Positions 1 to 64,000 of a DNA stretch of 64,000 nt are shown one piece after another; within the stretch, counting starts at the first letter, position 1, and the number at the start of each line of letters is the position of its first letter. Made by a program: the position numbers and the translations under genes. Source of the stretch: Streptomyces sp. NBC_01591 (GTDB lineage Bacteria > Actinomycetota > Actinomycetes > Streptomycetales > Streptomycetaceae); assembly GCF_035918155.1 (NCBI RefSeq), contig NZ_CP109327.1:7316001-7380000 (forward strand). The letters run 5' to 3'. Below the pieces are notes generated by a model. It did not search any database. It saw only the letters and a list, made by a program, of their open reading frames with translations, and was not told the origin of the DNA.

Positions 1-2
1 CA

Positions 3-767
3 ACCCGGGTATCTGACGGCGGCGCTGCGGCGGACGGCCACCGGCGGGCGCAGCAGGGCCTGACCCGGCTTCTCACGCGGGACATGCGCGGTCTGCGCAA
101 GCTGATTATTCCGTCGCGCCTGCAGGCGTCCGTGCCGGACTGGATCGTCGCGGTCCGGGCGCTGGTCGACCAGTACGGTTCGGCGTCGGCGTCACTGGCG
201 GCCGACTACTACGAGGCTGAGCGTGTGGCGGCTGCAGTGACGGGCCGGTTCACGGTTCCGCTGCTGGATCCACCACCGGACGAGCAGGTCGACAACGGCC
301 TGCGGTGGGCGACCAAAGACATCTGGGATCGAGATCCTGAGGATCCGGCGACCACGGACGCTCAGCGGGAGCCGCTCGAGGTCCGCCTCGACCAGGCCGC
401 GAAAAAGGCTGAGGCGGTTGCCCAGAAACTGGTGGCCGACCAGGGACGCGGCACCGTCCAGGAGGCGGTCCGTCGAGACAGGCAGGCCACCGCGTGGGCT
501 CGTGCGGCAGCGCTCGGCGCCTGCGCGTTTTGCAAGCTCCTGGCGACCCGCGGCGCGGTCTACAAGCAGGACACGGCGAACTTCCGGTCGCACGACGGCT
601 GCCACTGCGGCGTCGTCCCGGTGTTCAAAGGGCAGCGGTTCGAGCTGTCCGATCACGCACGTGAGTGGGAGCGGCTGTACCGCGAGTTCGCGGCGCCTCA
701 CTCGGGCGACCAGCTCCGGCTCTTTCGCAGGGCTCTCGCCGATCACGGGCATCTGCCCGCTCTGTAA
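3..767 (+). CDS. Phage MuF-like minor head protein, 5' end outside window
   Basis: Minor capsid protein of the MuF/VG15 type, expected to sit inside the head near the portal. The reading frame is open back to the left edge, and the residues before the first ATG (position 84) read like the usual MuF N-terminus (HRRAQQGLTRLLTRDMRGL), so the gene probably starts upstream. The C-terminal half has the typical Cys/His cluster of actinophage members (ACAFCKLLATRGAVY, then HDGCHCGVVPVF). In another frame a TGA at 14-16 may be the end of the portal gene. It is the first gene of the head module, followed after 54 bases by the scaffold. The family call is from motif recognition; the true start cannot be seen. 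Confidence 0.75.
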   Translation, partial: TRVSDGGAAADGHRRAQQGLTRLLTRDMRGLRKLIIPSRLQASVPDWIVAVRALVDQYGSASASLAADYYEAERVAAAVTGRFTVPLLDPPPDEQVDNGLRWATKDIWDRDPEDPATTDAQREPLEVRLDQAAKKAEAVAQKLVADQGRGTVQEAVRRDRQATAWARAAALGACAFCKLLATRGAVYKQDTANFRSHDGCHCGVVPVFKGQRFELSDHAREWERLYREFAAPHSGDQLRLFRRALADHGHLPAL

Positions 768-821
768 TCCCATGGCTGCCCTGGAGGTGGCCTTTCTCAG
801 CCCCAGGAGGGCGACCAAGTC

Positions 822-1403
822 ATGCCCGAAGAGAACGAGACCGAGCAGGTCGAGCAGCAGACGGAGACCGAGACCGCCCCGGAGGCGACGGAGTCCCAGC
901 AGGAGCCGTTCGACGAGGCTCGGGCCAAGAAGGCGCTCAGCAAGAAGAACTCGGAGAACGAGAACCTCCGCAAGCGCCTCAAGGAGCTCGAGCCCCTCGC
1001 CAAGAGGGCGCAGGAGCTTGAGGACGCGCAGAAGTCGGAGACCGAGCGGCTCGGTGAGCAGCTCACGGCTGCGCAGGAGCGGGCCGTAAAGGCAGTCCGG
1101 ACCGCAGTCGCCTCGAAGGTCGAGGCGCTGGCCGCGAAGGACTTCGCCGATCCGGAGGACGCCGCGGGCGCCCTTGATCTCGCCTCCTACGCCGACGACG
1201 ACGGCCTCATCGACACCGACGCCATCAAGGCCGATCTGGTCGACCTGCTGAAGCGGAAGCCGCACTGGGCGCGACCGGACGAGGGTCCGCGCTCGCCCCG
1301 GCCGGACCGCACGCAGGGTTCCTCGGGCAACGGCAATCGCACATCTTCCGATCCCGGCGACATCTTCGCCGGACTCATGCAGCAGGCCCTGAAGGGCCAC
1401 TGA
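822..1403 (+). CDS. Phage capsid scaffolding protein
   Basis: A 193-residue, very charged protein with an acidic Glu/Gln/Thr-rich N-terminus (about residues 1-35), a long central stretch predicted to be coiled coil (about 38-115, repeated KKN, ENE, LKELEPLAKRAQELE patterns) and a basic, Ser/Asn-rich tail. Composition and position directly before the major capsid gene are those of scaffolding proteins, which guide procapsid assembly and then leave or are cleaved. A clear ribosome binding site (AGGAGGG, 806-812) precedes the ATG. No protease motif is visible here, so any processing enzyme would be the MuF protein or upstream of the window. Confidence 0.85.
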   Translation: MPEENETEQVEQQTETETAPEATESQQEPFDEARAKKALSKKNSENENLRKRLKELEPLAKRAQELEDAQKSETERLGEQLTAAQERAVKAVRTAVASKVEALAAKDFADPEDAAGALDLASYADDDGLIDTDAIKADLVDLLKRKPHWARPDEGPRSPRPDRTQGSSGNGNRTSSDPGDIFAGLMQQALKGH

Positions 1404-1418
1404 GAGAGGTAGCCCTCC

Positions 1419-2375
1419 ATGGTTGCAACAGCCCCCATCAAGCTGAGTGACGTCGATGCGACGTTCCTCCCGCCCACGCTGACCGGACCGATCTTTGAGA
1501 AGTCGGTCGAGTCCAGCGCAGTCATGAGCCTCGCCCGCCGGGTGCCGCTCTCCATGAGCGCCAACACCGCAGTGCCGGTCCCGCTGGATGTACCGACGGC
1601 CGACTGGGTCGACCAGGCCGGCCGGAAGCCGCTGGGTACCGGCGGTGTCGACATCAAGCAGATGTCCGGCAAGAAGATCGCCGTCCTCATCCCTGTGGCG
1701 ATGGAGGTCGTGCAGTCGAATGCCGCTGGTCTCTGGACGCAGCTGCAGCAGGATCTCCCGACGGCGTTCTCCCGGGCATTCGACCGGGCCACGATCCATG
1801 GCAAGACGATGAAGGGTGCGACCGGCCCCTTTGCGGACTATCTGGCGATGACCTCGAAGTCGGTTGCTCTCGGCACAGCTTCGCAGGCCACCGGCGGCAT
1901 CTGGAAGGACGTCGTCGACGGCATGGAGCAGATCGTCGACGACGACTGGGACTACACCGGTACCGTCGCCGACCATCGCCTGAAGCCGAAGCTTCTCGGC
2001 GCGACTGACACCACGGGCCGGCCGATCCTGGTCGATACCACGGTGCCGGGCACTGGCGCGGCTCTGGCGGGCACGCTGGTCGGCGAGCCGATCGCGTATT
2101 CGCGGTCGGTGTCGGGCAAGGTGCGCCGCCAGTCGACGTCGACGGACACGGGTCTGCGGGCGATCGGTGGCGACTGGTCGCAGACGGCGTTCGGCGTCGG
2201 CATGGATATCACGGTGAAGATCAGCCGTGAGGCGACGTACATCGACGAGGACGGCGGCGTCCACTCGGCGTTCCAGGAGAACCTGGTGTTGCTGCTCGCG
2301 GAGGCCTACTACGGCTTCGTGCTCGGAGACCCGGAGGCGTTCGTCAAGTTCGTCGGCGCCCCGGCGGGTTCCTGA
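1419..2375 (+). CDS. Phage major capsid protein (HK97 fold)
   Basis: A 318-residue protein that forms the icosahedral shell. It directly follows the scaffold gene (15 bases) and resembles the actinophage branch of HK97-fold capsid proteins: N-terminal segment running to the E-loop region, then the phrase KKIAVLIPVAMEVVQSN, typical of the start of the P domain in this family, then DLPTAFSRAFDRATIHG, and a C-terminal SREATYIDEDGGVHSAFQENLVLL stretch split here as SREATYIDEDGG and HSAFQENLVLLLAEA. Length is normal. The TGA overlaps the ATG of the next gene (TGATG), so translation of the glycosyltransferase is coupled to that of the most abundant virion protein. Confidence 0.9.
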   Translation: MVATAPIKLSDVDATFLPPTLTGPIFEKSVESSAVMSLARRVPLSMSANTAVPVPLDVPTADWVDQAGRKPLGTGGVDIKQMSGKKIAVLIPVAMEVVQSNAAGLWTQLQQDLPTAFSRAFDRATIHGKTMKGATGPFADYLAMTSKSVALGTASQATGGIWKDVVDGMEQIVDDDWDYTGTVADHRLKPKLLGATDTTGRPILVDTTVPGTGAALAGTLVGEPIAYSRSVSGKVRRQSTSTDTGLRAIGGDWSQTAFGVGMDITVKISREATYIDEDGGVHSAFQENLVLLLAEAYYGFVLGDPEAFVKFVGAPAGS

Positions 2376-3469
2376 TGGCGGGCCGCCCGGTCTCCGCGCC
2401 GGGCAGGGCGGCCAAGCCTCTCCGGATCGTCGCCCGCGTCCACGCGATGCCCCCGCGGCACAATGCGGGGGCGGAGCACATGCTCGTGTCGATGCTGCGT
2501 CCCCTGGTGGACCGCGGTCACGACGTGTCCGTGTGGCTGTCGAGGTACACGGACGACCGCGAGGTGTATGACTACGAGGGCGTCCGTGTCGTGCCGATGG
2601 CGGCCCGGGTCGACTTCGGCGAGGCGGCACGCAAGGCCAACGTGCTTGTGTCGCATCTGGAGAATGTCCCGGCAACGTCCGCGCTCGCGCGGGGGTTCAG
2701 CCGCCCGTTCGTGGCGGTGGTGCACAACACGCACCGGCCATCGTTCCGGCACATGGCGGCGGGCGGCACTGCGCTCGCGGTCTACAACTCGGACTGGATG
2801 GAACGCGAAGCCGAGCTCTATTTCGCTGAGGTTCCCGAGGCGATCCGTCCGGCGTCGAGCCTGATCGTGCGGCCGCCCGTCTTCGCCGGTGACTATCTCG
2901 CCGCGCCCGGCGACTGCGTCACCCTGATCAACTGCAACGAGGACAAGGGCGGTGATCTGTTCTGGCGGATCGCGGCCCGCATGCCGCACCAGAAGTTCCT
3001 CGGCGTGCGCGGCGCCTACGGGGTGCAGGTGGAACCGCCGGCGCCGCTGCCGAACCTGGAGTACATCGACCACGTGCCGGGCGATGAGATGGCTGAGCGG
3101 GTGTACTCACGGACGCGGGTGCTGCTGATGCCGTCCCGGTATGAGTCGTGGGGTCGCACGGGGGTGGAAGCCATGGCGTCGGGCATCCCTGTGGCGGCTC
3201 ATCCCACGCCCGGCTTGTGCGAGTCGCTCGGTGAGGCCGGGATCTTCGCCGACCGGGATGACCTCGACGCCTGGCTGGTGACTCTGGAGCGGCTGCTGAA
3301 GCCGGCCGAGTGGCGGGCGGCGTCGAAGCGGGCCAAGGCCCGATCGAAGGCGCTCGATCCGACGGCCGAGCTGACTGCCTGGTGTGAAGCCATCGAGGAA
3401 CTGGGAGGTAGCCGTGGCGTTCGTGGCACCAACCGCCGAGCAGCTGGGGCTGTATCTCGGGCTGCCTGA
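2375..3469 (+). CDS. GT4-type glycosyltransferase inside the phage head module
   Basis: A 364-residue GT-B glycosyltransferase, unusual in this place. The N-terminal half starts with IVARVHAMPPRHNAGAEHML, the glycine-containing loop of GT4 enzymes (LRIVARVHAMPP, then GAEHML, then LVDRGHDVSVW). The C-terminal donor domain has LLMPSRYESWGRTGVEAMAS followed by GIPVAAHPTPG; the two Glu residues of ESWGRTGVE form the EX7E-like motif that holds the nucleotide sugar. It overlaps the capsid gene by one base and the next head gene by 56 bases, so it belongs to the late operon rather than being a separate insertion. A likely inference is that it glycosylates a virion protein, perhaps the capsid; the sugar and acceptor cannot be read from sequence. 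Confidence 0.85.
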   Translation: MAGRPVSAPGRAAKPLRIVARVHAMPPRHNAGAEHMLVSMLRPLVDRGHDVSVWLSRYTDDREVYDYEGVRVVPMAARVDFGEAARKANVLVSHLENVPATSALARGFSRPFVAVVHNTHRPSFRHMAAGGTALAVYNSDWMEREAELYFAEVPEAIRPASSLIVRPPVFAGDYLAAPGDCVTLINCNEDKGGDLFWRIAARMPHQKFLGVRGAYGVQVEPPAPLPNLEYIDHVPGDEMAERVYSRTRVLLMPSRYESWGRTGVEAMASGIPVAAHPTPGLCESLGEAGIFADRDDLDAWLVTLERLLKPAEWRAASKRAKARSKALDPTAELTAWCEAIEELGGSRGVRGTNRRAAGAVSRAA

Positions 3470-3830
3470 GATCGATGGCGACCGCGCTGATCTGCTGATT
3501 CAGCAGGCGATCGCGCTGTGCGAGACGGTCGTCAAACCCTTGCCCGATCAGGCGACCGCGGTGGTCCTGTCGGTGGCCGGTCGCGCCTACGTCAATCCTC
3601 AGCAGGTCACTTACGAGGCGATCGGACCCATGTCCGTGCAGCGCCCGCAGGGCTCGGGTGGCTTGTACCTCACCAAGGCGGACAAGGCGGCGCTCAAGGC
3701 CCTGGCAGGCCGCGGCGGGGCGTTCACCGTCGACCCGACACCCGCCACAGCCGACCCGTCGCCGACGTGGCCGATCGGCGACACCTACGGCCCGGGTGCG
3801 GAGTACGAACCGGGCTGGGGGCGGGCGTAG
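3414..3830 (+). CDS. Head-tail connector (gp6-like adaptor)
   Basis: A 138-residue small helical protein beginning VAFVAPTAEQLGLYLGLPEI and continuing DRADLLIQQAIALCETVVKP, the pattern of gp6-like adaptor proteins that dock under the portal. The GTG at 3414 is preferred to the ATG at 3384 because GGGAGGTA lies 4-11 bases before it. It overlaps the end of the glycosyltransferase by 56 bases. The stop codon overlaps the GTG of the next gene (TAGTG). The C-terminus is Pro/Gly-rich and probably disordered. Confidence 0.75.
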   Translation: MAFVAPTAEQLGLYLGLPEIDGDRADLLIQQAIALCETVVKPLPDQATAVVLSVAGRAYVNPQQVTYEAIGPMSVQRPQGSGGLYLTKADKAALKALAGRGGAFTVDPTPATADPSPTWPIGDTYGPGAEYEPGWGRA

Positions 3831-4192
3831 TGCCGGCCCCGTACCCCTACGGGGAGACAGTCGTTCGGCTGAGGCGTGGGCCGTCCCCTGGCCGGGATCC
3901 TCGTGGGCAGCCGATCCCCGGCCCGCTCACAGAGACCCCGGTTGCCGGGTGCGTCGTCGCGCCTCGCGCGGAGACACCGCAGGTCGGTGGGGATCAGCAG
4001 CAGGCCCGGGACACGGTCATCGTCGGATTCACGGTGTATGCGCCGCCGGACACCAGCGTGTTGACCACGGACCAGTTCCGGATCCGCGGCCAGGTCTGCG
4101 AGGTGACCGGTGAGCCCGGCGACTGGCATCAGTCCCCGTTCACCGGCAGCCGCGGCCCGGTGCAGTTCGCCGCCGACCGAGTCACTGGGTAG
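3830..4192 (+). CDS. Head closure / head-tail joining protein
   Basis: A 120-residue protein from a GTG that overlaps the previous stop. It has the small beta-rich composition of head-closure proteins (for example the segment VIVGFTVYAPPDTSVLTTDQ followed by FRIRGQVCEVTGEPGDWHQ, then FTGSRGPVQFAADRVTG). The wording of the C-terminal half, where a field of strands ends in GDW and a conserved G-x-R/P turn, is usual for these head-tail stoppers in Streptomyces and Mycobacterium phages. Position between adaptor and gp10-like protein fits. Its last 11 bases overlap the end of a gene on the opposite strand. Confidence 0.7.
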   Translation: MPAPYPYGETVVRLRRGPSPGRDPRGQPIPGPLTETPVAGCVVAPRAETPQVGGDQQQARDTVIVGFTVYAPPDTSVLTTDQFRIRGQVCEVTGEPGDWHQSPFTGSRGPVQFAADRVTG

Positions 4193-4508
4193 GACGTGCC
4201 TGCTCGACTGCGGCAACGAGTTTCGCCGCGGCGTCGTTGGCGCTGTGCCGGATGGAAAGGCTGTGCGGGTCGGACTGCGGCGGCCGGCCCCCGGTGAGCA
4301 GACTCTTCGACTCGGTAGCGGGCGCGCTGCCGGGCAGCACGAACTGTACGTACCCGTGGAACAACCGGGTGCCGGGCTTGAGCCGGGTGCCGGTGACCTC
4401 GGCGGCATGGATACGGAACTGCCGTTCCCGCTGGCCGACTTCCTTCTTCGTGATGGTGATCCATTCGCCGTCGAAGCTGATGGTTCCCTGCACGCCCTTG
4501 ACGTCCAT
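4182..4508 (-). CDS. DUF4429-like protein, reversed inside the phage late operon
   Basis: A 108-residue protein on the opposite strand to every neighbouring phage gene. Its N-terminal 60 residues (GTISFDGEWITITKKEVG, then the pattern IHAAEVTGTRLKPGTRL and GYVQFVLPG) match DUF4429, a PH-like fold common in Streptomyces proteins. A basic tail ends in AAAKLVAAVEQA, the usual final helix of the family. It converges on the head-closure gene (11-base overlap) and its start is 26 bases from the start of the gp10-like gene. As a gene with its own direction in a lysogen it resembles a moron, expressed from its own promoter; the function is unknown. The coding call rests on family resemblance, not on length alone. 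Confidence 0.65.
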   Translation of the reverse strand: MDVKGVQGTISFDGEWITITKKEVGQRERQFRIHAAEVTGTRLKPGTRLFHGYVQFVLPGSAPATESKSLLTGGRPPQSDPHSLSIRHSANDAAAKLVAAVEQARPTQ

Positions 4509-4534
4509 GCCGCCCCCAGTGAGTAGAGGTGGTC

Positions 4535-4870
4535 ATGATGCCCGCGAAGTTCAAGATGTCCAAGAAGGGTGTCGGTCAGCTCCTCAGGTCACCCGTGGTC
4601 CGGGCCGAGATGGTGCGCCGCGCGGAAGTCATCAAGTCGGTAGCGGTCTCCATCGCCCCGGTGGGCGGCGGGGCGTGGGATCCGCATCCGGGCCACTACA
4701 AGGCATCCTTCGAGGTGTCGTCCACGGACCGTGGCGGTCGGCGCCGCGACCGTGCGACCGCCACGGTCCGGAACACCGCGTACTACGCCCGGTGGGTGGA
4801 GTACGGGACAGAGCGAGTCCGGGCGCACCACGTGCTGCTGCGGGCCGCGCAGGCCGGAGGCCGGGGCTGA
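4535..4870 (+). CDS. HK97 gp10-like neck protein
   Basis: A small head-tail (neck) protein of the HK97 gp10 type. After the start come FKMSKKGVGQLLRSPVV and MVRRAEVIKSVAVSIAPVGG, then the typical GHYKASFEV and NTAYYARWVEYGTERVRAHHVL, where the YARWVEYGT phrase is diagnostic for the family. Candidate starts are GTG 4529, ATG 4535 and ATG 4538; I prefer 4535 with AGAGGTGG at 4525-4532. It is slightly short for the family because the C-terminal HPFL-type segment is reduced to RAHHVLLRAAQAGGRG. The stop overlaps the next ATG (TGATG). Confidence 0.75.
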   Translation: MMPAKFKMSKKGVGQLLRSPVVRAEMVRRAEVIKSVAVSIAPVGGGAWDPHPGHYKASFEVSSTDRGGRRRDRATATVRNTAYYARWVEYGTERVRAHHVLLRAAQAGGRG

Positions 4871-5268
4871 TGGCCGCGGTCGGCTCGGTCGATGTCGAGC
4901 TGGAGCTTATCGGCTGGCTGCAGTCCCGTCTCGGCACCGATGTCGTGGTCCGCGACGAGCTCGACAACCACCTCCTTGAGGAGTTGCCGACCGTGCAGGT
5001 CGAGGTGGTGGGCGGCGACGACGACGGGTTCCGGCTCGATCGGGCGCTCGTCGACATCAGTACCTACGCGGCCACCAGGGCTACGGCTATCGCCCTCGCC
5101 ATCACGGTGCACGGGCTGATCCTGGAGCACCTGCGCGGATCGTCCACGACCGCCGCGGTCTTCGGGGCGGTGCGAGCTCTGACCCGCCCTGCTGTCCGGC
5201 CCTATGAGAACACCGCGCTCCGCCGGGTCGGTGCCACCTACCAAATCCATAGTCACCCGGTCACCTGA
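4870..5268 (+). CDS. Tail terminator protein
   Basis: A 132-residue protein with the layout of tail terminators: a helix at the start (VDVELELIGWLQSRLG), a strand with LPTVQVEVVGGDDDGF, then DRALVDISTYAATRATAIAL and a long helix. The sequence LVDI followed by a Y and an A-rich helix is typical of the family that caps the tail tube and joins it to the head. It is translated in coupling with the gp10-like gene (TGATG) and precedes the major tail protein by 70 bases that hold a hairpin leader. The assignment combines position with weak sequence similarity. Confidence 0.7.
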   Translation: MAAVGSVDVELELIGWLQSRLGTDVVVRDELDNHLLEELPTVQVEVVGGDDDGFRLDRALVDISTYAATRATAIALAITVHGLILEHLRGSSTTAAVFGAVRALTRPAVRPYENTALRRVGATYQIHSHPVT

Positions 5269-5301
5269 CCGGCCTGGGCCCGCGCCGGACCCCTGTACCC
5301 C

Positions 5302-5331
5302 GCCCGTGCGCGGGCTCTTCCATGTCTGGAG
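5302..5331 (+). promoter_or_regulatory. Hairpin plus CATGTCTGGAG leader before the major tail gene
   Basis: A short GCCCG-TGCG-CGGGC hairpin (5302-5315) is followed by TCTTC and then CATGTCTGGAG (5321-5331), whose TGGAG is the ribosome binding site of the major tail gene. Almost the same hairpin-CTC-CATGTCTGGAG arrangement occurs at 16748-16790 before the endolysin. It may be a weak terminator, an RNA processing site or a translation enhancer. Confidence 0.45.
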
Positions 5332-5338
5332 AACAATC

Positions 5339-5926
5339 ATGGTCAACATCACCCGCGCTGCGGATCTCACGATGGTCGGCGCGAACGGCGGGGCCTGGGT
5401 GGCCCCGGTCGGGACGCCTGCTCTGACGTCCCCGCTGGAGCAGCCGGCCGACCCGTGGGCCGCGCTCGGCGCCATCAGCGACGACGGTCTCGTGAACGGA
5501 TGGGACGAGGACAGCCAGGAGTTCACCCCCTGGGGGCTCACCAGCCCATTCCGTACTCAGATCACCAAGTCGGTGCGCACGTTCTCGGCGACGATGTGGG
5601 AGACCTCCCGCACGTCGGTGATGAGCCTGCACTACCGGCTCGACGCCGCGGCCCTGACGCCGGACGGCGAGGGCATCACGAAGTTCGCCGAGACCGCAAG
5701 CCCCGTCCCGGACCGGCGCGCGTTCTGGTTCATCGTCCTCGACGGCGAGAGCGCGAGGGGCTTCTACGTCCCTCAGGGGGAGATCTCCGACCGCAGCGAC
5801 GTCACGTACAAGCAGGACGAGATGTCCGGCTTCGAGTGGACGATCACCACGTACCCGGACGAGGCAGGCAACACCGTCTACCACGTCGACAAGCTGCCGC
5901 TGACGCCGGTCGACCCGGCGTCCTGA
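5339..5926 (+). CDS. Major tail (tube) protein
   Basis: A 195-residue tail tube subunit, highly expressed in the late phase. The start ATG 5339 follows CTGGAG by 8 bases. Features typical of actinophage tube proteins are the N-terminus MVNITRAADLTMVGANGG, a Trp-rich segment (DPWAALGAISDDGLVNGWDE), then FRTQITKSVRTFSATMWETS, where the SVRTFSATMWE strand is common in this family, and the C-terminal EMSGFEWTITTYPDEAGN. No Ig-like extra domain is attached. It is followed by a structured 95-base gap and then the tail assembly chaperones. Confidence 0.85.
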   Translation: MVNITRAADLTMVGANGGAWVAPVGTPALTSPLEQPADPWAALGAISDDGLVNGWDEDSQEFTPWGLTSPFRTQITKSVRTFSATMWETSRTSVMSLHYRLDAAALTPDGEGITKFAETASPVPDRRAFWFIVLDGESARGFYVPQGEISDRSDVTYKQDEMSGFEWTITTYPDEAGNTVYHVDKLPLTPVDPAS

Positions 5927-5934
5927 GCTGGGTG

Positions 5935-6000
5935 GGCGGGCCAATTCGTTGGCGCGGGCAAGGCCCGCCCGCCCTTTCCTTTCCTTTCCTTGCCCGCGCC
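5935..6000 (+). promoter_or_regulatory. Two mutually exclusive hairpins between tail tube and chaperone genes
   Basis: Hairpin 1 pairs GGCGGGCC (5935-5942) with GGCCCGCC (5962-5969). Hairpin 2 pairs GGCGCGGGCAAGG (5951-5963) with CCTTGCCCGCGCC (5988-6000), 13 perfect pairs. They share bases 5962-5963, so they compete. A run of CTTTC repeats lies in the loop of hairpin 2. The element probably reduces read-through from the abundant tube transcript into the chaperone genes. Confidence 0.5.
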
Positions 6001-6021
6001 TAATTGAGGAGGCCCGCGCCC

Positions 6022-6447
6022 ATGGCCGCGAACAGCCGCACCACATCCACCCGCAAGACCACCGCATCGCGACCTGCCCGAGCGCCGCGCGAGCTGGCAC
6101 CACCCGTCCGAGAAGCCGTCGATGACATCGACGAACTTGACGCAGCCGACGCTCAGGAGGCAGAGGCCGCCGGCAAGCACATCACTGTCGTTCTGTGCGG
6201 CGAGGAGATGCGTGTCGTGCCCGCCGGAGCCTGGCCCGTGTCCGCCCAGCGAGCCCTGCGCCAGGGAGACTTCGACGGGTTCATGGCTGCCGTGCTTCAT
6301 GAGGATGACTACGAGCTCTACGAGGAGCTCGACCCGACCCTCGATGAGATCAACCTGTTCATCGAGGCTGCCGGGGACCTCTCCGGTGAGTCCCAGGGAA
6401 AATCGCGTGGACCCAATCGGTCGTCAAGGCGCACGCGGAGGCGGTAG
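6022..6447 (+). CDS. Tail assembly chaperone, unshifted product (gpG type)
   Basis: A 141-residue tail assembly chaperone that binds the tape measure protein during tail assembly. The ATG 6022 is preferred, with GAGGAGG at 6006-6012. The protein has a basic Thr/Ser N-terminus, then an acidic segment and the folded part HITVVLCGEEMRVVPAGAWP. The last 15 residues, SRGPNRSSRRTRRR, are basic and unlike the rest, which is the usual sign that a longer product is made by a frameshift at GGGAAAA (6396-6402). A longer fusion product continues to 6854. Confidence 0.85.
   Translation: MAANSRTTSTRKTTASRPARAPRELAPPVREAVDDIDELDAADAQEAEAAGKHITVVLCGEEMRVVPAGAWPVSAQRALRQGDFDGFMAAVLHEDDYELYEELDPTLDEINLFIEAAGDLSGESQGKSRGPNRSSRRTRRR
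6396..6402 (+). promoter_or_regulatory. -1 programmed frameshift site G GGA AAA
   Basis: The canonical heptamer GGGAAAA lies in the right phase (CAG GGA AAA in the zero frame). Slipping by -1 makes translation continue as IAWTQSVVKAHAEAVEADLW and onward without a stop to 6854, giving the typical gpGT chaperone sequence. Position, phase and quality of the downstream protein make this call secure. Confidence 0.9.
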
Positions 6448-6854
6448 AGGCCGATCTCTGGCGGTTCTACCAGCGGGACCTCCTTGATGTACACCGTGGA
6501 GCGATGACGTGGCGGCAGGTGCGGGTACTGATCCAGCATCTGCCGCCCGAGTCCTCAACAATGACCGCCCTGCGGAACGCCATGACTCCCGAGGAGTACG
6601 AGGCGCAGGCACGGAAGGGCCGGCCGGAAGAGGGCCAGTGGTCGATGACCGAGCAACTCCTCGCCGGGATCACGGACTCGCTGCACCAGCTGGAGTACAT
6701 CCTCGTCGTCACGAACGGCGACGGTAAGGGGCGTAAACCGAAGCGGCCGGAGCCGATGCGGCGGCCGGGCGTGGCCCCGAAGAAGACCGACGGTCTTACT
6801 GACCGCGGCGCGGAAACCCTGTTCAGACTGATCAACGGCGGCAGCGCGGCCTGA
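6402..6854 (+). CDS. Tail assembly chaperone, frameshift extension (T part of gpGT)
   Basis: The C-terminal part of the fused chaperone, made by -1 slipping at 6396-6402. In this frame the sequence is open from the slip site: AWTQSVVKAHAEAVEADLWR, then FYQRDLLDVHRGAMTWRQV, then RVLIQHLPPESS, matching the well-known DLWRFYQ-DLRD-LSWRRL pattern of actinophage gpGT. The ATG at 6504 is internal and has no convincing ribosome binding site, so a separate gene is less likely. Full fusion length would be about 277 residues. It ends 21 bases before the tape measure gene, as usual. Confidence 0.85.
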   Translation: MAWTQSVVKAHAEAVEADLWRFYQRDLLDVHRGAMTWRQVRVLIQHLPPESSTMTALRNAMTPEEYEAQARKGRPEEGQWSMTEQLLAGITDSLHQLEYILVVTNGDGKGRKPKRPEPMRRPGVAPKKTDGLTDRGAETLFRLINGGSAA

Positions 6855-6875
6855 CGCGCACGGGAGGAGGCTCCC

Positions 6876-9800
6876 GTGGCGATCCAGGTCGGCTCGGTCG
6901 AGGTCGATGTCATCCCCAACACCCAGGGGATCTACCAGCGCCTGCGCGACGGGCTCGTCCCGGCGGCGACCCGCGCCGGCCAGGACGCCGGTAACGCTGC
7001 CGGCCGCGCCTTCGGTCCGGCGATGCAGTCGGAGATCGGCAGCATCGGGCTCCGGATCGGGCAGCAGATCGGTCAGCAGATCGCCGCCCGCATCGTCGCC
7101 GAGATCCGCGGCGCTCTCCGCGACGGAGTCACTCAGGGCGGTGCGGCGGCGCGTGCGTCCGCCGTCCGCCAGGGCGACCAGACCGGTGGCGCTTTCTCCC
7201 GAGCGCTGAAGACCCGGCTCGAAGCCGCGTTCCGTGCCCTCCCGAAAATCAACATCGACGCGGACACCACCGAGGCCGACGCCGACCTTCAGGCGCTGCG
7301 GGTCCGCATGGAGACCCTGGCGGGCAAGCGGATCGGCATCGATATCGACGCCGAAGCGGCCAAGGCCGAGATCAGGCTGATCGAAGCCGAGCTGACCCGG
7401 CTCGGCGCCCGCCACCCCAACGTCCAGGTCCGTGCCGACACTACGACGGCCCTCGGTGAACTGGCTGCGGTGCGAGCGGCGATCGACGGCGTCGACGGGA
7501 AGCGTGCTCGCATCGACGTCGACACATCCGGTGCCCTGTCGGCGGTTCTGCAGCTGGGCGTGGCCATCGGCGGCCTGGCGGCCATCCCCGCCATTCCGGT
7601 GCTCGCGGCGGGTATCGGCTCCATCGGCTCGGCCGCCGTGGCGGCTGCTGTCGGCGTCGGCGCCCTGGCCGCCGTCGCGGCTCCCGCCATCGTCGGAATT
7701 GCTGGTGCCCTCCAGGCGCAGAAGGCGGCCCAGGACGCTGCCACAGCCTCGTCCTTGAAGGGCGCCCAGGCGTCCGGCCGGGGCGCGTCAATGGCGCTGC
7801 AGATGGCCGGCGCGCAGCAGGCCTTGGCGACGGCGGAGCGAAACGGGGCCCGGCAGATCGCCCAGGCCCAGAAGTCTGTACGGGACGCCCGGCAGGCTGC
7901 GGCAGATGCTGCAGACCAGGCCGCCCAGCGAAACGCGGCGGCGGCCCGCGCGGTCCAGGACGCTGAGCGGTCCCTCGCCCAGTCGCAGAAGGATGCCAAG
8001 CAGGCCCAGGAGGACCTGACCGACGCCCGGCGCCAGGCTGCGCTGGAGCTGGAGGACCTCAACAGCCGGCTGGCCGACGCCCAGCTGTCACAGCGGGACG
8101 CGACACTCGGCGTGCAGGAGGCCCAGGCCGACCTGAACCGCACGATGGCGGACGCCAAGTCGACGCAGCTTGACAAGGACCGCGCACAGCTTTCCTACGA
8201 CCAGGCGGTGCAGCGGCTCAAGGAGCAGACCACCGAGACGAAGCGCCTCAAGGACGAGACGGCCGCCGCGAACCGGGCTGGGGTCGAGGGCTCGGACACC
8301 GTTGCGCAGGCCCAGGACCGTCTGGCGAAGGCCCAGCAGCAGGTGGCGGACCGTGCCCGCGGGGTGCGCGACGCGCAGGCCGAGGCCGCCCGGACACAGG
8401 TGGAGACGGCCCGGCAGGTCGCCCAGGCGCAGGAGCGGGTGTCCGAGGCGACCGCGAACGTGGCTGTGGCCCAGCAGTCCGCGGCGGACGCCGTGGCATC
8501 GGCCCAGCGTCAGATTGCCTCCGCGTCGCAGTCGGCGGCCGGGGGCGTGGATCAGGCTGCCCTGGCGCAGGCGAAGTACCAGGCCGAGTTGGCGAAGCTG
8601 ACCCCGGCGGCGCGGGGCACGTTCAACGCGTTCGTGTCGCTGAAGTCGGCGTTCTCGGACTGGTCGGAGTCGTTGCAGCCGCAGGTCATGCCGCTGTTCA
8701 CGCGCGCCCTGATCGGGCTGAAGAACAGCCTGCCGGGTCTGACACCGTTCGTGCTGGCCGCGGCCCGCGCGATCGGAACGCTGCAGGACCGGGTGTCGGC
8801 CGGCTTCAAGTCGCCCTGGTGGCAGACCTTCAAGCAGGACCTCGCGGGCTCGGTCGAGCCCGCAATCGTCGGGCTGGGCGCTTCCTTCGGCCGGATTTTC
8901 AAGGGCATGGCCGGCGTCGTGCAGGCATTCCTGCCGCACATGGAGTCGATCTCGTCGACCATGCAGCGGATCACGGGCCGGTTCGCAACGTGGGGCACCA
9001 GCCTGAAGGGCAGCCCGGAATTCGAGCGGTTCCTGTCTTACGCGTCGGCGCAGGGACCGGTACTGGCACGGGCGATCGGCGACATCAGCTCTGCGTTCTA
9101 CCAGATGGCACGGGCGACAGCCCCGTTGTCCGGCCCGGTTCTGACGGCTCTGGGCGCGGTCGCGCGCGCGATCGCGGACATTGCCCGGGATCTGCCCTGG
9201 CTGATCCAGTTGTTCTACGCGGTGTGGGTCGCGACGAAGCTGTGGACCCTCGCGATGATCGCGTTCAACCTGGTGATGAACGCCAACCCGATCACGCTGA
9301 TCACCATCGGGATCGTGGCGCTGGTCGCGGCCGTCGTCTACGCGTACAAGAACTTCACGTGGTTCCGGGACGTCGTCAACACCGTCTGGGAGGCTCTCAA
9401 GACGGGCGCTCTGTTCGTCTGGAACAACATCCTCAAGCCGGTCTTCGACGCCTTCGTGATCGGGCTGAAGGCGATCGGCACGGCCGCGTCGTGGCTGTGG
9501 AACACCATCCTCAGCCCGGTTTTCGGGTTCATCGGTGCGGCGGCGCGGATCCTCGCAACGGTGGTCCTGACCGTCCTGATCACGCCCTTGATCACCGCTT
9601 TCAAGGCGCTGGCGGCTGTCGGCATGTGGCTGTGGACGAACGTGTTCGGCCCGGTCTTCGGGTGGATCGCGGACAAGGCAGTCTGGCTGTGGCAGGAGAA
9701 GATCAAACCGGTCTGGGAGCTGTTCAAGGTCGGGATCGGTCTCCTCGGCGCGAAGCTCAAGGAGCTGTGGGACAAGTACGCGAAGCCTGTTCTCGGGTGG

Positions 9801-11300
9801 ATCGCGGACAAGGCCATAGCGCTGTGGAACGACAAGATCAAACCGGTCTGGGAGCTGTTCAAGATCGGCATCGGCCTGCTCGGCGCGAAGCTCAAGGAAC
9901 TGTGGAACTCCTACGCCAAGCCGGTCTTCGGGTGGATCGCCGACAAGGCGAAGTGGCTGTGGGACAAGGCACTGAAGCCCGCGTTCGACGCCATGAAGAA
10001 GGGCGTCAAAGCGGTCGGCGACTCCTTCAACGACGCGAAGGACTTCATCAAGAAGGCCTGGGACAAGGTCCAGGACATCGCGAAGAAGCCCGTCCGCTTC
10101 ATCATCGAGAAGATCTACAACGGCGGCATCGTGCCGACGTGGAACAAGATCGCGGGCGCGTTCGGGGCCCCGAAACTGAAAGAACAACCCCTTGACGGGT
10201 TCGCTCGTGGCGGCATCCTGCCCGGTCAGTCGACGTGGCGGCAGGGCGACGACCAGCTCGTCCCGATGCGCCGCGGCGAGGGGGTGTACGTGTCCGAGGC
10301 GATGCGAGACCCGTATGAGCGGGCCCGCCTGCACGCCGTGAACTCGGCGGCCATGCGCGGCAAGTCCCTCAGCCAGTTCCAGGGCTTCGCGAAAGGCGGC
10401 ATCTTCGACTGGGTGAAGGGCGCCGCTTCGAAGACGGTCGACCTGGCAAGCACAGGGGTGTCGTGGCTGAAGGACGGCATGAAGGCCTCCGCGCAGGCCG
10501 GCCTCAACCACGTGGTGAAGCCCCTGCTCGACAAGATCGCAGGGTCTGCCTCCGTATACAGGGACATGATCTCCGGAATCCCGAAGAAGATGATCACCTC
10601 GATCATCGACTTCTCAGGCAAGGCCGACACCAAGCTCGGAGCTGAAGGCATCGGGGGAGGAGGCTTCAAGGCCGGCCTGAAATGGGCCCGTACTCAGAAC
10701 GGCAAGGCATACCAGTGGGGCGGAAACGGGAACCCCTCCTGGGACTGCTCCGGTCTGGTCAGCGCCGTTGAATCCGTGATCCGCGGGCAGAAGCCCCATC
10801 GCCGGTGGGCCACGGGCGCCTTCTCAGGGAAGACAGCCCCTCCAGGCTGGGTCCTCAACGGCTCAAGCCCGTACCGGATCGGCATCACCAATGCCGGCGT
10901 GGGCCACACGGCCGGGACGCTCAACGGGGTCAACGTCGAAAGCCGTGGTGGCGACGGCGTGGTCATCGGCAGTCGGGCGCGGGCGTGGAACGACAGCCTG
11001 TTCACGCACCACTACGCCTACAAGGGCACTTATGACTCGGGCGGCTACCTCCAGCCCGGCCTCAACCTCGCCTACAACGGGACGGGAAGGCCGGAGCCCG
11101 TCTTCACGACGCAACAGGCCAACGCCCTTACATCCATGGCCGCCAGGCCCTCCGAGGGCCCTGCGGGCCTTACCGCCGGCCAGGCGGTGACGCTCCTGGT
11201 CCAGGACGGCCCCACTCTCCGGGCCTACGTCTCCGATGTCGCGGACGGCCGTGTGGATGCAGGGCTGACGCAGGTCCGCCGCGCGATAGGGAGGAACTGA
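6876..11300 (+). CDS. Tape measure protein with NlpC/P60 peptidase domain
   Basis: A 1474-residue protein that sets tail length and usually passes into the cell on DNA injection. GTG 6876 follows GGGAGGAGG. The N-terminus is typical (IQVGSVEVDVIPNTQGIYQR). Residues about 270-570 form long Ala/Gln-rich coiled coils. Hydrophobic segments near 780-830 (for example ITLITIGIVALVAAVVYAY) would cross the membrane. A 45-residue unit is tandemly repeated at about 926-1035. Near the C-terminus YQWGGNGNPSWDCSGLV holds the catalytic Cys 1291, with His 1344 in GVGHTAG, an NlpC/P60-like cysteine peptidase that may open the cell wall during DNA entry. Length suggests a tail of roughly 220 nm by the usual 1.5 Angstrom per residue rule. 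Confidence 0.92.
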   Translation: MAIQVGSVEVDVIPNTQGIYQRLRDGLVPAATRAGQDAGNAAGRAFGPAMQSEIGSIGLRIGQQIGQQIAARIVAEIRGALRDGVTQGGAAARASAVRQGDQTGGAFSRALKTRLEAAFRALPKINIDADTTEADADLQALRVRMETLAGKRIGIDIDAEAAKAEIRLIEAELTRLGARHPNVQVRADTTTALGELAAVRAAIDGVDGKRARIDVDTSGALSAVLQLGVAIGGLAAIPAIPVLAAGIGSIGSAAVAAAVGVGALAAVAAPAIVGIAGALQAQKAAQDAATASSLKGAQASGRGASMALQMAGAQQALATAERNGARQIAQAQKSVRDARQAAADAADQAAQRNAAAARAVQDAERSLAQSQKDAKQAQEDLTDARRQAALELEDLNSRLADAQLSQRDATLGVQEAQADLNRTMADAKSTQLDKDRAQLSYDQAVQRLKEQTTETKRLKDETAAANRAGVEGSDTVAQAQDRLAKAQQQVADRARGVRDAQAEAARTQVETARQVAQAQERVSEATANVAVAQQSAADAVASAQRQIASASQSAAGGVDQAALAQAKYQAELAKLTPAARGTFNAFVSLKSAFSDWSESLQPQVMPLFTRALIGLKNSLPGLTPFVLAAARAIGTLQDRVSAGFKSPWWQTFKQDLAGSVEPAIVGLGASFGRIFKGMAGVVQAFLPHMESISSTMQRITGRFATWGTSLKGSPEFERFLSYASAQGPVLARAIGDISSAFYQMARATAPLSGPVLTALGAVARAIADIARDLPWLIQLFYAVWVATKLWTLAMIAFNLVMNANPITLITIGIVALVAAVVYAYKNFTWFRDVVNTVWEALKTGALFVWNNILKPVFDAFVIGLKAIGTAASWLWNTILSPVFGFIGAAARILATVVLTVLITPLITAFKALAAVGMWLWTNVFGPVFGWIADKAVWLWQEKIKPVWELFKVGIGLLGAKLKELWDKYAKPVLGWIADKAIALWNDKIKPVWELFKIGIGLLGAKLKELWNSYAKPVFGWIADKAKWLWDKALKPAFDAMKKGVKAVGDSFNDAKDFIKKAWDKVQDIAKKPVRFIIEKIYNGGIVPTWNKIAGAFGAPKLKEQPLDGFARGGILPGQSTWRQGDDQLVPMRRGEGVYVSEAMRDPYERARLHAVNSAAMRGKSLSQFQGFAKGGIFDWVKGAASKTVDLASTGVSWLKDGMKASAQAGLNHVVKPLLDKIAGSASVYRDMISGIPKKMITSIIDFSGKADTKLGAEGIGGGGFKAGLKWARTQNGKAYQWGGNGNPSWDCSGLVSAVESVIRGQKPHRRWATGAFSGKTAPPGWVLNGSSPYRIGITNAGVGHTAGTLNGVNVESRGGDGVVIGSRARAWNDSLFTHHYAYKGTYDSGGYLQPGLNLAYNGTGRPEPVFTTQQANALTSMAARPSEGPAGLTAGQAVTLLVQDGPTLRAYVSDVADGRVDAGLTQVRRAIGRN
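9651..9980 (+). repeat. 135-base tandem repeat in the tape measure gene
   Basis: Units start at 9651 and 9786, with a third partial unit from 9921. Each encodes about 45 residues of the pattern FGWIADKA-LW--KIKPVWELF followed by IGLLGAKLKELW. The units are close in DNA sequence as well as in protein, so the duplication is recent. Gain or loss of one unit would change tail length by about 7 nm. Confidence 0.8.
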
Positions 11301-11303
11301 CAG

Positions 11304-12185
11304 ATGCCGCTGATTGTGGATCCGAATGCTCCGCTGATCGAGCCGCCAGAGCGGGTCACCTCGCCGGACGGGTACCTCGCGGCGATCGTCGACGAGCCGT
11401 GGGCGGGGGTGGTGCTGTCGTACAACGGCAACACCCCGCCCGCCCTCGCAGATGTATCTGCGGTGCGGAAAGTCCGCATCGTGCGCCAAGACCCGGGTGC
11501 CGCCGCACCTGTCCCCGTGCGGTCCGCCGACCCGGCATGGGCGATCGGAGGCGTCGGCACGGCCTACGACGCCGAGGCGCCGCTGGGTGCAGCTGTGATC
11601 TACACGGCGGTACCGGTGTACGAGGACGGGTCCACCGGCCCGGAGTCGGCACTGGCAGTCACGATGCCCGTACCGGACCGCGGTCCCCGTGACGTGTGGA
11701 TCAAATCCCTCGACGAACCGGGGCTGTCCGCCCGGGTGACGGTCACGTCGTGGCCGGACCTGACGTGGGCTGCGCGCATCGACCAGGCCGCCGTGCAAGG
11801 CAGCGCCTACCCGGTGACCAGTCAGGACGTGTACGGGGCACCGTCCTCGGAGATCGTCATCGACGCCGAAGGGGACCAGATCCCCGCCCTTGAAGCACTA
11901 CTGGCCACCCCCGGCGTGCGGCTGATCCAGACACGGCCGGACTACTACCGGGCAGACCAGTACGTTCTTCTCGGCGACGTGAAGCAGGGCGTGAACTCGA
12001 CACCGAACCTCTCACGCACGTACAGCGCGAGTGTGGTCCAGGTGGACCGCCCGGACACGGCAGGGCAGCCGCTGCGCATGCCGGGCTGGTCCTGGGACGA
12101 AGTTGCGAACCGCTTCGCCACCTGGGACGCGGTTGCCGCCAGCTACTCCTCGTGGGCGATGCTCAGCACGAACGGAGTTACCTGA
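11304..12185 (+). CDS. Minor tail protein (distal tail type)
   Basis: A 293-residue tail-tip protein encoded directly after the tape measure gene, where distal tail (Dit-like) proteins usually lie. It is beta-rich with repeated SAR-type strands, a segment of AVIYTAVPVYEDGSTGPESAL like a fibronectin-type strand pair (read as AVIYTAVPVYEDG), and a C-terminus full of Trp (WSWDEVANRFATWDAVAASY), typical of the last tail protein segments in Streptomyces phages. Function is by position: attachment of the tail tip complex to the tube. The stop overlaps the next ATG (TGATG). Confidence 0.7.
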   Translation: MPLIVDPNAPLIEPPERVTSPDGYLAAIVDEPWAGVVLSYNGNTPPALADVSAVRKVRIVRQDPGAAAPVPVRSADPAWAIGGVGTAYDAEAPLGAAVIYTAVPVYEDGSTGPESALAVTMPVPDRGPRDVWIKSLDEPGLSARVTVTSWPDLTWAARIDQAAVQGSAYPVTSQDVYGAPSSEIVIDAEGDQIPALEALLATPGVRLIQTRPDYYRADQYVLLGDVKQGVNSTPNLSRTYSASVVQVDRPDTAGQPLRMPGWSWDEVANRFATWDAVAASYSSWAMLSTNGVT

Positions 12186-13345
12186 TGCTGCCCATCCCCG
12201 CTGCCGCACTGGCCGCTCTCACCGGGGCGTGCCAGCGCCCGTACCGCGCGGAGTGGTCGGTCGACGGCGGGCAGACGTGGCAGTCGTGCGGCATCGTCGC
12301 CGGGTCGGCGCAGATTCAGGCGTCACGCACTCAGACTGTCCGCTACACGGCATCGGCGACCCTGACCGGTGTGTCGCTCGGGCGCGATGGCATCAACCCG
12401 ATCAGCACGAACGTCCGCCTGTGGCAGGGGATCACGCCTGCCCGCACCGACACGGTATGGATTCCCGCCGGCCGGTACACCGTCAACCGGCCCAAGGTGA
12501 CCCGCACCGGGATCCAGGTGGAACTCGACGGCCTGGAGGACGAGATCAGCGCCGCGGCTTTCCCGTCGCCCCGGGTGGTGGGCCCGGACTCAGCCCGCGC
12601 CCTAGTGGCCACCCTGGTAGGAGAGGCACTGCCGGGCGTACCAGTGGCGTGGCGCGAGGGAATCGACCCGGACTCGACCGTGCCGCAGATCGTCGCGGAC
12701 GAGGACCGATGGTCGGTGCTGTCCGGCGGGACGGACACCTCGGGCACGGCGACCGGGATCGCCGCGTCACTGGCCGGGGAGATCTGGGTCGACGCGCGAG
12801 GCATCGTGACAGCCGGCCCAGTGCCGACGCTGGCCGACCCGATTGTGTGGCGGATCGCCCAAGGGATGGGCGGCGCTCTGATCGAACCGCAGCCCGAGCA
12901 GAGCGCCGAGGGGCTCGCCAACTTGTGGTCTGTCAGCGGCGATGCGGGCTCCGGCGCTCCGGCGGTCGGCCCCGTACACGCCTGGGACGACGACCCGGGA
13001 AGCCTCACCTACGCCGGCCCGGACCCGGTGGGCGATCCGCTGGCACCGCAGCGCCTGGGCCTGACATGGGTCCGTGTCCGCACCCAGAGGTACTCGTCCG
13101 CCCTCATCACTACTGCAGGGCAGGCCGAGGAGGTGGCGAGGGCGCGGCTCGCCGACAGCCTCGGCGTGCAGTCCTCGCTCAGCTTCACCTCAGCTTGCAA
13201 TCCCGCGATCGAGCCAGGGGACGTGGTGGAAGTTGAAACCGAGCCCGGCGTGTGGGAGCGGCACCTGATCGACTCCCTGTCGTACACCCTCGGTGCGTCC
13301 TCGATGTCTTGTACGACCCGCACGACGTCAAGGAGGCTCACGTGA
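12185..13345 (+). CDS. Minor tail protein (DUF5047-like)
   Basis: A 386-residue tail-tip protein. The N-terminus (ALTGACQRPYRAEWSVDGGQ followed by TWQSCGIVAGSAQIQAS) and the middle repeat VTRTGIQVELDGLEDEISAA resemble the DUF5047 tail proteins of Streptomyces phages. The C-terminal EPGDVVEVETEPGVWERHL and SYTLGASSMSCTTR look like a baseplate hub fold in which lines of strands end with a conserved ERHLIDSL. Likely part of the tail hub. ATG 12185 is coupled to the previous stop; the stop overlaps the GTG of the next gene (GTGA). Confidence 0.65.
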   Translation: MLPIPAAALAALTGACQRPYRAEWSVDGGQTWQSCGIVAGSAQIQASRTQTVRYTASATLTGVSLGRDGINPISTNVRLWQGITPARTDTVWIPAGRYTVNRPKVTRTGIQVELDGLEDEISAAAFPSPRVVGPDSARALVATLVGEALPGVPVAWREGIDPDSTVPQIVADEDRWSVLSGGTDTSGTATGIAASLAGEIWVDARGIVTAGPVPTLADPIVWRIAQGMGGALIEPQPEQSAEGLANLWSVSGDAGSGAPAVGPVHAWDDDPGSLTYAGPDPVGDPLAPQRLGLTWVRVRTQRYSSALITTAGQAEEVARARLADSLGVQSSLSFTSACNPAIEPGDVVEVETEPGVWERHLIDSLSYTLGASSMSCTTRTTSRRLT

Positions 13346-14259
13346 CCGCTGCGGACGACCTCGGAAAATCTCTGGCAGCAGCAGGCGCTTCGGGTGCCCA
13401 GGTAGTGTCCGCGCAGGTCGTGGACGTCACCGCAGCCGGGGTCAACTTGGACTACCAGGGGACGCTGCTTCTCGACGTGGCGTGCCCGGACTCCTACCGA
13501 GGCCGGGCCGCAGGAGACTGGGTAGCCGTCCGCCCCGGCGCCGTGCCGGTAGTGCTGTGGCGCCTCGGCCCGGACCCTGGCGGTACGGACGCGGCCAGCA
13601 TCGGAGAGATCGCCACCGACGCCGCCTCCGACCTGATCGCGATCTCCGCATACACGTGGGGCACGACAACCCCCGGAGCGGGCTGGGAGCAGGTCAACAC
13701 CCTGTGGACCCGCAAGGACGCCCGCGGGGTAGGCCAGCTGTACGCACAGATCGGAAGCTCCGCACCGTCCCCTACCCCGCCCGCGACACGGCCACCGAAG
13801 ACGGTGACGATCTCCCCGACAGCCGCCGACAGTTGGCGCAATGGTCGCCGAGACGACTACGCGTCCAACCCGATGCAGGGCGACTGGACCGGCGGCGGCA
13901 ACCGGCGGGGGGCGTGGTTCTACGGCACGGGCATAGCGGATGCCTGCGCAGGCAAGGCCGTCTCGTCGATGACGGCTTCGTTCACCCGTCGCGCCGGGTC
14001 CGGCTCGAACGCGAAGCGCCCCTTGCATCTCTACCTGCACGGCTACACGTCACCGCCAGCAGGCCAGCTCAACCTGGCCAACGGTCCGGAGGAACTGCTG
14101 TCGCTGTCTGCCGGGGGAAAGGGAACCGCCACTCTCCCGGCTGCCTGGCGCTCGGCCCTGGCCTCCGGGAGCGCCCGCGGACTGGCGATCTACGCCAGCG
14201 GGTCCACCGACTACATGGCCGTCACCGGCGGTGCGATCACCATCAAATTCTCAGCCTGA
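13342..14259 (+). CDS. Minor tail protein, possible baseplate component
   Basis: A 305-residue protein starting at GTG 13342 with AAGGAGG 8 bases upstream. The first 90 residues resemble an OB-type barrel (VVDVTAAGVNLDYQGTLLLDV, split here as VVDVTAAGVNLDYQG and TLLLDVACPDSYRG), as seen in baseplate hub insertions. The C-terminal part (WRNGRRDDYASNPMQGDWTG, then HLYLHGYTSPPAGQLNLANG) is a carbohydrate-binding-like beta sandwich in style and may bind the receptor. A Pro/Thr linker separates them. No enzyme motif is visible. Function is inferred from position and composition. Confidence 0.6.
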   Translation: MTAADDLGKSLAAAGASGAQVVSAQVVDVTAAGVNLDYQGTLLLDVACPDSYRGRAAGDWVAVRPGAVPVVLWRLGPDPGGTDAASIGEIATDAASDLIAISAYTWGTTTPGAGWEQVNTLWTRKDARGVGQLYAQIGSSAPSPTPPATRPPKTVTISPTAADSWRNGRRDDYASNPMQGDWTGGGNRRGAWFYGTGIADACAGKAVSSMTASFTRRAGSGSNAKRPLHLYLHGYTSPPAGQLNLANGPEELLSLSAGGKGTATLPAAWRSALASGSARGLAIYASGSTDYMAVTGGAITIKFSA

Positions 14260-14269
14260 TCGGAGCTTC

Positions 14270-14890
14270 ATGGCGACCATCGGATACGCCCAACTCCCTG
14301 TCCCCGGGGGCGGGGACGCCCCGCTCGGGCCCGCCGCCCTGGCCGAGCTGGCGACGGCCATCGACCCGCACCTGATGCAGCACGTCGCGGATCTCGCCGA
14401 GCGCAACTCGGTGTACGCGGGGGCGCCACTGCATACCGTGGTGACCGCCTCGAACGGATCTCTGTGGATCAAGACTTCGTCGAGCGCAAACACGTGGGCC
14501 ACGATCTGGGAACCGACCCCTGCGTGGCGCACCCTGTCGCTCGCGTCCGGCTTCCAGGCCGGTCAGAACACCCCGCAGATCCGTCTGATCGGCACCCGTG
14601 TCCACATGCGCGGGCGCATCATCCGCACGGACGGCGGGCTCATCGTCGGCACCAACGGAATCCAGATCGCCACCGTGCCGGCCGACTGCAAGCCACAGCA
14701 CGTCGCAACGTCAACCGCGTTCTTCTCCATGTCCGGCGACCCGTTGATCGGCGCGGGCCGGGTCGAGGCCTGGTCCGACGACGAAACCACGCCGCGGGCG
14801 CTGACGTTCTGGAGCCAGGACGGTGCGCAGGACGGCGGCACGGTCGGCACGTCGTGGGTCGACATCTCCGGCAGTTACTGGATCGACTGA
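14270..14890 (+). CDS. Small tail protein, receptor-binding type
   Basis: A 206-residue protein with N-terminal ATIGYAQLPVPGGGDAPLGP and AALAELATAIDPHLMQHVAD, a pattern seen in Streptomyces phage tail proteins just before the fibre gene. The C-terminal 110 residues (WRTLSLASGFQAGQNTPQIR, then VHMRGRIIRTDGG) look like the beta-rich head domain of a fibre. GGAGC 5 bases before the ATG 14270 is a weak ribosome binding site. Function is inferred only. Confidence 0.55.
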   Translation: MATIGYAQLPVPGGGDAPLGPAALAELATAIDPHLMQHVADLAERNSVYAGAPLHTVVTASNGSLWIKTSSSANTWATIWEPTPAWRTLSLASGFQAGQNTPQIRLIGTRVHMRGRIIRTDGGLIVGTNGIQIATVPADCKPQHVATSTAFFSMSGDPLIGAGRVEAWSDDETTPRALTFWSQDGAQDGGTVGTSWVDISGSYWID

Positions 14891-14899
14891 AAGGCACCC

Positions 14900-16732
14900 A
14901 TGCCCCTGTACACCTACGGCGGAACCCCCGCCGAAGTCCTGACCACCGCGACCGGAGATGTGATCCCCGACTATCCGATCAACGTCCGCGTCGCCGGGAG
15001 CGGGGAGCTGATCACCGCCCTCTACGAGGCGGACGGTACGACCCCGATCGGGCAACTGCGGTCCAATCCCACCTCGTCCGCCGCACCGGGCGCGATACGC
15101 GAGTGGATGTGCGATTGGCCGCAGATCGAGTACGAGTACAACGCCAGCGGCGGGCGCACGGTGCGCTGGTACTCCTCTGGCAGGGAGGTGGCCACTGAGG
15201 CGCTGCAGGCGGCGACGGCCGCCGGACAACTGGCGACTAGCGCGGCAGGAGACGCGGCAGCAGCCCTGACCGCAGCTGGCAACGCGTCCGCGACCGCAGC
15301 GACAGCAAGCAGCGCGGCAGCGGCCGCAGAGACCGCGGCCGAGCAGGCACAGACCGACGCAGCCGCAGCCATCGCCGCCGTACAGTCTCGGCTCGGCGAA
15401 GCCGCCACCGTCGATAATCTGCCGGCCGTTGTCTTCGACGCCCACCGAGGCGGCGCCGGAGAATCCCCGGAGAACAGCGTGGATGCGCTGCGCGCGGCAC
15501 GGGCGTACTCGCAGATTCTCGACGTCGACGCCCGGCTCCTGGCCGACGGCACGCTCGTCTCGATGCACGACGCGACCATCGACCGCGTGACCAACAAGTC
15601 CGGCACCGCCGCACAGATCACGGCCGCGCAGTTGGCCGCCGCACGCCTGGACCCGAGCACGTGGTTCGCAGCCGGATACCCCGACTTGCCGATCCCGACC
15701 GTCGAAGACCTGCTGAACGAGTTCGGTGGCCGGTACGTGCTGACGATCGAGGCGAAGGATGCCGCGTCCGTCCCGAAACTGGCTGCCATGATCAAGGCCC
15801 GTCGGCTTGAGCGCTCGGTGCTGATCAACAGCAACACGCCCTCGGTGATGGCCACGATCAAAAGCAGCGGGTGCCTCGCACACCTGTGGCGGTCTGCCTC
15901 GCAGATGGCGAGCGACAACCCGACCACAATCAAGGCCAGCGGCGCGGACCTCCTGGACCTCGACATCGCGGGCACGGACGCACAGATCACCGCCGCGATA
16001 GCCCAGAACTACCCGCTCGGCGTCTATGCCCACACCCTCGCCCGCCGCGTCCAGCGAGACCGGGCCCTGGCGCTCGGGTGTCGCGGCATCATCGCGGACT
16101 ACCCCGCCTACGTCAGCGGGGCCGTTCCGCGCCGCACCGCCAGCACGTTCGGTATGGGGACCTGGGGCCCCGGCTACGTTCCCTCGGCCGCGGCCCGCCC
16201 GGTCCTGGATGCTCAGGGCCGGATCCCTCTCCCGCCGCCCGCTTCTGCCGACCCGGCCGACGCTCAGGTTCTCCTCGCCGGAGAAGTCTCGCCCGCGCCC
16301 GCCACCACGACGGTTGACGTGAAGTTCAGCGTTCCGACGGGGGGCAGCGCTGGATGGAGCCTGCTCAGCCTGCACTTGGGCGCCGACGACGACGCCACGA
16401 TCCTGTCCAGCTCGGACATCCGCCACAACGGCTACACCGTCCAGGTCTCCAACAACCGCAGCCTGCGGATCTACCGGGACGACAAGGCGGCCGGCACATC
16501 CACCCAGCTGGCCAACACGACGGCCGGGGCCGACCTCGCGGCGGGCACCGTCTACACCCTGCGGTGCGTGATCACGGCCACGCAGATCACGCTGTCCGTC
16601 CCCGAGGTGTCCGGACTGACCACCACAGTCACGGATTCCACCTACCGAGTGCCGTGGTCGGTGTTCGTCGGGCGCAATTACAACGCGGCCGCCACCGGTT
16701 TGATCAACATCGCGAGCATCAGCGCCACTTGA
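14900..16732 (+). CDS. Tail fibre-like protein with glycerophosphodiester phosphodiesterase domain
   Basis: A 610-residue tail protein of three parts. Residues 1-95 are an N-terminal virion-anchoring domain. Residues 96-170 are almost only Ala, Thr, Ser, Glu and Gln and should form a coiled-coil stalk. Residues 175-400 are a GDPD enzyme: H182-R183 and E191-N192 in AHRGGAGESPENS, D208 and D210 in ILDVDARL, H223 in SMHD, and E284-K286 in TIEAK, so all main catalytic and metal positions are present. Residues 440-610 look like a concanavalin/lectin sandwich. GDPD enzymes hydrolyse glycerophosphodiesters; on a phage tail the expected substrate is glycerol-phosphate teichoic acid of the Streptomyces wall. 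Confidence 0.85.
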   Translation: MPLYTYGGTPAEVLTTATGDVIPDYPINVRVAGSGELITALYEADGTTPIGQLRSNPTSSAAPGAIREWMCDWPQIEYEYNASGGRTVRWYSSGREVATEALQAATAAGQLATSAAGDAAAALTAAGNASATAATASSAAAAAETAAEQAQTDAAAAIAAVQSRLGEAATVDNLPAVVFDAHRGGAGESPENSVDALRAARAYSQILDVDARLLADGTLVSMHDATIDRVTNKSGTAAQITAAQLAAARLDPSTWFAAGYPDLPIPTVEDLLNEFGGRYVLTIEAKDAASVPKLAAMIKARRLERSVLINSNTPSVMATIKSSGCLAHLWRSASQMASDNPTTIKASGADLLDLDIAGTDAQITAAIAQNYPLGVYAHTLARRVQRDRALALGCRGIIADYPAYVSGAVPRRTASTFGMGTWGPGYVPSAAARPVLDAQGRIPLPPPASADPADAQVLLAGEVSPAPATTTVDVKFSVPTGGSAGWSLLSLHLGADDDATILSSSDIRHNGYTVQVSNNRSLRIYRDDKAAGTSTQLANTTAGADLAAGTVYTLRCVITATQITLSVPEVSGLTTTVTDSTYRVPWSVFVGRNYNAAATGLINIASISAT

Positions 16733-16747
16733 CCCCCTCTTCGTCCC

Positions 16748-16790
16748 GAGCCCCGAGCCGCTACGGCCGGGGCTCCTCGCATGTCTGGAG
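16748..16790 (+). promoter_or_regulatory. Hairpin plus CATGTCTGGAG leader before the endolysin gene
   Basis: GAGCCCCG (16748-16755) pairs with CGGGGCTC (16768-16775), with an inner GCC/GGC, and is followed by CTCGC and CATGTCTGGAG (16780-16790). It repeats the arrangement at 5302-5331. The TGGAG is the ribosome binding site of the endolysin (ATG 16796). The hairpin could end tail transcription partly or protect a processed lysis mRNA. Confidence 0.5.
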
Positions 16791-16795
16791 GCCCC

Positions 16796-17647
16796 ATGGC
16801 CAACCCCCTGTCCGCCGCCGCGGTCCTCGCTGCACTCCGCGCCGAGGACGTGCGTGTGGTCGAGGTCGGCAACTGGCGTACCCACAACCGCAACCAGAAG
16901 GGTGCGTGGGGCCCGATCAACGGCAGCATCGTGCACCACACCGTCACCAAGGGGACCGCGGCCACGGTGCGGATCGTCCGCGACGGCTACAGCAGCCTGC
17001 CCGGTCCGCTGTGCCACGGGATGATCGCGAAGGACGGCCGCGTCCACCTGGTCGGCTGGGGCCGCACCAACCACGCCGGCGGCGGCGACCCCAAGGTGCT
17101 GGACCAGGTCACAGCCGAGTCCTACGGCACCCGGCCGACTCCGCCCACCCACGGCAACAGCGACGGGGTCGACGGCAACGCGCGGTTCTACGGCTGGGAG
17201 TGTCAGAACCTCGGCGATGGCAAGGACCCTTGGCCGGCCGCCCAGTACGACGCGATCGTCCGCGTCCAAGCCGCGCTGTGCCGGGCGCACAAGTGGTCGG
17301 CGAAGTCCGTGATCGGCCATCTGGAGTGGTCGAGCGACAAGGTCGACCCCCGCGGCTTCTCGATGACCACCCTGCGCTCCGACGTCGCCGAGCGCCTCAA
17401 GCACCCCGCCAGCTGGTCGCCCGGCAAGACCACCCCCACCCCGCCGAAGGAGACGCCCGTGTCGACGACGGACGACCGCGTGAAGGCCCTGCACACCAAC
17501 CTGCTCTCCATCGGAGAGATCGGCACCACCGCCAAGGGCACCCCGTCGGGCCGCGTCGAGCACGGTGCGGGCTACTACCTCGCCCACATCCTCAACGAAG
17601 TCCGCCAGCTCCGCGCGGACGTCGCCGCTCTGAAGAAGGAGGCCTGA
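16796..17647 (+). CDS. Endolysin, N-acetylmuramoyl-L-alanine amidase
   Basis: A 283-residue lysis enzyme of the amidase_2/PGRP type, cutting between muramic acid and the stem peptide. Zinc ligands are visible: H47 or H48 in GSIVHHTVTKG, and the late IGHLEWSSDKVDPRG with His, Lys and Asp-Pro at the usual places; GMIAKDGRVHLVGWGRTNHA holds a further conserved section. A Pro/Thr linker (TTPTPPKETP) leads to an 80-residue C-terminal domain ending in a short coiled coil, probably cell-wall binding or oligomerising. No signal peptide, so export needs the holin that follows. ATG 16796 was chosen over 16781 because the ribosome binding site GGAGG lies between them. Confidence 0.9.
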   Translation: MANPLSAAAVLAALRAEDVRVVEVGNWRTHNRNQKGAWGPINGSIVHHTVTKGTAATVRIVRDGYSSLPGPLCHGMIAKDGRVHLVGWGRTNHAGGGDPKVLDQVTAESYGTRPTPPTHGNSDGVDGNARFYGWECQNLGDGKDPWPAAQYDAIVRVQAALCRAHKWSAKSVIGHLEWSSDKVDPRGFSMTTLRSDVAERLKHPASWSPGKTTPTPPKETPVSTTDDRVKALHTNLLSIGEIGTTAKGTPSGRVEHGAGYYLAHILNEVRQLRADVAALKKEA

Positions 17648-17649
17648 CC

Positions 17650-17907
17650 ATGCCGGAGTTCCCGTTGCCCTCGACGCAGACCGTTATCAAGGGCGCCAAG
17701 ACCTACGCCCGCGACCTTGCCGAGCGGGTGCTGGCCACGTTCCTCCAGGCGTTCGTCGGCGGTCTCGTCCTCACCGCCCCGTTCGACCTTGCGATGTGGC
17801 AGGCCGCCGCGGTGGCGGGTGTCGCCGCGGCGGGGTCGCTGCTGAAGGGCCTGCTCGCCCGGTGGCGTGACGTCACGAACTCGGCCAGCCTCGCCAAGGG
17901 CGTCTGA
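17650..17907 (+). CDS. Holin
   Basis: An 85-residue membrane protein directly after the endolysin. It has an N-terminal amphipathic stretch (KGAKTYARDLAERVLATFLQ) and two hydrophobic segments, about 28-47 and 49-69 (LQAFVGGLVLTAPFDLAM and AAAVAGVAAAGSLLKGLLA), with a basic tail: a class II-like holin of the type common in Streptomyces phages. It forms the membrane lesion that times lysis. Starts at ATG 17650, GGAGG 8 bases upstream within the end of the endolysin gene. Confidence 0.8.
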   Translation: MPEFPLPSTQTVIKGAKTYARDLAERVLATFLQAFVGGLVLTAPFDLAMWQAAAVAGVAAAGSLLKGLLARWRDVTNSASLAKGV

Positions 17908-17934
17908 GCTGCCACGAGCGCACTGGAGGACCGT

Positions 17935-18201
17935 GTGGACGCTGCCATGCTGACCGCGCTGGGTGCACTACTGGCCTCGCCGGTAGCAGCGGCAGCGGCC
18001 ATGTACGGCTCCCGGGGCGCATCGAGGGCGACCCGGGAGGGCGGAGCATTGACAGGCTTCAACAGCTTGACCGACCAGCTACAAGAGGAACGGAAAGAAC
18101 TGCGCTCCGAGCTGGCCACACTGCGCAGTGACTTGGCGGCGGAGAAGGCGGAGACCGCGCGTCTGCGACTGCTGGTCACCCAGTTGGGAGGCACGCCGTG
18201 A
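17935..18201 (+). CDS. Small membrane/coiled-coil protein in lysis cassette
   Basis: An 88-residue protein with an N-terminal hydrophobic segment (ALGALLASPVAAAAAMYGS) and a C-terminal coiled coil (LQEERKELRSELATLRSDL, then AAEKAETARLRLLVTQL). The layout resembles the DUF2746-like proteins of actinophages found next to the holin; such proteins may be accessory holins or spanin-like. GTG 17935 with GGAGGA just upstream. Its stop overlaps the GTG of the collagen-like gene (GTGA), so the two are co-translated. Confidence 0.6.
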   Translation: MDAAMLTALGALLASPVAAAAAMYGSRGASRATREGGALTGFNSLTDQLQEERKELRSELATLRSDLAAEKAETARLRLLVTQLGGTP

Positions 18202-18872
18202 CGCGGACAGAGCGTCTGTTCTACCGACGCCGCCGAGGCCTCTGGATAGTGGCCGCGCTGTTGTTCCTCGGGGGCGGCCTCGCCATCGCGTTCTTGCAGA
18301 TCGACAAGGCCGAGGCGCGCGCGGACCAGCTGGCTGTGGAGGCGGACCGGCGCGGCGGCGCGGTCACCACGCTGGCCACGGATGTGCGGAAGCTCCGCTT
18401 GCAGATCCAGGCGAAGGGCGAGACGCCAGCCGCGCCGGACCCTGGGGACGCGGTTGCCGATCTGCCTGCCCGCGCCGAGGTGCCCGTACCGATCCCTGGC
18501 CCGCCGGGCCCGTCCGGCGCGAAGGGCGACCGCGGCCCGGCAGGACCGGCTGCTACTCCGGTGCCCGGCCCGTCCGGTGCGACTGGCCAGGCTGGTGCTG
18601 ACTCCACTGTCCCGGGGCCGGCCGGGCCTGCGGGCCCGCCGGGTCCTGCGGGGAAGGACGGCACGAACGGGAAGGACGGCACGAACGGCCGCGACGGCGT
18701 CAACGGTCAGACCTGCCCGGACGGCTACAGTCTCCAGGTGCCGCCGGATGATCCGGATGCCCTGGTGTGCCGCCGTACCGGCGCCGCCACTCCCACGCCG
18801 GACCAGTCCCGCAGCCTCCTCGGCCTCGGCGCTCTGGCGGCAACCTCGATGTACAGGAGACTCAATGGCTGA
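18198..18872 (+). CDS. Membrane-anchored collagen-like protein
   Basis: A 224-residue protein with a basic N-terminus (RTERLFYRRRRG), one membrane segment (LWIVAALLFLGGGLAIAFL, about 14-32), a short coiled coil to about residue 75, three blocks of Gly-X-Y triplets (6, 4 and 11 triplets, between about 95 and 180) and a C-terminal domain with two Cys (TCPDGYS, ALVCRR) and a second short hydrophobic end. As a type II membrane protein the collagen part would lie outside, probably as a trimer. It is coupled to the preceding coiled-coil gene. Role in lysis, superinfection or host surface change cannot be decided; collagen-like proteins are more often tail fibres in phages. Confidence 0.75.
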   Translation: MTRTERLFYRRRRGLWIVAALLFLGGGLAIAFLQIDKAEARADQLAVEADRRGGAVTTLATDVRKLRLQIQAKGETPAAPDPGDAVADLPARAEVPVPIPGPPGPSGAKGDRGPAGPAATPVPGPSGATGQAGADSTVPGPAGPAGPPGPAGKDGTNGKDGTNGRDGVNGQTCPDGYSLQVPPDDPDALVCRRTGAATPTPDQSRSLLGLGALAATSMYRRLNG

Positions 18873-19005
18873 TGCCCCGACCCGTCAGATGCAGCGGAGC
18901 GTGGAACCGCGGACGGGCGCCGCTGCCGGGCCGCCGCCAGCACCGCGGTACGCCGGGCTGTTCATCGAGCCCGACATCCCGCCCCTCGACGACGAGTCCG
19001 AGTGA
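18865..19005 (+). CDS. Small hypothetical protein at the end of the phage late operon
   Basis: A 46-residue, Pro- and Arg-rich protein (MADAPTRQMQRSVEPRTGAA, then YAGLFIEPDIPPLDDE). ATG 18865 overlaps the end of the collagen-like gene by 8 bases and has AGGAGA 5 bases upstream. It is the last gene before the terminator. I do not recognise the family. The acidic end and the good ribosome binding site support expression. Confidence 0.5.
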   Translation: MADAPTRQMQRSVEPRTGAAAGPPPAPRYAGLFIEPDIPPLDDESE

Positions 19006-19009
19006 GATC

Positions 19010-19042
19010 GCCCCCTTCCGCTTCGGCGGGAGGGGGCTTCCT
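19010..19042 (+). terminator. Rho-independent terminator of the late operon
   Basis: GCCCCC-TTC-CGC and GCG-GGA-GGGGGC form a hairpin just after the last stop (19005), with a TTCG loop, followed by TTCCTT. It ends the phage transcript that runs through the window from the left edge. Confidence 0.8.
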
Positions 19043-19075
19043 TGTGCGGTGCGGCTGACGATCAGGGGTGTCCAT

Positions 19076-19133
19076 CAACCGATCGGTTGTTGGACGTGCG
19101 GCCAGGAAGCCTTCAGGGTGCCGCATCGGCACC
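19076..19133. repeat. Inverted repeats upstream of the serine recombinase gene
   Basis: Two clear palindromes lie between the phage terminator and the recombinase: CAACCGATCGGTTG (19076-19089, 14 bases perfect) and GGTGCCG-CAT-CGGCACC (19117-19133, 7-base arms). The recombinase ATG is at 19212. Short serine recombinases often bind such paired sites near their own gene (res or crossover sites), but they could also be operators. Between them and the gene are AT-richer bases with three imperfect TTCA-type repeats, the likely promoter. Confidence 0.5.
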
Positions 19134-19211
19134 GATTGATGTCCAAAAAGAGTGTTCAGAAAGTCTCAATGTTCAATAACCTTCAACCGCCCTTTTCTGT
19201 ACGGTAGTTGC

Positions 19212-19889
19212 ATGACGACACCCTCCCAGTGGGCCGACGAGGGCGACGACGCGCTCTCAGCGTTCCCGGCGAACGCCAGCGGAGTACTCCTCGGCTACGC
19301 CCGCGTCTCCACCAAGGGCCAGAACCTCGACCGCCAGATCGCACTCCTGGAAGGAGCCGGCTGCGCGCGGATCTTCACGGACAAGAAGTCCGGCAAGAAC
19401 GCCGAGCGCCCCGAACTCTGGAACGCCCTCGACTACGCCCGACCCGGCGACACCATCGTCGTTCCCTCGCTGGACCGACTCGGGCGCTCGATCCAGGACC
19501 TCATCGCCATCGTCGCCGGCCTGCGCAAGCGCGGCATCGGCTTCCAGTCGCTCCACGAGTCACTCGACACCACGACCCCGGGCGGACGACTGGTCTTCCA
19601 CGTCTTCGCGGCGCTCGCAGAGTTCATCCGTGAGCTCATCGTCCAGGGCACCCACGAGGGACTGGCCGCCGCGCGAGCCCGCGGTGAGCGCATCGGCCGA
19701 CCGCCAGCCATGAGCGAGGAACAGATCCTGCACGCCCGCTCCATGCTCGCCAACCCAGAGGCGTCGGTCACGTCCATCGCCAAGCTGCTCGGGATCTCCC
19801 GGACCACGCTCTATAAGTACGTACCCGAGCTCAAAGCCGGAGGGCGGCCCGCTGTCGGCGCCCAGGCTGTCCCCGTAAAACTGGGCTGA
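19212..19889 (+). CDS. Small serine recombinase (resolvase/invertase family)
   Basis: A 225-residue recombinase. The catalytic domain has Ser33 in GYARVSTKGQNLDRQ, then GARIFTDKKSGKNA-type loop (here CARIFTDKKSGKN), PGDTIVVPSLDRLGRS with the conserved Arg residues, and HVFAALAEFIRELIVQGTHE as the E helix. The C-terminal GRPPAMSEEQILHARSMLAN and ITSIAKLLGISRTTLYKY (read as VTSIAKLLGISRTTLYKY) is the HTH_7 DNA-binding domain. Length is that of resolvases and invertases, not of the large phage integrases of 450-700 residues. A 23-residue extension precedes the fold. It lies right after the phage late terminator and may resolve, invert or help excise the element. ATG 19212 was preferred to ATG 19152. 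Confidence 0.9.
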   Translation: MTTPSQWADEGDDALSAFPANASGVLLGYARVSTKGQNLDRQIALLEGAGCARIFTDKKSGKNAERPELWNALDYARPGDTIVVPSLDRLGRSIQDLIAIVAGLRKRGIGFQSLHESLDTTTPGGRLVFHVFAALAEFIRELIVQGTHEGLAAARARGERIGRPPAMSEEQILHARSMLANPEASVTSIAKLLGISRTTLYKYVPELKAGGRPAVGAQAVPVKLG

Positions 19890-19912
19890 CGTCCGGTGCG
19901 GTCGGGCGTTCG

Positions 19913-20122
19913 TCACGCGGCTTCGTACCGATGCGCCCGCCCGCCGCGCCATTCAATCCAGTGCGGGTCGTCGACGAGTTCCCAGGCGTCGTCGAGGCCG
20001 GCGCGCCTCAGGAATTCGACGAGGTCGCTGTCGTTGCGGGCGAGCCCGACGACCTTCCCCTTGATGGCGACCCTCCGCCCGCCGGTGCGGGACAGGCCGT
20101 GGACGACTATCGGGACGCTCAT
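19913..20122 (-). CDS. Small hypothetical protein
   Basis: A 69-residue protein (MSVPIVVHGLSRTGGRRVAI, then KVVGLARNDSDLVEFLRRAG, then DDPHWIEWRGGRAHRYE). It starts at ATG 20122 directly after GGAGGG, which gives no spacer, so an alternative start cannot be excluded. The next gene on this strand ends 26 bases upstream, so the two probably share a transcript. The composition, with DLVEFLRRAGLDD and a Trp-containing end, looks like a real small Streptomyces protein. No function is known to me. Confidence 0.6.
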   Translation of the reverse strand: MSVPIVVHGLSRTGGRRVAIKGKVVGLARNDSDLVEFLRRAGLDDAWELVDDPHWIEWRGGRAHRYEAA

Positions 20123-20148
20123 CCCTCCAGGGTGCGCCGGGCTGCTGC

Positions 20149-20481
20149 TCACAGCACCCCGAGCTCCGTGTCCGGCCGGCAGTGAGCGCACGCACGGATC
20201 CCCTCGGCGAGCGCGGCGAGGGCCTGCTCTCGACTGATGGGCCGGTGGCGTTTCCCGATGGCGTAGCAGTGCCCGGCGTGCACCTCGATGGGTTGGGCGC
20301 CGAGGCCGATGCTGAGCTCCATCACCCAGTCCGGAGCCGGTGGCCGTCGCTCCACGCCCTGCTGTCGTTCGGCTTCGCGGCGTTCCTCGTCGGCGATCCA
20401 GCGGTCGGTCTGGGCGAGCTGCTGCTCCTGAACCCTCCTGAGAAAGCGCAGCATGACCAGGCGCGACGGAGTATCGGACAT
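20149..20481 (-). CDS. DUF6233-like protein
   Basis: A 110-residue protein of a family common in Streptomyces and their mobile elements. The layout is typical: MSDTPSRLVMLRFLRRVQEQ, QLAQTDRWIADEERREAERQ as a charged helix, a segment PDWVMELSIGLGAQPIEVHA, then HAGHCYAIGKRHRPISREQA and a C-terminal IRACAHCRPDTELG. The C-H pattern (HCY, CAHC) suggests metal binding. The ATG 20481 was chosen because it begins the conserved MSDTPSRL; the longer frame up to 20619 has no support. First of at least two genes on this strand. Function unknown. Confidence 0.7.
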   Translation of the reverse strand: MSDTPSRLVMLRFLRRVQEQQLAQTDRWIADEERREAERQQGVERRPPAPDWVMELSIGLGAQPIEVHAGHCYAIGKRHRPISREQALAALAEGIRACAHCRPDTELGVL

Positions 20482-20695
20482 GAGTTCGATTCTAAGACTC
20501 TCCTGAGGCCTCTGCGAACTTCGGCCGCCCCTGCCACACTGGCCGTGGCCCGCCGTGTCACCCCCGTCACGGCGGGCCGCCCCGGTTGTCATACCGGCCC
20601 AGTACCGTGGACTCATCACATTCGCGCCTATGGCTGGGCGCAGCTACGAGACCGCCCCTCACCCGGAACAGCGCCCGGGGAGGGGCGGACGTGCA

Positions 20696-20929
20696 TCAGT
20701 CGCCCTCAGGCTCCGGATGTAGCACGGCCTTCTTCACGGCCATCTCCAGCGCGGACCGGGACACCCCGGCCGCCTCGGCGTGCGCGGTTACCGCGGCCTG
20801 GAACTTCGCCGCCGCCTCACGCCACGGCGCCCATGCCTCCTCTGTGTACGGCTCGGCAAGGGCCTTGCGCTGTTCCTCAGCGGCGGAACGTTCCAGCATG
20901 ATCAGATCTTCAGGGATATCGATTGCCAC
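20696..20929 (-). CDS. Small hypothetical helical protein
   Basis: A 77-residue acidic, probably all-helical protein (IDIPEDLIMLERSAAEEQRK, then EEAWAPWREAAAKFQAAVTA, then HAEAAGVSRSALEMAVKKAV). This type of small protein is common beside HTH genes in Streptomyces accessory regions. The last third could be an HTH-like turn (AGVSRSALEMAVKKA). A 214-base stretch without a gene separates it from the DUF6233-like gene; I see nothing distinct there. The upstream gene on the same strand ends 48 bases away. Confidence 0.6.
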   Translation of the reverse strand: MAIDIPEDLIMLERSAAEEQRKALAEPYTEEAWAPWREAAAKFQAAVTAHAEAAGVSRSALEMAVKKAVLHPEPEGD

Positions 20930-20977
20930 GGCCGGATCGTAAACGGCGCCACTGACAATCGAACGGAGCCGCGCAGG

Positions 20978-21151
20978 TCAGGCAGCCGCTACGACATCCG
21001 CCCGGACCGCGGCTTCCCACTCCACCAGCAACCGCTGGTACTCCGCCTCACCCTCCGGCGACAGCGGGCCGGCCGCCCACAGCGCGCGGATATCCGCGTT
21101 CACCGCGGCGGGGGAGCGCACAGGGGTGGCAGGCGAAGGGGTGATCGGCAT
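20978..21151 (-). CDS. Small hypothetical protein downstream of the flavoprotein
   Basis: A 57-residue protein of the pattern MPITPSPATPVRSPAAVNAD, IRALWAAGPLSPEGEAEYQR, LLVEWEAAVRADVVAA. Starting at ATG 21151, it lies 9 bases after the flavoprotein stop, so both are in one operon. Small proteins of this layout (VN-x2-IRALW, then YxRLLxEWxAAVRAEV) accompany HTH/flavoprotein pairs in other Streptomyces as far as I recall. No function can be given. It was found by reading the gap between larger genes. Confidence 0.6.
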   Translation of the reverse strand: MPITPSPATPVRSPAAVNADIRALWAAGPLSPEGEAEYQRLLVEWEAAVRADVVAAA

Positions 21152-21160
21152 GGGAACAGG

Positions 21161-21703
21161 CTACGGGGCGGGACTGACAATCGCGCCGACCGCGTCGAGG
21201 GCAAGGTGCCAGGGGAAGCCCTCGGGACGGCGTTCGCCCGGCCGGTTCGGTACGAAACCGCCTTCGCCGTAGAGCACCGTCACTCCGGCGCCGCGCAGGG
21301 TCTCGACCGACCGGTCGAACTGGGGGTGCTGCACGTAGGCCGCGTTCACGCACGGCATTGCCACGGTCGGGATCTTCTTCCCGATCCCCTCGGCGACCAC
21401 TCCGACGACGAATGACGACGTCAGTCCGAGTGCCCAGGCGTTGATCGTATTGAAGGTGGCTGGCGCGAGCAGGATCGCGTCCGCCGGCGGCCACACATCC
21501 GGCTCCCCGGGCAGTTTGTACTCGGAGCGCACCGGATGCCCGGTCAGCCGCTCCAGCTCCGGGAGCTGCTCGCCCAGCCACCGGGCCGCCGTCGGCGTCA
21601 GCCCGAGGCACACATCCCACCCGCGGGCCTGAGCGTTCTCAATGATCTCGGCAACCTCGAAGACGGGCGGGGCGGCCGAGCCGAACAGGTACAGAGTCGT
21701 CAT
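21161..21703 (-). CDS. Flavoprotein of the HFCD/PPC decarboxylase type
   Basis: A 180-residue flavoprotein-fold protein. The N-terminus TTLYLFGSAAPPVFEVAEII is the first strand and helix, and the stretch PADAILLAPATFNTINAWAL with GLTSSFVVGVVAEGIGKKIP contains the PAT-N-IN-x-G pattern of flavin mononucleotide-binding HFCD proteins such as CoaC and EpiD. MPCVNAAYVQHPQFDRSVETL follows, where CoaC would have its substrate clamp PAMN; here the motif is changed to MPCVN, with the Asn kept. In Streptomyces it is usually divergent from an HTH regulator, as here (120 bases apart). Substrate unknown; probably cytoplasmic FMN-dependent decarboxylase or a degenerate form. Confidence 0.75.
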   Translation of the reverse strand: MTTLYLFGSAAPPVFEVAEIIENAQARGWDVCLGLTPTAARWLGEQLPELERLTGHPVRSEYKLPGEPDVWPPADAILLAPATFNTINAWALGLTSSFVVGVVAEGIGKKIPTVAMPCVNAAYVQHPQFDRSVETLRGAGVTVLYGEGGFVPNRPGERRPEGFPWHLALDAVGAIVSPAP

Positions 21704-21823
21704 GCCGCCATCCGACCACACATGCAACCGCCCCCGAACCGGGTGGAATCGGGGGCGATGCGGGATCCAGCGCGCGGACGCGCGGGTACCGTTCCGGATG
21801 ACGAGTCAGGAACGGAGACCAGT

Positions 21824-23008
21824 ATGCCCAGACTGGACGACGACCACACAGGCGCCCGGATCAAAGAGCAACGGAAACTCGCCAGGCTGACACAGCGACA
21901 GTTGGCCGCCCGGATCCCGTACTCGTACAGCCTCCTCAACCAAGTCGAGTGCGGCGCCAAGCCCGCCAACCTCGACTTCGTCGCGGCTGTGGCCCAGGCC
22001 TTGCGGATCGACGTCACCGTGCTGACGGGACAGCCCTACGTGACCGAACTGCAGCAGGACCGCCTCGCCGAACTCGTGCGTCCCATCCGGGAAGCGCTCG
22101 ACCTGTACGACCTGGGGGCCGACGACGCCATCCCGGACCAGCCAGCAGAGCACCTGATCGCGAGCGCTGAAGAACTCTGCGCCCAGGTCAGGGCCACGCA
22201 TCTGCGGAACGCGGCCCGCCTGCTGCCCGCCACCATCGCGGAACTCACCACCGCGGCCTGGCGGGCACAGTCGACGGAGCTGTGGCAGGCCCTTGCCTCG
22301 ACGTACCGCACCGCACACGACATCTCGGTGAAGCTCGGCTACTACGACCTCAGCTCAGTCGCCCTGGACCGTATGGACTGGGCAGCCCATCGCGCCTCCG
22401 ACCCCTGTCTGGCTGCCATCCGGCAGTACATGCGCGCCCTGGTCTATTTCCGGGAGGGTGAGTACACAATCGGGCAGCGCCTCGTCGCCGCCGGCCACAG
22501 CATCGTCGGTGCAGCCGAGCAGACCCGGGAGGCAGTGGCCGTCACCGGGCAACTCCACCTCGGAGCGTCCGTCATCGCCGCCCGCGCCGACCAGCAGACC
22601 ATGGTCGACACCCACATCGCCGAAGCCCGCGACTGTGCAGAGCGGACCGGGGATGCCTCCGAAGTCCACTGGCTCAGCTTCGGCCCGACGAACGTCGCGC
22701 TCCACAAGATGTCGGCTGCGGTCGAGATGCGCCAGTACGACGAAGCCCTCACCCAGGCCCGGCAGATCACCCTGCCGATGGCCCTGGCCACGTCCCGGCG
22801 GGCACATTTCCTCATCGACAAGGCGCGCTCAGAAATGGAGACCGGCCGGACCGAGGCCGCACTGAGCAGCATCGTCGACGCCCGGCACGCCGCTCCGGAG
22901 CAGACCCGGTACCACCCGGGAGCCCGCGAGACCATCAAGGGCCTGGTGCACATCTCGCGCCGCACCCCGGACACCCTCGGACACATGGCCGCCTGGATCG
23001 GCCTGTAG
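21824..23008 (+). CDS. HTH (XRE-type) regulator with long helical/TPR-like C-terminus
   Basis: A 394-residue regulator. Residues about 8-65 are an XRE HTH (RIKEQRKLARLTQRQLAARI, then SYSLLNQVECGAKPANLDFV, then AAVAQALRIDVTVLTGQPY). The rest is helical with TPR-like repeats (for example RQYMRALVYFREGEYTIGQR, and SAAVEMRQYDEALTQARQI), as in Streptomyces regulators that sense a ligand or peptide. ATG 21824 follows GGAGACC. It is divergent from the flavoprotein gene across 120 bases, so it may control both. The upstream frame is open but lacks support. A perfect hairpin ends it. Confidence 0.85.
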   Translation: MPRLDDDHTGARIKEQRKLARLTQRQLAARIPYSYSLLNQVECGAKPANLDFVAAVAQALRIDVTVLTGQPYVTELQQDRLAELVRPIREALDLYDLGADDAIPDQPAEHLIASAEELCAQVRATHLRNAARLLPATIAELTTAAWRAQSTELWQALASTYRTAHDISVKLGYYDLSSVALDRMDWAAHRASDPCLAAIRQYMRALVYFREGEYTIGQRLVAAGHSIVGAAEQTREAVAVTGQLHLGASVIAARADQQTMVDTHIAEARDCAERTGDASEVHWLSFGPTNVALHKMSAAVEMRQYDEALTQARQITLPMALATSRRAHFLIDKARSEMETGRTEAALSSIVDARHAAPEQTRYHPGARETIKGLVHISRRTPDTLGHMAAWIGL

Positions 23009-23030
23009 TCGCGCTCACGGCCTGACCTGC

Positions 23031-23056
23031 CAACGCTCACGAATCTGTGAGCGTTG
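23031..23056 (+). terminator. Hairpin after the HTH regulator
   Basis: CAACGCTCAC (23031-23040) and GTGAGCGTTG (23047-23056) form a perfect 10-base stem with a GAATCT loop, 22 bases after the stop of the regulator. There is no T run, as is common in Streptomyces. Confidence 0.7.
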
Positions 23057-23115
23057 CGCCCCTTCGCGCCCGTCACGCTGGTCTCGTACCTGATCAACGA
23101 CGAGCCGGGGACGCC

Positions 23116-23334
23116 ATGACCGTGAGGGACTTACCGCCAGTCAGTGACCTGACGGAGCAGCAGCAGCGCGGATGGTCCTGCGTCTGGTGCAGGACAGCGC
23201 TCACTGTCGGCGCCGACACCGACCTTGGCGAGCAGCGGGCCCGCCCCGAGGGGGGTGCCGCCTACAGCTGGTTCCCGCGGGCCTGCTCGGACGCCGCGGC
23301 CTGCGCATGCCGCGAACAGGGGCAGGCGCTATGA
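23116..23334 (+). CDS. Cys-rich mini-protein 1 (zinc-knuckle type)
   Basis: A 72-residue protein with WSCVWCRTALTVGAD, then PRACSDAAACACREQ: six cysteines of which the pairs CVWC and CAC look like metal ligands. The stop overlaps the ATG of a second protein with the same CxWC start (ATGA). The ATG 23116 is weakly supported by GGGG upstream (ACGAGCCGGGGACGCC). Such pairs lie downstream of HTH regulators in Streptomyces accessory regions. It may be a small DNA-binding or metal-holding protein; no function is known to me. Confidence 0.65.
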   Translation: MTVRDLPPVSDLTEQQQRGWSCVWCRTALTVGADTDLGEQRARPEGGAAYSWFPRACSDAAACACREQGQAL

Positions 23335-23531
23335 CGGCCATGGCCGATCGGCGGGCGTCCTGGCCGCTGCCCGATCCTGGGAGGCTGACGTGGGCGCAGG
23401 CGCAGGGCCGCGCCTGCATCTGGTGCAAGCAACCCCTGACCGCTGGCGCGATCAGCGTCGGCATCATCCGCGATCAGCAGGGCGCGCATGTCCTGGACGC
23501 TGAGGTATGGGCCGGGCCCTGCTGCCAGTAG
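23331..23531 (+). CDS. Cys-rich mini-protein 2 (zinc-knuckle type)
   Basis: A 66-residue protein overlapping mini-protein 1 by 4 bases (ATGA). It has WAQAQGRACIWCKQPLTAGA, similar to WSCVWCRTALTVGA in the neighbour, and a C-terminal WAGPCCQ, so the two look like diverged copies or partner subunits. The four Cys (CIWC and PCC) could bind zinc. The gene ends 9 bases before the end of the XRE gene on the other strand, so transcription is convergent. Function unknown. Confidence 0.65.
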   Translation: MTAMADRRASWPLPDPGRLTWAQAQGRACIWCKQPLTAGAISVGIIRDQQGAHVLDAEVWAGPCCQ

Positions 23532-23539
23532 AGCGGCTG

Positions 23540-23773
23540 CTATTCGTCGAGGAGTTCGGCGACGGTGGTGTCGAGAGCTGCGGCGATGCGCCAGAGGTGG
23601 CTGATTCGCGCGTCGTTCTGGCCGCCCTCAACGCGCTGGACGGTGTCGCGGGAGACCCCAACCAAGTGGGCGAGCTGCTCCTGGGTGAGGTTCTGGTGCA
23701 TGCGCCGGTCGCGGATGTGTTCGCCGAGGGTGCGGCGGTGATCGAGGATCCAGGGCGGCAGGTCGGCAGACAC
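23540..23773 (-). CDS. XRE-family transcriptional regulator, short
   Basis: A 77-residue single-domain HTH protein: RRTLGEHIRDRRMHQNLTQE, then QLAHLVGVSRDTVQRVEGGQ, then NDARISHLWRIAAALDTTVA. It has the complete helix 2-turn-helix 3 (TQEQLAHLVGVSRDTVQRVE), so it should bind DNA as a dimer. Length is like repressors of plasmid and phage elements and of small antitoxins, although no toxin partner is next to it. A perfect TCGATCA-TGAT-TGATCGA palindrome lies 57 bases upstream and is a natural operator for self-control. Confidence 0.85.
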   Translation of the reverse strand: MSADLPPWILDHRRTLGEHIRDRRMHQNLTQEQLAHLVGVSRDTVQRVEGGQNDARISHLWRIAAALDTTVAELLDE

Positions 23774-23829
23774 TCGACAAACGCTCTGACCTGCAAGATC
23801 ATAAGTCAGCAGCTATTTTCCGGCATTTT

Positions 23830-23847
23830 TCGATCATGATTGATCGA
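23830..23847. promoter_or_regulatory. Palindrome TCGATCA-N4-TGATCGA, possible XRE operator
   Basis: A perfect 7-base inverted repeat (23830-23836 and 23841-23847) with a TGAT spacer lies in the upstream region of the short XRE gene on the minus strand. Size and spacing suit an HTH dimer. The gene-free stretch 23774-24120 holds this element, the next two palindromes and nothing else I can identify. Confidence 0.5.
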
Positions 23848-23873
23848 GAGATTCGCCAGAGAGGCGACGCGGC

Positions 23874-23907
23874 AGCCCTGCGGCTTCATGGCATATGCCG
23901 CAGGGCT
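23874..23907. repeat. Perfect 11-base inverted repeat
   Basis: AGCCCTGCGGC (23874-23884) and GCCGCAGGGCT (23897-23907) pair perfectly around TTCATGGCATAT. It could be a terminator for leftward transcription or part of an attachment site at the end of the accessory region. Confidence 0.5.
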
Positions 23908-23924
23908 GGATGTACTGTCGTTGC

Positions 23925-23940
23925 TCGAACATATGTTCAC
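23925..23940. promoter_or_regulatory. SOS (LexA) box look-alike
   Basis: TCGAACATATGTTCAC fits the Gram-positive LexA consensus CGAAC-RNRY-GTTCG in 13 of 14 positions (the last G is A). No SOS gene follows: leftward is the XRE gene (starts at 23773), rightward a short frame at 24121 and the DUF6278-like gene. It may control either, or be left over from a displaced gene. Confidence 0.5.
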
Positions 23941-24120
23941 ACGAACGAGTGATCACCGTGGGGCCCCCTCCATCGTTGGTCACATTGCCGGTCTCGGGTC
24001 GTAGTCCACACCCCCCAAGGTGCAGCGACCCGGGGCCGGTTTTGTGTCATGGTGGGCTGATGGTCGCACTGCGCCACGTTGACCTGGCGGGGAACGGTGG
24101 GAGTCGAGTGGGAGATGATC

Positions 24121-24234
24121 ATGGTGAACGTGAGCCAACTGAAGCTAACTAGAGCTAACCATCTGCGTTCGTTCGGGCTGGCTGCCGCCCAGGTGGGGCT
24201 TGTGTTCGGCGGTTGCGCCCCCAAGGGGATCTGA
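24121..24234 (+). CDS. Possible small leader protein before the DUF6278-like gene
   Basis: A 37-codon frame starting ATG 24121 with GGGAGA 6 bases upstream, encoding MVNVSQLKLTRANHLRSFG, then LAAAQVGLVFGGCAPKGI. Its stop lies 2 bases before the ATG of the next gene, so it could be a translational leader, or a short membrane peptide (hydrophobic C-terminal half). The wording is plausible for a real protein, but the short length leaves doubt. Confidence 0.35.
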   Translation: MVNVSQLKLTRANHLRSFGLAAAQVGLVFGGCAPKGI

Positions 24235-24236
24235 TC

Positions 24237-24677
24237 ATGAACATCCCTTTCTTGGACAACTGGCGTAAGCGTCACGACGGTGCGCGGGGGGCGGGGCTCG
24301 CCGCCGCCGTCGCGGCCGATCCCGATGGCGTGGCCGAGCTCCTCGCCGAGTGCGAGCTGCTACGTGTCCGAGCGGGGCAGCGCGGGCTCGAACTCGACGA
24401 CAGCCCGGCCTCGTTGGCGGCTCTCGACCAGTTGCCGCCGCGCTGGCGCGACGACCCCGAGGAACTGCCCTGGCTGGGCAACGACGCGGGGCTGTACCTC
24501 GGGACGGTCCTGGTGCGGAACGTCCCCGGTGCGGTCTGGAGCATCTGGCCGAGCGGGCAGCCCGTGGTGCGGCTCGCCTCCGGGCGGGAGATCGACGTGG
24601 TCGAGGCCGGACTGGACTGGGCCATGGCGGGCAGCCCCGAGCTCTCGCAGGTGTACTCGGAGTCGGCCGAGGGGTAG
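24237..24677 (+). CDS. DUF6278-like protein
   Basis: A 146-residue soluble protein conserved in Streptomyces: MNIPFLDNWRKRHDGARGAG, VAELLAECELLRVRAGQRGL, then LAALDQLPPRWRDDPEELPW, then LGNDAGLYLGTVLVRNVPGA and a strongly conserved VWSIWPSGQPVVRLASGREI. ATG 24237 follows AAGGGGA. The function is unknown; it lies directly upstream of the amino-acid importer operon, with 123 bases between, where the glu promoter must be. It is the first gene from the left that looks like stable host content rather than mobile material. Confidence 0.75.
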   Translation: MNIPFLDNWRKRHDGARGAGLAAAVAADPDGVAELLAECELLRVRAGQRGLELDDSPASLAALDQLPPRWRDDPEELPWLGNDAGLYLGTVLVRNVPGAVWSIWPSGQPVVRLASGREIDVVEAGLDWAMAGSPELSQVYSESAEG

Positions 24678-24800
24678 GGCTTTCATGGCAATCGGATAAG
24701 AAGCCTTATGCCCCATTTGTGCGTGTCGGGGGCGAAGTCCCTTTTCAGGCTGGATAGTTTGCGCTGACCTCGACACAGCGAAAAGTGGGTAGGGCAGCGT

Positions 24801-25544
<744 letters not shown>

Positions 25545-25555
25545 CGGGGGGCTCC

Positions 25556-26470
25556 GTGTTGCGTACGAGAAAAGTTCTGGCCGCCTGTGCCGGTCTCCTG
25601 CTGGCCGTGCTCGCCGCCGCGTGCGGCAAGGAGGGCAGCCCGCCGGTGAAGGGCCCGAAGCCCGAGCAGCTGCCGGTGTACAAGGTCGACACCGCTTTCC
25701 GGCTGCCCGACTCGCCGACCTGGAAGAAGGCGAAGAAGCGCGGCTACCTCCGGGTCGGGGCCAAGGAGGACCAGCCCTATCTGGGCGAGAAGGACCCGGC
25801 CACCGGTGTCTACTCCGGCTTCGACATCGAGATCGCCAAGATGATGTCGGCCTCGCTCGGCTTCGACCCGAAGACGATCCGCTTCAAGACCATCGCCTCG
25901 GCCAACCGCGAGACGGCGCTGCAGAACGGGCAGATCGACTACTACGTCGGCACCTACACCATCAACGACATGCGCAAGAAGCTCGTCGGCTTCGCCGGTC
26001 CTTACTACATGGCCGGACAGGGCCTGCTCGTCCGCACCGACGAGCACGACATCAACGGCCCGCAGGACCTGGCCGGCAAGACGGTCTGCTCGGCCGCGGG
26101 GTCGACCCCGTACCAGCGCATCGCCGCCGACTACCCGAAGGCGATCCTGGTCGCCTACGACACGTACTCGATCTGCGTCGACAACCTGCTGACGTACCAG
26201 GTCGACGCCGTCACCACCGACGACGCCATCCTGCTGGGCTTCGCGGCCAAGGCGCCCGAGGAGATGAAGGTCGTGGGCAAGCCGTTCTCCGAGGAGCCGT
26301 ACGGCATCGGCGTCCCGCGCAGCGACAACGCGCTGCGGTTCGCCCTGAACGACGCCCTGGAGGCGAACGAGAAGAACGGCAACTGGAAGAAGGCGTTCGA
26401 GGCCACGCTCGGTCTGTCCGGAGTGCCCGCGCCGACGCCGCCGCCCATCGACCGCTACCCGGCGACCTGA
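25556..26470 (+). CDS. gluB: Glutamate-binding lipoprotein of the ABC importer
   Basis: A 304-residue solute-binding protein, exported and lipid-anchored: LLLAVLAAACGKEG carries a lipobox with Cys23. The mature part is a SBP_bac_3 protein: RGYLRVGAKEDQPYLGEKDP, then GVYSGFDIEIAKMMSASLGF, then FKTIASANRETALQNGQIDY, DLAGKTVCSAAGSTPYQRIA and the end NEKNGNWKKAFEATLG. The motif SGFDIEIAK with Arg in ANRE is typical for acidic amino acids (glutamate/aspartate). GTG 25556 lies 11 bases after gluA. Confidence 0.9.
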   Translation: MLRTRKVLAACAGLLLAVLAAACGKEGSPPVKGPKPEQLPVYKVDTAFRLPDSPTWKKAKKRGYLRVGAKEDQPYLGEKDPATGVYSGFDIEIAKMMSASLGFDPKTIRFKTIASANRETALQNGQIDYYVGTYTINDMRKKLVGFAGPYYMAGQGLLVRTDEHDINGPQDLAGKTVCSAAGSTPYQRIAADYPKAILVAYDTYSICVDNLLTYQVDAVTTDDAILLGFAAKAPEEMKVVGKPFSEEPYGIGVPRSDNALRFALNDALEANEKNGNWKKAFEATLGLSGVPAPTPPPIDRYPAT

Positions 26471-26487
26471 GAGGGCGGGCATCGACC

Positions 26488-27132
26488 ATGGACGTACTCA
26501 CCGAGAATTTCTCGCTCTACGGCAAAGGTTTCCTGGGCACGGTCGAACTGACCGTCTACTCCTCGATCCTGGCCCTGCTCCTCGGCTTCTTCATGGCCTC
26601 CTGCCGGGTGGCCCCCGTCGGCTCGCTGCGTGTACTCGGCACGGTCTGGGTGACGGTGCTGCGCAACACCCCGCTGACCCTGCTCTTCTTCGCGGTCCTG
26701 CTCGGACTGCCGCGCTTCGGCCTGGTCCTCCCCTTCGAGGTCTTCGCGGTCCTCGCGCTCGGCTGCTACACCTCCGCGTTCATCTGCGAGGTGCTGCGCT
26801 CGGGCATCAACACCGTGCCGACGGGGCAGGGCGAGGCGGCCCGAAGCCTCGGCATGACGTTCGGCCAGACGCTGAACACCGTGGTGCTGCCCCAGGCATT
26901 CCGGTCGGTGATCCCGCCGGTCGGCTCCACGCTCATCGCCCTCGCCAAGAACTCCGCGATCGCCGGGGCGTTCAGCGTCACCGAGCTGCTCGGCACCTAC
27001 AAGACCCTCAACGAGCTGGGCTACAGCATCATCTGGACCTTCGTCTGGATCGCCGTCGGCTACCTGATCATCACCCTGTCCATCAGTGCGCTCTTCAACG
27101 TGATGGAGAAGCGCTGGGGAGTCGCCCGATGA
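26488..27132 (+). CDS. gluC: Glutamate ABC transporter permease
   Basis: A 214-residue inner-membrane permease of the HisMQ type. It has about five membrane segments (for example ELTVYSSILALLLGFFMASC and SIIWTFVWIAVGYLIITLSI) and the EAA loop GQGEAARSLGMTFGQTLNTV, which docks on the ATPase. Start ATG 26488 is 17 bases after gluB. Its stop overlaps the ATG of gluD (ATGA). Confidence 0.9.
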   Translation: MDVLTENFSLYGKGFLGTVELTVYSSILALLLGFFMASCRVAPVGSLRVLGTVWVTVLRNTPLTLLFFAVLLGLPRFGLVLPFEVFAVLALGCYTSAFICEVLRSGINTVPTGQGEAARSLGMTFGQTLNTVVLPQAFRSVIPPVGSTLIALAKNSAIAGAFSVTELLGTYKTLNELGYSIIWTFVWIAVGYLIITLSISALFNVMEKRWGVAR

Positions 27133-28001
27133 CCACCCGCACCGCGCCGTCCGCCACGGCGCTCTACGACATCCCGGGCCCGGCGACCCGCAAGCGCCAT
27201 CTCCTGTACGGGATCGTCTCGACGGCACTGATCCTCGCGCTGTTCGGCTGGGTCGTCTATCTGCTCTTCGACACCGATCAGTTCACCAGCGCCAAGTGGA
27301 CCCCCTTCACGTACAAGGGCATCCAGGAACTGCTGCTGCGCGGACTGGGCAACACCCTCAAGGCGTTCGCGTACGCCGCGGTGCTCTCCCTCCTGCTCGG
27401 CGCGGTCCTCGCCGTCGGCCGGCTCTCCGATCACCGGGCCGTGCGCTGGATCGCGACGCTGCTCGTGGAGTTCTTCCGGGCCATGCCCGTACTGGTGATG
27501 ATCTTCTTCATCTTCGTGGCGCTGAAGGTGCAGCCGCTGCCCGCCCTGGTCACCGGGCTGACCCTGTACAACGGCTCGGTGCTCGCCGAGGTGTTCCGTA
27601 CCGGGATCGTCTCGGTGGAGCGCGGCCAGTCCGAGGCCGCGTACGCCCTGGGGCTGCGCAAGACGCAGGTCACCACGTTCGTACTGGCTCCGCAGGCGGT
27701 GCGCGCCATGCTGCCCACGATCATCAGCCAGCTGGTCGTGGCGCTGAAGGACACCTCGCTCGGCTATCTGATCACCTACGAGGAATTTCTCCACGCGGGC
27801 AAGCTCATCGCGTCCAACCTCGACTACGATCTTCCCTTCATCCCTGTGGTGATGGTGATCTCGCCGATCTACATCGGGATGTGCATGCTGCTCTCCTGGT
27901 TCGCGACCTGGGTGGCCAAGCGGGAACGGCGCAATCCGAAGACGAAGGCCGTGGAGATCGCACCGGCCGAACCAGGAACGCTGCTGCCGGGAGTGCAGTA
28001 G
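27129..28001 (+). CDS. gluD: Glutamate ABC transporter permease
   Basis: A 290-residue second permease, paired with the former one. It has an N-terminal extension with its own membrane segment (YGIVSTALILALFGWVVYLL) as usual for GluD, and the EAA loop GQSEAAYALGLRKTQVTTFV followed by PQAVRAMLPTIISQLVVALK. A basic C-terminus (AKRERRNPKTKAVE) stays in the cytoplasm. Coupled to gluC by a 4-base overlap. A hairpin follows the stop. Confidence 0.9.
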   Translation: MTTRTAPSATALYDIPGPATRKRHLLYGIVSTALILALFGWVVYLLFDTDQFTSAKWTPFTYKGIQELLLRGLGNTLKAFAYAAVLSLLLGAVLAVGRLSDHRAVRWIATLLVEFFRAMPVLVMIFFIFVALKVQPLPALVTGLTLYNGSVLAEVFRTGIVSVERGQSEAAYALGLRKTQVTTFVLAPQAVRAMLPTIISQLVVALKDTSLGYLITYEEFLHAGKLIASNLDYDLPFIPVVMVISPIYIGMCMLLSWFATWVAKRERRNPKTKAVEIAPAEPGTLLPGVQ

Positions 28002-28003
28002 CC

Positions 28004-28025
28004 GGGCCCGCCGCGAGGCGGTCCC
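28004..28025 (+). terminator. Hairpin after the glu operon
   Basis: GGGCCCGCC-GCGA-GGCGGTCCC forms a 9-base stem with one mismatch immediately after the gluD stop. No T run. Confidence 0.55.
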
Positions 28026-28059
28026 AGCAGAGCGGTGCCCGTCCGGCAGCAGCCGGTGA

Positions 28060-28300
28060 TCACTTCTCGCACAACGGCACGGACACGTACGACGGGTCCG
28101 CCGGGGGCGAGGAGAAGGTCAGCTGCGATCCGGTCGGGTTGTGCTCGGTGTACAGCGGATCGACGATGTCGATCACCAGGTATAGGGGGCGTTGCTGACC
28201 AGCTTGCCGAGGCCGAGCGGCCCTTCGTCGTAGAGATACGTGACGAAGGTGCCGCTCTCCTTGTTGGCCGCGCCCGTCCGGCGACGGGCCTCCGGGCCGC
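28060..28300 (-). pseudogene. Frameshifted C-terminal remnant of an unidentified gene
   Basis: Reading the minus strand, one frame gives the convincing stretch ANKESGTFVTYLYDEGPLGL then GKLVSNAPYTW and a stop, and a frame shifted by one base continues as YLVIDIVDPLYTEHNPTGSQ, LTFSSPPADPSYVSVPLCEK, ending at 28060. Together these are about 75 residues that look like the end of an exported protein, broken by one base change near 28185, with no N-terminus. It lies directly downstream of the L,D-transpeptidase gene and may be a deletion remnant. Family not recognised. Confidence 0.5.
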
Positions 28301-28307
28301 CCGTCCG

Positions 28308-29528
28308 CTACAGCGCGCTCTTCGCCTGCCAGTCGGCCCACGACACGTTCCACGCCCCGTACCCGTTGCCCTCCGCGACCGTGCCCTTGGCGTCCGCACC
28401 GGTGATCTCGAACGGGTCGCCGACCCGCACCTGCTGGTACAGCGCGCCGGCGTTGGCGTCGCTCATCCCGACACAGCCCGAACTGTGGTTGGCCACCCCG
28501 AAGTAGGCCGCGTTCCACGGCGCCGCGTGGGCGTACATCCCCGACCAGGTCAGCCGCATCGACGAATCGACCATCTTGTCGTAGGCGTCGCCGAGGCCGA
28601 CCGTCTCGGAGCGCATGTTGATCGTGCCCTCCTTGGCCATCAGCACGGCGGTGCCGCGCCAGGACGCCTTCTCGCCGCCGGGGGTGCCGGCCGACATCGG
28701 CACGTCCATGACGGTCTTCCCGTCCCGCTTCAGCGCCAGCCGGTGGCGGTCGAGGTCGACCTTGACCACCTGGTCGGCGCCGATCGTGAAGGTGGTCAGG
28801 TAGTCGCGTACGAACCAGCCGCCGGACGGGCCCGAGTCGATGCCGTTGAGATCGGCGTCGAGGGTGACCTTCGTACCGGACTTCCAGTACTCCTTGGGCC
28901 GCCAGTCGACGCGGTCCTTGCCGGAGTAGTCCTGCAGCCAGCCCCAGGAGCCCTCGGTGTTGTTCGAGGTGGAGACCTTCAGGGCCTTCTCGACCGCCGC
29001 CTTGTCCTTCACCGGGTTGTCGAAGACGATCGACAGCGGCTGGGCGACACCGACCGTGGTGTTCTTGCCGGGGGCCAGGGTCAGCTTGTTGACCTTGTCG
29101 GCGGTGGCGGTGGTGAAGCCGGCCTTGCCGCTGCCGCCCTCGGTGGTCCTCACCTCGACGCCGTACGTGGTGCCGGGCGCGGCCGGCCGGTCCGACGTCC
29201 ACGTCCTGCCGTCGGCGGATATCCGGCCGGTGAGCGCCTCGCCCCCGTCCGCGCTCACCGTGACCGCCTTCAGCTTCCCGGTGCCGAGCGTCACCTTCAC
29301 CGGCGTCCCCGGGGCGGCCTGGCTGCCCCGGAGGTTCACCGAGATCCTGGCGTCGGAGGCCGGCGCGGCCGCCTGCCCCTTGCCCGATTCCGAATCCGAG
29401 TCCGACGCGGTGGCGCCGGAACAGGCGGTGAGCATGGCACCGAGCACCGCGGTACCGGCGACCAGGGTGAGCCGGACCGGGCGGCCGAGCGGAGCGGTAC
29501 GGCGTACGGGCCGGCGTGCAGCGATCAA
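28308..29528 (-). CDS. L,D-transpeptidase lipoprotein with Ig-like domains
   Basis: A 406-residue cell-wall cross-linking enzyme that joins meso- or LL-diaminopimelate residues (3-3 bonds). TTG 29528 is chosen because GGAGGT lies 7 bases before it; longer frames have no site. The lipobox is AVLGAMLTACSG. Two Ig-like domains follow (about residues 60-250), then the YkuD catalytic domain with KVDLDRHRLALKRDGKTVMD and the active site HSSGCVGMSDANAGALYQQV, Cys being the nucleophile. The C-terminal WNVSWADWQAKSAL caps the fold as in LdtMt2-like enzymes. It faces FemX and MurJ across 225 bases, a cell-wall gene neighbourhood. Confidence 0.9.
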   Translation of the reverse strand: MIAARRPVRRTAPLGRPVRLTLVAGTAVLGAMLTACSGATASDSDSESGKGQAAAPASDARISVNLRGSQAAPGTPVKVTLGTGKLKAVTVSADGGEALTGRISADGRTWTSDRPAAPGTTYGVEVRTTEGGSGKAGFTTATADKVNKLTLAPGKNTTVGVAQPLSIVFDNPVKDKAAVEKALKVSTSNNTEGSWGWLQDYSGKDRVDWRPKEYWKSGTKVTLDADLNGIDSGPSGGWFVRDYLTTFTIGADQVVKVDLDRHRLALKRDGKTVMDVPMSAGTPGGEKASWRGTAVLMAKEGTINMRSETVGLGDAYDKMVDSSMRLTWSGMYAHAAPWNAAYFGVANHSSGCVGMSDANAGALYQQVRVGDPFEITGADAKGTVAEGNGYGAWNVSWADWQAKSAL

Positions 29529-29753
29529 CGGAAAAACCTCCAAGGCATTGCTTCTCGTCGATGGAGAGGCGTTCACCCGACGATAGGTTCCCCAAATCGG
29601 CCGAAAACCGGGAAATGCCCTGTGTGACATGTACCGCAGCACAACGGTCATCGTCCGGTCACATACGCCGCTCGGCACCGTCACGGACCGCTGTGAGCAT
29701 CCTGTGCGGCTCCGCAGAACCGACAGCGGGGCGGACCAGGGAGGGCCACGAAC

Positions 29754-30917
29754 ATGTCAGCGCTGCTCGCGACCGGAGACCGCCGCCATGGCCGGGAACC
29801 ACGGACACACGGCCTGACCGCCGCCGAGCACCGGGCGTTCCTGGCCACCCGCCCGGGGGCGAGCTTTCTGCAGTATCCGTCCTGGGCCGGGGTGAAGGAC
29901 CGATGGACCTCCGAGACGGTCGGCTGGCACAGCGAGTCCGGTGAACTGACCGGAGCCGCCCTGGTGCTCTACCGGCAATTCCCGGGAACCCGCAAATACT
30001 TCGCCTATCTGCCCGAGGGCCCGGTTGCCGACTGGGCCGACCCGGACATCGACGGCTGGCTCGGACCGCTCATGGCGCATCTGCGCAGGGCCGGTGCCTT
30101 CGCCGTACGGATCGGTCCCTCACCGGCGTACCGCCGCTGGGACACCGGCCGTCTCAAGGCGGCCACCGGGCCGGGCCGGAAGGTCTCCGACGTGCTGGCG
30201 AGCGAGGTGGACCCGCTCGGCGCGGCCGTCACCGAACGGCTCCGGGCCCGCGGCTGGCGCCGCTGCGGCGGCGACGGAGAGGACGCCGACGCACAGCCGC
30301 GCCATGTCTTCCACGTGCCGCTCGCCGGACGGACGCCCGCCGAACTGTGGTCCGGGCTCAATCAGGAATGGCGCCGCAACGTGCGCAGGGCCGAGAAGGC
30401 CGGGGTACGGATCGTGATCGGCGGCGAGTCCGAACTCCCGGAGTTCCACCGGCTGCTGCGGATCACCGAGGAACGCGACGGCTTCCGGCTCGGCCGCTCC
30501 CTCGCCTACTACCAGCGGCAGTACGCCGTGCTCAACGCCGAACAGCCCGGCCGGATGAGGCTCTACCTCGCCGTCCACCAGGGCGAGATCCTGGCAGCCC
30601 ACACCATGATCAGCACCGGCCGACGGGTCTGGTACCAGACCGGAGCCTCCGCCGACCACCGCCGCGAGGTCCGCCCCAGCAACGCGCTGCAGTGGCGGAT
30701 GATGCTCGATGCCCACGGGCTCGGTGCCGATGTGCATGACATGCGCGGGGTACCCTCCACCCTTGACCCCGACGACCGCCCCTTCGGGCTGCTCCGCTGG
30801 AAGCTCGGCACCGGCGGCCAGGTCGTCGAGACGCTCGGAGAGTGGGAGACATCGGTGGGCGGAGCCGCGAACAACACGCTGTACCGGGCGTTCCAGGCGT
30901 ACCTGGCACGCCGGTGA
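29754..30917 (+). CDS. femX: FemX-like aminoacyltransferase of lipid II
   Basis: A 387-residue FemABX-family enzyme which transfers an amino acid (glycine in Streptomyces) from tRNA to the stem peptide of lipid II. Two GNAT-like halves are visible: FLQYPSWAGVKDRWTSETVG with GAALVLYRQFPGTRKYFAYL (read as two parts), and LWSGLNQEWRRNVRRAEKAG with LRITEERDGFRLGRSLAYYQ, then ILAAHTMISTGRRVWYQTGA and the end LLRWKLGTGGQVVETLGEWE, a classical FemX finish. The stop overlaps the GTG of MurJ by 4 bases, so both act on lipid II and are made together. The Fem label is strong; the amino acid is inferred. Confidence 0.85.
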   Translation: MSALLATGDRRHGREPRTHGLTAAEHRAFLATRPGASFLQYPSWAGVKDRWTSETVGWHSESGELTGAALVLYRQFPGTRKYFAYLPEGPVADWADPDIDGWLGPLMAHLRRAGAFAVRIGPSPAYRRWDTGRLKAATGPGRKVSDVLASEVDPLGAAVTERLRARGWRRCGGDGEDADAQPRHVFHVPLAGRTPAELWSGLNQEWRRNVRRAEKAGVRIVIGGESELPEFHRLLRITEERDGFRLGRSLAYYQRQYAVLNAEQPGRMRLYLAVHQGEILAAHTMISTGRRVWYQTGASADHRREVRPSNALQWRMMLDAHGLGADVHDMRGVPSTLDPDDRPFGLLRWKLGTGGQVVETLGEWETSVGGAANNTLYRAFQAYLARR

Positions 30918-32578
30918 CCGCCACCGAAGCGACCACCACACAGGTCGCGGACCGCGAACCCCGCTCGGTGCTGCGCAACGGCGCCGTCATGGCGGCCGGC
31001 TCCATCGTCTCCCGGGCGACCGGCTTCATACGCTCGGCGGTCGTCGTCGCCGCGCTCGGCACCGGACTCCAGGCCGACGGGTACAACGTCGCCAACACCG
31101 TGCCCAACATCCTCTACACACTGCTCATCGGCGGCGCCCTCAACGCCGTCTTCGTCCCCGAACTGGTGCGCGCGGCGAAGGACCACGCCGACGGCGGAGC
31201 CGCGTACACCGACCGGCTGCTCACTGTCTGCACCGTCGGCCTCCTCGCCCTCACCGGCCTCACGGTCCTCGCCGCCCCGTGGATCGTCTCGGTCTACGCC
31301 CCCGGCTACCACCACGCACAGGCCGAACTCACCGTCGCCCTGGCCCGCTACTGCCTGCCGCAGGTCCTCTTCTACGGACTGTTCACCCTCCTCGGGCAAG
31401 TACTGAATGCCCGGGGCCGGTTCGGCGCGATGATGTGGACCCCGGTCCTCAACAACGTGGTCGTCATCGCCGTGTTCGGGATCTACCTCGGCATCGCGGC
31501 GGGCTCCGACGGCACGCTCACCCAGGCGCAGGCCCAGTGGCTCGGCTGGGGCACTACGGCCGGGATCGCCGTCCAGACGCTCGCCCTGGTGCCCGCGCTG
31601 CGCGCCGCGAAGTTCCGCTGGCGGCCCCGGTTCGACTGGCGGGGCAGCGGCCTCACCCGGCCGCTGCGCGCGGCCGGCTGGCTGGTCACGCTCGTGCTGA
31701 CCAACCAGATCGCCTACTGGGTGGTGACCCGGCTCTCCACCACCATCGGCCAGCGCGCCGAGGACATGGAACTGGCGGGCGGCGCCGGCTACACCGCGTA
31801 CAGCTACGCCTTTCAGCTGTGGGTGGTCCCGCACGGCATCGTGACCGTCTCGCTCGTCACCGCGCTGATGCCCCGGATGAGCCGGGCGGCGGCCGACAAC
31901 GACCTGCCGGGCCTGCGGCGCGACGTCTCGTACGCCCTGCGCACCTCGGCCGCGGTCGTGGTGCCCGCGGTGGCCCTGCTGTTCGCGCTGGCACCGTGGG
32001 TGATGGGAGCGGTGTACGGATACGGGCTCACGGACGACGCGGACATCGCCGTGATGGCGGGCATGATGATGGCGTTCGCGCCCGGACTCATCGCCTACTC
32101 GGGGCAGTACGTGCTCTCCCGCGCGTTCTACGCGATGAGTGACACCCGCACGCCGTTCTTCCTCAATCTGGTGATCGCGGCGCTCAACGCCGGGCTCTCG
32201 GTCGCCGCGTATCTGCTGCTGCCGGTCCGCTGGGCCGTGACGGGAATGGCCGGCGCCTACTCCGTGGCGCTGTTCGCCGGCTTCGCGGCCACCGCGTACG
32301 TGCTGCACCGCAGGCTCGTCCGGGGCGGCGCCGCCGGGACCTCACCGGTGCGTTCGCCCACGCTGTGGGCGCAGCTCCGGCTGGTGGCGGCGGTCGTGCC
32401 CGCCGGGCTGCTGGGGTACCTGGCCGCCCGCGGCTGCGCGGAGCTCGGGGACTTCGCGGCGGTGGGCGCGGGCTCCCTCGTGCTCCTGTTCACGGTGGCG
32501 CTGCTGGCCCGGCCGCTCCGGCTGCGGGAGGTCGGCGCCGTGATCGCGGCGGGGCGTGGGCGGCTGCGGCGGGCGTGA
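30914..32578 (+). CDS. murJ: Lipid II flippase MurJ (MviN family)
   Basis: A 554-residue integral membrane protein with about 14 segments that moves lipid II across the membrane. Family marks are the N-terminus VLRNGAVMAAGSIVSRATGF followed by IRSAVVVAALGTGLQADGYN and NVANTVPNILYTLLIGGALN, then VFVPELVRA, and later YSYAFQLWVVPHGIVTVSLV and LSRAFYAMSDTRTPFFLNLV. GTG 30914 overlaps the FemX stop. Streptomyces carry several MurJ-like copies; this one goes with FemX and lacks the long cytoplasmic kinase-like tail of MviN paralogues. The segment after the last membrane helix is short and basic. Confidence 0.9.
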   Translation: MTATEATTTQVADREPRSVLRNGAVMAAGSIVSRATGFIRSAVVVAALGTGLQADGYNVANTVPNILYTLLIGGALNAVFVPELVRAAKDHADGGAAYTDRLLTVCTVGLLALTGLTVLAAPWIVSVYAPGYHHAQAELTVALARYCLPQVLFYGLFTLLGQVLNARGRFGAMMWTPVLNNVVVIAVFGIYLGIAAGSDGTLTQAQAQWLGWGTTAGIAVQTLALVPALRAAKFRWRPRFDWRGSGLTRPLRAAGWLVTLVLTNQIAYWVVTRLSTTIGQRAEDMELAGGAGYTAYSYAFQLWVVPHGIVTVSLVTALMPRMSRAAADNDLPGLRRDVSYALRTSAAVVVPAVALLFALAPWVMGAVYGYGLTDDADIAVMAGMMMAFAPGLIAYSGQYVLSRAFYAMSDTRTPFFLNLVIAALNAGLSVAAYLLLPVRWAVTGMAGAYSVALFAGFAATAYVLHRRLVRGGAAGTSPVRSPTLWAQLRLVAAVVPAGLLGYLAARGCAELGDFAAVGAGSLVLLFTVALLARPLRLREVGAVIAAGRGRLRRA

Positions 32579-32581
32579 CCC

Positions 32582-32902
32582 GCCGGGCACCACCTGTCCG
32601 CTCACCTGCGGCACGGAGCGGAGCCCGTCACGGTACGGCTGCGGACCGAGCGGAGGGGGGCGGAGGACCGGCTGGTGACCGAGGTCGCGGACAGCGGTCC
32701 GGGTATCGACCCCGCCGTGCTGCCCCATGTCTTCGACCGCTTCTACAAGGCCGACGCCGCCCGCACCCGGTCGGCCGGCAGCGGGCTCGGACTGGCGATC
32801 ACCCAGGAGAACGTACGGCTGCACGGCGGCACCGTGCGCGCCGCGGGCGGGCCCGGGGGCGGCGCGGTGTTCACCGTGGAACTGCCGCTGGAGGGACCGT
32901 GA
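32582..32902 (+). pseudogene. Truncated sensor histidine kinase (ATPase end only)
   Basis: Only the last 100 residues or so of a two-component kinase remain, in frame with the MurJ stop: LSAHLRHGAEPVTVRL, then VTEVADSGPGIDPAVLPHVF (G1 box), DRFYKADAARTRSAGSGLGL (F and G2 boxes), then HGGTVRAAGG. The dimerisation/His box and any sensor are missing, and the N box is damaged. A frame could start at GTG 32675, but it could not bind ATP properly. A lipoprotein gene follows with a 4-base overlap (GTGA), as it does behind complete kinases in relatives. A deletion that removed the regulator and most of the kinase best explains it. Confidence 0.75.
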
Positions 32903-33432
32903 GAGGCGTACGTGCCCTCGGCGCCCTGTTGCCCCTCGTCCTGCTGGCAACCGGGTGCGGGATACGGGCCACGGATGTCGTCGAGGTCGGTGACCCGGCG
33001 ACCGTCGAGGTGGCGCCGGGCCGCGAACAGGGCACGCTGCTCTACTTCGTGTCCTCGTCGTCCGCGAGCCGGCTGATGCCCGTCGTACGGCCCAACGAGG
33101 TGCCGTTGGAGGGAAGTTCCTCGGACAGCGGTACGGAAGTGGCGTGGCGAGGGGCCGACAGGGCGGTCGCGCTGCTCTTCGAAGGGCCGAGCAAGAGCGA
33201 GGCCGCGACCGATCTGCGCACGGAACTTCCGTACCTCCGCGTCGAGTTGACCATCACTGTGGGCCCGAACGGCGTCTGGGTCCGGCTGAACGCACCCGTC
33301 ACCACACTCTCCGAGGTCGCCCGCCAGCAGCTGATCTGCACCGCCGCACAGGCCCGCACCGCGGACCGGGGCGAGGCGGTGAAGGTGACCGGCACCGACG
33401 GTGTCATCGGGCCGGCCCACTGCTCCGTGTGA
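32899..33432 (+). CDS. Exported lipoprotein downstream of the kinase remnant
   Basis: A 177-residue lipoprotein: LPLVLLATGCGIRATDV has a lipobox with Cys20. Mature part: QGTLLYFVSSSSASRLMPVV, ADRAVALLFEGPSKSEAATD, ELPYLRVELTITVGPNGVWV, with two further Cys. Some members of this type have a GerMN-like fold (FEGPSKSE segment), which I consider plausible here. GTG 32899 overlaps the end of the kinase remnant by 4 bases. In relatives this gene is the partner of a two-component system for envelope stress; here its regulator appears lost. Likely outside the membrane. Function unknown. Confidence 0.65.
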   Translation: MRGVRALGALLPLVLLATGCGIRATDVVEVGDPATVEVAPGREQGTLLYFVSSSSASRLMPVVRPNEVPLEGSSSDSGTEVAWRGADRAVALLFEGPSKSEAATDLRTELPYLRVELTITVGPNGVWVRLNAPVTTLSEVARQQLICTAAQARTADRGEAVKVTGTDGVIGPAHCSV

Positions 33433-33484
33433 CCGGAGCGCGTTCCGTTCTCCGCCTCCTGTCCGACCCCGCGCGGCAGGGAAC

Positions 33485-34228
33485 TCAGCCCGTCGCCCGG
33501 TGCGAGTTGCGCGGCGCCGGTGCGGGGGTCTGCGCGGCGCGGGTCACGTCGGCGACGAGCTCCACCACGTCGGGGCCGTACGCCTGCGAGTTGATCACCT
33601 TCAGCAGCAGGCAGAAGGTGCTGTCGCCGTGCTTGCGGGCCAGCTTCTCGTGGTTGCGGGCCAGGTAGCGGGAGGCCGCCTGATTGGTGATCGCCTGCTG
33701 CCCGCAGAACAGGAACACCGGCCGGGCATCCTGACCGGTCGTCAGCCGCGCGAGCACCACGTACTCGGCGACCCCCTTCTCGACCCGGTAGCGCTCCGAA
33801 CCGATCTGGAAGGCGTTGCGGTCCGGACCGGGTTCGGGATCGGTGTTCACCTTCACACCGGGCAGCAGCGAATGGAGATGGGCCGCCATCCGCCGGTTGG
33901 AGACCGGCCCGCCGACACAGAACTCGGTGCGCTCACCGATCCCCTGCTGCGCGATGTCGTGGGAGAGGATCTGCGCGTGTGCCGAGCAGTCCTTGATGAG
34001 TGCGGAGAGTTCCAGCAGGGCGAAGACGTCGTGGCGGTGGACGGAGCCGTCGCCGCTCGCGTCGCGGTTGACGACGAGAAGGCACTCGGAATTGCCCGGC
34101 AGCCCGAAGAACGCCTGCTTGCGGCGGAGCTTGCGGCGCCAGAGACAGGTGCGGGCGATCCAGCCCAGCGAGGCGCTGATGCCGGCGGCTATCACGCCCA
34201 GCACGATATTGCGTACGTCGTCAGTCAT
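33485..34228 (-). CDS. Membrane-anchored conserved hypothetical protein
   Basis: A 247-residue protein. ATG 34228 is preferred to the upstream frame, because the membrane segment (NIVLGVIAAGISASLGWIAR) then lies at the N-terminus. A basic patch (WRRKLRRKQ) follows, so the bulk is cytoplasmic: FFGLPGNSECLLVVNRDASG, FALLELSALIKDCSAHAQIL, EFCVGGPVSNRRMAAHLHSL, then RLTTGQDARPVFLFCGQQAI and TNQAASRYLARNHEKLARKH. The GQQAITNQAASRYL segment looks like a nucleotide-site turn. I recognise the protein as widely conserved in Streptomyces but know no function; it is divergent from the next gene. Confidence 0.65.
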   Translation of the reverse strand: MTDDVRNIVLGVIAAGISASLGWIARTCLWRRKLRRKQAFFGLPGNSECLLVVNRDASGDGSVHRHDVFALLELSALIKDCSAHAQILSHDIAQQGIGERTEFCVGGPVSNRRMAAHLHSLLPGVKVNTDPEPGPDRNAFQIGSERYRVEKGVAEYVVLARLTTGQDARPVFLFCGQQAITNQAASRYLARNHEKLARKHGDSTFCLLLKVINSQAYGPDVVELVADVTRAAQTPAPAPRNSHRATG

Positions 34229-34332
34229 GGGCGGGCATGTTAGCGGGCATCCGGACTCGGCTTCCCGGCGGACCTGACGGGGCGGGCGGCGCGGCGTTAC
34301 CCTGCGCGGACGATCCAGCACTGGAGGTGCGC

Positions 34333-36153
34333 ATGCGACGTTCCGTTGCGCGGAATGTGTCGTTGTCGGCTGTTCTCGCCGCTGTCGTGACGGTCGGGGC
34401 GGCGGCCCCGTCCTCGTCCGCGCCACCGTCGGCGGCACCGTTGGCGGCGCTGCCCAAGTCACCTGTCGCGGTGGGCTACGGAGGGGCGGTCGCCAGTGTC
34501 GACGCGGACGCGTCGGCCGCCGGTATCGAGGTGCTCCGCAGGGGCGGCAACGCGGTGGACGCCGCGGTGGCGACCGCGGCGGCGCTCGGTGTGACGGAGC
34601 CCTACTCGGCAGGGCTCGGCGGAGGCGGCTACTTCGTCTACTACGACGCCAAGAGGCATACCGTGGAGACGATCGACGGCCGGGAGACCGCGCCGCGCAG
34701 CGCGGACTCCTCGCTGTTCCTGGAGAACGGCAAACCGCTCGCCTTCGACGAGGCCGTCACCAGCGGACTGGCCGTGGGCACGCCGGGCACCCCGGCCACC
34801 TGGGACGCCGCGCTCGACACCTGGGGCAGCAAGTCGCTGCGGCAGGTGCTGAAACCGGCCGAGCGGCTGGCCACGGACGGCTTCGTCGTCGACAGCACGT
34901 TCCGCTCGCAGACCGAGGGCAACCAGGCCAGGTTCGCCGACTTCCCGGCGACCAAAAAGCTCTTCCTGCCGGGCGGTCAACTGCCCGTGGTCGGCTCCGT
35001 GTTCAAGAACCCCGACCTTGCGCGCACCTACGAACAGGTGGGCCGCAAGGGCGTCGACGAGTTGTACCGGGGCGAGCTGGCCGACGACGTCGTACGGACC
35101 GTCCGCAATCCGCCCGTCGACCCGAAGTCCACCCGGGTGGTGCGGCCCGGCGACCTCACCGCGAAGGACCTGCGGTCCTACCGGGCGCTGCGACAGGCTC
35201 CCACGAAGGCCCGCTACCGCGGCCTCGACGTGTACGGCATGGCGCCCTCCTCGTCCGGCGGCACGAGCGTCGGCGAGGCGCTCAACATCCTTGAGTCCAC
35301 GGACCTTTCGAAGGCGAGCGAGGCGCGGTATCTGCACCGCTACATCGAGGCGAGCCGGATCGCCTTTGCGGACCGCGGGCGTTGGGTGGGTGACCCGGCG
35401 TTCGAGGACGTGCCGACGCGGGAGCTGCTCGGTCAGCGGTTCGCCGATGCGCGGGAATGCCTGATCAAGGACGACGCGGTGCTGACCAGCCCGCTGGCGC
35501 CGGGCGACCCGAGGCACCCGGCCGACTGCGAGGCCGGTGGAACGGCCGCCCCCACGACGTACGAGGGGGAGAACACCACCCATCTGACCGCGGCCGACAA
35601 GTGGGGCAACGTCGTCGCGTACACCCTGACGATCGAGCAGACCGGCGGCAGCGGCATCACCGTGCCGGGGCGTGGCTTCCTGCTCAACAACGAGCTGACG
35701 GACTTCTCGTTCGCGCCCGCCAACCCCGCGGTCCACGACCCGAACCTGCCCGGTCCGGGCAAGCGCCCGCGCTCGTCCATCTCGCCGACGATCGTGCTGA
35801 AGCACGGCGAGCCGGTGCTGGCCCTGGGCTCGCCCGGTGGTGCCACGATCATCACGACCGTGCTTCAGTCGCTCATCGGCACGGTCGACCGGGGGCTCCC
35901 GCTGGTCGACGCCATTGCGGCGCCGCGCGCCAGCCAGCGCAACTCGGCGACGACGGAGCTCGAACCGGGGCTGTGGAACAGCCCGGTCCGGGCGGAACTG
36001 GAGTCGCTGGGGCACGCCTTCAAGCTCAACCCGGAGATCGGCGCGGCGACGGGTGTGCAGCGACTGCCGGACGGGCGTTGGCTGGCGGCCGCGGAGAAGG
36101 TGCGCCGGGGCGGGGGCTCGGCGATGGTCGTGACGCCGAGCGGCCGCCCGTGA
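34333..36153 (+). CDS. ggt: Secreted gamma-glutamyltransferase
   Basis: A 606-residue periplasmic/secreted enzyme that moves or hydrolyses gamma-glutamyl groups (glutathione-like substrates). A signal peptide is at the start (LSAVLAAVVTVGAAAPSSSA). The protein has GGNAVDAAVATAAALGVTEP, the N-terminal segment IDGRETAPRSADSSLF and the autocleavage site ENTTHLTAADKWGNV: Thr415 becomes the nucleophile of the small subunit. Downstream GSGITVPGRGFLLNNELTDF, KRPRSSISPTIVLKHGEPVL and GSPGGATIITTVLQ are complete. Length is normal. ATG 34333 follows CTGGAGGTGCGC. Confidence 0.9.
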   Translation: MRRSVARNVSLSAVLAAVVTVGAAAPSSSAPPSAAPLAALPKSPVAVGYGGAVASVDADASAAGIEVLRRGGNAVDAAVATAAALGVTEPYSAGLGGGGYFVYYDAKRHTVETIDGRETAPRSADSSLFLENGKPLAFDEAVTSGLAVGTPGTPATWDAALDTWGSKSLRQVLKPAERLATDGFVVDSTFRSQTEGNQARFADFPATKKLFLPGGQLPVVGSVFKNPDLARTYEQVGRKGVDELYRGELADDVVRTVRNPPVDPKSTRVVRPGDLTAKDLRSYRALRQAPTKARYRGLDVYGMAPSSSGGTSVGEALNILESTDLSKASEARYLHRYIEASRIAFADRGRWVGDPAFEDVPTRELLGQRFADARECLIKDDAVLTSPLAPGDPRHPADCEAGGTAAPTTYEGENTTHLTAADKWGNVVAYTLTIEQTGGSGITVPGRGFLLNNELTDFSFAPANPAVHDPNLPGPGKRPRSSISPTIVLKHGEPVLALGSPGGATIITTVLQSLIGTVDRGLPLVDAIAAPRASQRNSATTELEPGLWNSPVRAELESLGHAFKLNPEIGAATGVQRLPDGRWLAAAEKVRRGGGSAMVVTPSGRP

Positions 36154-36207
36154 CGGTGGGCGGCCTCCGGCCGCGATCGATGACGATGCGTCAATAGCGT
36201 TCCGTAC

Positions 36208-36247
36208 GGGGCTGGTTCCTTGTGTTCATTAACGAGGAACCAGCCCC
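36208..36247 (+). terminator. Terminator after ggt
   Basis: GGGGCTGGTTCCT (36208-36220) and AGGAACCAGCCCC (36235-36247) make a perfect 13-base stem. It ends the gamma-glutamyltransferase transcript. Confidence 0.75.
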
Positions 36248-36329
36248 ATGGTCTTGACGGAGGCATCCGCCCGGGGCCATGTTGTGCGCGTCGGTAAGGA
36301 AGGTTTCCTAATGGAAGGGCACCCCCACT

Positions 36330-37031
36330 GTGCGTACCAGAACGCTCGCCCTCGCCGCCGCTTCCGGCGCCGCCCTGCTCGCGGCCGTCACCCTGACCCC
36401 GGCCGCCCACGCCGGTCCGGTCCGGGCCGGAGCGGACCTCAAGGAGGGCTCCGTCAGCGCGGCCGATCTGCTGGCCAAGGTCACCTCGTGTTCGCAGATA
36501 TCCAACGGCAAGTACCGTACGGACGAGGAGACTTCGGCAACCATCCCGGTCTGCGGCAAGAACGGCGCCGTGTTCTGGAAGGCCGACATGGACATCGACT
36601 GCGACGGCGAGATCACCACCGCCTGCAACGAGGACACCGACCCGTGGTTCCAGAACGGGACGGCGTTCGAGACCTCCGCCGGAAAGCCCCTGAACGCCGA
36701 GAAACTGCCGTACGTCGTCGTCCCGAGCGTCAGCAGCATCTGGAACTTCGGCGATGCCGGAATCAAGGGCGGTGGCGTCGTCGCCGTCATCTACAACAAC
36801 AAGGTCGAGTACGCGGTCGTCGGCGATACCGGCCCCAACAGGATCATCGGTGAGGCCTCGTACGCCACCGCCGAGGCCCTCGGTATCGACCCCGATCCGG
36901 AGACCGGTGGCGCGGAATCCGGCGTCACCTACATCCTGTTCAAGAACTCCAAGGTGTCGCCGATCGAGAGCCACAGTGCCGCCGTCACCGCCGGCGACGC
37001 CCTCGCCAAGCAGTTCATCCAGAACAACTAG
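36330..37031 (+). CDS. Secreted chitosanase-like protein (GH75 type)
   Basis: A 233-residue exported protein; TLALAAASGAALLAAVTLTP and AAHAG give a signal peptide cut near residue 28. The mature protein resembles GH75 chitosanases: LLAKVTSCSQISNGKYRTDE, SATIPVCGKNGAVFWKADMD, IDCDGEITTACNEDTDPWFQ and then ALPYVVVPSVSSIW (here KLPYVVVPSVSSIWNF) with GGVVAVIYNNKVEYAVVGDT and YATAEALGIDPDPETGG. The acidic DMDIDCDG is the proposed catalytic place in the family. Expected to cut chitosan outside the cell. GTG 36330 has GGAAGGG upstream. Not all GH75-like proteins are active. Confidence 0.75.
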   Translation: MRTRTLALAAASGAALLAAVTLTPAAHAGPVRAGADLKEGSVSAADLLAKVTSCSQISNGKYRTDEETSATIPVCGKNGAVFWKADMDIDCDGEITTACNEDTDPWFQNGTAFETSAGKPLNAEKLPYVVVPSVSSIWNFGDAGIKGGGVVAVIYNNKVEYAVVGDTGPNRIIGEASYATAEALGIDPDPETGGAESGVTYILFKNSKVSPIESHSAAVTAGDALAKQFIQNN

Positions 37032-37100
37032 GGCCGCTCGTTCGGCTCATGCCGGGCTCGCGTGCCCCGGTCCCTGATCCGGCCTGATCCAAACCAAAGA

Positions 37101-37125
37101 CCCTGGGGCCGGACGGACCCCAGGG
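37101..37125. terminator. Bidirectional terminator between chitosanase and map
   Basis: CCCTGGGG (37101-37108) and CCCCAGGG (37118-37125) pair perfectly between two converging genes. AAAGA lies on the left side and GCGTCAC on the right. Confidence 0.65.
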
Positions 37126-37127
37126 CG

Positions 37128-37895
37128 TCACAGCGCGGTCAGGATGCGCGGGCCGTCGTCGGTGATCGCCACCGTGTGCTCGGCGTGCGCGGCACGGCTG
37201 CCGTCGGACGTGCGCAGTGTCCAGCCGTCCCGGTCCGGATGGAAGGCGTCCTTGCCGCTGCCGATCAGCATCGGCTCGATCGCCAGCACCATCCCGTGCC
37301 GCAACGGCATGCCGCGGCCCGGTCGTCCCTCGTTGGGGACGGCCGGGTCCTCGTGCATCGACCGGCCCACGCCGTGGCCCCCGAACCCTTCCGGAATGCC
37401 GTACCCCGCGTTGCGGCAGACCGTGCCGATCGCATGCGCGATGTCGCCGATCCGATTGCCGACGACCGCCGCAGCGATGCCCGCCGCCAGCGCCTCGAAG
37501 GCCGTCTCGACCAGGCGGGTGTCGGCGGGCCGGGCGCGGCCGACGGTGAAACTGATCGCCGAGTCGCCGGCCCAGCCGCCCAGCGTCGCGCCCGCGTCGA
37601 TGCTCACCAGATCGCCGTCGCGCAGCCGCTGGTCGGTCGGGATGCCGTGCACGATCGCGTCATTGACCGACGCGCAGATCACGGCGGGGAAGGGGGTGGG
37701 CGCGAAATGCGGCCGGTAGTTCAGGAAGGGTGACCCGGCGCCGGCGTCACGCAGGACCCCGCGGGCCACCTCGTCCAGTTCGCGCAGGGAGATGCCGACC
37801 TTCGCGGCCTCCCGCACGGCGGTCAGAAGTTGCGCCACGACCCGGCCGGTCTCGCGCATGGCTTCGATGGATGTGTCTGTCTTGAGCTGCACCAT
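37128..37895 (-). CDS. map: Methionine aminopeptidase, type I
   Basis: A 255-residue cytoplasmic metalloenzyme removing N-terminal Met. Metal ligands are seen in SIDAGATLGGWAGDSAISF (two Asp), FGGHGVGRSMHEDP (His), LAIEPMLIGSG (Glu) and the final AEHTVAITDDGP (Glu). VKTDTSIEAMRETGRVVAQL-type N-terminus (here LKTDTSIEAMRETGRVVAQL) is typical for the short class without a zinc-finger extension. Streptomyces usually have a housekeeping copy with the secY operon, so this is probably a second, regulated copy; it is divergent from an HTH gene across 41 bases with a palindrome in it. Confidence 0.9.
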   Translation of the reverse strand: MVQLKTDTSIEAMRETGRVVAQLLTAVREAAKVGISLRELDEVARGVLRDAGAGSPFLNYRPHFAPTPFPAVICASVNDAIVHGIPTDQRLRDGDLVSIDAGATLGGWAGDSAISFTVGRARPADTRLVETAFEALAAGIAAAVVGNRIGDIAHAIGTVCRNAGYGIPEGFGGHGVGRSMHEDPAVPNEGRPGRGMPLRHGMVLAIEPMLIGSGKDAFHPDRDGWTLRTSDGSRAAHAEHTVAITDDGPRILTAL

Positions 37896-37905
37896 GCCAA
37901 TTACT

Positions 37906-37924
37906 ATACCGGTCTCAGTGGTAT
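37906..37924. promoter_or_regulatory. Operator-like palindrome between map and the HTH gene
   Basis: ATACC (37906-37910) and GGTAT (37920-37924), 9 bases apart, lie inside the 41-base space between the divergent starts (TATACC versus AATACC when extended). The HTH protein beside it is the obvious candidate to bind. Both promoters must overlap this site. Confidence 0.5.
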
Positions 37925-37936
37925 TAGAATGACGGC

Positions 37937-38206
37937 ATGGTACGAACCCCCCTGACCCCGGAAGAGCGCCGTCGCGGCGAACGCCTCGGAGTGCTGCTCC
38001 GTGAGGCGCGCGGCGGACGCAGCATGGTCGAGATCGCGGCGAGCGCCGGAATCTCCGCCGAGACGCTGCGCAAGATCGAGACGGGCCGCGCCCCCACCCC
38101 CGCCTTCTTCACGGTCGCGGCGCTGGCCGGGGCGCTCGGACTGTCGATGGACGAGATCCTCACCCGCTGCGCCCCGGAGCCGGACGTGGTGCCGCTGGCC
38201 GGGTAG
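37937..38206 (+). CDS. XRE-family regulator divergent from map
   Basis: An 89-residue HTH protein: MVRTPLTPEERRRGERLGVL, LREARGGRSMVEIAASAGIS, AETLRKIETGRAPTPAFFTV, AALAGALGLSMDEILTRC. The HTH is complete (MVEIAASAGISAETLRKIE). Single domain, dimeric. Such a gene is often found beside a second map in Streptomyces as far as I recall, so it probably controls map and itself through the palindrome between them. A hairpin follows its stop. Confidence 0.85.
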   Translation: MVRTPLTPEERRRGERLGVLLREARGGRSMVEIAASAGISAETLRKIETGRAPTPAFFTVAALAGALGLSMDEILTRCAPEPDVVPLAG

Positions 38207-38229
38207 GGTCTGACTGCATTCCCCGTCGC

Positions 38230-38262
38230 CGCGCTTCGACCGCATCGTGGTCGAAAAGCGCG
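38230..38262 (+). terminator. Hairpin after the HTH gene
   Basis: CGCGCTTCGACC and GGTCGAAAAGCGCG pair around GCATCGT with a single bulged A, between the HTH gene and the next gene on the same strand. Confidence 0.6.
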
Positions 38263-38339
38263 CGTAGCCGTGCCGTAACACGGCTGATGTCCAATGCCTG
38301 CGGACTGGAAGGCTCCGGTCGACGTCGGCGAGGGCAGAG

Positions 38340-39656
38340 ATGACTGAGCGTCAATATGCTTGGGAAGTACGGGAGTTCACGCAGTACCTCCGGGATGTCG
38401 TGGCGCTGCTGGACCCCGGCAGCGGCTGGTACGGACTCTTCTGCCGGCGTGATCCTGCCGGGATGCGCGCCTGTCTCGACGGCGCCGAGATTCCGCCCTG
38501 GGACGTGATGGAGTCGCTCTTCCGCGATCTGGCGGCCATGCGCGGCACGGCGTTCGCGCAGCGCGAGTCGGTGCGGGCCGCCGGGCTGTACGCCGCCTCG
38601 GTGGCCGCCCACGACCGTCGCCCGGGCGGGCGGCAGCTGCTCGACGAGCGGCTGGAGCTGATGCAGCGGGAGCGGGCGCACGCTGCCCAGCGGCTCCGGG
38701 CCGCCGGTGCGGGCGGTGCGACGCCCCCGGACATGGAGGCGGTCGCCTGGGCCAGGGACGACCACGAACGGGCCACGGCCCGCTGCTCGGAGCTGCGCGG
38801 ACGCCTGGCGGCGCTGGCGGTGCCGAAGGGCCCGGTCCGTACGGAGGAGCCGGACCGGGCCGGGGAGGCCGAACCGGTGCGCGGCCCGGATCTCCCGCCT
38901 TCCGTCGCCCCCCGGTCACCTGCCCCCCGGCGCAGGAAGCCACGCGGTGCCCGGTTCGCGGGCCTCGATGTCGCCGACGATGCCGATGCCCCGTTCGTGA
39001 CCGCCTCCGTCCTGCCCCTCCCGCCGACCACCGCCGCCGTGCCACGCGGAGCCCGCTTCGCCGCCGCCCCGGCCGGCGACGACACGTCCGCGGCCCCTGC
39101 CCGCGCCGCCGCCCCGGACCCGGAGGTCCGCCGGGCCGCCGCGGGGGTCGTCGAACGGCTGCTCCGGCTGCGGGCCGGAGGCCGCAGTGGCGAGGCGCAT
39201 GTCGTGCTCTGCGAGGCGGCAGGCTGGCCCGCGGACCGGCTGCCGGTACTCGCCGTCGAGCTGCATCGCGCGGGCCTCGATGCGGACTGGGCCACCCTGC
39301 TGTGGGAGGTGGCCTCGCTGCCGCCCGCCGAACTGGCCGCGGTGGCAGGCGCGTTGGATGCCTCGGGGCGCCCCGACGACTGCGGGCAGCTGCTTCGCCA
39401 GGGCGTGGCGAGGCCGGCCGGGGAGATCGCCGATGCGGTGGTGGCCCTGGAGCGAGCCGGGCAAAGGGCGCAGGCGCAGGCACTGCTGGGCGCCTTCATC
39501 CGCGTACGGACTCCGCAGGACGCGGCGCGGGTCGCGGCGGGCGATCCGCGCCATCTCGTACCGCAGGTGCTGGCCGCGGCCCGAGCGATGTCGCCGGCCA
39601 GGGAGCGGGATGTCGTGCACGCCCTGCGGGTGGCGGGCATCGCGGGCGCGCCCTGA
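38340..39656 (+). CDS. Conserved hypothetical protein with helical repeats
   Basis: A 438-residue protein in three parts: an N-terminal domain (YAWEVREFTQYLRDVVALLD, GWYGLFCRRDPAGMRACLDG, IPPWDVMESLFRDLAAMRG) which looks like a ligand or regulator-binding helical domain, a Pro/Arg/Ala-rich disordered middle (about residues 165-260), and a C-terminal helical repeat domain (VVERLLRLRAGGRSGEAHVV, LAVELHRAGLDADWATLLWE, LLRQGVARPAGEIADAVVAL). Members of this type are found in most Streptomyces; the middle is sometimes misnamed tegument protein because of its low complexity. Cytoplasmic. I know no function. A perfect hairpin follows. Confidence 0.7.
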   Translation: MTERQYAWEVREFTQYLRDVVALLDPGSGWYGLFCRRDPAGMRACLDGAEIPPWDVMESLFRDLAAMRGTAFAQRESVRAAGLYAASVAAHDRRPGGRQLLDERLELMQRERAHAAQRLRAAGAGGATPPDMEAVAWARDDHERATARCSELRGRLAALAVPKGPVRTEEPDRAGEAEPVRGPDLPPSVAPRSPAPRRRKPRGARFAGLDVADDADAPFVTASVLPLPPTTAAVPRGARFAAAPAGDDTSAAPARAAAPDPEVRRAAAGVVERLLRLRAGGRSGEAHVVLCEAAGWPADRLPVLAVELHRAGLDADWATLLWEVASLPPAELAAVAGALDASGRPDDCGQLLRQGVARPAGEIADAVVALERAGQRAQAQALLGAFIRVRTPQDAARVAAGDPRHLVPQVLAAARAMSPARERDVVHALRVAGIAGAP

Positions 39657-39687
39657 GGCCTGTCCGTCGGAGCAGGGCGGACAGGCC
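39657..39687. terminator. Terminator between convergent genes
   Basis: GGCCTGTCCG (39657-39666) and CGGACAGGCC (39678-39687) form a perfect 10-base stem overlapping the stop region, between a plus-strand gene and the Rieske gene on the minus strand. Confidence 0.7.
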
Positions 39688-39705
39688 CCTTGCCCTTCGT
39701 TCGGA

Positions 39706-40857
39706 TCAGGCCGGATCGTGGGATGGGCGCTCGACGTGATTGTTGAGCCGCGTCGCCGGGTCCATTCCCGGCGGTGGTGGGTAGAACCGCCGGGCCCAGC
39801 GCCGGAACGGACCGATCGGGCCGTCGCCGGGAGCGAGTCGCGGTGGTTGCTGGTACTGCTTGTGATGCCAGATCGGGAAGTCCGCGGCGGTGAACTCACA
39901 ACTGGACCGGAAGACGGCGCCGTCCAGCAGCCTGGCCGCGGTCCGGCTCACCGCACGTGCGAGCGGGGCCGGCAGCCGGCCCGGCTCGGCGAAGGAGATG
40001 CGGTTGCGCTGCCGGAACTGCATCCGGTTGGGCGCGATCGCCGTCGGCATCACCATCGTGCACATCCGCAGGCCCAGCCGGGGCGTGTGCACGTCGGCGT
40101 GCAGACAGCCGAGTCCGTAACCGTCCACATCCACGTCCACGACGAAGCTGCCCAGCAGCGGCGCCGACTCGTGGGCCCGCATGGACACGTGGAACGTGGC
40201 ATCGTCGTAGACCACGGGTCCGCCGATCTCGGCCTTGTCCCAGCCGTGCAGGGTGGCGAAGTGCCCGAGGTCCACCGAGTTCTCGATGACTTCCTGGACA
40301 TTGCCGGCCAACTCCCAGGCGGCGCTGCGGGCGGGCCGGTGACCGATCTCGTGCCAGGTGGGGATGAACCAGTCCGGAGCCCGGCCGTCGTGGTGCCGCC
40401 AGACGAACACGGCTCCGTTGACCTCGTGCACCGGCAGCTGCGACAACGGCGACCTCGGCGGCGTCGTGTCGTAGCCGGTACGCACACACGTGCCGTCCGG
40501 GCCGAACGCGAAGAAGTGGAAGGGGCATACGAGATCGTCCCCGTCGACCTTCGCCAGCCCGAGATGGGCGCCCAGGTGCGGGCAGTACGGACGGATGGCG
40601 CGGACCGCCCCCGTGCCGAGCCGGTACAGCACCACGTCCTCACCCGCCAGCGGCCGGGTGAGGACGGTGCCCGGCCGCAGCTCTTCGGAGAACGCCAGCG
40701 CGGACCAGCCGCTCGGACAGGGCAGGGCGGGCGCGCCCGCGGTGTCGGCCGGTGTCGGCCCCTCGCTGATGGCGCGCCCGTACTCGCGTGACAGTCCCAC
40801 CACGTCCCCTTCCGGAATCAGGTCACCTGGAGACTGCCCAGACCTCTCCGAGATCAT
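39706..40857 (-). CDS. Rieske non-haem iron oxygenase (KshA-like)
   Basis: A 383-residue terminal oxygenase. The Rieske 2Fe-2S centre is CPHLGAHLGLAKVDGDDLVC followed by PFHFFAFGPDGT, that is C-x-H and C-x2-H spaced as usual. The catalytic iron site is ENSVDLGHFATLHGWDK with two His and Asp (NSVDLGHFATLH). The overall length and LSREYGRAISEG start resemble KshA-type steroid 9-alpha-hydroxylases and cholesterol 7-desaturase-like proteins; substrate is open. It needs an external reductase, not found here. It lies 42-57 bases downstream of an aminotransferase gene on the same strand. Starts are ATG 40857 or GTG 40872; neither has a clear ribosome binding site. Confidence 0.85.
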   Translation of the reverse strand: MISERSGQSPGDLIPEGDVVGLSREYGRAISEGPTPADTAGAPALPCPSGWSALAFSEELRPGTVLTRPLAGEDVVLYRLGTGAVRAIRPYCPHLGAHLGLAKVDGDDLVCPFHFFAFGPDGTCVRTGYDTTPPRSPLSQLPVHEVNGAVFVWRHHDGRAPDWFIPTWHEIGHRPARSAAWELAGNVQEVIENSVDLGHFATLHGWDKAEIGGPVVYDDATFHVSMRAHESAPLLGSFVVDVDVDGYGLGCLHADVHTPRLGLRMCTMVMPTAIAPNRMQFRQRNRISFAEPGRLPAPLARAVSRTAARLLDGAVFRSSCEFTAADFPIWHHKQYQQPPRLAPGDGPIGPFRRWARRFYPPPPGMDPATRLNNHVERPSHDPA

Positions 40858-40914
40858 CGCGGTATGCCGCACATCACCCGAACGGGAGGAAAAGTGGAGG
40901 AAGTTGACGAGTGG

Positions 40915-42183
40915 CTACCGTGCCTGCTGCTCGTACCCCACGAGCCGGACGCAGACGGCGAGCCCCGCGATCGCCTGCTCCAGCTCCGTGAGCCCCGGGT
41001 AGCTGGGCGCGATCCGGATGACCGCGTCGCGCGGGTCGTCGCCGTACGGGTGCGTGGCGCCGGCCGGGGTCAGCACGATGCCCGCCTCGGCGGCACGGCG
41101 CACGACCTCCTTGGCGCAGCCGTCCGGCACCTCCAGGGTGACGAAGTACCCGCCCTTGGGCGAGGTCCAGGCCGCGAGCCCGGTACCGCCGAGCTCGGCG
41201 TCCAGGATCCGGGCCACCACCTCGAACTTGGGCTGCAGCAGGGCGCGCTGGCGCTCCATGTGGCCCCGCACCCCGTCGGCGTCCCGCAGGAACAGGACGT
41301 GCCGCAGCTGGTTCACCTTGTCCGGGCCGATCGAACGCTTGGCGTTGTTGCCGAGCAGCCACTGGAGGTTCGCCGTCGACGAACCGAAGAACGCGACGCC
41401 CGCGCCCGCCGCGGTGATCTTCGAGGTGGAGCCGAACACGAACGCCCGGTCCGGGTTCCCGGCCTCGCCACAGGCGCCGAGCAGATCGGCGATCTCGACG
41501 GGTTCGTCGGTGAGGTGGTGGGCGGCGTAGGCGTTGTCCCAGAAGATCCGGAAGTCGGGAGCGGCGGTGCTCATGGAGGCGAGCCGGGCCACGGTCGCGT
41601 CGCTGTAGCAGACGCCGTCCGGGTTGCTGTACTTCGGCACACACCAGATGCCCTTGATCGCCGGGTCCTCGGCGACGAGCCGCTCCACGACCTCCATGTC
41701 CGGACCCTCGGCGGTCATCGGCACCGGGATCATGTCGATCCCGAACCGCTCGCAGAGCGCGAAGTGCCGGTCGTAGCCGGGTACCGGACACAGGAACGCG
41801 ATCCGCTCCTGATCCACCCAGCGCGACTCGGCGCCGGGCAGCACGCTCAGCAGGGCGTGCACCAGACAGTCGTGCATCAGCTCAAGGCTGGAGTTCCCGG
41901 CCGCGAGCAGCTGGCCGGCCGGCACCTGGAGCACCCCGGCGAAGATCTCCCGGAGCTCGGGCAGTCCCTGCAGCCCGCCGTAGTTGCGTACGTCCGTGCC
42001 GTCGGCGGAGGTGTGCCGCCCGCCGGGCAGGCTCAGCAGGTCCTCGGAGAGGTCGAGCTGCTCGGGGGCGGGCTTGCCCCGGGTGAGGTCGAGCGAGAGC
42101 CCGAGTCCCGCCAGGTCCTGGTAGTCCTGACGGGCCCGGTCGAGGAGCCCGGACAGGGCGTCGGGGCTCAGCTCGGTGGTCAT
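40915..42183 (-). CDS. Class I aminotransferase of the MocR-type aminotransferase family
   Basis: A 422-residue PLP-dependent enzyme (PF12897-like). PLP lysine lies in RAFVFGSTSKITAAGAGVAF. Further marks are LGLSLDLTRGKPAPEQLDLS at the N-terminus, NYGGLQGLPELREIFAGVLQ, AAGNSSLELMHDCLVHALLS and ERIAFLCPVPGYDRHFALCE, then PNPDG-type loop (SNPDGVCYSD) and SPKGGYFVTLEVPDGCAKEV. All main parts are there. Likely an amino acid/2-oxoacid transaminase; substrate unknown. ATG 42183 with AGGAAAC upstream on the minus strand. The next gene on this strand is the Rieske oxygenase; cotranscription is likely. Confidence 0.85.
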   Translation of the reverse strand: MTTELSPDALSGLLDRARQDYQDLAGLGLSLDLTRGKPAPEQLDLSEDLLSLPGGRHTSADGTDVRNYGGLQGLPELREIFAGVLQVPAGQLLAAGNSSLELMHDCLVHALLSVLPGAESRWVDQERIAFLCPVPGYDRHFALCERFGIDMIPVPMTAEGPDMEVVERLVAEDPAIKGIWCVPKYSNPDGVCYSDATVARLASMSTAAPDFRIFWDNAYAAHHLTDEPVEIADLLGACGEAGNPDRAFVFGSTSKITAAGAGVAFFGSSTANLQWLLGNNAKRSIGPDKVNQLRHVLFLRDADGVRGHMERQRALLQPKFEVVARILDAELGGTGLAAWTSPKGGYFVTLEVPDGCAKEVVRRAAEAGIVLTPAGATHPYGDDPRDAVIRIAPSYPGLTELEQAIAGLAVCVRLVGYEQQAR

Positions 42184-42287
42184 GGTGTTTCCTCTCGCAG
42201 GTGCCGCTCGGATGGGGGCGCCTGCCGAGAATACAAACCGGCGCGGAGGACCATTGGCCCGGGAGCCCGGAGCCCGGTGCCCGGACC

Positions 42288-42335
42288 GGGATCAAAGCAC
42301 GCGGACCCGTTGTCGGTGCCGCGTGCTTTGATCCC
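42288..42335. repeat. Perfect 17-base inverted repeat
   Basis: GGGATCAAAGCACGCGG (42288-42304) and CCGCGTGCTTTGATCCC (42319-42335) pair without mismatch around a 14-base loop, five bases before the start of a broken gene and 105 bases before the aminotransferase start. It could be a terminator or an operator; a short inverted repeat element left by transposition is another option. Confidence 0.6.
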
Positions 42336-42339
42336 CGGT

Positions 42340-42722
42340 ATGACAGACCGGGCTTCCTTCCCCGGTTCTTCGGTGCCGGCCGGCCTGGGCCCGGATCGAC
42401 GCCTGGCTCCGCACACACGCCCCGGAGTCCTGCGACCTGCTCGCACCGCCCGCGGACCCGGCCGCGGTGGAGGAGGCGCAGGTCAGGATGGGGCTGCGGT
42501 TCCCGCCCGATCTGCTGGCCTCGCTCGCCTGAAGGCGAGGGATGGCCGTCCCCGGCCGCCTACCTCGAAGAGGTCGCCGACGTGCTGGAGCGCGGCGGTG
42601 TGATCGGCGGATACCGGGCGCCCTTCCTGACCGCCGACGGCGAGCTGTGGTGGGACTCCAAGGACAGCCATGAACTGAACGGCGAACCCCTGACCCCCGC
42701 CCCCACCATGCCCACCGCCTGA
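42340..42722 (+). pseudogene. SMI1/KNR4-type gene, broken
   Basis: Three damaged pieces of one gene. The start ATG 42340 reads MTDRASFPGSSVPAG and runs out of frame. In another frame comes WARIDAWLRTHAPESCDLLA with PADPAAVEEAQVRMGLRFPP and DLLASLA followed by a stop, the typical N-terminal part of SMI1/KNR4 immunity-type proteins. After a gap of what should be 70-90 residues, the last frame gives WPSPAAYLEEVADVLERGG and ADGELWWDSKDSHELNGEP, the usual C-terminal part. Thus at least one frameshift and an internal deletion. Such proteins are often immunity factors against contact-dependent toxins; this copy cannot work. Confidence 0.65.
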
Positions 42723-42821
42723 CCGGCTGGGCGTGTGGACCGCACGGGTGTGAAACATGATCGACTCCGCCGGTTCACGGCGATGGTCTTGCCCCGCTGT
42801 GTGACGGGGCTTACGTTCTCC

Positions 42822-42847
42822 TCTACGCACGTGTCTACGGGCGTAGA
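42822..42847 (+). promoter_or_regulatory. Operator TCTACG-N2-CGTAGA before the pyrimidine cluster
   Basis: TCTACG-GG-CGTAGA (42834-42847) is a perfect 6-base palindrome 43 bases before the start of the nitrilase-family gene. A further TCTACG half-site lies at 42822-42827. The same palindrome, also with an upstream extra half-site, occurs at 45889-45902. Shared sites before the two units of one pathway point to a common regulator, perhaps of the GntR or similar dimeric type. The regulator is not in the window. Confidence 0.6.
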
Positions 42848-42889
42848 AACGCGTTGAGGCTCTCTGACGCCGCGTCGAAGGAGCAGCTC

Positions 42890-43732
42890 ATGTCCCAAGT
42901 CGTACGCGCCGCACTCGTCCAGGCGACCTGGACCGGCGACACCGAATCCATGATCGCCAAGCATGAGGAGCATGCACGCGAGGCCGCCCGTCAGGGCGCG
43001 AAGATCATCGGTTTCCAGGAGGTGTTCAACGCCCCCTACTTCTGCCAGGTGCAGGATCCCGAGCACTACCGCTGGGCCGAGGCCGTCCCGGACGGGCCGA
43101 CCGTCCGCCGGATGCAGGAACTCGCCCGCGAGACCGGCATGGTGATCGTCGTGCCGGTCTTCGAGGTCGAGCAGTCCGGTCTTTACTACAACACCGCCGC
43201 CGTGATCGACGCCGACGGCTCCTATCTCGGCAAGTACCGCAAGCACCACATCCCGCAGGTCAACGGGTTCTGGGAGAAGTACTACTTCAAGCCCGGCAAC
43301 GTCGGCTGGCCGGTCTTCGACACGGCCGTCGGCAAGGTCGGCGTCTATATCTGCTACGACCGGCACTTCCCCGAAGGGTGGCGTCAACTCGGCCTCAACG
43401 GTGCCCAGTTGGTCTACAACCCGTCTGCCACCTCGCGCGGTCTCTCCGGCTATCTCTGGCAGCTGGAACAGCCCGCGTCCGCTGTCGCCAACGAGTACTT
43501 CGTCGCCGCGATCAACCGCGTCGGCCAGGAGGAGTACGGCGACAACGACTTCTACGGAACCAGCTACTTCGTCGACCCGCGTGGCCAGTTCGTCGGTGAG
43601 GTCGCCAGCGACAAGGAGGAGGAACTCGTCGTGCGCGACCTCGACTTCGGTCTCATCGACGAGGTCAGACAGCAGTGGGCGTTCTACCGGGACCGCCGCC
43701 CCGACGCGTACGAAGGACTGGTGGAGCCGTGA
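42890..43732 (+). CDS. Nitrilase-family beta-ureidopropionase / N-carbamoyl amide hydrolase
   Basis: A 280-residue cytoplasmic enzyme hydrolysing N-carbamoyl-beta-amino acids (third step of reductive pyrimidine breakdown) or N-carbamoyl-D-amino acids. The Glu-Lys-Cys triad is visible: E in IIGFQEVFNAPYFCQ, K in GKYRKHHIPQVNGFWEKYYF and C in VGVYICYDRHFPEGWRQLGL. NPSATSRGLSGYLWQLEQPA completes the fold. ATG 42890 follows AAGGAGCAGCTC. The GTG of the next gene overlaps its stop (GTGA). Its promoter region carries the shared TCTACG palindrome. Confidence 0.9.
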   Translation: MSQVVRAALVQATWTGDTESMIAKHEEHAREAARQGAKIIGFQEVFNAPYFCQVQDPEHYRWAEAVPDGPTVRRMQELARETGMVIVVPVFEVEQSGLYYNTAAVIDADGSYLGKYRKHHIPQVNGFWEKYYFKPGNVGWPVFDTAVGKVGVYICYDRHFPEGWRQLGLNGAQLVYNPSATSRGLSGYLWQLEQPASAVANEYFVAAINRVGQEEYGDNDFYGTSYFVDPRGQFVGEVASDKEEELVVRDLDFGLIDEVRQQWAFYRDRRPDAYEGLVEP

Positions 43733-45012
43733 GCAGCCTGCACCATCGCCATCTCGCCGTCAGCCCCGACTGGCTGGCGCTCTATTACAAGCACCCCTTG
43801 GAGATCACCCACGGCGAGGGCCGCCACGTCTGGGACGCCGACGGGAGGCGTTACCTCGACTTCTTCGGCGGCATCCTCACCACCATGACCGCCCACGCCC
43901 TGCCCGAGGTGACCAAGGCGGTCAGCGAGCAGGCCGGCCGGATCATCCACTCGTCCACGCTCTACCTCAACCGGCCGATGGTCGAGCTGGCCGAACGCAT
44001 CGCCACGCTCTCCGGTATCCCGGACGCCAGGGTCTTCTTCACCACCTCCGGTACCGAGGCCAACGACACGGCGCTGCTGCTCGCCACCACGTACTGCAGG
44101 TCGAACCAGATCCTCGCGATGCGCAACAGTTACCACGGCCGGTCGTTCTCCGCCGTCGCCATCACGGGCAACAACGCCTGGTCGCCGACCAATCTGTCGC
44201 CGTTGCAGACGCTGTACGTGCACGGCGGCGTCCGTACCCGGGGGCCGTACGCGCACCTGAGTGACGCGGAGTTCATCGAGGCGTGTGTCGCCGATCTGGA
44301 GGACCTGCTCGGGCACACCCGGGCACCGGCCGCCCTGATCGCCGAACCCATCCAGGGCGTCGGGGGATTCACCTCGCCGCCCGACGGCCTCTACGCGGCG
44401 TTCCGCCGGGTCCTGGACAGGCACGGCGTCCTGTGGATCTCCGACGAGGTACAGACCGGCTGGGGCCGCTCCGGCGAACACTTCTGGGGGTGGCAGGCGC
44501 ACGGCGAGAACGGTCCGCCGGACATCCTCACCTTCGCCAAGGGCATCGGCAACGGCATGTCGATCGGCGGTGTCGTGGCCCGTGCCGGCGTCATGAACTG
44601 CCTGGACGCCAACTCCATTTCGACGTTCGGCGGTTCCCCGGTCACCATGGCGGCCGGTCTCGCCAACCTCTCCTACCTCCTCGAACACGACCTGCAGGGC
44701 AACGCCCGGCGCGTCGGCGGTCTGCTGATCGAGCGGCTCCGTGCGATCGGCGCGGGTTCGGAGTGCGTACGGGAGGTGCGCGGCCGGGGTTTGATGATCG
44801 GCATCGAGCTGGTGAAGCCCGGCACCGACGAGGCGAACCCGGAGGCGGCAGCGGCCGTACTCGAAGCGGCCCGCGAGGGCGGTCTGCTCATCGGCAAGGG
44901 CGGCGGCCACAACACCAGCGTGCTGCGGATCGCGCCACCGCTCTCGCTGACCATCCCGGAGGCGGAGGAGGGCGCGGAGATCCTGGCCGAGGCGCTCCGG
45001 TCGGTGGGCTGA
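43729..45012 (+). CDS. Class III aminotransferase (beta-alanine/AGXT2 type)
   Basis: A 427-residue PLP enzyme. The PLP lysine lies in PPDILTFAKGIGNGMSIGGV; the cofactor pocket GTEANDTALLLATTYCRSNQ, MRNSYHGRSFSAVAITGNNA and LWISDEVQTGWGRSGEHFWG are complete. This subgroup (YYKHPLEITHGEGRHVWDAD near the N-terminus) goes with beta-alanine/3-aminoisobutyrate:pyruvate or glyoxylate transaminases, so it takes up the amine made by the upstream hydrolase. GTG 43729 overlaps the hydrolase stop, so the two are coupled. A strong hairpin follows. Confidence 0.88.
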   Translation: MSSLHHRHLAVSPDWLALYYKHPLEITHGEGRHVWDADGRRYLDFFGGILTTMTAHALPEVTKAVSEQAGRIIHSSTLYLNRPMVELAERIATLSGIPDARVFFTTSGTEANDTALLLATTYCRSNQILAMRNSYHGRSFSAVAITGNNAWSPTNLSPLQTLYVHGGVRTRGPYAHLSDAEFIEACVADLEDLLGHTRAPAALIAEPIQGVGGFTSPPDGLYAAFRRVLDRHGVLWISDEVQTGWGRSGEHFWGWQAHGENGPPDILTFAKGIGNGMSIGGVVARAGVMNCLDANSISTFGGSPVTMAAGLANLSYLLEHDLQGNARRVGGLLIERLRAIGAGSECVREVRGRGLMIGIELVKPGTDEANPEAAAAVLEAAREGGLLIGKGGGHNTSVLRIAPPLSLTIPEAEEGAEILAEALRSVG

Positions 45013-45044
45013 GTCCGGTGGGCTGAGTTCGGTGGGTCGAGCGG

Positions 45045-45081
45045 CGGCCGGGCCCCGGCCGGTGGTTCCGGGGCCTGGCCG
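45045..45081. terminator. Terminator after the aminotransferase
   Basis: CGGCCGGGCCCCGG (45045-45058) and CCGGGGCCTGGCCG (45068-45081) pair over 14 bases with one G-T. Just before it, at 45001-45036, a 15-base unit (CGGTGGGCTGAGT) is repeated two to three times across the stop codon. Confidence 0.7.
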
Positions 45082-45086
45082 TTCGG

Positions 45087-45687
45087 TCAGCCCCGGTGGC
45101 CGGTGGGGCGGGTGAGGTCCAGGGAGTGAACCGGGTCGAGCTCGCCGTAGTACGCGAGGTGCTTGTAGCGCACATCGGTGACGGCCAGCGTGGCCTCGGC
45201 GACGCCCCGGCGCACCGTTGCCCTGAAGCGGACCGAGCCGTCCTTGCAGCGAGGGGCGCAGCGCGTCGAAGGCGTCCGGCTTCAGCTCGGCGAGCGAGGT
45301 GCCGTCGAGGTTCCAGGCGGGGTCGGTGGCGACGCCCTCGTGGCGCAGGACCGTGGGCGCGATATCGGTGATCCTGACGTCGTCGCGTACCGAACCGGGC
45401 TGAATGCCCCTGCCCTGGGCGATCACGAACGTGCCGCGCTCCAGCGGGGTGTTGCCGCCGTGTCCGCCGGTGGGGGTGTGGCCGTGGTCGGCGGTGACGA
45501 CGACGAGCCAGTCCTCCTTCGCGTACGTCGGCCGTGAGGTCACGGCGTCGAGCAGCCGGCCGATCTGGGCGTCGGCGGTGTTCAGGGCCGTGAGGTACGT
45601 GATCCTCCGGGATCGGTCGGTGGACACCGGACCTCGGGGGCGTCCGGTGATGTGTCCGAGGCTCGCCGTCGGTGGTGATCGGACCAC
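45087..45687 (-). pseudogene. Truncated and frameshifted type I phosphodiesterase/phosphatase
   Basis: Minus strand. The first 125 residues (ITYLTALNTADAQIGRLLDA, WLVVVTADHGHTPTGGHGGN, TPLERGTFVIAQGRGI, VRITDIAPTVLRHEGVATDP) are the metal-binding C-terminal half of an alkaline-phosphatase-superfamily enzyme: Asp-His in TADHGH and His in GGHGGN. A frame shift near the stretch DALRPSLQ moves the rest to another frame: KDGSVRFRATVRRGVAEATL, AVTDVRYKHLAYYGELDPVH, stop at 45087. The whole N-terminal half, including the nucleophile Thr/Ser, is missing. So it is a decayed gene. Confidence 0.7.
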
Positions 45688-45863
45688 GCCACGTATGGGA
45701 CGGGCGCGTGAACCGTACTCAACATTTGGACCAGACCCGTAATCATTCTGTTATTCAGTGCTGGTCATCGTCGTCGCTGTGGGCCGGTGGAGTGCCGGGC
45801 GGATGAAACAGAAACGTCTTCAGCGGTTGGCGGCGGCGGTATTGCCACAGTGGGTAACTCGCT

Positions 45864-45903
45864 TCTACGTTCTTCATCACGCACCTTGTCTACGTGCGTA
45901 GAC
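45864..45903 (+). promoter_or_regulatory. Second TCTACG-N2-CGTAGA operator
   Basis: GTCTACG-TG-CGTAGAC (45888-45903) is a perfect 7-base palindrome 28 bases before the ribosome-binding region of the dihydropyrimidinase scar, with an extra TCTACG half-site at 45864-45869. It matches the site at 42834-42847. The gap 45688-45930 therefore holds the promoter of the second unit of the pyrimidine cluster. Confidence 0.6.
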
Positions 45904-45930
45904 CCATTCCGCCGCAGTGAGGAGGGGTAC

Positions 45931-46014
45931 ATGAGCCGCACCGTCATCCACGGTGGTCTCGTCACTTTCGGTGACACCTTCGTGCCGCGCTCCACCTGCC
46001 AGTACCTGGGCTGA
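45931..46014 (+). pseudogene. Internal-deletion scar of the native dihydropyrimidinase
   Basis: An 84-base frame with an excellent ribosome binding site (GAGGAGGGG) and start, coding 27 residues. The first eleven, MSRTVIHGGLV, match the N-terminus of the full enzyme at 47160 (MARTLITGGLV); the last ten, VPRSTCQYLG, match its C-terminal LPRGIGQYTN and the usual RSTCQYL end of Streptomyces dihydropyrimidinases as I remember them. Only six residues (TFGDTF) lie between. So about 1.3 kb of coding DNA seems to have been removed in frame, keeping start, stop and coupling to the next gene 46 bases on. The operator is kept as well. Confidence 0.65.
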
Positions 46015-46060
46015 ACCACCCCGGAACCTCATCGCACCCAATCGAACTCGGAGGTCACGA

Positions 46061-47074
46061 GTGGACTTCGGACTTGTCCTGCAGACCGACCCGCCCGCGT
46101 CACAGGTGGTGGGACTCATGCGCCGCGCGGAGCGCAACGGCTTCCGCTACGGCTGGACCTTCGACTCCGCCGTCCTCTGGCAGGAGCCCTTCGTCATCTA
46201 CAGCCAGATCCTGGAGCACACCAGCACGCTCCACGTCGGCCCGATGGTGACCAACCCCGGGACCCGCACATGGGAGGTCACGGCCTCCACCTTCGCCACC
46301 CTCAACGACATGTACGGCAACCGGACCGTGTGCGGCATCGGCCGCGGCGACTCCGCCATGCGGGTCGCGGGCCGCAGCCCCAACACCCTGGCCCGGCTCG
46401 GCGAGGCCATCGACGTCATCCGCGACCTCGCCGAGGGCCGGGAAGCGGTGGTCGACGGCAACCCGATCCGGATCCCCTGGATCGAGAACGGGAAGCTGCC
46501 GGTGTGGATGGCGGCATACGGTCCGAAGGCGCTCGCCCTCGCCGGGCAGAAGGCCGACGGCTTCATCCTCCAGCTCGCCGACCCGTTCCTCACCGAATGG
46601 ATGGTCAAGGCCGTGCGACAGGCCGCGACCGAGGCCGGCCGCGACCCTTCCGCGATCAGGATCTGTGTTGCCGCACCGGCCTACGTCACGGCCGACGACT
46701 CGGCCGAGGCCCTGGCGCACGCCCGCGAGCAATGCCGGTGGTTCGGCGGCATGGTCGGCAACCACGTCGCCGACCTGGTCGCCAAGTACGGCGACCACTC
46801 CGCCATGGTCCCGGACGAGCTCACCGCGTACATCAAGGACCGGCACGGCTACGACTACAGCCACCACGGCCGCGCCGACAACCCGTCCACCGACTTCGTC
46901 CCCGACGAGATCGTCGACCGCTTCTGCCTCCTCGGCCCCGCCGAGGCCCACATCGCCAAACTGCGGGAGCTCCGCGAGCTCGGCGTCGACCAGTTCGCCG
47001 TGTACGCGATGCACGATGCCCGCGAGACCACCATCGACGCGTACGGCTCCGACATCATCCCGGCCTTCGGCTGA
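46061..47074 (+). CDS. F420-type LLM-class oxidoreductase (TIGR03842 family)
   Basis: A 337-residue luciferase-like monooxygenase-fold protein, which in this family is tied to the dihydropyrimidinase cluster. It begins VDFGLVLQTDPPASQVVGLM and has TLHVGPMVTNPGTRTWEVTA, RTVCGIGRGDSAMRVAGRSP and the cofactor segment IPWIENGKLPVWMAAYGPKA, then QKADGFILQLADPFLTEWMV. Probably uses F420H2 or F420; may reduce uracil/thymine or related rings in the first step of reductive breakdown. GTG 46061 follows GGAGGT. Codon use is the normal one of the genome, nearly all G or C at third positions. Confidence 0.85.
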   Translation: MDFGLVLQTDPPASQVVGLMRRAERNGFRYGWTFDSAVLWQEPFVIYSQILEHTSTLHVGPMVTNPGTRTWEVTASTFATLNDMYGNRTVCGIGRGDSAMRVAGRSPNTLARLGEAIDVIRDLAEGREAVVDGNPIRIPWIENGKLPVWMAAYGPKALALAGQKADGFILQLADPFLTEWMVKAVRQAATEAGRDPSAIRICVAAPAYVTADDSAEALAHAREQCRWFGGMVGNHVADLVAKYGDHSAMVPDELTAYIKDRHGYDYSHHGRADNPSTDFVPDEIVDRFCLLGPAEAHIAKLRELRELGVDQFAVYAMHDARETTIDAYGSDIIPAFG

Positions 47075-47159
47075 CACACCGAGCTGCAGTGGCGCATCGG
47101 GCGAGCAAGAACGGTTCATGAGCGAACGCCGTCGATCCGACGAGAATGGAGCAGAAGCA

Positions 47160-48551
47160 ATGGCACGCACTCTCATTACTGGCGGACTGGTGATCACGGC
47201 CTCCGACGAATTGCACGTCGATGTGCTCGTCGACGGTGGCCGCGTCGTGGCCCTTGCCACCCATGACAGTCACGGGTGGGCGGCCGACCATGTCATCGAC
47301 GCTGCCGGGAAGTATGTGATTCCGGGTGGGGTCGACGGTCACACGCATATGGAGATGCCGTTCGGCGGCACGTTCGCTTCCGATACCTTCGAGACCGGTA
47401 CTCGGGCTGCGGCGTGGGGCGGCACGACAACCATCATCGATTTCGCGATCCAGTCCAAGGGCGGGTCTCTCGGTGAAGGACTCGACGCCTGGCACGAGAA
47501 GGCGGATGGAAAGTGCGCGATCGACTACGCGTTCCACATGATCATGTCCGATGTGAACGAGTCCTCGCTCAGAGAGATGGACGGGCTCGTCTCGGCCGGC
47601 GTCACATCGTTCAAGCTCTTCACCGCGTACCCGGGAGTCTTCCTCTCCGACGATGGGCAGATCCTTCGAGCCATGCAGCGCGCCGGTTCGAACGGTGGGC
47701 TCGTGATGACGCATGCGGAGAACGGTCTCGCGATCGACGTGCTCGTGGAGCAGGCGCTGGCACGCGGTGAGAGGGACCCGCGCCACCACGGGGAGGTCCG
47801 CAAGGCGCTGCTCGAAGCGGAGGCGACGCATCGGGTCATCAAGCTGAGCCAAGTGGCCGGTTCCCCCCTCTACGTGGTGCATGTCTCGGCTCAGGAGGCC
47901 GTTGCCGAACTGGCGCGAGCCCGGGACGAGGGGCTTCCCGTGTTCGGTGAGACGTGTCCGCAGTACCTCTTCCTGTCGACCGACAACCTTGCTGAGCCGG
48001 ACTTCGAAGGCGCGAAGTACGTGTGCTCCACTCCGCTGCGGCCGAAGGAGCACCAGGAGGCTCTGTGGCGTGGGTTGCGGACGAACGATCTGCAGGTGGT
48101 GTCCACGGACCATTGCCCGTTCTGCTTCAAGGGGCAGAAGGAGATGGGGCGGGAGGACTTCTCGAAGATCCCGAACGGCATGCCGGGTGTCGAGAACCGA
48201 ATGGACCTGCTGCACCAGGCCGTTGTCGACGGGCATATCAGCCGCCGTCGCTGGATCGAGATCGCCTGCGCCGCGCCTGCTCGCATGTTCGGTCTGTATC
48301 CGAAGAAGGGCACGATCGCTCCGGGCGCGGACGCCGACATCGTGATCTACGACCCGACTGCCGAGCAGATCATCTCCGCCGAGACGCATCACATGAATGT
48401 CGACTACTCGGCCTACGAGGGCAAGCGCGTAACGGGGCGGGTCGAGACCGTGCTGTCGCGCGGGGTTCCAGTGGTCGACAACCGCGCGTACGTGGGGACG
48501 CCGGGGCACGGAATGTACTTGCCGCGGGGCATCGGCCAGTACACGAACTGA
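47160..48551 (+). CDS. Dihydropyrimidinase / D-hydantoinase, probably acquired
   Basis: A 463-residue zinc amidohydrolase that opens dihydrouracil, dihydrothymine or hydantoins to N-carbamoyl amino acids. Ligands: GVDGHTHMEMPFGG (HxH), carboxylated Lys in AGVTSFKLFTAYPG, His in YVVHVSAQEAV and HAENG, Asp in VSTDHCPFCFKGQ. The N-terminus MARTLITGGLVITASDELHV is complete. ATG 47160 has GGAG at 47149-47152 (AATGGAGCAGAAGCA). Codons differ from the neighbours: about a quarter of the first 100 end in A or T, against about one in twenty in the gene before. With the scar of a native gene 1.1 kb upstream and a truncated gene downstream this suggests import from a relative such as another actinomycete. 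Confidence 0.9.
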   Translation: MARTLITGGLVITASDELHVDVLVDGGRVVALATHDSHGWAADHVIDAAGKYVIPGGVDGHTHMEMPFGGTFASDTFETGTRAAAWGGTTTIIDFAIQSKGGSLGEGLDAWHEKADGKCAIDYAFHMIMSDVNESSLREMDGLVSAGVTSFKLFTAYPGVFLSDDGQILRAMQRAGSNGGLVMTHAENGLAIDVLVEQALARGERDPRHHGEVRKALLEAEATHRVIKLSQVAGSPLYVVHVSAQEAVAELARARDEGLPVFGETCPQYLFLSTDNLAEPDFEGAKYVCSTPLRPKEHQEALWRGLRTNDLQVVSTDHCPFCFKGQKEMGREDFSKIPNGMPGVENRMDLLHQAVVDGHISRRRWIEIACAAPARMFGLYPKKGTIAPGADADIVIYDPTAEQIISAETHHMNVDYSAYEGKRVTGRVETVLSRGVPVVDNRAYVGTPGHGMYLPRGIGQYTN

Positions 48552-48669
48552 ATCGGGACGCCGGTGCGCACGGCATGACGTGCTGATGGGGGCCGGGCGG
48601 CCCGGTGGGCCGGGCCGCCCGCTTCGGGGAGCTCAACAGCGGTCGTCCTGCAGGGATTCTGGTCCGACT

Positions 48670-49059
48670 ACGAAGCCGCATGCCCTCCATCGCGAAGACC
48701 CCGCGCCGCCGGGCGCGTTCCATCAGGTCGTACGACTCGCTCCGGTTGATGGCGAACGGCTTCTCGACGAGTACGGAACGTCCAGCAGCGATACAGAGAG
48801 CCGCTGCCCTGTGATGGGCTATGTGCGGCGTGGAGACATGGACGACGTCGATGCTCTCGTCCGAGGCCAGCTCCCCCCAACTCCCGTACGCCCGGGGGAT
48901 ATCGAGCCGATCGGCGAACGCACGCGCCTTCTCGGCGGACCGCGAGCCGACAGCCACCACCTGCGCGTCGGCCAGGCGTTGGAGGCCGCGGGTGAAGTCG
49001 GCGGCCATCTGGCCCGTGGCCAGGATCCCCCAGCGAACCCTCTCCGTCATGGTGGGCAT
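48670..49059 (-). pseudogene. Gfo/Idh/MocA oxidoreductase, 3' part lost
   Basis: Minus strand. The first 130 residues are a normal NAD(P)-binding Rossmann domain: RVRWGILATGQMAADFTRGL, QVVAVGSRSAEKARAFADRL, VVHVSTPHIAHHRAAALCIA, GRSVLVEKPFAINRSESYDL and RGVFAMEGM. The last phrase is followed by RLRSRTRIPAG and then nonsense, Arg/Pro-rich, up to a chance stop at 48370 within the dihydropyrimidinase gene. A complete member has about 330 residues, with the EGM at the start of the catalytic domain, which is missing. The break point near 48670 is probably the right border of the imported dihydropyrimidinase DNA. Confidence 0.75.
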
Positions 49060-49280
49060 TGCAGCGCAGATGTGCGGAGATCGTCCAGGGTGATCACCGG
49101 CCTGCGGAGCAGGGCGACCGGACCGCCGATGTCACGGGGTACAGGGGTTCGGTGCGGCCTCATCGTGGAAGGATCTGCCGGAGCACGTCACTCGAGGGCA
49201 GCGCCCCCGGAGCCCCTGCCGGCGTGCGCCCCGCGCCCCGCCCCGCACGGCACCGTTCCCGAGCGAAGGGTCCAGCCGCC

Positions 49281-50831
<1,551 letters not shown>

Positions 50832-51792
50832 TGTCGTACGTCTGGTCCGGCGGCGGCGTGGTCGTGGGCACCGGCTTGTCGAAGGCCGAGAAGCCCACGA
50901 CCGCGTCCGTCCCGCCGCCCTGAGCGGTGATCCTCAGGGGGTACGGCTTGCCCGTGGCCGCGACGTACATCGTCAGCGTCTGGCCGTCCCGCATCCTGGT
51001 CAGTGGCACCACCGGAGCCCCGTCGAGCGTGGTCTTGTGGCCCTTGTTCAGCGTTCCGCGGTCGTTGTTCGCGTTGTCGCTGACCAGCTTCTGGAAGGTG
51101 TCCAGATCGCAGCCGTTCGCCAGGCCGCGCAGCCGCGGGTCGTCGGCAGAGCCCTTCATGTATCGGCCGCCGAGGATCGCGGCGAAGGCCGAACCACCGC
51201 CCGGAACCTGGTTCTTCCAGAAGTTCGCGTCCGGCTTGACCCAGACGTCGTCGCCGCGCTTCACGATCCGGACCGACCCCTGGCTGTGGCCGAGGTCCAC
51301 CGATCCGTTGCAGTTCCCGTCCCGGTCCAGGGTGAGTTCCAGAGTCATCCGCGGGCTGTTCTCGCCGAGGTTGCCGCGCGTGCTGAGGTGCAGGGAACGG
51401 ACGCTCAGGAGGGCGTCACGCGAACGGTCCGCGATCTGCTGCGCGGTGAGCTTGTCGATGCCGTCGTCCGCCCGTGCCGCACCGCCGCCCAGGACGCTGC
51501 CGCCGGTGAGTCCCAGCACGACGACCGCCGCCCAGGCGGCCCGGCGTGTGCCGCTGTGTCGACCGGTCACGTCGCCTCCCTCGTAGAACCCGTCGGGCGA
51601 AGAACCCGTCGGGCCTGTTCAGGTGCCATCCGATTCTTTTGAGCGTACGCCGGGGCCGGTCCGGTCGCGAGGCGGAGGAAATCGACCACAGCGCATACAC
51701 AGTGTGATGTCCTGCCCCGTTTTTGGTTACGGATGGTGGGGGACGGTTGTCGGCGCACCGAGTTCACCACCAGCGAGGAGGAACAGGGAGAC

Positions 51793-52146
51793 ATGAAGCT
51801 GTCGATGGGGAGTGTGTCCAGGGCCGTACTCCGGGGCGTCGTCGTGGCAGGGGCGGCCGCCGTGCTCGCGGTTCCCGCGACCGTCGCCACCGCCGTGGCA
51901 CCCGTGGCGACGCCGCCCGGTCTGTCCTGCGACACCGGAAAGCACGAGATCGACGACTACACGGGCTTTGCGCTGTGCCGCAACAACGGCAGCACGACGC
52001 AGACCTTCTGGGTGCACCTGGTCTGCGGCTGGTCCCCGGACGTGGACGGCGAGCACGTCACACTCAACCCCGGGCAGTCCGGTCAGTCCACCGCGCATTG
52101 CTCCGCCCTCGGCACCGGGATCGGGGAGATCAGCGTCCAGCCGTAG
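51793..52146 (+). CDS. Small secreted protein
   Basis: A 117-residue exported protein: RGVVVAGAAAVLAVPATVAT and AVAPVA is a signal peptide. The mature part of about 80 residues has four Cys (GLSCDTGKHE, GFALCRNNG, HLVCGWSP, TAHCSALGT), probably two disulfides, and an immunoglobulin-like strand pattern (TQTFWVHLVCGWSPDVDG). ATG 51793 follows GGGAG. Function unknown; similar small secreted proteins are common in Streptomyces. A hairpin follows. Confidence 0.65.
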   Translation: MKLSMGSVSRAVLRGVVVAGAAAVLAVPATVATAVAPVATPPGLSCDTGKHEIDDYTGFALCRNNGSTTQTFWVHLVCGWSPDVDGEHVTLNPGQSGQSTAHCSALGTGIGEISVQP

Positions 52147-52176
52147 GGCGCGTCCGTGTCCGCGTCCGCGCGCCCG

Positions 52177-52211
52177 CCGGTCCGGCCGCCGTGTCCCGGT
52201 GGCCGGACCGG
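52177..52211. terminator. Terminator between convergent genes
   Basis: CCGGTCCGGCC (52177-52187) and GGCCGGACCGG (52201-52211) form a perfect 11-base stem between the secreted protein gene and the nucleotidyltransferase gene. Confidence 0.65.
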
Positions 52212-52250
52212 TCCGGACCGGTCTGCTCCGGTTCGATCCGGCCGTCATGG

Positions 52251-53285
52251 CTACGGAACGCTCCGCTCCAGCAGCCGGGGCAGCGCGGCCGCCAGCCGCT
52301 CCCGCAGCCGGTCCGGACCGCCGTCCACCCACGGGTGCGAGGCGTGGAACGCGGCCCAGTCCACCAGCCAGTCCAGCACCGCCCCGGGCGTGAAGCCCTG
52401 CGCGTGCGATCCCAGCACGGTGCGCAGCAGGCGGGGCGAGAGCCGCGTCCCGGGGTACTCCGCGAGCAGCACCGCGTCGTACAGGTCCTTGGCCCCCGAC
52501 CGGCCCTCCGCCTCCTGGTCCTCGGCGAGCCACAGCAGCTTCCAGGCGAGCGAGAGTCCCGGGCTCGCGGTGCGGACCGGCGTCGGGGGCCCGCCGTCCC
52601 CGCGCGGGCAGGCCGTCCACACCGGAGCCGCGAGCAGCCGTTCGTCCTGGGCGAAGTCCATCCGCAGCTCGCCCGGCGGCAGCCCGTCGGCCTGCCAGGG
52701 GACGACGACGCGCACGCCGGGCGTCTCGTACTCCCGGTACATCCACTCGCCGTCCGATGCCACCCGGCTCGGATCGATGCGTATCCCCTCGGGCGGCAGC
52801 GGCCCAGCCGTCAGGGCGGCGACGACCTCCTCGGTGGGGGAGGAGGGCGGATCGATGTCCTCGGGGTCTTCGAGTTCGATCCAGCGCAGCCCCTCCGGTG
52901 CGAGCACGGGCCGGGCACCGGCGGTCTCGTGGGACTCCTCGTCCGTCCACAGCTCGGGCGCGGCCGCGCCGTCCGCGGCCTCCGGCCAGTGCTGGACCAA
53001 ATCGATCCCGGCGACGTACGGGTAGGGATCGATGCGGTCGACGAAGTCCTCTGCCGCCGGCCCGTACATGACCCAGTCCAGATCGCCCGGCTCCCGTGCC
53101 GCCGCGCCCACCGACGCCTGGAGCGGGAGGCTGCCGCGCAGGATCAGACCGTCGCCCCAGGACGACTCGGCGATCACGCGCAGCAGATGGTCCTGGACAC
53201 CGCGCCGGGCGGCCCGCCAGCGCGGAGCGAGCGCCGGGTCGTCGAACGCCGGCTCCCCGGGAACGGGGCGGTCGCCCGTACTCAC
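52251..53285 (-). CDS. Nucleotidyltransferase (AbiEii-like)
   Basis: A 344-residue protein of the nucleotidyltransferase fold. The active-site pattern is LILRGSLPLQASVGAAAREP followed by GDLDWVMYG, that is G-S then D-L-D with two metal-binding Asp (the AbiEii/MNT arrangement). Later come ASPGLSLAWKLLWLAEDQEA and GAKDLYDAVLLAEYPGTRLS, the helical part common to AbiEii-like toxins. It may transfer a nucleotide to tRNA or a protein, or be a housekeeping enzyme. The gene overlaps its upstream neighbour by 4 bases, so the pair forms a unit, but the neighbour is not an AbiEi antitoxin. Confidence 0.75.
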   Translation of the reverse strand: MSTGDRPVPGEPAFDDPALAPRWRAARRGVQDHLLRVIAESSWGDGLILRGSLPLQASVGAAAREPGDLDWVMYGPAAEDFVDRIDPYPYVAGIDLVQHWPEAADGAAAPELWTDEESHETAGARPVLAPEGLRWIELEDPEDIDPPSSPTEEVVAALTAGPLPPEGIRIDPSRVASDGEWMYREYETPGVRVVVPWQADGLPPGELRMDFAQDERLLAAPVWTACPRGDGGPPTPVRTASPGLSLAWKLLWLAEDQEAEGRSGAKDLYDAVLLAEYPGTRLSPRLLRTVLGSHAQGFTPGAVLDWLVDWAAFHASHPWVDGGPDRLRERLAAALPRLLERSVP

Positions 53286-53956
53286 AGCGCCGCCCCGGCC
53301 CGCTCGTCGATCCAGCCCGCGTCCACCGCCGGGTGGTCGTCGTGCACCACGAACTCCTCCTCGACCTCCAGCACTTGGAGCCCGGCGGCGTCCAGCCCGC
53401 CCAGGAGCGCGTCGAGTTCGGCGCGCGCCTCCGGACGGCCCACCGCGCGGCAGCGCTGCGTGACGAACCGCTCGTGGCGTCCGGGGCCGGTGGTGCGGCG
53501 GGCGTTGCGCGACAGATGCGCGCCGTGCCGCTCGGCCACGGCCCGTGCGACGGCGAGCTGCGGCTCACCGGAGAGCAGCAGCTTGACGTGGTGCTCGAAG
53601 TGGCAGTCGGGAGACAGCGCGGCGGCCTCGGCGGCCGTGGTGGGTATGTCCTCGTTCCACGGCGCGGCCTCGATCTTCACGCGTACGACGGGGAAGCCCG
53701 CCGCGCGCAGCTCGGCCGACCGGAGCCCGGCGGCGGCCCGCTGCCGGGAGAGCGAGCCCCGGCCCCGTTCGGTCAGCATCGGCTGGTCGGGCGTGGCACC
53801 GCGGTCCAGGACGATATGGGTGAGCTTCAGACCGTTGCGCTCCGCCCAGCCCGCCAGACGGGCGGACTCCTCCCCGTCCCCCGTCCCGCCCCCGGCGCGG
53901 GGATCGAAACGCACCGTCAGATGCGTCTCGAACTCGCCCTCGAACTCCGCTTCCAC
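53282..53956 (-). CDS. Conserved partner of the nucleotidyltransferase
   Basis: A 224-residue protein starting at GTG 53956 with GGAGGG close upstream: VEAEFEGEFETHLTVRFDPR, LAGWAERNGLKLTHIVLDRG, PMLTERGRGSLSRQRAAAGL, AGFPVVRVKIEAAPWNEDIP, then PDCHFEHHVKLLLSGEPQLA, VAERHGAHLSRNARRT and ERFVTQRC, EEFVVHDDHPAVDAGWIDER. The sequence FEHHVKL and HLSRNARR in each half suggests two related domains with His residues, perhaps phosphate or metal binding. I recall it as conserved beside a nucleotidyltransferase in actinomycetes; no function is known to me. The two genes overlap by 4 bases. Confidence 0.7.
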   Translation of the reverse strand: MEAEFEGEFETHLTVRFDPRAGGGTGDGEESARLAGWAERNGLKLTHIVLDRGATPDQPMLTERGRGSLSRQRAAAGLRSAELRAAGFPVVRVKIEAAPWNEDIPTTAAEAAALSPDCHFEHHVKLLLSGEPQLAVARAVAERHGAHLSRNARRTTGPGRHERFVTQRCRAVGRPEARAELDALLGGLDAAGLQVLEVEEEFVVHDDHPAVDAGWIDERAGAAL

Positions 53957-54082
53957 GCGCCCTCCAGCAGTGCTTCCGTCGCCGTACGCTTCCGCTACAG
54001 AACGTAGCAAGCGGCACTGACACTCCCCGGGCACACCCGGGACGGGCCCCGGGCGCACCTCGGCCACTGTCCACCGAACGGT

Positions 54083-54119
54083 TGAGCGGACCGCTCACCA
54101 ATCCTTACCCTCCGGTAAG
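54083..54119. promoter_or_regulatory. Two operator-like palindromes upstream of the amidase gene
   Basis: TGAGCGG-A-CCGCTCA (54083-54097, perfect 7-base arms) and CTTACC-CTCC-GGTAAG (54104-54119, perfect 6-base arms) lie in the space between the divergent partner gene and the amidase gene. The first has the look of a TetR-family operator. The regulator is not in the window. Confidence 0.5.
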
Positions 54120-54195
54120 TTCGTTCGGGCGTAACAGGCGCGCTGCGCACACGTCCTGCGCACGTGTCCTCCGATACGAGGAAGGCGGTCGGCCC

Positions 54196-55671
54196 ATGTC
54201 CTCAACGGAAGCCGTGGAAACCACCGAACCGGCCGGCGCGAGGGGACTGGCCGACAGCGCACGGGAGCTGGCCGAGGGCCGCACCACCTCGGCCGAGCAG
54301 GTGTCGGCCGCGCTGCGCCGTATCGAAGCGAGCCAGGGCACCCTCAACGCCTTCAGGCACCTGCGCGCCGAGGCCGCGCTCGCCGAGGCCGCCGAGGCCG
54401 ACCGCCGGCTCGCGGCGGGGGAGCGGCTGCCCCTGCTCGGCGTGCCGGTCGCCGTCAAGGACGACACGGACGTCGTCGGGATGCCGACCCACTTCGGCTG
54501 CGACGGCGATCTGCCCGCCGCGACCGCGGACAGCGAGGCCGTACGCAGGCTGAGGGCGGCCGGGGCCGTGATCGTCGGGAAGACCAACTCCTGCGAGCTC
54601 GGCCAGTGGCCGTTCACCGAGGGCCCCGCCTTCGGCGCCACCCGCAACCCGTGGCACATCGGCCACACCCCCGGCGGCTCGTCCGGTGGTTCCGCGGCGG
54701 CCGTCGCGGCCGGTCTGGTGCCCGCCGCGCTCGGCTCGGACGGTGCGGGGTCCGTCCGTATCCCGGCGGCCTGGACCCATCTCGTCGGCATCAAGCCCCA
54801 GCGCGGCCGGATCTCCGGCCACCCGCACATCGACGCCTTCCAGGGCCTGACCGTCAACGGACCGCTCGCCAGGACCGTCGCCGACGCCGCACTCCTGCTC
54901 GACGCGGTCGCCGGACCCCACCCCGACGACCCGCACCGGCCGCCCCCCGTCGCCGCTGCGGCCGCCGCCCGCCGCGACCCCGGCCGACTGCGCATCGCCC
55001 TCGCCTGGCGCCCCCCGCTCACCCTCACCGGCTCCGCACCCCACCCCGATGTGCGACGGGCCGTCCTCGTACTGGCCGAGGCCCTCGCCCGCCTGGGCCA
55101 CGACGTCGAGGAAGCCAGGCCCCGGTACGGGCTGATCGGCCTCGGCTTCGTCCCCCGCGCCACCGCCGGCATCGCCGAACTCGCCGCCCGCCACCCCGAC
55201 CCCGCCCTCCTCGACCCCCGCACCCGCAGCGCGCTGCGCACCGGCACCCGGCTGGGCGGCCGGGTGGTACGGGCGGCCAGGGAACGCGAGGTGCGCCAGC
55301 ACCGCAGGATCGGCGCGTTCTTCCACGCGTCCCGGGCCGGTGCCGGGTACGACGTACTGCTCACCCCGACGACCGCGCTGCCGCCACCCCCGATCGGCCG
55401 CTTCGACGGGCTGAGCGCCTGGCGCACCGATCTGGCGATGACCGAGGCCTGCCCGTACGCCTGGCCCTGGAACGTCCTGGGCTGGCCCGGCATCAACGTG
55501 CCGGCCGGGTTCACCGCCGACGGGCTGCCCGTCGGGGCGCAGCTGCTCGGCCCGTCCCGCAGTGAGGAACGGCTGATCTCCCTCGCCGCCCAGCTGGAGG
55601 CCGACCGGCGCTGGTACGAGGACCGGCCCCCGGTCCCGTCCGTCCGGTCCGGGCCGGCCGGCGGGCGCTGA
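54196..55671 (+). CDS. Amidase-signature enzyme
   Basis: A 491-residue amidase. The Ser-cisSer-Lys triad is present: K88 in GVPVAVKDDTDVVGMPTHFG, S162 in TPGGSSGGSAAAVAAGL and S186 in SDGAGSVRIPAAWTHLVG. Further typical parts are VIVGKTNSCELGQWPFTEGP and GAQLLGPSRSEERLISLAAQ. It hydrolyses an amide; the substrate may be a short-chain amide, a peptide amide or a 6-aminohexanoate-type oligomer, as in similar actinomycete enzymes. The ATG 54196 follows GGAAGGCGGTCGGCCC. Two operator-like palindromes precede it, so it may be inducible. Confidence 0.88.
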   Translation: MSSTEAVETTEPAGARGLADSARELAEGRTTSAEQVSAALRRIEASQGTLNAFRHLRAEAALAEAAEADRRLAAGERLPLLGVPVAVKDDTDVVGMPTHFGCDGDLPAATADSEAVRRLRAAGAVIVGKTNSCELGQWPFTEGPAFGATRNPWHIGHTPGGSSGGSAAAVAAGLVPAALGSDGAGSVRIPAAWTHLVGIKPQRGRISGHPHIDAFQGLTVNGPLARTVADAALLLDAVAGPHPDDPHRPPPVAAAAAARRDPGRLRIALAWRPPLTLTGSAPHPDVRRAVLVLAEALARLGHDVEEARPRYGLIGLGFVPRATAGIAELAARHPDPALLDPRTRSALRTGTRLGGRVVRAAREREVRQHRRIGAFFHASRAGAGYDVLLTPTTALPPPPIGRFDGLSAWRTDLAMTEACPYAWPWNVLGWPGINVPAGFTADGLPVGAQLLGPSRSEERLISLAAQLEADRRWYEDRPPVPSVRSGPAGGR

Positions 55672-55742
55672 CCACCCCGCGCCCGTCCGCGGTCGCTCGC
55701 ACCCGAGCGCGCCAGGCGGGATCATGGACAAGAAGTGGATGG

Positions 55743-58289
55743 GTGGTGGCCAGTATGGCGTGTGCAGGTCCGCAGTCGGCGCCCGGAGCCGACCCTTCGC
55801 CGCCCAGCACTTCCCGGCACACCTTCGACACGGCGAACGACGCGACCGTGGTGGTCGCCGGCACCGGAACGGTCGTCGGCTGGACACACAGCGCACAGGA
55901 CCTGCTGGGATACCGCGCCGCGGAGGTGGTCGGGCGGCCCGCCGGCTTCCTGCTCGCCATGCCCGAGGATCCGGTACGGGTGGCCGGGATCGCCGAGCGC
56001 TGCCGGGCGGGCGTGGGATGGCGCGGCGTCGCCGACGTACGGAGGCGCGACGGCAGCCGGATCGAGGTGGACCTCCGGGTCTCGGCCTCGTTCCACCTGG
56101 ACGGCCGGGAGTGCTTCCTGGTCTCCGGACGCGAACGGCGGCCGGAGTGGACGGTCGGGCAGTCCGTGCTGGACGCCTTCCTGACCGGGTCACCGATCGG
56201 CGTGGCCGTGATGAGCCCGGACCTGCGCTACACCTGGATGAACGACACCCTGGAACGCTTCGGCGGCGTTCCGCGCGAGCACCGGGTGGGCCACCGGCTG
56301 AGCGAGGTGCTCCCGGGGCTGGAGACCGAGGCCATCGAGACGCTGATGCGCCGCGTGATCGACACCGGGATCCCCGTCATCGACTACGAGTACCTGGGCT
56401 GGACCTGGGCCGATCCGCGCCGCAGGCGCGCCTACTCCACGTCGTACCTCCCGCTGACCGACAGCAACGGCAACGTCACCGGCCTCTGCTACATGGTGCT
56501 GGACGTCACCGACCGGTGGAACGCCCAGCAACGCCTGGCCCTGGTCAACGATGCCGGAGCCAGCATCGGCTCCACCCTGGACGTGATGCGTACGGCTCAG
56601 GAACTGGCCGACTTCGCGGTGCCGCGGTTCGCCGACTTCGTCATCGTCGACCTGCTGGAGCCGGTCGCCAGCGCCGGCGCGCCCGGTCCATGGCCGATGG
56701 GCACGGGGCTGTCCGGTACGGAACTCGCCCGTTCCGGTGCCGTCACCGCCTCCTCCCGGCCGATGATGCGCCGTGCCGGGATGAGCTCGGTGCGCGAGGG
56801 CTGCCCGGAGGCGGTCTGCCGGGTCGGGGACCCGGTGGACTTCGTGCCCCCGCCCCACGACATCCGCTTCCTCATCGAGGGCGAACCCGTCCTCATTCCG
56901 GTCCTCGACCCCGACAATCACGTGTGGGCGGTCGAACAGCCCGCCAGGGCGGCGAACATCCGCGAATACGGACTCCACTCCCTCATCTCCGTACCCATGC
57001 GGGCCCGGGACACGGTGCTCGGCCTGACCACCTTCATCCGGTCGCTGAACCCCGCCCCCTTCGAACCGGAAGACGTGTTTCCGGCCCGCGAAATGGTGGC
57101 ACGGGCTGCCGTCTGCGTGGACAACGCCCGCCGCTACACCCACGAGCACACCGCCGCGCTGACCCTGCAGCGCAGTCTGCTCCCTCACACCCTGCCCGGC
57201 GGAATGGCCCTGGACGTGGCCTCCTCCTACCTCCCGGCCGACGCCAAGGACGGTGTCGGGGGCGACTGGTTCGACGTGATCCCGCTGTCCGGCGCACGGG
57301 TCGCCCTCGTCGTGGGCGACGTCGTGGGCCACGGCATCGCCGCCGCGGCCACCATGGGCCGGCTCCGCACCGCGGTGCACACCCTCGCCGACATGGACCT
57401 GCCGCCCGACGAACTCCTCGCCCACCTCGACGACCTCGTGCTCCGCCTGAGCGACGAGGAACCCGAGGGAGGGGAGCAGGGCACACCCGTACTCGGCGCC
57501 ACCTGCCTGTACGCCGTCTACGACCCGGTCACCCAGCGCTGCACCATGGCACGCGCCGGCCACCCGCCGCCCGTCGTCATCGCCCCGGACGGCCGCGTCA
57601 CCTTCCTCGAGCTGCCCGCGGGGCCGCCCCTGGGCCTGGGCGGCATGCCCTTCGAGACGGCGGAGACCGAGCTGCCGGAAGGGAGCCTGATCGGCCTCTA
57701 CACCAACGGCCTGATCGAAGGCAGGGACCAGGACCCCGAACTCGGCATGTCCCGCCTCGGCGGTGCCCTGGCACAGCGCGGACTTCCGCTCGACGCCCTG
57801 TGCGCCACAGTTGTGGAGCAACTGGTCCCGGTGCCCCAGCCCGACGATGTCGCCCTGCTGCTCGCCCGTACCCACGAGCTGAGCGCCGACCACGTCGCCT
57901 CGTGGGAGGTCCCCACCGAGCCGGCAGCCGTCGCCGGTGTCCGGGCCCGGACCGCACGCCTGCTGAGCACCTGGGGCCTGGAGGAACTGGAGATGACGAC
58001 CGAGCTGATCGTCAGCGAGCTCGTCACCAACGCGGTGCGCTACGCCACCGGGCCGATCCGGGTCCGGCTGCTGCGCCAGTCCGTCCTGATCTGCGAGGTC
58101 TCCGACACCAGCAGCACCTCGCCGCGGCTCAGGCACGCCCGTACCACGGACGAGGGCGGCCGCGGCCTCTTCCTCGTCGCCCAGCTCACCCGCCGCTGGG
58201 GCACCCGCTACACGGCCGAGGGAAAGATCATCTGGACCGAGCAGGAACTCCCGGCGACGGGAACCCGAGACCTTCCGGGGAAGAACTGA
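55743..58289 (+). CDS. PAS-PAS-GAF-SpoIIE phosphatase with HATPase domain
   Basis: An 848-residue signalling protein of the Streptomyces type. Residues about 25-125 and 140-265 are PAS domains (VVVAGTGTVVGWTHSAQDLL, PDLRYTWMNDTLERFGGVPR). About 275-450 is GAF (LADFAVPRFADFVIVDLLEP, SLISVPMRARDTVLGLTTFI). About 465-690 is a PP2C-type SpoIIE phosphatase (TLQRSLLPHTLPGGMALDVA, DGVGGDWFDVIPLSGARVAL, VGDVVGHGIAAAATMGRLRT). About 705-840 is an anti-sigma-type HATPase (LIVSELVTNAVRYATGPIRV, TDEGGRGLFLVAQLTRRWGT). Thus it may both phosphorylate and dephosphorylate anti-anti-sigma factors after sensing signals. Starts at GTG 55743, GTG 55746 or ATG 55755. Confidence 0.9.
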   Translation: MVASMACAGPQSAPGADPSPPSTSRHTFDTANDATVVVAGTGTVVGWTHSAQDLLGYRAAEVVGRPAGFLLAMPEDPVRVAGIAERCRAGVGWRGVADVRRRDGSRIEVDLRVSASFHLDGRECFLVSGRERRPEWTVGQSVLDAFLTGSPIGVAVMSPDLRYTWMNDTLERFGGVPREHRVGHRLSEVLPGLETEAIETLMRRVIDTGIPVIDYEYLGWTWADPRRRRAYSTSYLPLTDSNGNVTGLCYMVLDVTDRWNAQQRLALVNDAGASIGSTLDVMRTAQELADFAVPRFADFVIVDLLEPVASAGAPGPWPMGTGLSGTELARSGAVTASSRPMMRRAGMSSVREGCPEAVCRVGDPVDFVPPPHDIRFLIEGEPVLIPVLDPDNHVWAVEQPARAANIREYGLHSLISVPMRARDTVLGLTTFIRSLNPAPFEPEDVFPAREMVARAAVCVDNARRYTHEHTAALTLQRSLLPHTLPGGMALDVASSYLPADAKDGVGGDWFDVIPLSGARVALVVGDVVGHGIAAAATMGRLRTAVHTLADMDLPPDELLAHLDDLVLRLSDEEPEGGEQGTPVLGATCLYAVYDPVTQRCTMARAGHPPPVVIAPDGRVTFLELPAGPPLGLGGMPFETAETELPEGSLIGLYTNGLIEGRDQDPELGMSRLGGALAQRGLPLDALCATVVEQLVPVPQPDDVALLLARTHELSADHVASWEVPTEPAAVAGVRARTARLLSTWGLEELEMTTELIVSELVTNAVRYATGPIRVRLLRQSVLICEVSDTSSTSPRLRHARTTDEGGRGLFLVAQLTRRWGTRYTAEGKIIWTEQELPATGTRDLPGKN

Positions 58290-58302
58290 CCGCGTACCGG
58301 TC

Positions 58303-59358
58303 TCACGGCACCCGGGCGGTCCATTCCGCTGTGCCGAATTTCGTCCGCACCAGATCCTCGGCCCGCGCCATCTCCTCGTCCGTCACCTTGCCCCGGGTGA
58401 GGCCGTGCCGGGTGCGGAAGGAGTCGATCATCCGCTCGATGACGGCCTCGCGCGCCAGTCCCGTCTGACGGCGCAGCGGGTCGACGCGCTTCTTCGCGCT
58501 CTTGGTGCCCTTGTCGGAGAGCTTCTCCTTGCCGATCCGCAGCACCTCCAGCATCTTGTCGGCGTCGATGTCGTACGACATGGTCACGTGGTGCAGGACG
58601 GCACCTTCCCCGCCGACCACCCGCTTCTGGGCGGCGCCCGCGATCTTCCCGGCGTCCGTGGCGATGTCGTTGAGCGGCTGGTACCAGGCCCTGATGCCCA
58701 TCTCGCCGAGCGCACCGAGCACCCAGTCGTCGAGATAGGCGTAGCTGTCAGCGAACGAAAGACCGGAGACGAGGGCGTCCGGCACCGAGAGCGAGTACGT
58801 GATGGTGTTGCCCGGCTCCACGAACATGGCCCCACCGCCGGACACCCGGCGCACGACCGTGACGCCGTGGCGTTCGGCGCCTTCCGGATCGACCTCGTTG
58901 CGCAGGGACTGGAAGCTGCCGATGATCACGGCGGGGGAGTCCCACTCCCAGACCCGGAGCGTGGGCGGGCGGCGTCCCGCGGCGACCTCGGCGGTGATGA
59001 CCTCGTCGAGGGCCATGTGGAGCGCGGGTGACTGCGGCGCCTCGTGGATGAGCTGCCAGTCGTAGTCGCTCCACTCGGTGGCGTGCGCGAGCGCCCGGCG
59101 TACGGCGACGGCGACGCCCTCGGAGGTGAGGCCGAGCATCACGGTCGAGGCGGGAAGAGCCGCGTCGATCCGGGCGGCGAGACCGGCGGTGTCGGTGTTG
59201 GCCGGTGCGCCCTCCAGCGCCGCGTCGATCGCGAGGATCGCCTCGTCGGGTTCGAGGAAGAAGTCCCCGGCGACCCGTACGTTGCGCAGTGCCCCGCCCT
59301 CGACATCGAGATCCACCACGACGAGCTTGCCGCCGGGGACCTTGTACTCACCGTGCAC
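58303..59358 (-). CDS. Lipoate-protein ligase family protein
   Basis: A 351-residue cytoplasmic protein which attaches lipoate (or octanoate) to carrier proteins. GTG 59358 is used because GGAGG lies 7 bases before it and the sequence HGEYKVPGGKLVVVDLDVEG begins there; longer frames are unlikely. The first 110 residues are the LplA C-terminal-type accessory domain placed at the N-terminus (GDFFLEPDEAILAIDAALEG). The catalytic part has LHMALDEVITAEVAAGRRPP, LRVWEWDSPAVIIGSFQSLR, GVTVVRRVSGGGAMFVEPGN with the RRVSGGG motif, and then GKIAGAAQKRVVGGEGAVLH with the catalytic Lys. All complete. Confidence 0.85.
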   Translation of the reverse strand: MHGEYKVPGGKLVVVDLDVEGGALRNVRVAGDFFLEPDEAILAIDAALEGAPANTDTAGLAARIDAALPASTVMLGLTSEGVAVAVRRALAHATEWSDYDWQLIHEAPQSPALHMALDEVITAEVAAGRRPPTLRVWEWDSPAVIIGSFQSLRNEVDPEGAERHGVTVVRRVSGGGAMFVEPGNTITYSLSVPDALVSGLSFADSYAYLDDWVLGALGEMGIRAWYQPLNDIATDAGKIAGAAQKRVVGGEGAVLHHVTMSYDIDADKMLEVLRIGKEKLSDKGTKSAKKRVDPLRRQTGLAREAVIERMIDSFRTRHGLTRGKVTDEEMARAEDLVRTKFGTAEWTARVP

Positions 59359-59587
59359 AGCCTTGCCTCCACATCCGCCCGACCGCTCTACGAATCGGTA
59401 CCGAACACCCATAACGCCACCACTGTGCGGTTTAGTTCCCGCGCTCACCGTGACGGACGCGCTGTCCGGCCCTGCGGGGCGCCGGGCAGGGAGCCCCGGA
59501 CGGTCGCCGCCAGGCTCAAGGCATGGGCCCCACGCGCCGGCCGGTTCGGGCACACTGGGCCGCGATCGTTCGGCTGAAGGCACGGGG

Positions 59588-59971
59588 GTGGGGATCGTGG
59601 ACGAAGAGCAGTCGGTTCCGCGGGCGGAGAACCCCGGCGATCGGGCAGCACGGGCGTCGGCACCGGACGGACTCCGCGAAGCGACACTGATCCGGACGTT
59701 GCCGGGGGTCTTCTCCAGGGGCATGGTCGCGATCTCCCCCGACGGGCGGCTCGGCCTGTGCGGCGGGGGCGGTCCGGCACGGCTGTGGGACCTCACCACC
59801 GGCATCCTCCTTCGGGAGTTGGGGGTCGACGGCGCGGGCGACGCGGGCCTCTGGACCGACGGGCGGCACGTGGTGGCGAGCCCGCCACACCGCGCGGCCC
59901 CGGCCTCCGCCCGCCCTTACCTCCGACGTAATCGACGCTCCGTCAGCGTCCCGGCAAGCTGGGCCACATGA
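59588..59971 (+). pseudogene. WD40-repeat protein remnant
   Basis: A 127-codon frame from GTG 59588 that holds one beta-propeller blade: MVAISPDGRLGLCGGGGPAR followed by LWDLTTGILLRELGVDG, and then a piece of a second (LWTDGRHVVASPP), before turning into Arg/Pro-rich nonsense. WD40 proteins need at least seven blades, often behind a kinase domain. The frame runs into the start of the next gene by 4 bases. So this is probably a truncated remnant whose N-terminus or C-terminus has been removed. A short functional peptide cannot be fully excluded. Confidence 0.5.
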
Positions 59972-60387
59972 AGCCCAACACCACCGCGGACGCCACCCGC
60001 GCCACCGTCCAGAAGTTCCTCGACCTCCGCCTCGCCGGGGACACCGAAGGGCTCACGGCGCTCTTCGCCGACGACGTCGACTGGCTGCTCGCCGAGAACC
60101 CCGTGGTCCCCTGGATCCGGCCCCGCTCCACTGCCGCCGAATGCGCCGTCCAGTTCACGGAGTTGACCGAGCACACCGTGCCCGAGGACTCCCGGGCGTC
60201 CATCGACACCTTCCTCGTCGACGGAACCGACGCCGTCCTGATGGGGCACCTCTCGGGGACCGTCCGCGCGACGGGAAAGTCCTTCGAGGGCCCCTTCGCG
60301 CTGCGCCTCACCGTCGAGGACGGCCGGATCACCCGGCACCACCTGTACGAGAACAGCCTGTCGATCGCCGAGGCGTGCACTCCCTGA
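59968..60387 (+). CDS. SnoaL-like / NTF2-fold protein
   Basis: A 139-residue cytoplasmic protein of the NTF2 fold: TRATVQKFLDLRLAGDTEGL, TALFADDVDWLLAENPVVPW, IRPRSTAAECAVQFTELTEH, DTFLVDGTDAVLMGHLSGTV, KSFEGPFALRLTVEDGRITR and HHLYENSLSIAEA. The DDVDW and the strand GRITRHHLYEN are typical for SnoaL-like proteins, which are cyclases, hydrolases or dehydratases of small molecules. Substrate unknown. ATG 59968, no strong ribosome binding site (GCAAGCTGG). Convergent with tatA. Confidence 0.8.
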   Translation: MKPNTTADATRATVQKFLDLRLAGDTEGLTALFADDVDWLLAENPVVPWIRPRSTAAECAVQFTELTEHTVPEDSRASIDTFLVDGTDAVLMGHLSGTVRATGKSFEGPFALRLTVEDGRITRHHLYENSLSIAEACTP

Positions 60388-60417
60388 CGGTGTGGACGCC
60401 GGCCGGTCCGGCGCTTC

Positions 60418-60675
60418 TCAGGTGCGGCCTCGAGGCTGTTGCGCCGTATCCGGCTTCGGGTCCCCGGCATCCTGCCGGCCGACGGTCTCGCCGCGAATCA
60501 CACGAGGCGTCCCCGAGTCCCCCTCGGGGCTCTGCGTCTCCTTCATCGCCTTCGCCTCGGCCTTGAGGATGCGGGCCGACTTGCCCGCGGAACGGGCCAG
60601 GTCGGGGAGCCGCTTGGCACCCAGGACGAGTACGACCACGATCAGGATGATCGCGAGCTCGCTGATTCCGAACAT
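60418..60675 (-). CDS. tatA: Twin-arginine translocase subunit TatA/TatE
   Basis: An 85-residue protein with the TatA pattern: MFGISELAIILIVVVLVLGA (membrane segment) then KRLPDLARSAGKSARILKAE (amphipathic helix, with the F-G-K/R-L-P hinge seen as LGAKRLPDLARS) and a charged disordered tail. Forms the pore-like oligomer for folded proteins. The gene is downstream of the Spo0M-like gene by a 1-base overlap (60675). Streptomyces have a main tatAC operon elsewhere, so this is probably an extra TatA. Confidence 0.9.
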   Translation of the reverse strand: MFGISELAIILIVVVLVLGAKRLPDLARSAGKSARILKAEAKAMKETQSPEGDSGTPRVIRGETVGRQDAGDPKPDTAQQPRGRT

Positions 60676-61709
60676 CAGTCGTCACCGCCCTCGTCATCGT
60701 TGTCGTCCTCGAAGAAGTCCCCCACCTCGTCCACGGCTTCGGCGGCGACCATGCCTCCGACGACGACGCCGACCGCGAGCCCGGCCGCGCCCACCGCGAC
60801 GGCCGTGCCCAGGCCCGGACCGGAGCGGTGACCGCCGTCGTGATGGTGGTCCTCGTGGTGGCCGTGACCGGGCTCGTGACCGTGGTGCTCGGCGTACGGA
60901 TCGCCGTGTCCGTACGCCGAGCCCGCCGCGTACGCGGAGCGGTGCTCGATCAGCTGCCGGAGCCAGCCGTCGACGAGCGCCCGCCAGTCCTGATGGTGGA
61001 TTCCGTCGTGCGCGACCGTGAACCGGGTGAGCGCATCGTGCCCGCCGGAGTGGAGCCCACCGCGTCTGTCGGCCTCCAGGACCACCTCCATGCCGCCCGC
61101 GGTGGCGAGGAAGGTCACCTCGATCTCGTTGACCGCGTGCGCGTACTGCGGCGACGGGGTCAGCTCGATCTCCTGGTAGAAGGGGAGTTGCTGGCCGGTG
61201 CCGCCGATGCGGCCGTACTCCAGATCCGCGGAATCGAAGCCGAAGCCGAGCTGCCCGAACGCTTCGAGGATCATCTCCTGCACCGGCAGCGGGCCCACCG
61301 CGAGCCGATCGAGGTCGCCCTTGTCCTTGGCCCCGGCGACCGACAGCTCTGTGCGTACGCCGAGCACGATGCCCAGGCTCTGCCCGTACAGCTCGGTGAT
61401 CGGTGTCTCCCATGGCAGCGCGACCGTGAACGGCACGCTGAGCTGCTCGCCCTCGGCCAGCCGGAAGCCGCCGCCGACGGTGAAGCGCTCGAAGACCACG
61501 ACGTGCTCTTCCTCCCCCTCCTCGCGCTCGGCCTCCACCCGCGCGACGAGTTCCAGCGCGATGTGGTCGATGTCGAAGTCGGCGCTGCCGCCCTGGAGAT
61601 GGACCTGGCCGGACAGCGGACCGCCGGGAGCGGCTGCCCCGGTGGTGAGGACGGTGTCGACGGTGGGGCCGCCCACGCCGAGCGAGCCGAGCAGTCGTTT
61701 GAACACCAT
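60675..61709 (-). CDS. Spo0M-like sporulation-control protein
   Basis: A 344-residue protein of the Spo0M family, arrestin-like beta sandwich: MVFKRLLGSLGVGGPTVDTV, LSGQVHLQGGSADFDIDHIA, LELVARVEAEREEGEEEHVV, then FTVGGGFRLAEGEQLSVPFT and LPWETPITELYGQSLGIVLG. It continues with LPFYQEIELTPSPQYAHAVN and IEVTFLATAGGMEVVLEADR. The C-terminal third is His/Gly-rich (GHGDPYAEHHGHEPGHGHHE), metal-binding looking, then a short Gly/Val hydrophobic segment (GTAVAVGAAGLAVGVVVGGM) and an acidic end. ATG 61709 is chosen for the conserved MVFK; GTG 61721 is possible. A 22-base palindrome lies upstream. Involved in sporulation control in Bacillus. Confidence 0.8.
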   Translation of the reverse strand: MVFKRLLGSLGVGGPTVDTVLTTGAAAPGGPLSGQVHLQGGSADFDIDHIALELVARVEAEREEGEEEHVVVFERFTVGGGFRLAEGEQLSVPFTVALPWETPITELYGQSLGIVLGVRTELSVAGAKDKGDLDRLAVGPLPVQEMILEAFGQLGFGFDSADLEYGRIGGTGQQLPFYQEIELTPSPQYAHAVNEIEVTFLATAGGMEVVLEADRRGGLHSGGHDALTRFTVAHDGIHHQDWRALVDGWLRQLIEHRSAYAAGSAYGHGDPYAEHHGHEPGHGHHEDHHHDGGHRSGPGLGTAVAVGAAGLAVGVVVGGMVAAEAVDEVGDFFEDDNDDEGGDD

Positions 61710-61779
61710 TGAGGCGTTCACTCCCTTACGTGCGTACGAGGGGTACGGGCGAGCACGGGAGTGCCAGGGGCGGCTCCCG

Positions 61780-61801
61780 TGCTCTACAGACGTGTAGAGC
61801 A
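61780..61801. promoter_or_regulatory. Palindrome TGCTCTACA-N4-TGTAGAGCA
   Basis: Perfect 9-base arms (61780-61788 and 61793-61801) around GACG, 71 bases upstream of the Spo0M-like gene. Form and distance suit an operator or a promoter-overlapping site for a dimeric regulator. It has the core CTAC/GTAG that is also in the pyrimidine-cluster palindromes, but with wider spacing. Confidence 0.6.
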
Positions 61802-61946
61802 TAGGGCCGGCGACGAGGGTTCCGGAGTCGCGAGGGCTCGGTGGGCGGGAAAGTCCGAAAAGGATCACTCAGGTGGACCGGGTAGCTGCTTGACGTGCGC
61901 GTTTTGCCGTGCTTTTACCATGTGCTGCGGTGATCGGGAACGGTGC

Positions 61947-61980
61947 GGGGCCGTGTGGTGCACACGCACCACACGGCCCC
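61947..61980. terminator. Terminator downstream of etfA
   Basis: GGGGCCGTGTGGTGC (61947-61961) and GCACCACACGGCCCC (61966-61980) form a perfect 15-base stem with loop ACAC, 33 bases after the etfA stop on the minus strand. Confidence 0.85.
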
Positions 61981-62013
61981 GGACCGTCGAGAGGGTTGCG
62001 GCTCGGCCGCGGG

Positions 62014-62988
62014 TCAGCCCTTGCGGGAGTTGACCTCTTCGGTGAGCTGGGGGACGACCTGGAAGAGGTCGCCGACGACGCCGTAGTCGACGAGGTCGAA
62101 GATCGGGGCCTCGGCGTCCTTGTTGATCGCGACGATCGTCTTGGACGTCTGCATGCCCGCCCGGTGCTGGATCGCGCCCGAGATGCCCGACGCGATGTAC
62201 AGCTGCGGCGAGACGGACTTGCCGGTCTGCCCGACCTGGCTGGAGTGCGGGTACCACCCGGCGTCCACCGCGGCCCGCGAGGCACCGACGGCCGCACCGA
62301 GGGAGTCGGCGAGCGACTCGATGAGGTGGAAGTTCTCCGCACCGTTGACACCACGCCCGCCGGAGACGACGATCGCGGCCTCGGTCAGCTCCGGACGGCC
62401 CGTCGACTCCCGCGGCGTCCGCGAAGTGACCCTGGTCCCCGTCGCCTGCGCCGAGAACGACACCTCCAGCGCCTCGACCGCACCCGCCGCCGCACCCGCC
62501 GCCGCAGCCGCCTCCACCGGAGCCGAGTTCGGCTTCACCGTGATCACCGGAGTACCCCGGGAGACCCGGGACCTCGTCGTGAACGACGCCGCGAACGCGG
62601 ACTGCGTCGCGACCGGACCCTCCTCACCCGCCTCGATGTCGACCGCGTCGGTGATCAGACCGGAACCGATCCGCACCGCGAGACGCGCCGCGATCTCCTT
62701 GCCCTCCGCCGACGACGGCACCAGCACCGCCACCGGCGACACCACCGCGTACGCCGCCTGCAGCGCATCCACCTTCGGCACGACCAGGTACTCCGCGAAC
62801 TCCGGAGCATCCACCGTCAGCACCCTCACCGCACCGTGCTCCGCCAGCACCGCGGCCGTACCCGCAGCACCGGCACCCACCGCGAGCGCGACCGGCTCAC
62901 CGACCCGACGCGCCAGCGTCAAAAGCTCCAGCGTGGGCTTGCGGACCGCACCGTCCACGTGATCGACAAGAACAAGAACTTCAGCCAT
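62014..62988 (-). CDS. etfA: Electron transfer flavoprotein, alpha subunit
   Basis: A 324-residue subunit which binds FAD and passes electrons from acyl-CoA dehydrogenases to the respiratory chain. N-terminal half: [41 protein letters not shown]-terminal FAD domain: [100 protein letters not shown]. Nothing is missing. It lies 67 bases downstream of etfB on the same strand, forming the usual etfBA operon, with a strong terminator. Confidence 0.95.
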
Positions 62989-63055
62989 GGGACTTCAATC
63001 TCCTGCGAGTAGCAAAGAAGGGAAGAGGAACAGAGGGACCGGAACCGGAACCCGA

Positions 63056-63841
63056 TCAGATGAACTTCTGACCCGCGAGGAACTCGGCCAGCCGACGCCC
63101 GCCCTCACCCTCGTCCTTCACGATCGTGCCCGCGCTCCGCGCCGGACGCTCCGCAGCCGAATCGACCACCGTCCACGCACCCGCCAGACCCACCTCGTCC
63201 GCCCCGATCCCCAGATCCCCCAGATCCCAGGACTCCACCGGCTTCTTCTTCGCCGCCATGATCCCCTTGAACGACGGGTAACGCGCCTCACCCGACTGGT
63301 CCGTCACCGACACCACCGCCGGCAACGACGCCTCCAGCTGCTCGGACGCCGTGTCACCGTCACGACGCCCCCGCACCACACCACCCTCGACCGACACCTC
63401 GGACAACAACGACACCTGCGGAACACCCAACCGCTCCGCCAGCAACGCCGGAACCACACCCATCGTGCCGTCCGTCGACGCCATCCCGGAAATGACCAGG
63501 TCGTACCCGGCCTTCTCCACCGCCTTCGCCAGCACCAGCGACGTACCCATCACATCACTGCCGTGCAGACCGTCGTCCTCGACATGAACAGCCTTGTCCG
63601 CACCCATCGACAACGCCTTGCGCAACGCGTCCTTGGCATCCTCCGGACCCACCGTCAACACAGTGATCTCCGCATCGTCCGCCTCGTCCGCGATCTGCAG
63701 CGCCTGCTCCACCGCGTACTCGTCCAGCTCCGACAGCAGACCGTCCACATCCTCACGGTCCACCGTCAGGTCATCGGCGAAATGCCGGTCACCGGTGGCG
63801 TCGGGCACGTACTTCACACAGACAACGATCCTCAAGCTCAC
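63056..63841 (-). CDS. etfB: Electron transfer flavoprotein, beta subunit
   Basis: A 261-residue subunit binding AMP structurally. Typical parts are SLRIVVCVKYVPDATGDRHF, LSELDEYAVEQALQIADEAD, ITVLTVGPEDAKDALRKALS, MGADKAVHVEDDGLHGSDVM and VISGMASTDGTMGVVPALLA, then GVPQVSLLSE and YPSFKGIMAAKKKPVESWDL, the etfB signature region. Start ATG 63841, followed on the minus strand by etfA. The intergenic part upstream (63842-63949) contains the promoter region shared with the divergent gene at 63950. Confidence 0.95.
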   Translation of the reverse strand: MSLRIVVCVKYVPDATGDRHFADDLTVDREDVDGLLSELDEYAVEQALQIADEADDAEITVLTVGPEDAKDALRKALSMGADKAVHVEDDGLHGSDVMGTSLVLAKAVEKAGYDLVISGMASTDGTMGVVPALLAERLGVPQVSLLSEVSVEGGVVRGRRDGDTASEQLEASLPAVVSVTDQSGEARYPSFKGIMAAKKKPVESWDLGDLGIGADEVGLAGAWTVVDSAAERPARSAGTIVKDEGEGGRRLAEFLAGQKFI

Positions 63842-63949
63842 GCCGGCTCTCCTACCTGGGTGTGGTTCGTAGGATGACGATATGGCACTCAGTACCCCCT
63901 GTAAAGGAACCCGGTGCCAGAATGGGCGTTCCGGTGCTACGTTCCCGGC

Positions 63950-64000
63950 ATGACTGACTCGAGCAGGCCGGCGAAGAAGACCCCGATGCGTGAGGTGCTC
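63950..64000 (+). CDS. Start of an unidentified gene, cut by the right edge
   Basis: Only 17 codons are seen, MTDSSRPAKKTPMREVL, from ATG 63950, divergent from etfB. The basic, polar beginning gives no family. No clear ribosome binding site is seen (TACGTTCCCGGC). Confidence 0.4.
   Translation, partial: MTDSSRPAKKTPMREVL

Follow-up and report, generated by a model that had tools for sequence, protein, structure and literature searches.

Deletion between short direct repeats is a general mechanism, and in xenologous gene displacement within an operon a function is replaced in place by the copy of another lineage. For the type VI effector loci of Vibrio cholerae, displacement by homology-facilitated illegitimate recombination, with the old genes retained, has been proposed (PMC5361080). 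Literature searches on dihydropyrimidinase in Streptomyces together with horizontal gene transfer, or together with F420, returned nothing on the locus described below. This locus lies within a stretch of 64,000 nucleotides of Streptomyces sp. NBC_01591 (the window).

An open reading frame of 84 bases (45931-46014, the scar) translates into MSRTVIHGGLVTFGDTFVPRSTCQYLG and a stop (27 codons), and is preceded by the ribosome site gaggagggg. A preliminary description had taken it for the in-frame remainder of a native dihydropyrimidinase gene (hydA). Over its first 34 bases the frame is identical to the beginning of the G075 hydA (34/34), and 45975-46060 is 89.5% identical to the hydA end and spacer of G268. 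The comparison of sequences confirmed the frame as a real hydA relic, the resemblance of its ends being far beyond chance. A full hydA at the same place in relatives, as had been expected, was also found. It stands directly 5′ of the LLM-class F420-dependent oxidoreductase gene (LLM) in 29 of the 29 loci with the best LLM matches (1392-1416 nt; 199 genomes searched), and, among 80 named-species loci found with the LLM protein, 71 have it at most 300 nt upstream of this gene. The remaining nine loci include L130 and L194, which are cut near a contig end, and L162, in which hydA is in two pieces. These counts indicate that a gene of ~1.39 kb normally stands at the scar position.

Table 1. Features of the hydA-LLM locus and its flanks in window coordinates (aa and nt, identity at the amino acid and nucleotide level).
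Position	Strand	Feature	Evidence
42893..43732	+	Carbon-nitrogen hydrolase (nitrilase family), native flank	Best NCBIfam N-carbamoylputrescine amidase, 260.8 bits, under cut-off; G075 97.8% aa, 96.5% nt
43744..45012	+	Aminotransferase (acetylornithine/4-aminobutyrate type), native flank	Best NCBIfam 300 bits, under cut-off; G075 96.4% aa, 94.5% nt, and tree neighbour
45090..45706	-	Phosphodiesterase/nucleotide pyrophosphatase-type gene, two internal frame-breaking deletions	Deletions of ~743 and 632 nt vs. G075
45780..45930	+	Native hydA leader with palindrome (45888-45903) and Shine-Dalgarno	150 nt, 95.3% to G075
45931..45964	+	Scar piece 1: native (A-type) hydA start (codons 1-11, one further base)	34/34 to G075
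45965..45974	+	Scar piece 2: ten bases resembling the hydA-internal motif P-F-G-G-T-F (~codons 67-70), original reading phase	
45975..46014	+	Scar piece 3: B-type hydA end FVPRSTCQYLG and stop, last 12 codons	Alignments to G268, G025, G266 and G127 begin at 45975
46015..46060	+	B-type spacer, 46 bases, Shine-Dalgarno ggagg at 46050-46054	Matches G268, G025, G266, L116
46061..47074	+	LLM-class F420-dependent oxidoreductase, B-type	TIGR03842, 586 bits
47077..47159	+	C-type leader of second hydA; B/C seam at 47075-47077	47077-47170 like G179, 47091-47170 like G019
47160..48551	+	Complete dihydropyrimidinase, C-type	TIGR02033, 560.8 bits (cut-off 393)
48640..49059	-	Gfo/Idh/MocA oxidoreductase fragment, NAD-binding part only, between hydA and NCS1	PF01408, 70.4 bits
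49139..49229	+	Relic leader; in G179 and G019 precedes hydA tail and A-type LLM	87% to G179
49281..50831	+	NCS1 nucleobase transporter, native flank	TIGR00800, 448 bits; G075 96.1% aa, 95.4% nt

The junction (query 45690-46110) was searched against 392 genomes of the genus, the own genome included, with the best matches listed first; 20 of the 392 gave no match. Among the matches listed, none from the 391 other genomes spanned the seam, and the own genome alone did so. Also among the matches listed, those to the left part ended at 45963 or 45964 (G075, G313, G204, G166, G070, G057, G149 and G245), and those to the right part started at 45975 (G268, G025, G266, G383, G004 and G127). The two ends resemble different hydA lineages, here termed A-type and B-type, with a 10-base middle piece between them, features that the preliminary description did not contain. 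The G075 hydA has the same first 34 bases as the scar, but it ends in GHGMYTPRATCQYLD followed by an 11-base spacer. A PRATCQYL[DN] end and a different, 11-base spacer were found in G075 and six further A-type genomes. At the native A-type hydA/LLM boundary the stop and the Shine-Dalgarno overlap (TAGGAG). This overlap is absent in the window, and the LLM start at 46061 is served by its own Shine-Dalgarno inside the B-type spacer. The proposal that the coupling to the F420 oxidoreductase gene had been kept was not upheld, because the present coupling is the leader of another lineage and not the native overlap. The scar is most likely chimeric, with an A-type hydA start and a B-type hydA end.

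This assembly alone documents the junction, as would be the case if an assembly or sequencing artefact had joined two loci. We hold such an artefact to be extremely unlikely: the genome is in three contigs and has one full hydA and, in a DNA search, a single LLM match, and the pieces keep both frame and gene order, with matches of 88-100%.

Among 30 genomes compared by rpoB, G075 came closest (99% nt) and is the nearest relative found. Its gene order is leader, A-type hydA, A-type LLM and NCS1. In the window, between G075-like flanks, B-type DNA (hydA end and LLM) comes first and a C-type dihydropyrimidinase, which has a separate leader, comes next; an A-type LLM is absent. The nit, amt and ncs1 flanks are 94.5-96.5% identical to G075 at the nucleotide level, in contrast to 84.1% (83% aa) for LLM. 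The nucleotide identity of the window LLM was 89.9% with G266 and 88.2% with G268; that with G070 (A-type) was 87.0% and that with G204 85.1%, values that soften the A/B contrast. Best matches of the candidate B-donor genomes were only 88-91% nt; at 88-90% nt the B donor is not a close one, which weighs against the exchange explanation.

In FastTree protein trees, LLM grouped with B-type genomes (S. bikiniensis, S. flavochromogenes and others), and the hydA at 47160-48551 grouped with G032, G179 and G019. An AU test was carried out on a quick LLM tree of 34 rows (B group, SH-aLRT 87). Forcing the window LLM with that of G075 cost 68.3 log units and was rejected (p-AU 0.00128), and forcing it with the eight A-group rows cost 73.6 log units (p-AU 0.00477). 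Block and flanks differ in phylogenetic affinity when rpoB, the protein trees, the AU test and the identities are considered; GC3 (LLM 0.947, C-type hydA 0.823, flanks 0.882-0.934) does not cleanly separate the block. The window state was taken as derived, since leader, hydA and LLM stand together in G075 and in six other A-type genomes. From these comparisons we consider it likely that an operon block was exchanged and that the scar marks its left seam.

The tail, the spacer and the LLM, all of another lineage, disfavour an origin of the scar solely by deletion within the A-type gene of the clade. Of the claim that one native gene had lost its inside, the relic with both hydA ends was retained, and the nativeness of the end, spacer and LLM was not, these being of another lineage than those of G075 and the six A-type genomes. 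The explanation of the preliminary description would be that a single hydA, already in possession of both ends, lost its inside, and that no A/B recombination took part in making the scar. A one-native-gene origin of both ends finds no support in G075 and the six A-type relatives, which combine an intact hydA-LLM with the PRATCQYL[DN] end and 11-base spacer, yet the intact hydA of G127 has both end types. Its start is 32/34 like the scar, it ends in FVPRSTCQYLG, the end and spacer are 86% identical (spacer figure 86.4%), and the G127 LLM is 88.3% nt identical to that of the window. The full hydA at the place in all 29 nearest-LLM loci, the kept frame and the existence of in-phase repeats would also fit such a deletion. 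It is nevertheless improbable: a clade of the window LLM with that of G075 was rejected, the A-type LLM was lost elsewhere, and the scar start and leader are nearer to G075 (34/34 and 95.3%) than to G127 (32/34, with a leader unlike that of the window). Because of the G127 gene, with its A-like start and B-type end, a single A/B recombinant hydA may have carried both ends before the scar formed. This supports a recombinant-first course of the exchange and leaves room for a single-gene deletion; our best explanation is weakened to the extent that both ends could come from one gene.

The middle piece was compared with internal hydA sequences. The segment 45965-45982 matched the hydA of L125 (S. 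bikiniensis) in 16 of 18 bases at the PFGGTF motif (~codons 67-73), in the scar's own codon phase, and the 14 best matches over 23 genes and G075 were all at this motif. When the ten filler bases were shuffled, 0 of 2000 reached 16 in the three genes tested. By eye, the A-type gene of G075 matches 14 of the 18 bases, and the middle piece could have been supplied by an A-type gene. In G025 and G266, the PFGGTF motif and the end motif GHGTF contain an exact in-phase 11-bp repeat, CGGCACGTTCG, 1143 bases apart. The exact repeat was present in 2 of 27 genes examined, and the longest common word in the other 25 was 4 to 8 bases. Fusion in silico across the repeat gave 38 of the 44 bases of 45965-46008; the scar has GAC at the position where the motif predicts GGC. 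At the first join (codon 12 to the motif, with ~codons 12-66 removed) no shared bases were seen by eye. The short repeats suspected at the breakpoint were thus recovered in part, since the 11-bp in-phase repeat would explain one in-frame deletion and the other join is without a repeat. The scar requires at least two joins.

Both joins are in frame, in contrast to the two frame-breaking deletions in the adjacent opposite-strand phosphodiesterase-type gene. This two-against-two contrast points to selection on frame, but is only suggestive. In tblastn with the G075 frame (665 aa), pieces 2-38, 249-366 and 614-665 were matched by the adjacent gene (45090-45706) in shifted frames, with the junctions mapped, and the G075 frame matches PF01663 (93.5 bits). 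By its two deletions this gene has shrunk from 665 to ~207 residues relative to G075.

The operator-like palindrome and the ribosome site ahead of the frame have been retained, as had been stated, in a leader 95.3% identical to that of G075. From 45780 through to 45964, the sequence is 83-93% nt like the pre-hydA leader of eight A-type genomes. The palindrome, GTCTACGTGCGTAGAC, is exact once within the window and exact in 9 of 18 loci checked. With up to three mismatches it had four matches at two places in the window, and 0 of 100 shuffles reached four. A copy with two mismatches lies at 42833-42848, before the nitrilase-family gene, and the copies before this gene and before the hydA relic are perhaps a common operator. 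Because the native leader, the operator-like palindrome and the ribosome site are present, the 27-codon relic is probably transcribed and translated as a leader. It most likely makes no useful protein and is a short leader ahead of the B-type LLM and C-type hydA.

By our estimate, it is very unlikely that selection has preserved the frame for a working leader peptide or small protein. The strong ribosome site, the conserved operator-like palindrome and the in-frame joins beside two frame-breaking deletions are compatible with this idea; however, the residues are hydA pieces only, among the matches listed no junction-spanning match came from the 391 other genomes, and 0 exact 32-mers were found in the genome contigs, a collection that may leave out records very near the window's. 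A conserved small gene is likewise disfavoured, the frame being in no other genome among the matches listed, in agreement with the preliminary description.

On the right side of the block, the C-type match begins at 47077, directly after the LLM stop. The dihydropyrimidinase gene at 47160-48551 is the only full hydA in the own genome, where four other protein matches were two long ones (27-31% identical) and two short ones. Its protein is 97% identical to that of G032, 95% to G179 and 94% to G019, vs. 81-84% in most matches listed. An origin as a recent copy of the native gene is disfavoured (79.5% nt to the G075 hydA). The dihydropyrimidinase step is presumably supplied by this C-type gene, now downstream of LLM. 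Within 48620-49139 the oxidoreductase fragment is the sole recognised content, and a source for 48640-49059 was not found in the loci searched. Comparison with G179 revealed that the A-type LLM is absent ahead of NCS1. Because 49139-49229 resembles the stretch that in G179 precedes a decayed hydA tail and the A-type LLM, and the window from 49229 onward is LLM-NCS1 spacer, we infer that the A-type LLM is missing by a further deletion.

A second hydA tail just before LLM was sought in 15 hand-picked loci that either lack hydA or have it 190 nt or more away from LLM. A tail was found in seven, namely G149, G019, G179, G052 and L152 (0/2000 resamples in each), L192 (1) and L182 (2), and the signal was weaker in G158 (7/2000) and L179 (15/2000). 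No tail before LLM was found in L156 (73/2000), L169 (166/2000), G274, L174, L171 and L172. An intact hydA lies upstream of LLM at 251 nt in L171, 190 nt in L172, 200 nt in G274 and 292 nt in L152. In G266, L116 and L125, a truncated hydA (codons 2-158) lies ahead of a full B-type hydA and LLM, a tandem that could give rise to such a scar.

Other arrangements were noted as well. In L104 (G019), 6947-17250 between the C-type hydA and LLM holds TetR, AfsA-type, acyl-CoA dehydrogenase and HAD genes; of ten frames looked at in this stretch, TetR accounts for two, AfsA, acyl-CoA dehydrogenase and HAD for one each, and five have no match. The operon looks as though it had been split there by a butyrolactone signalling cluster. 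LLM genes that are not flush with hydA (L152, L174, L179, L182, L108 and L104) have, by eye, an upstream element like CTTCCCAAA-N-GGTCCAGGATTGTCCC, perhaps an own promoter or operator of LLM. Full-length hydA genes of recombinant look occur in L112 (G127; 7849-9246), an A-like start with a B-type end, and in L101 (G149; 8423-9820), where an A-like start is joined to a gene of C-type grouping.

For the exchanged operon block we propose that (i) incoming B-type DNA would have recombined at hydA; (ii) the first product would have been either an A/B recombinant hydA, built like that of G127, or a tandem of a truncated hydA and a complete B gene, as in three genomes; (iii) the C-type hydA would have come to supply the enzyme, and the redundant first-position copy would then have collapsed by two in-frame deletions; and (iv) one of these deletions may have used the in-phase repeat that PFGGTF shares with GHGTF, and the other would have taken out ~codons 12-66. 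The in-frame state was possibly favoured, as it would avoid polarity on the B-type LLM and C-type hydA. A wider reading, to which we give a rather low probability, is that the hydA-LLM segment is a recurrent exchange site. Versions of hydA and LLM would displace one another there, with tails in decay, truncated heads and fused mini-genes as remnants, and selection would keep the operon-first relic in frame because, as a translated adaptor, it protects downstream expression.

The locus can be read almost base by base as an operon probably assembled from the DNA of several lineages, in which the relics document successive steps. What looks like an in-frame deletion can in fact mark a lineage seam, revealed only by comparison. 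The locus also lends itself to a small natural experiment on whether selection maintains the reading frame of dead genes at the head of an operon.

Events of these kinds are ordinary and known; at this locus they are unusually legible. As proposed for the Vibrio cholerae effector loci (PMC5361080), incoming homologous DNA would have displaced a gene, with old parts staying beside the new. In contrast to those loci, the Streptomyces case concerns a metabolic operon with two gene ends fused in frame, and a one-sided anchored crossover would be only a conjectured step in it. The replacement of a function in place from another lineage is shared with xenologous displacement; the two source lineages, the change of order from hydA-LLM to LLM-hydA and the legible relic set the Streptomyces locus apart. 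Short-repeat deletion is matched by the 11-bp in-phase repeat at the predicted places in the genes of two relatives, but it would account for only one of the two joins of the scar.
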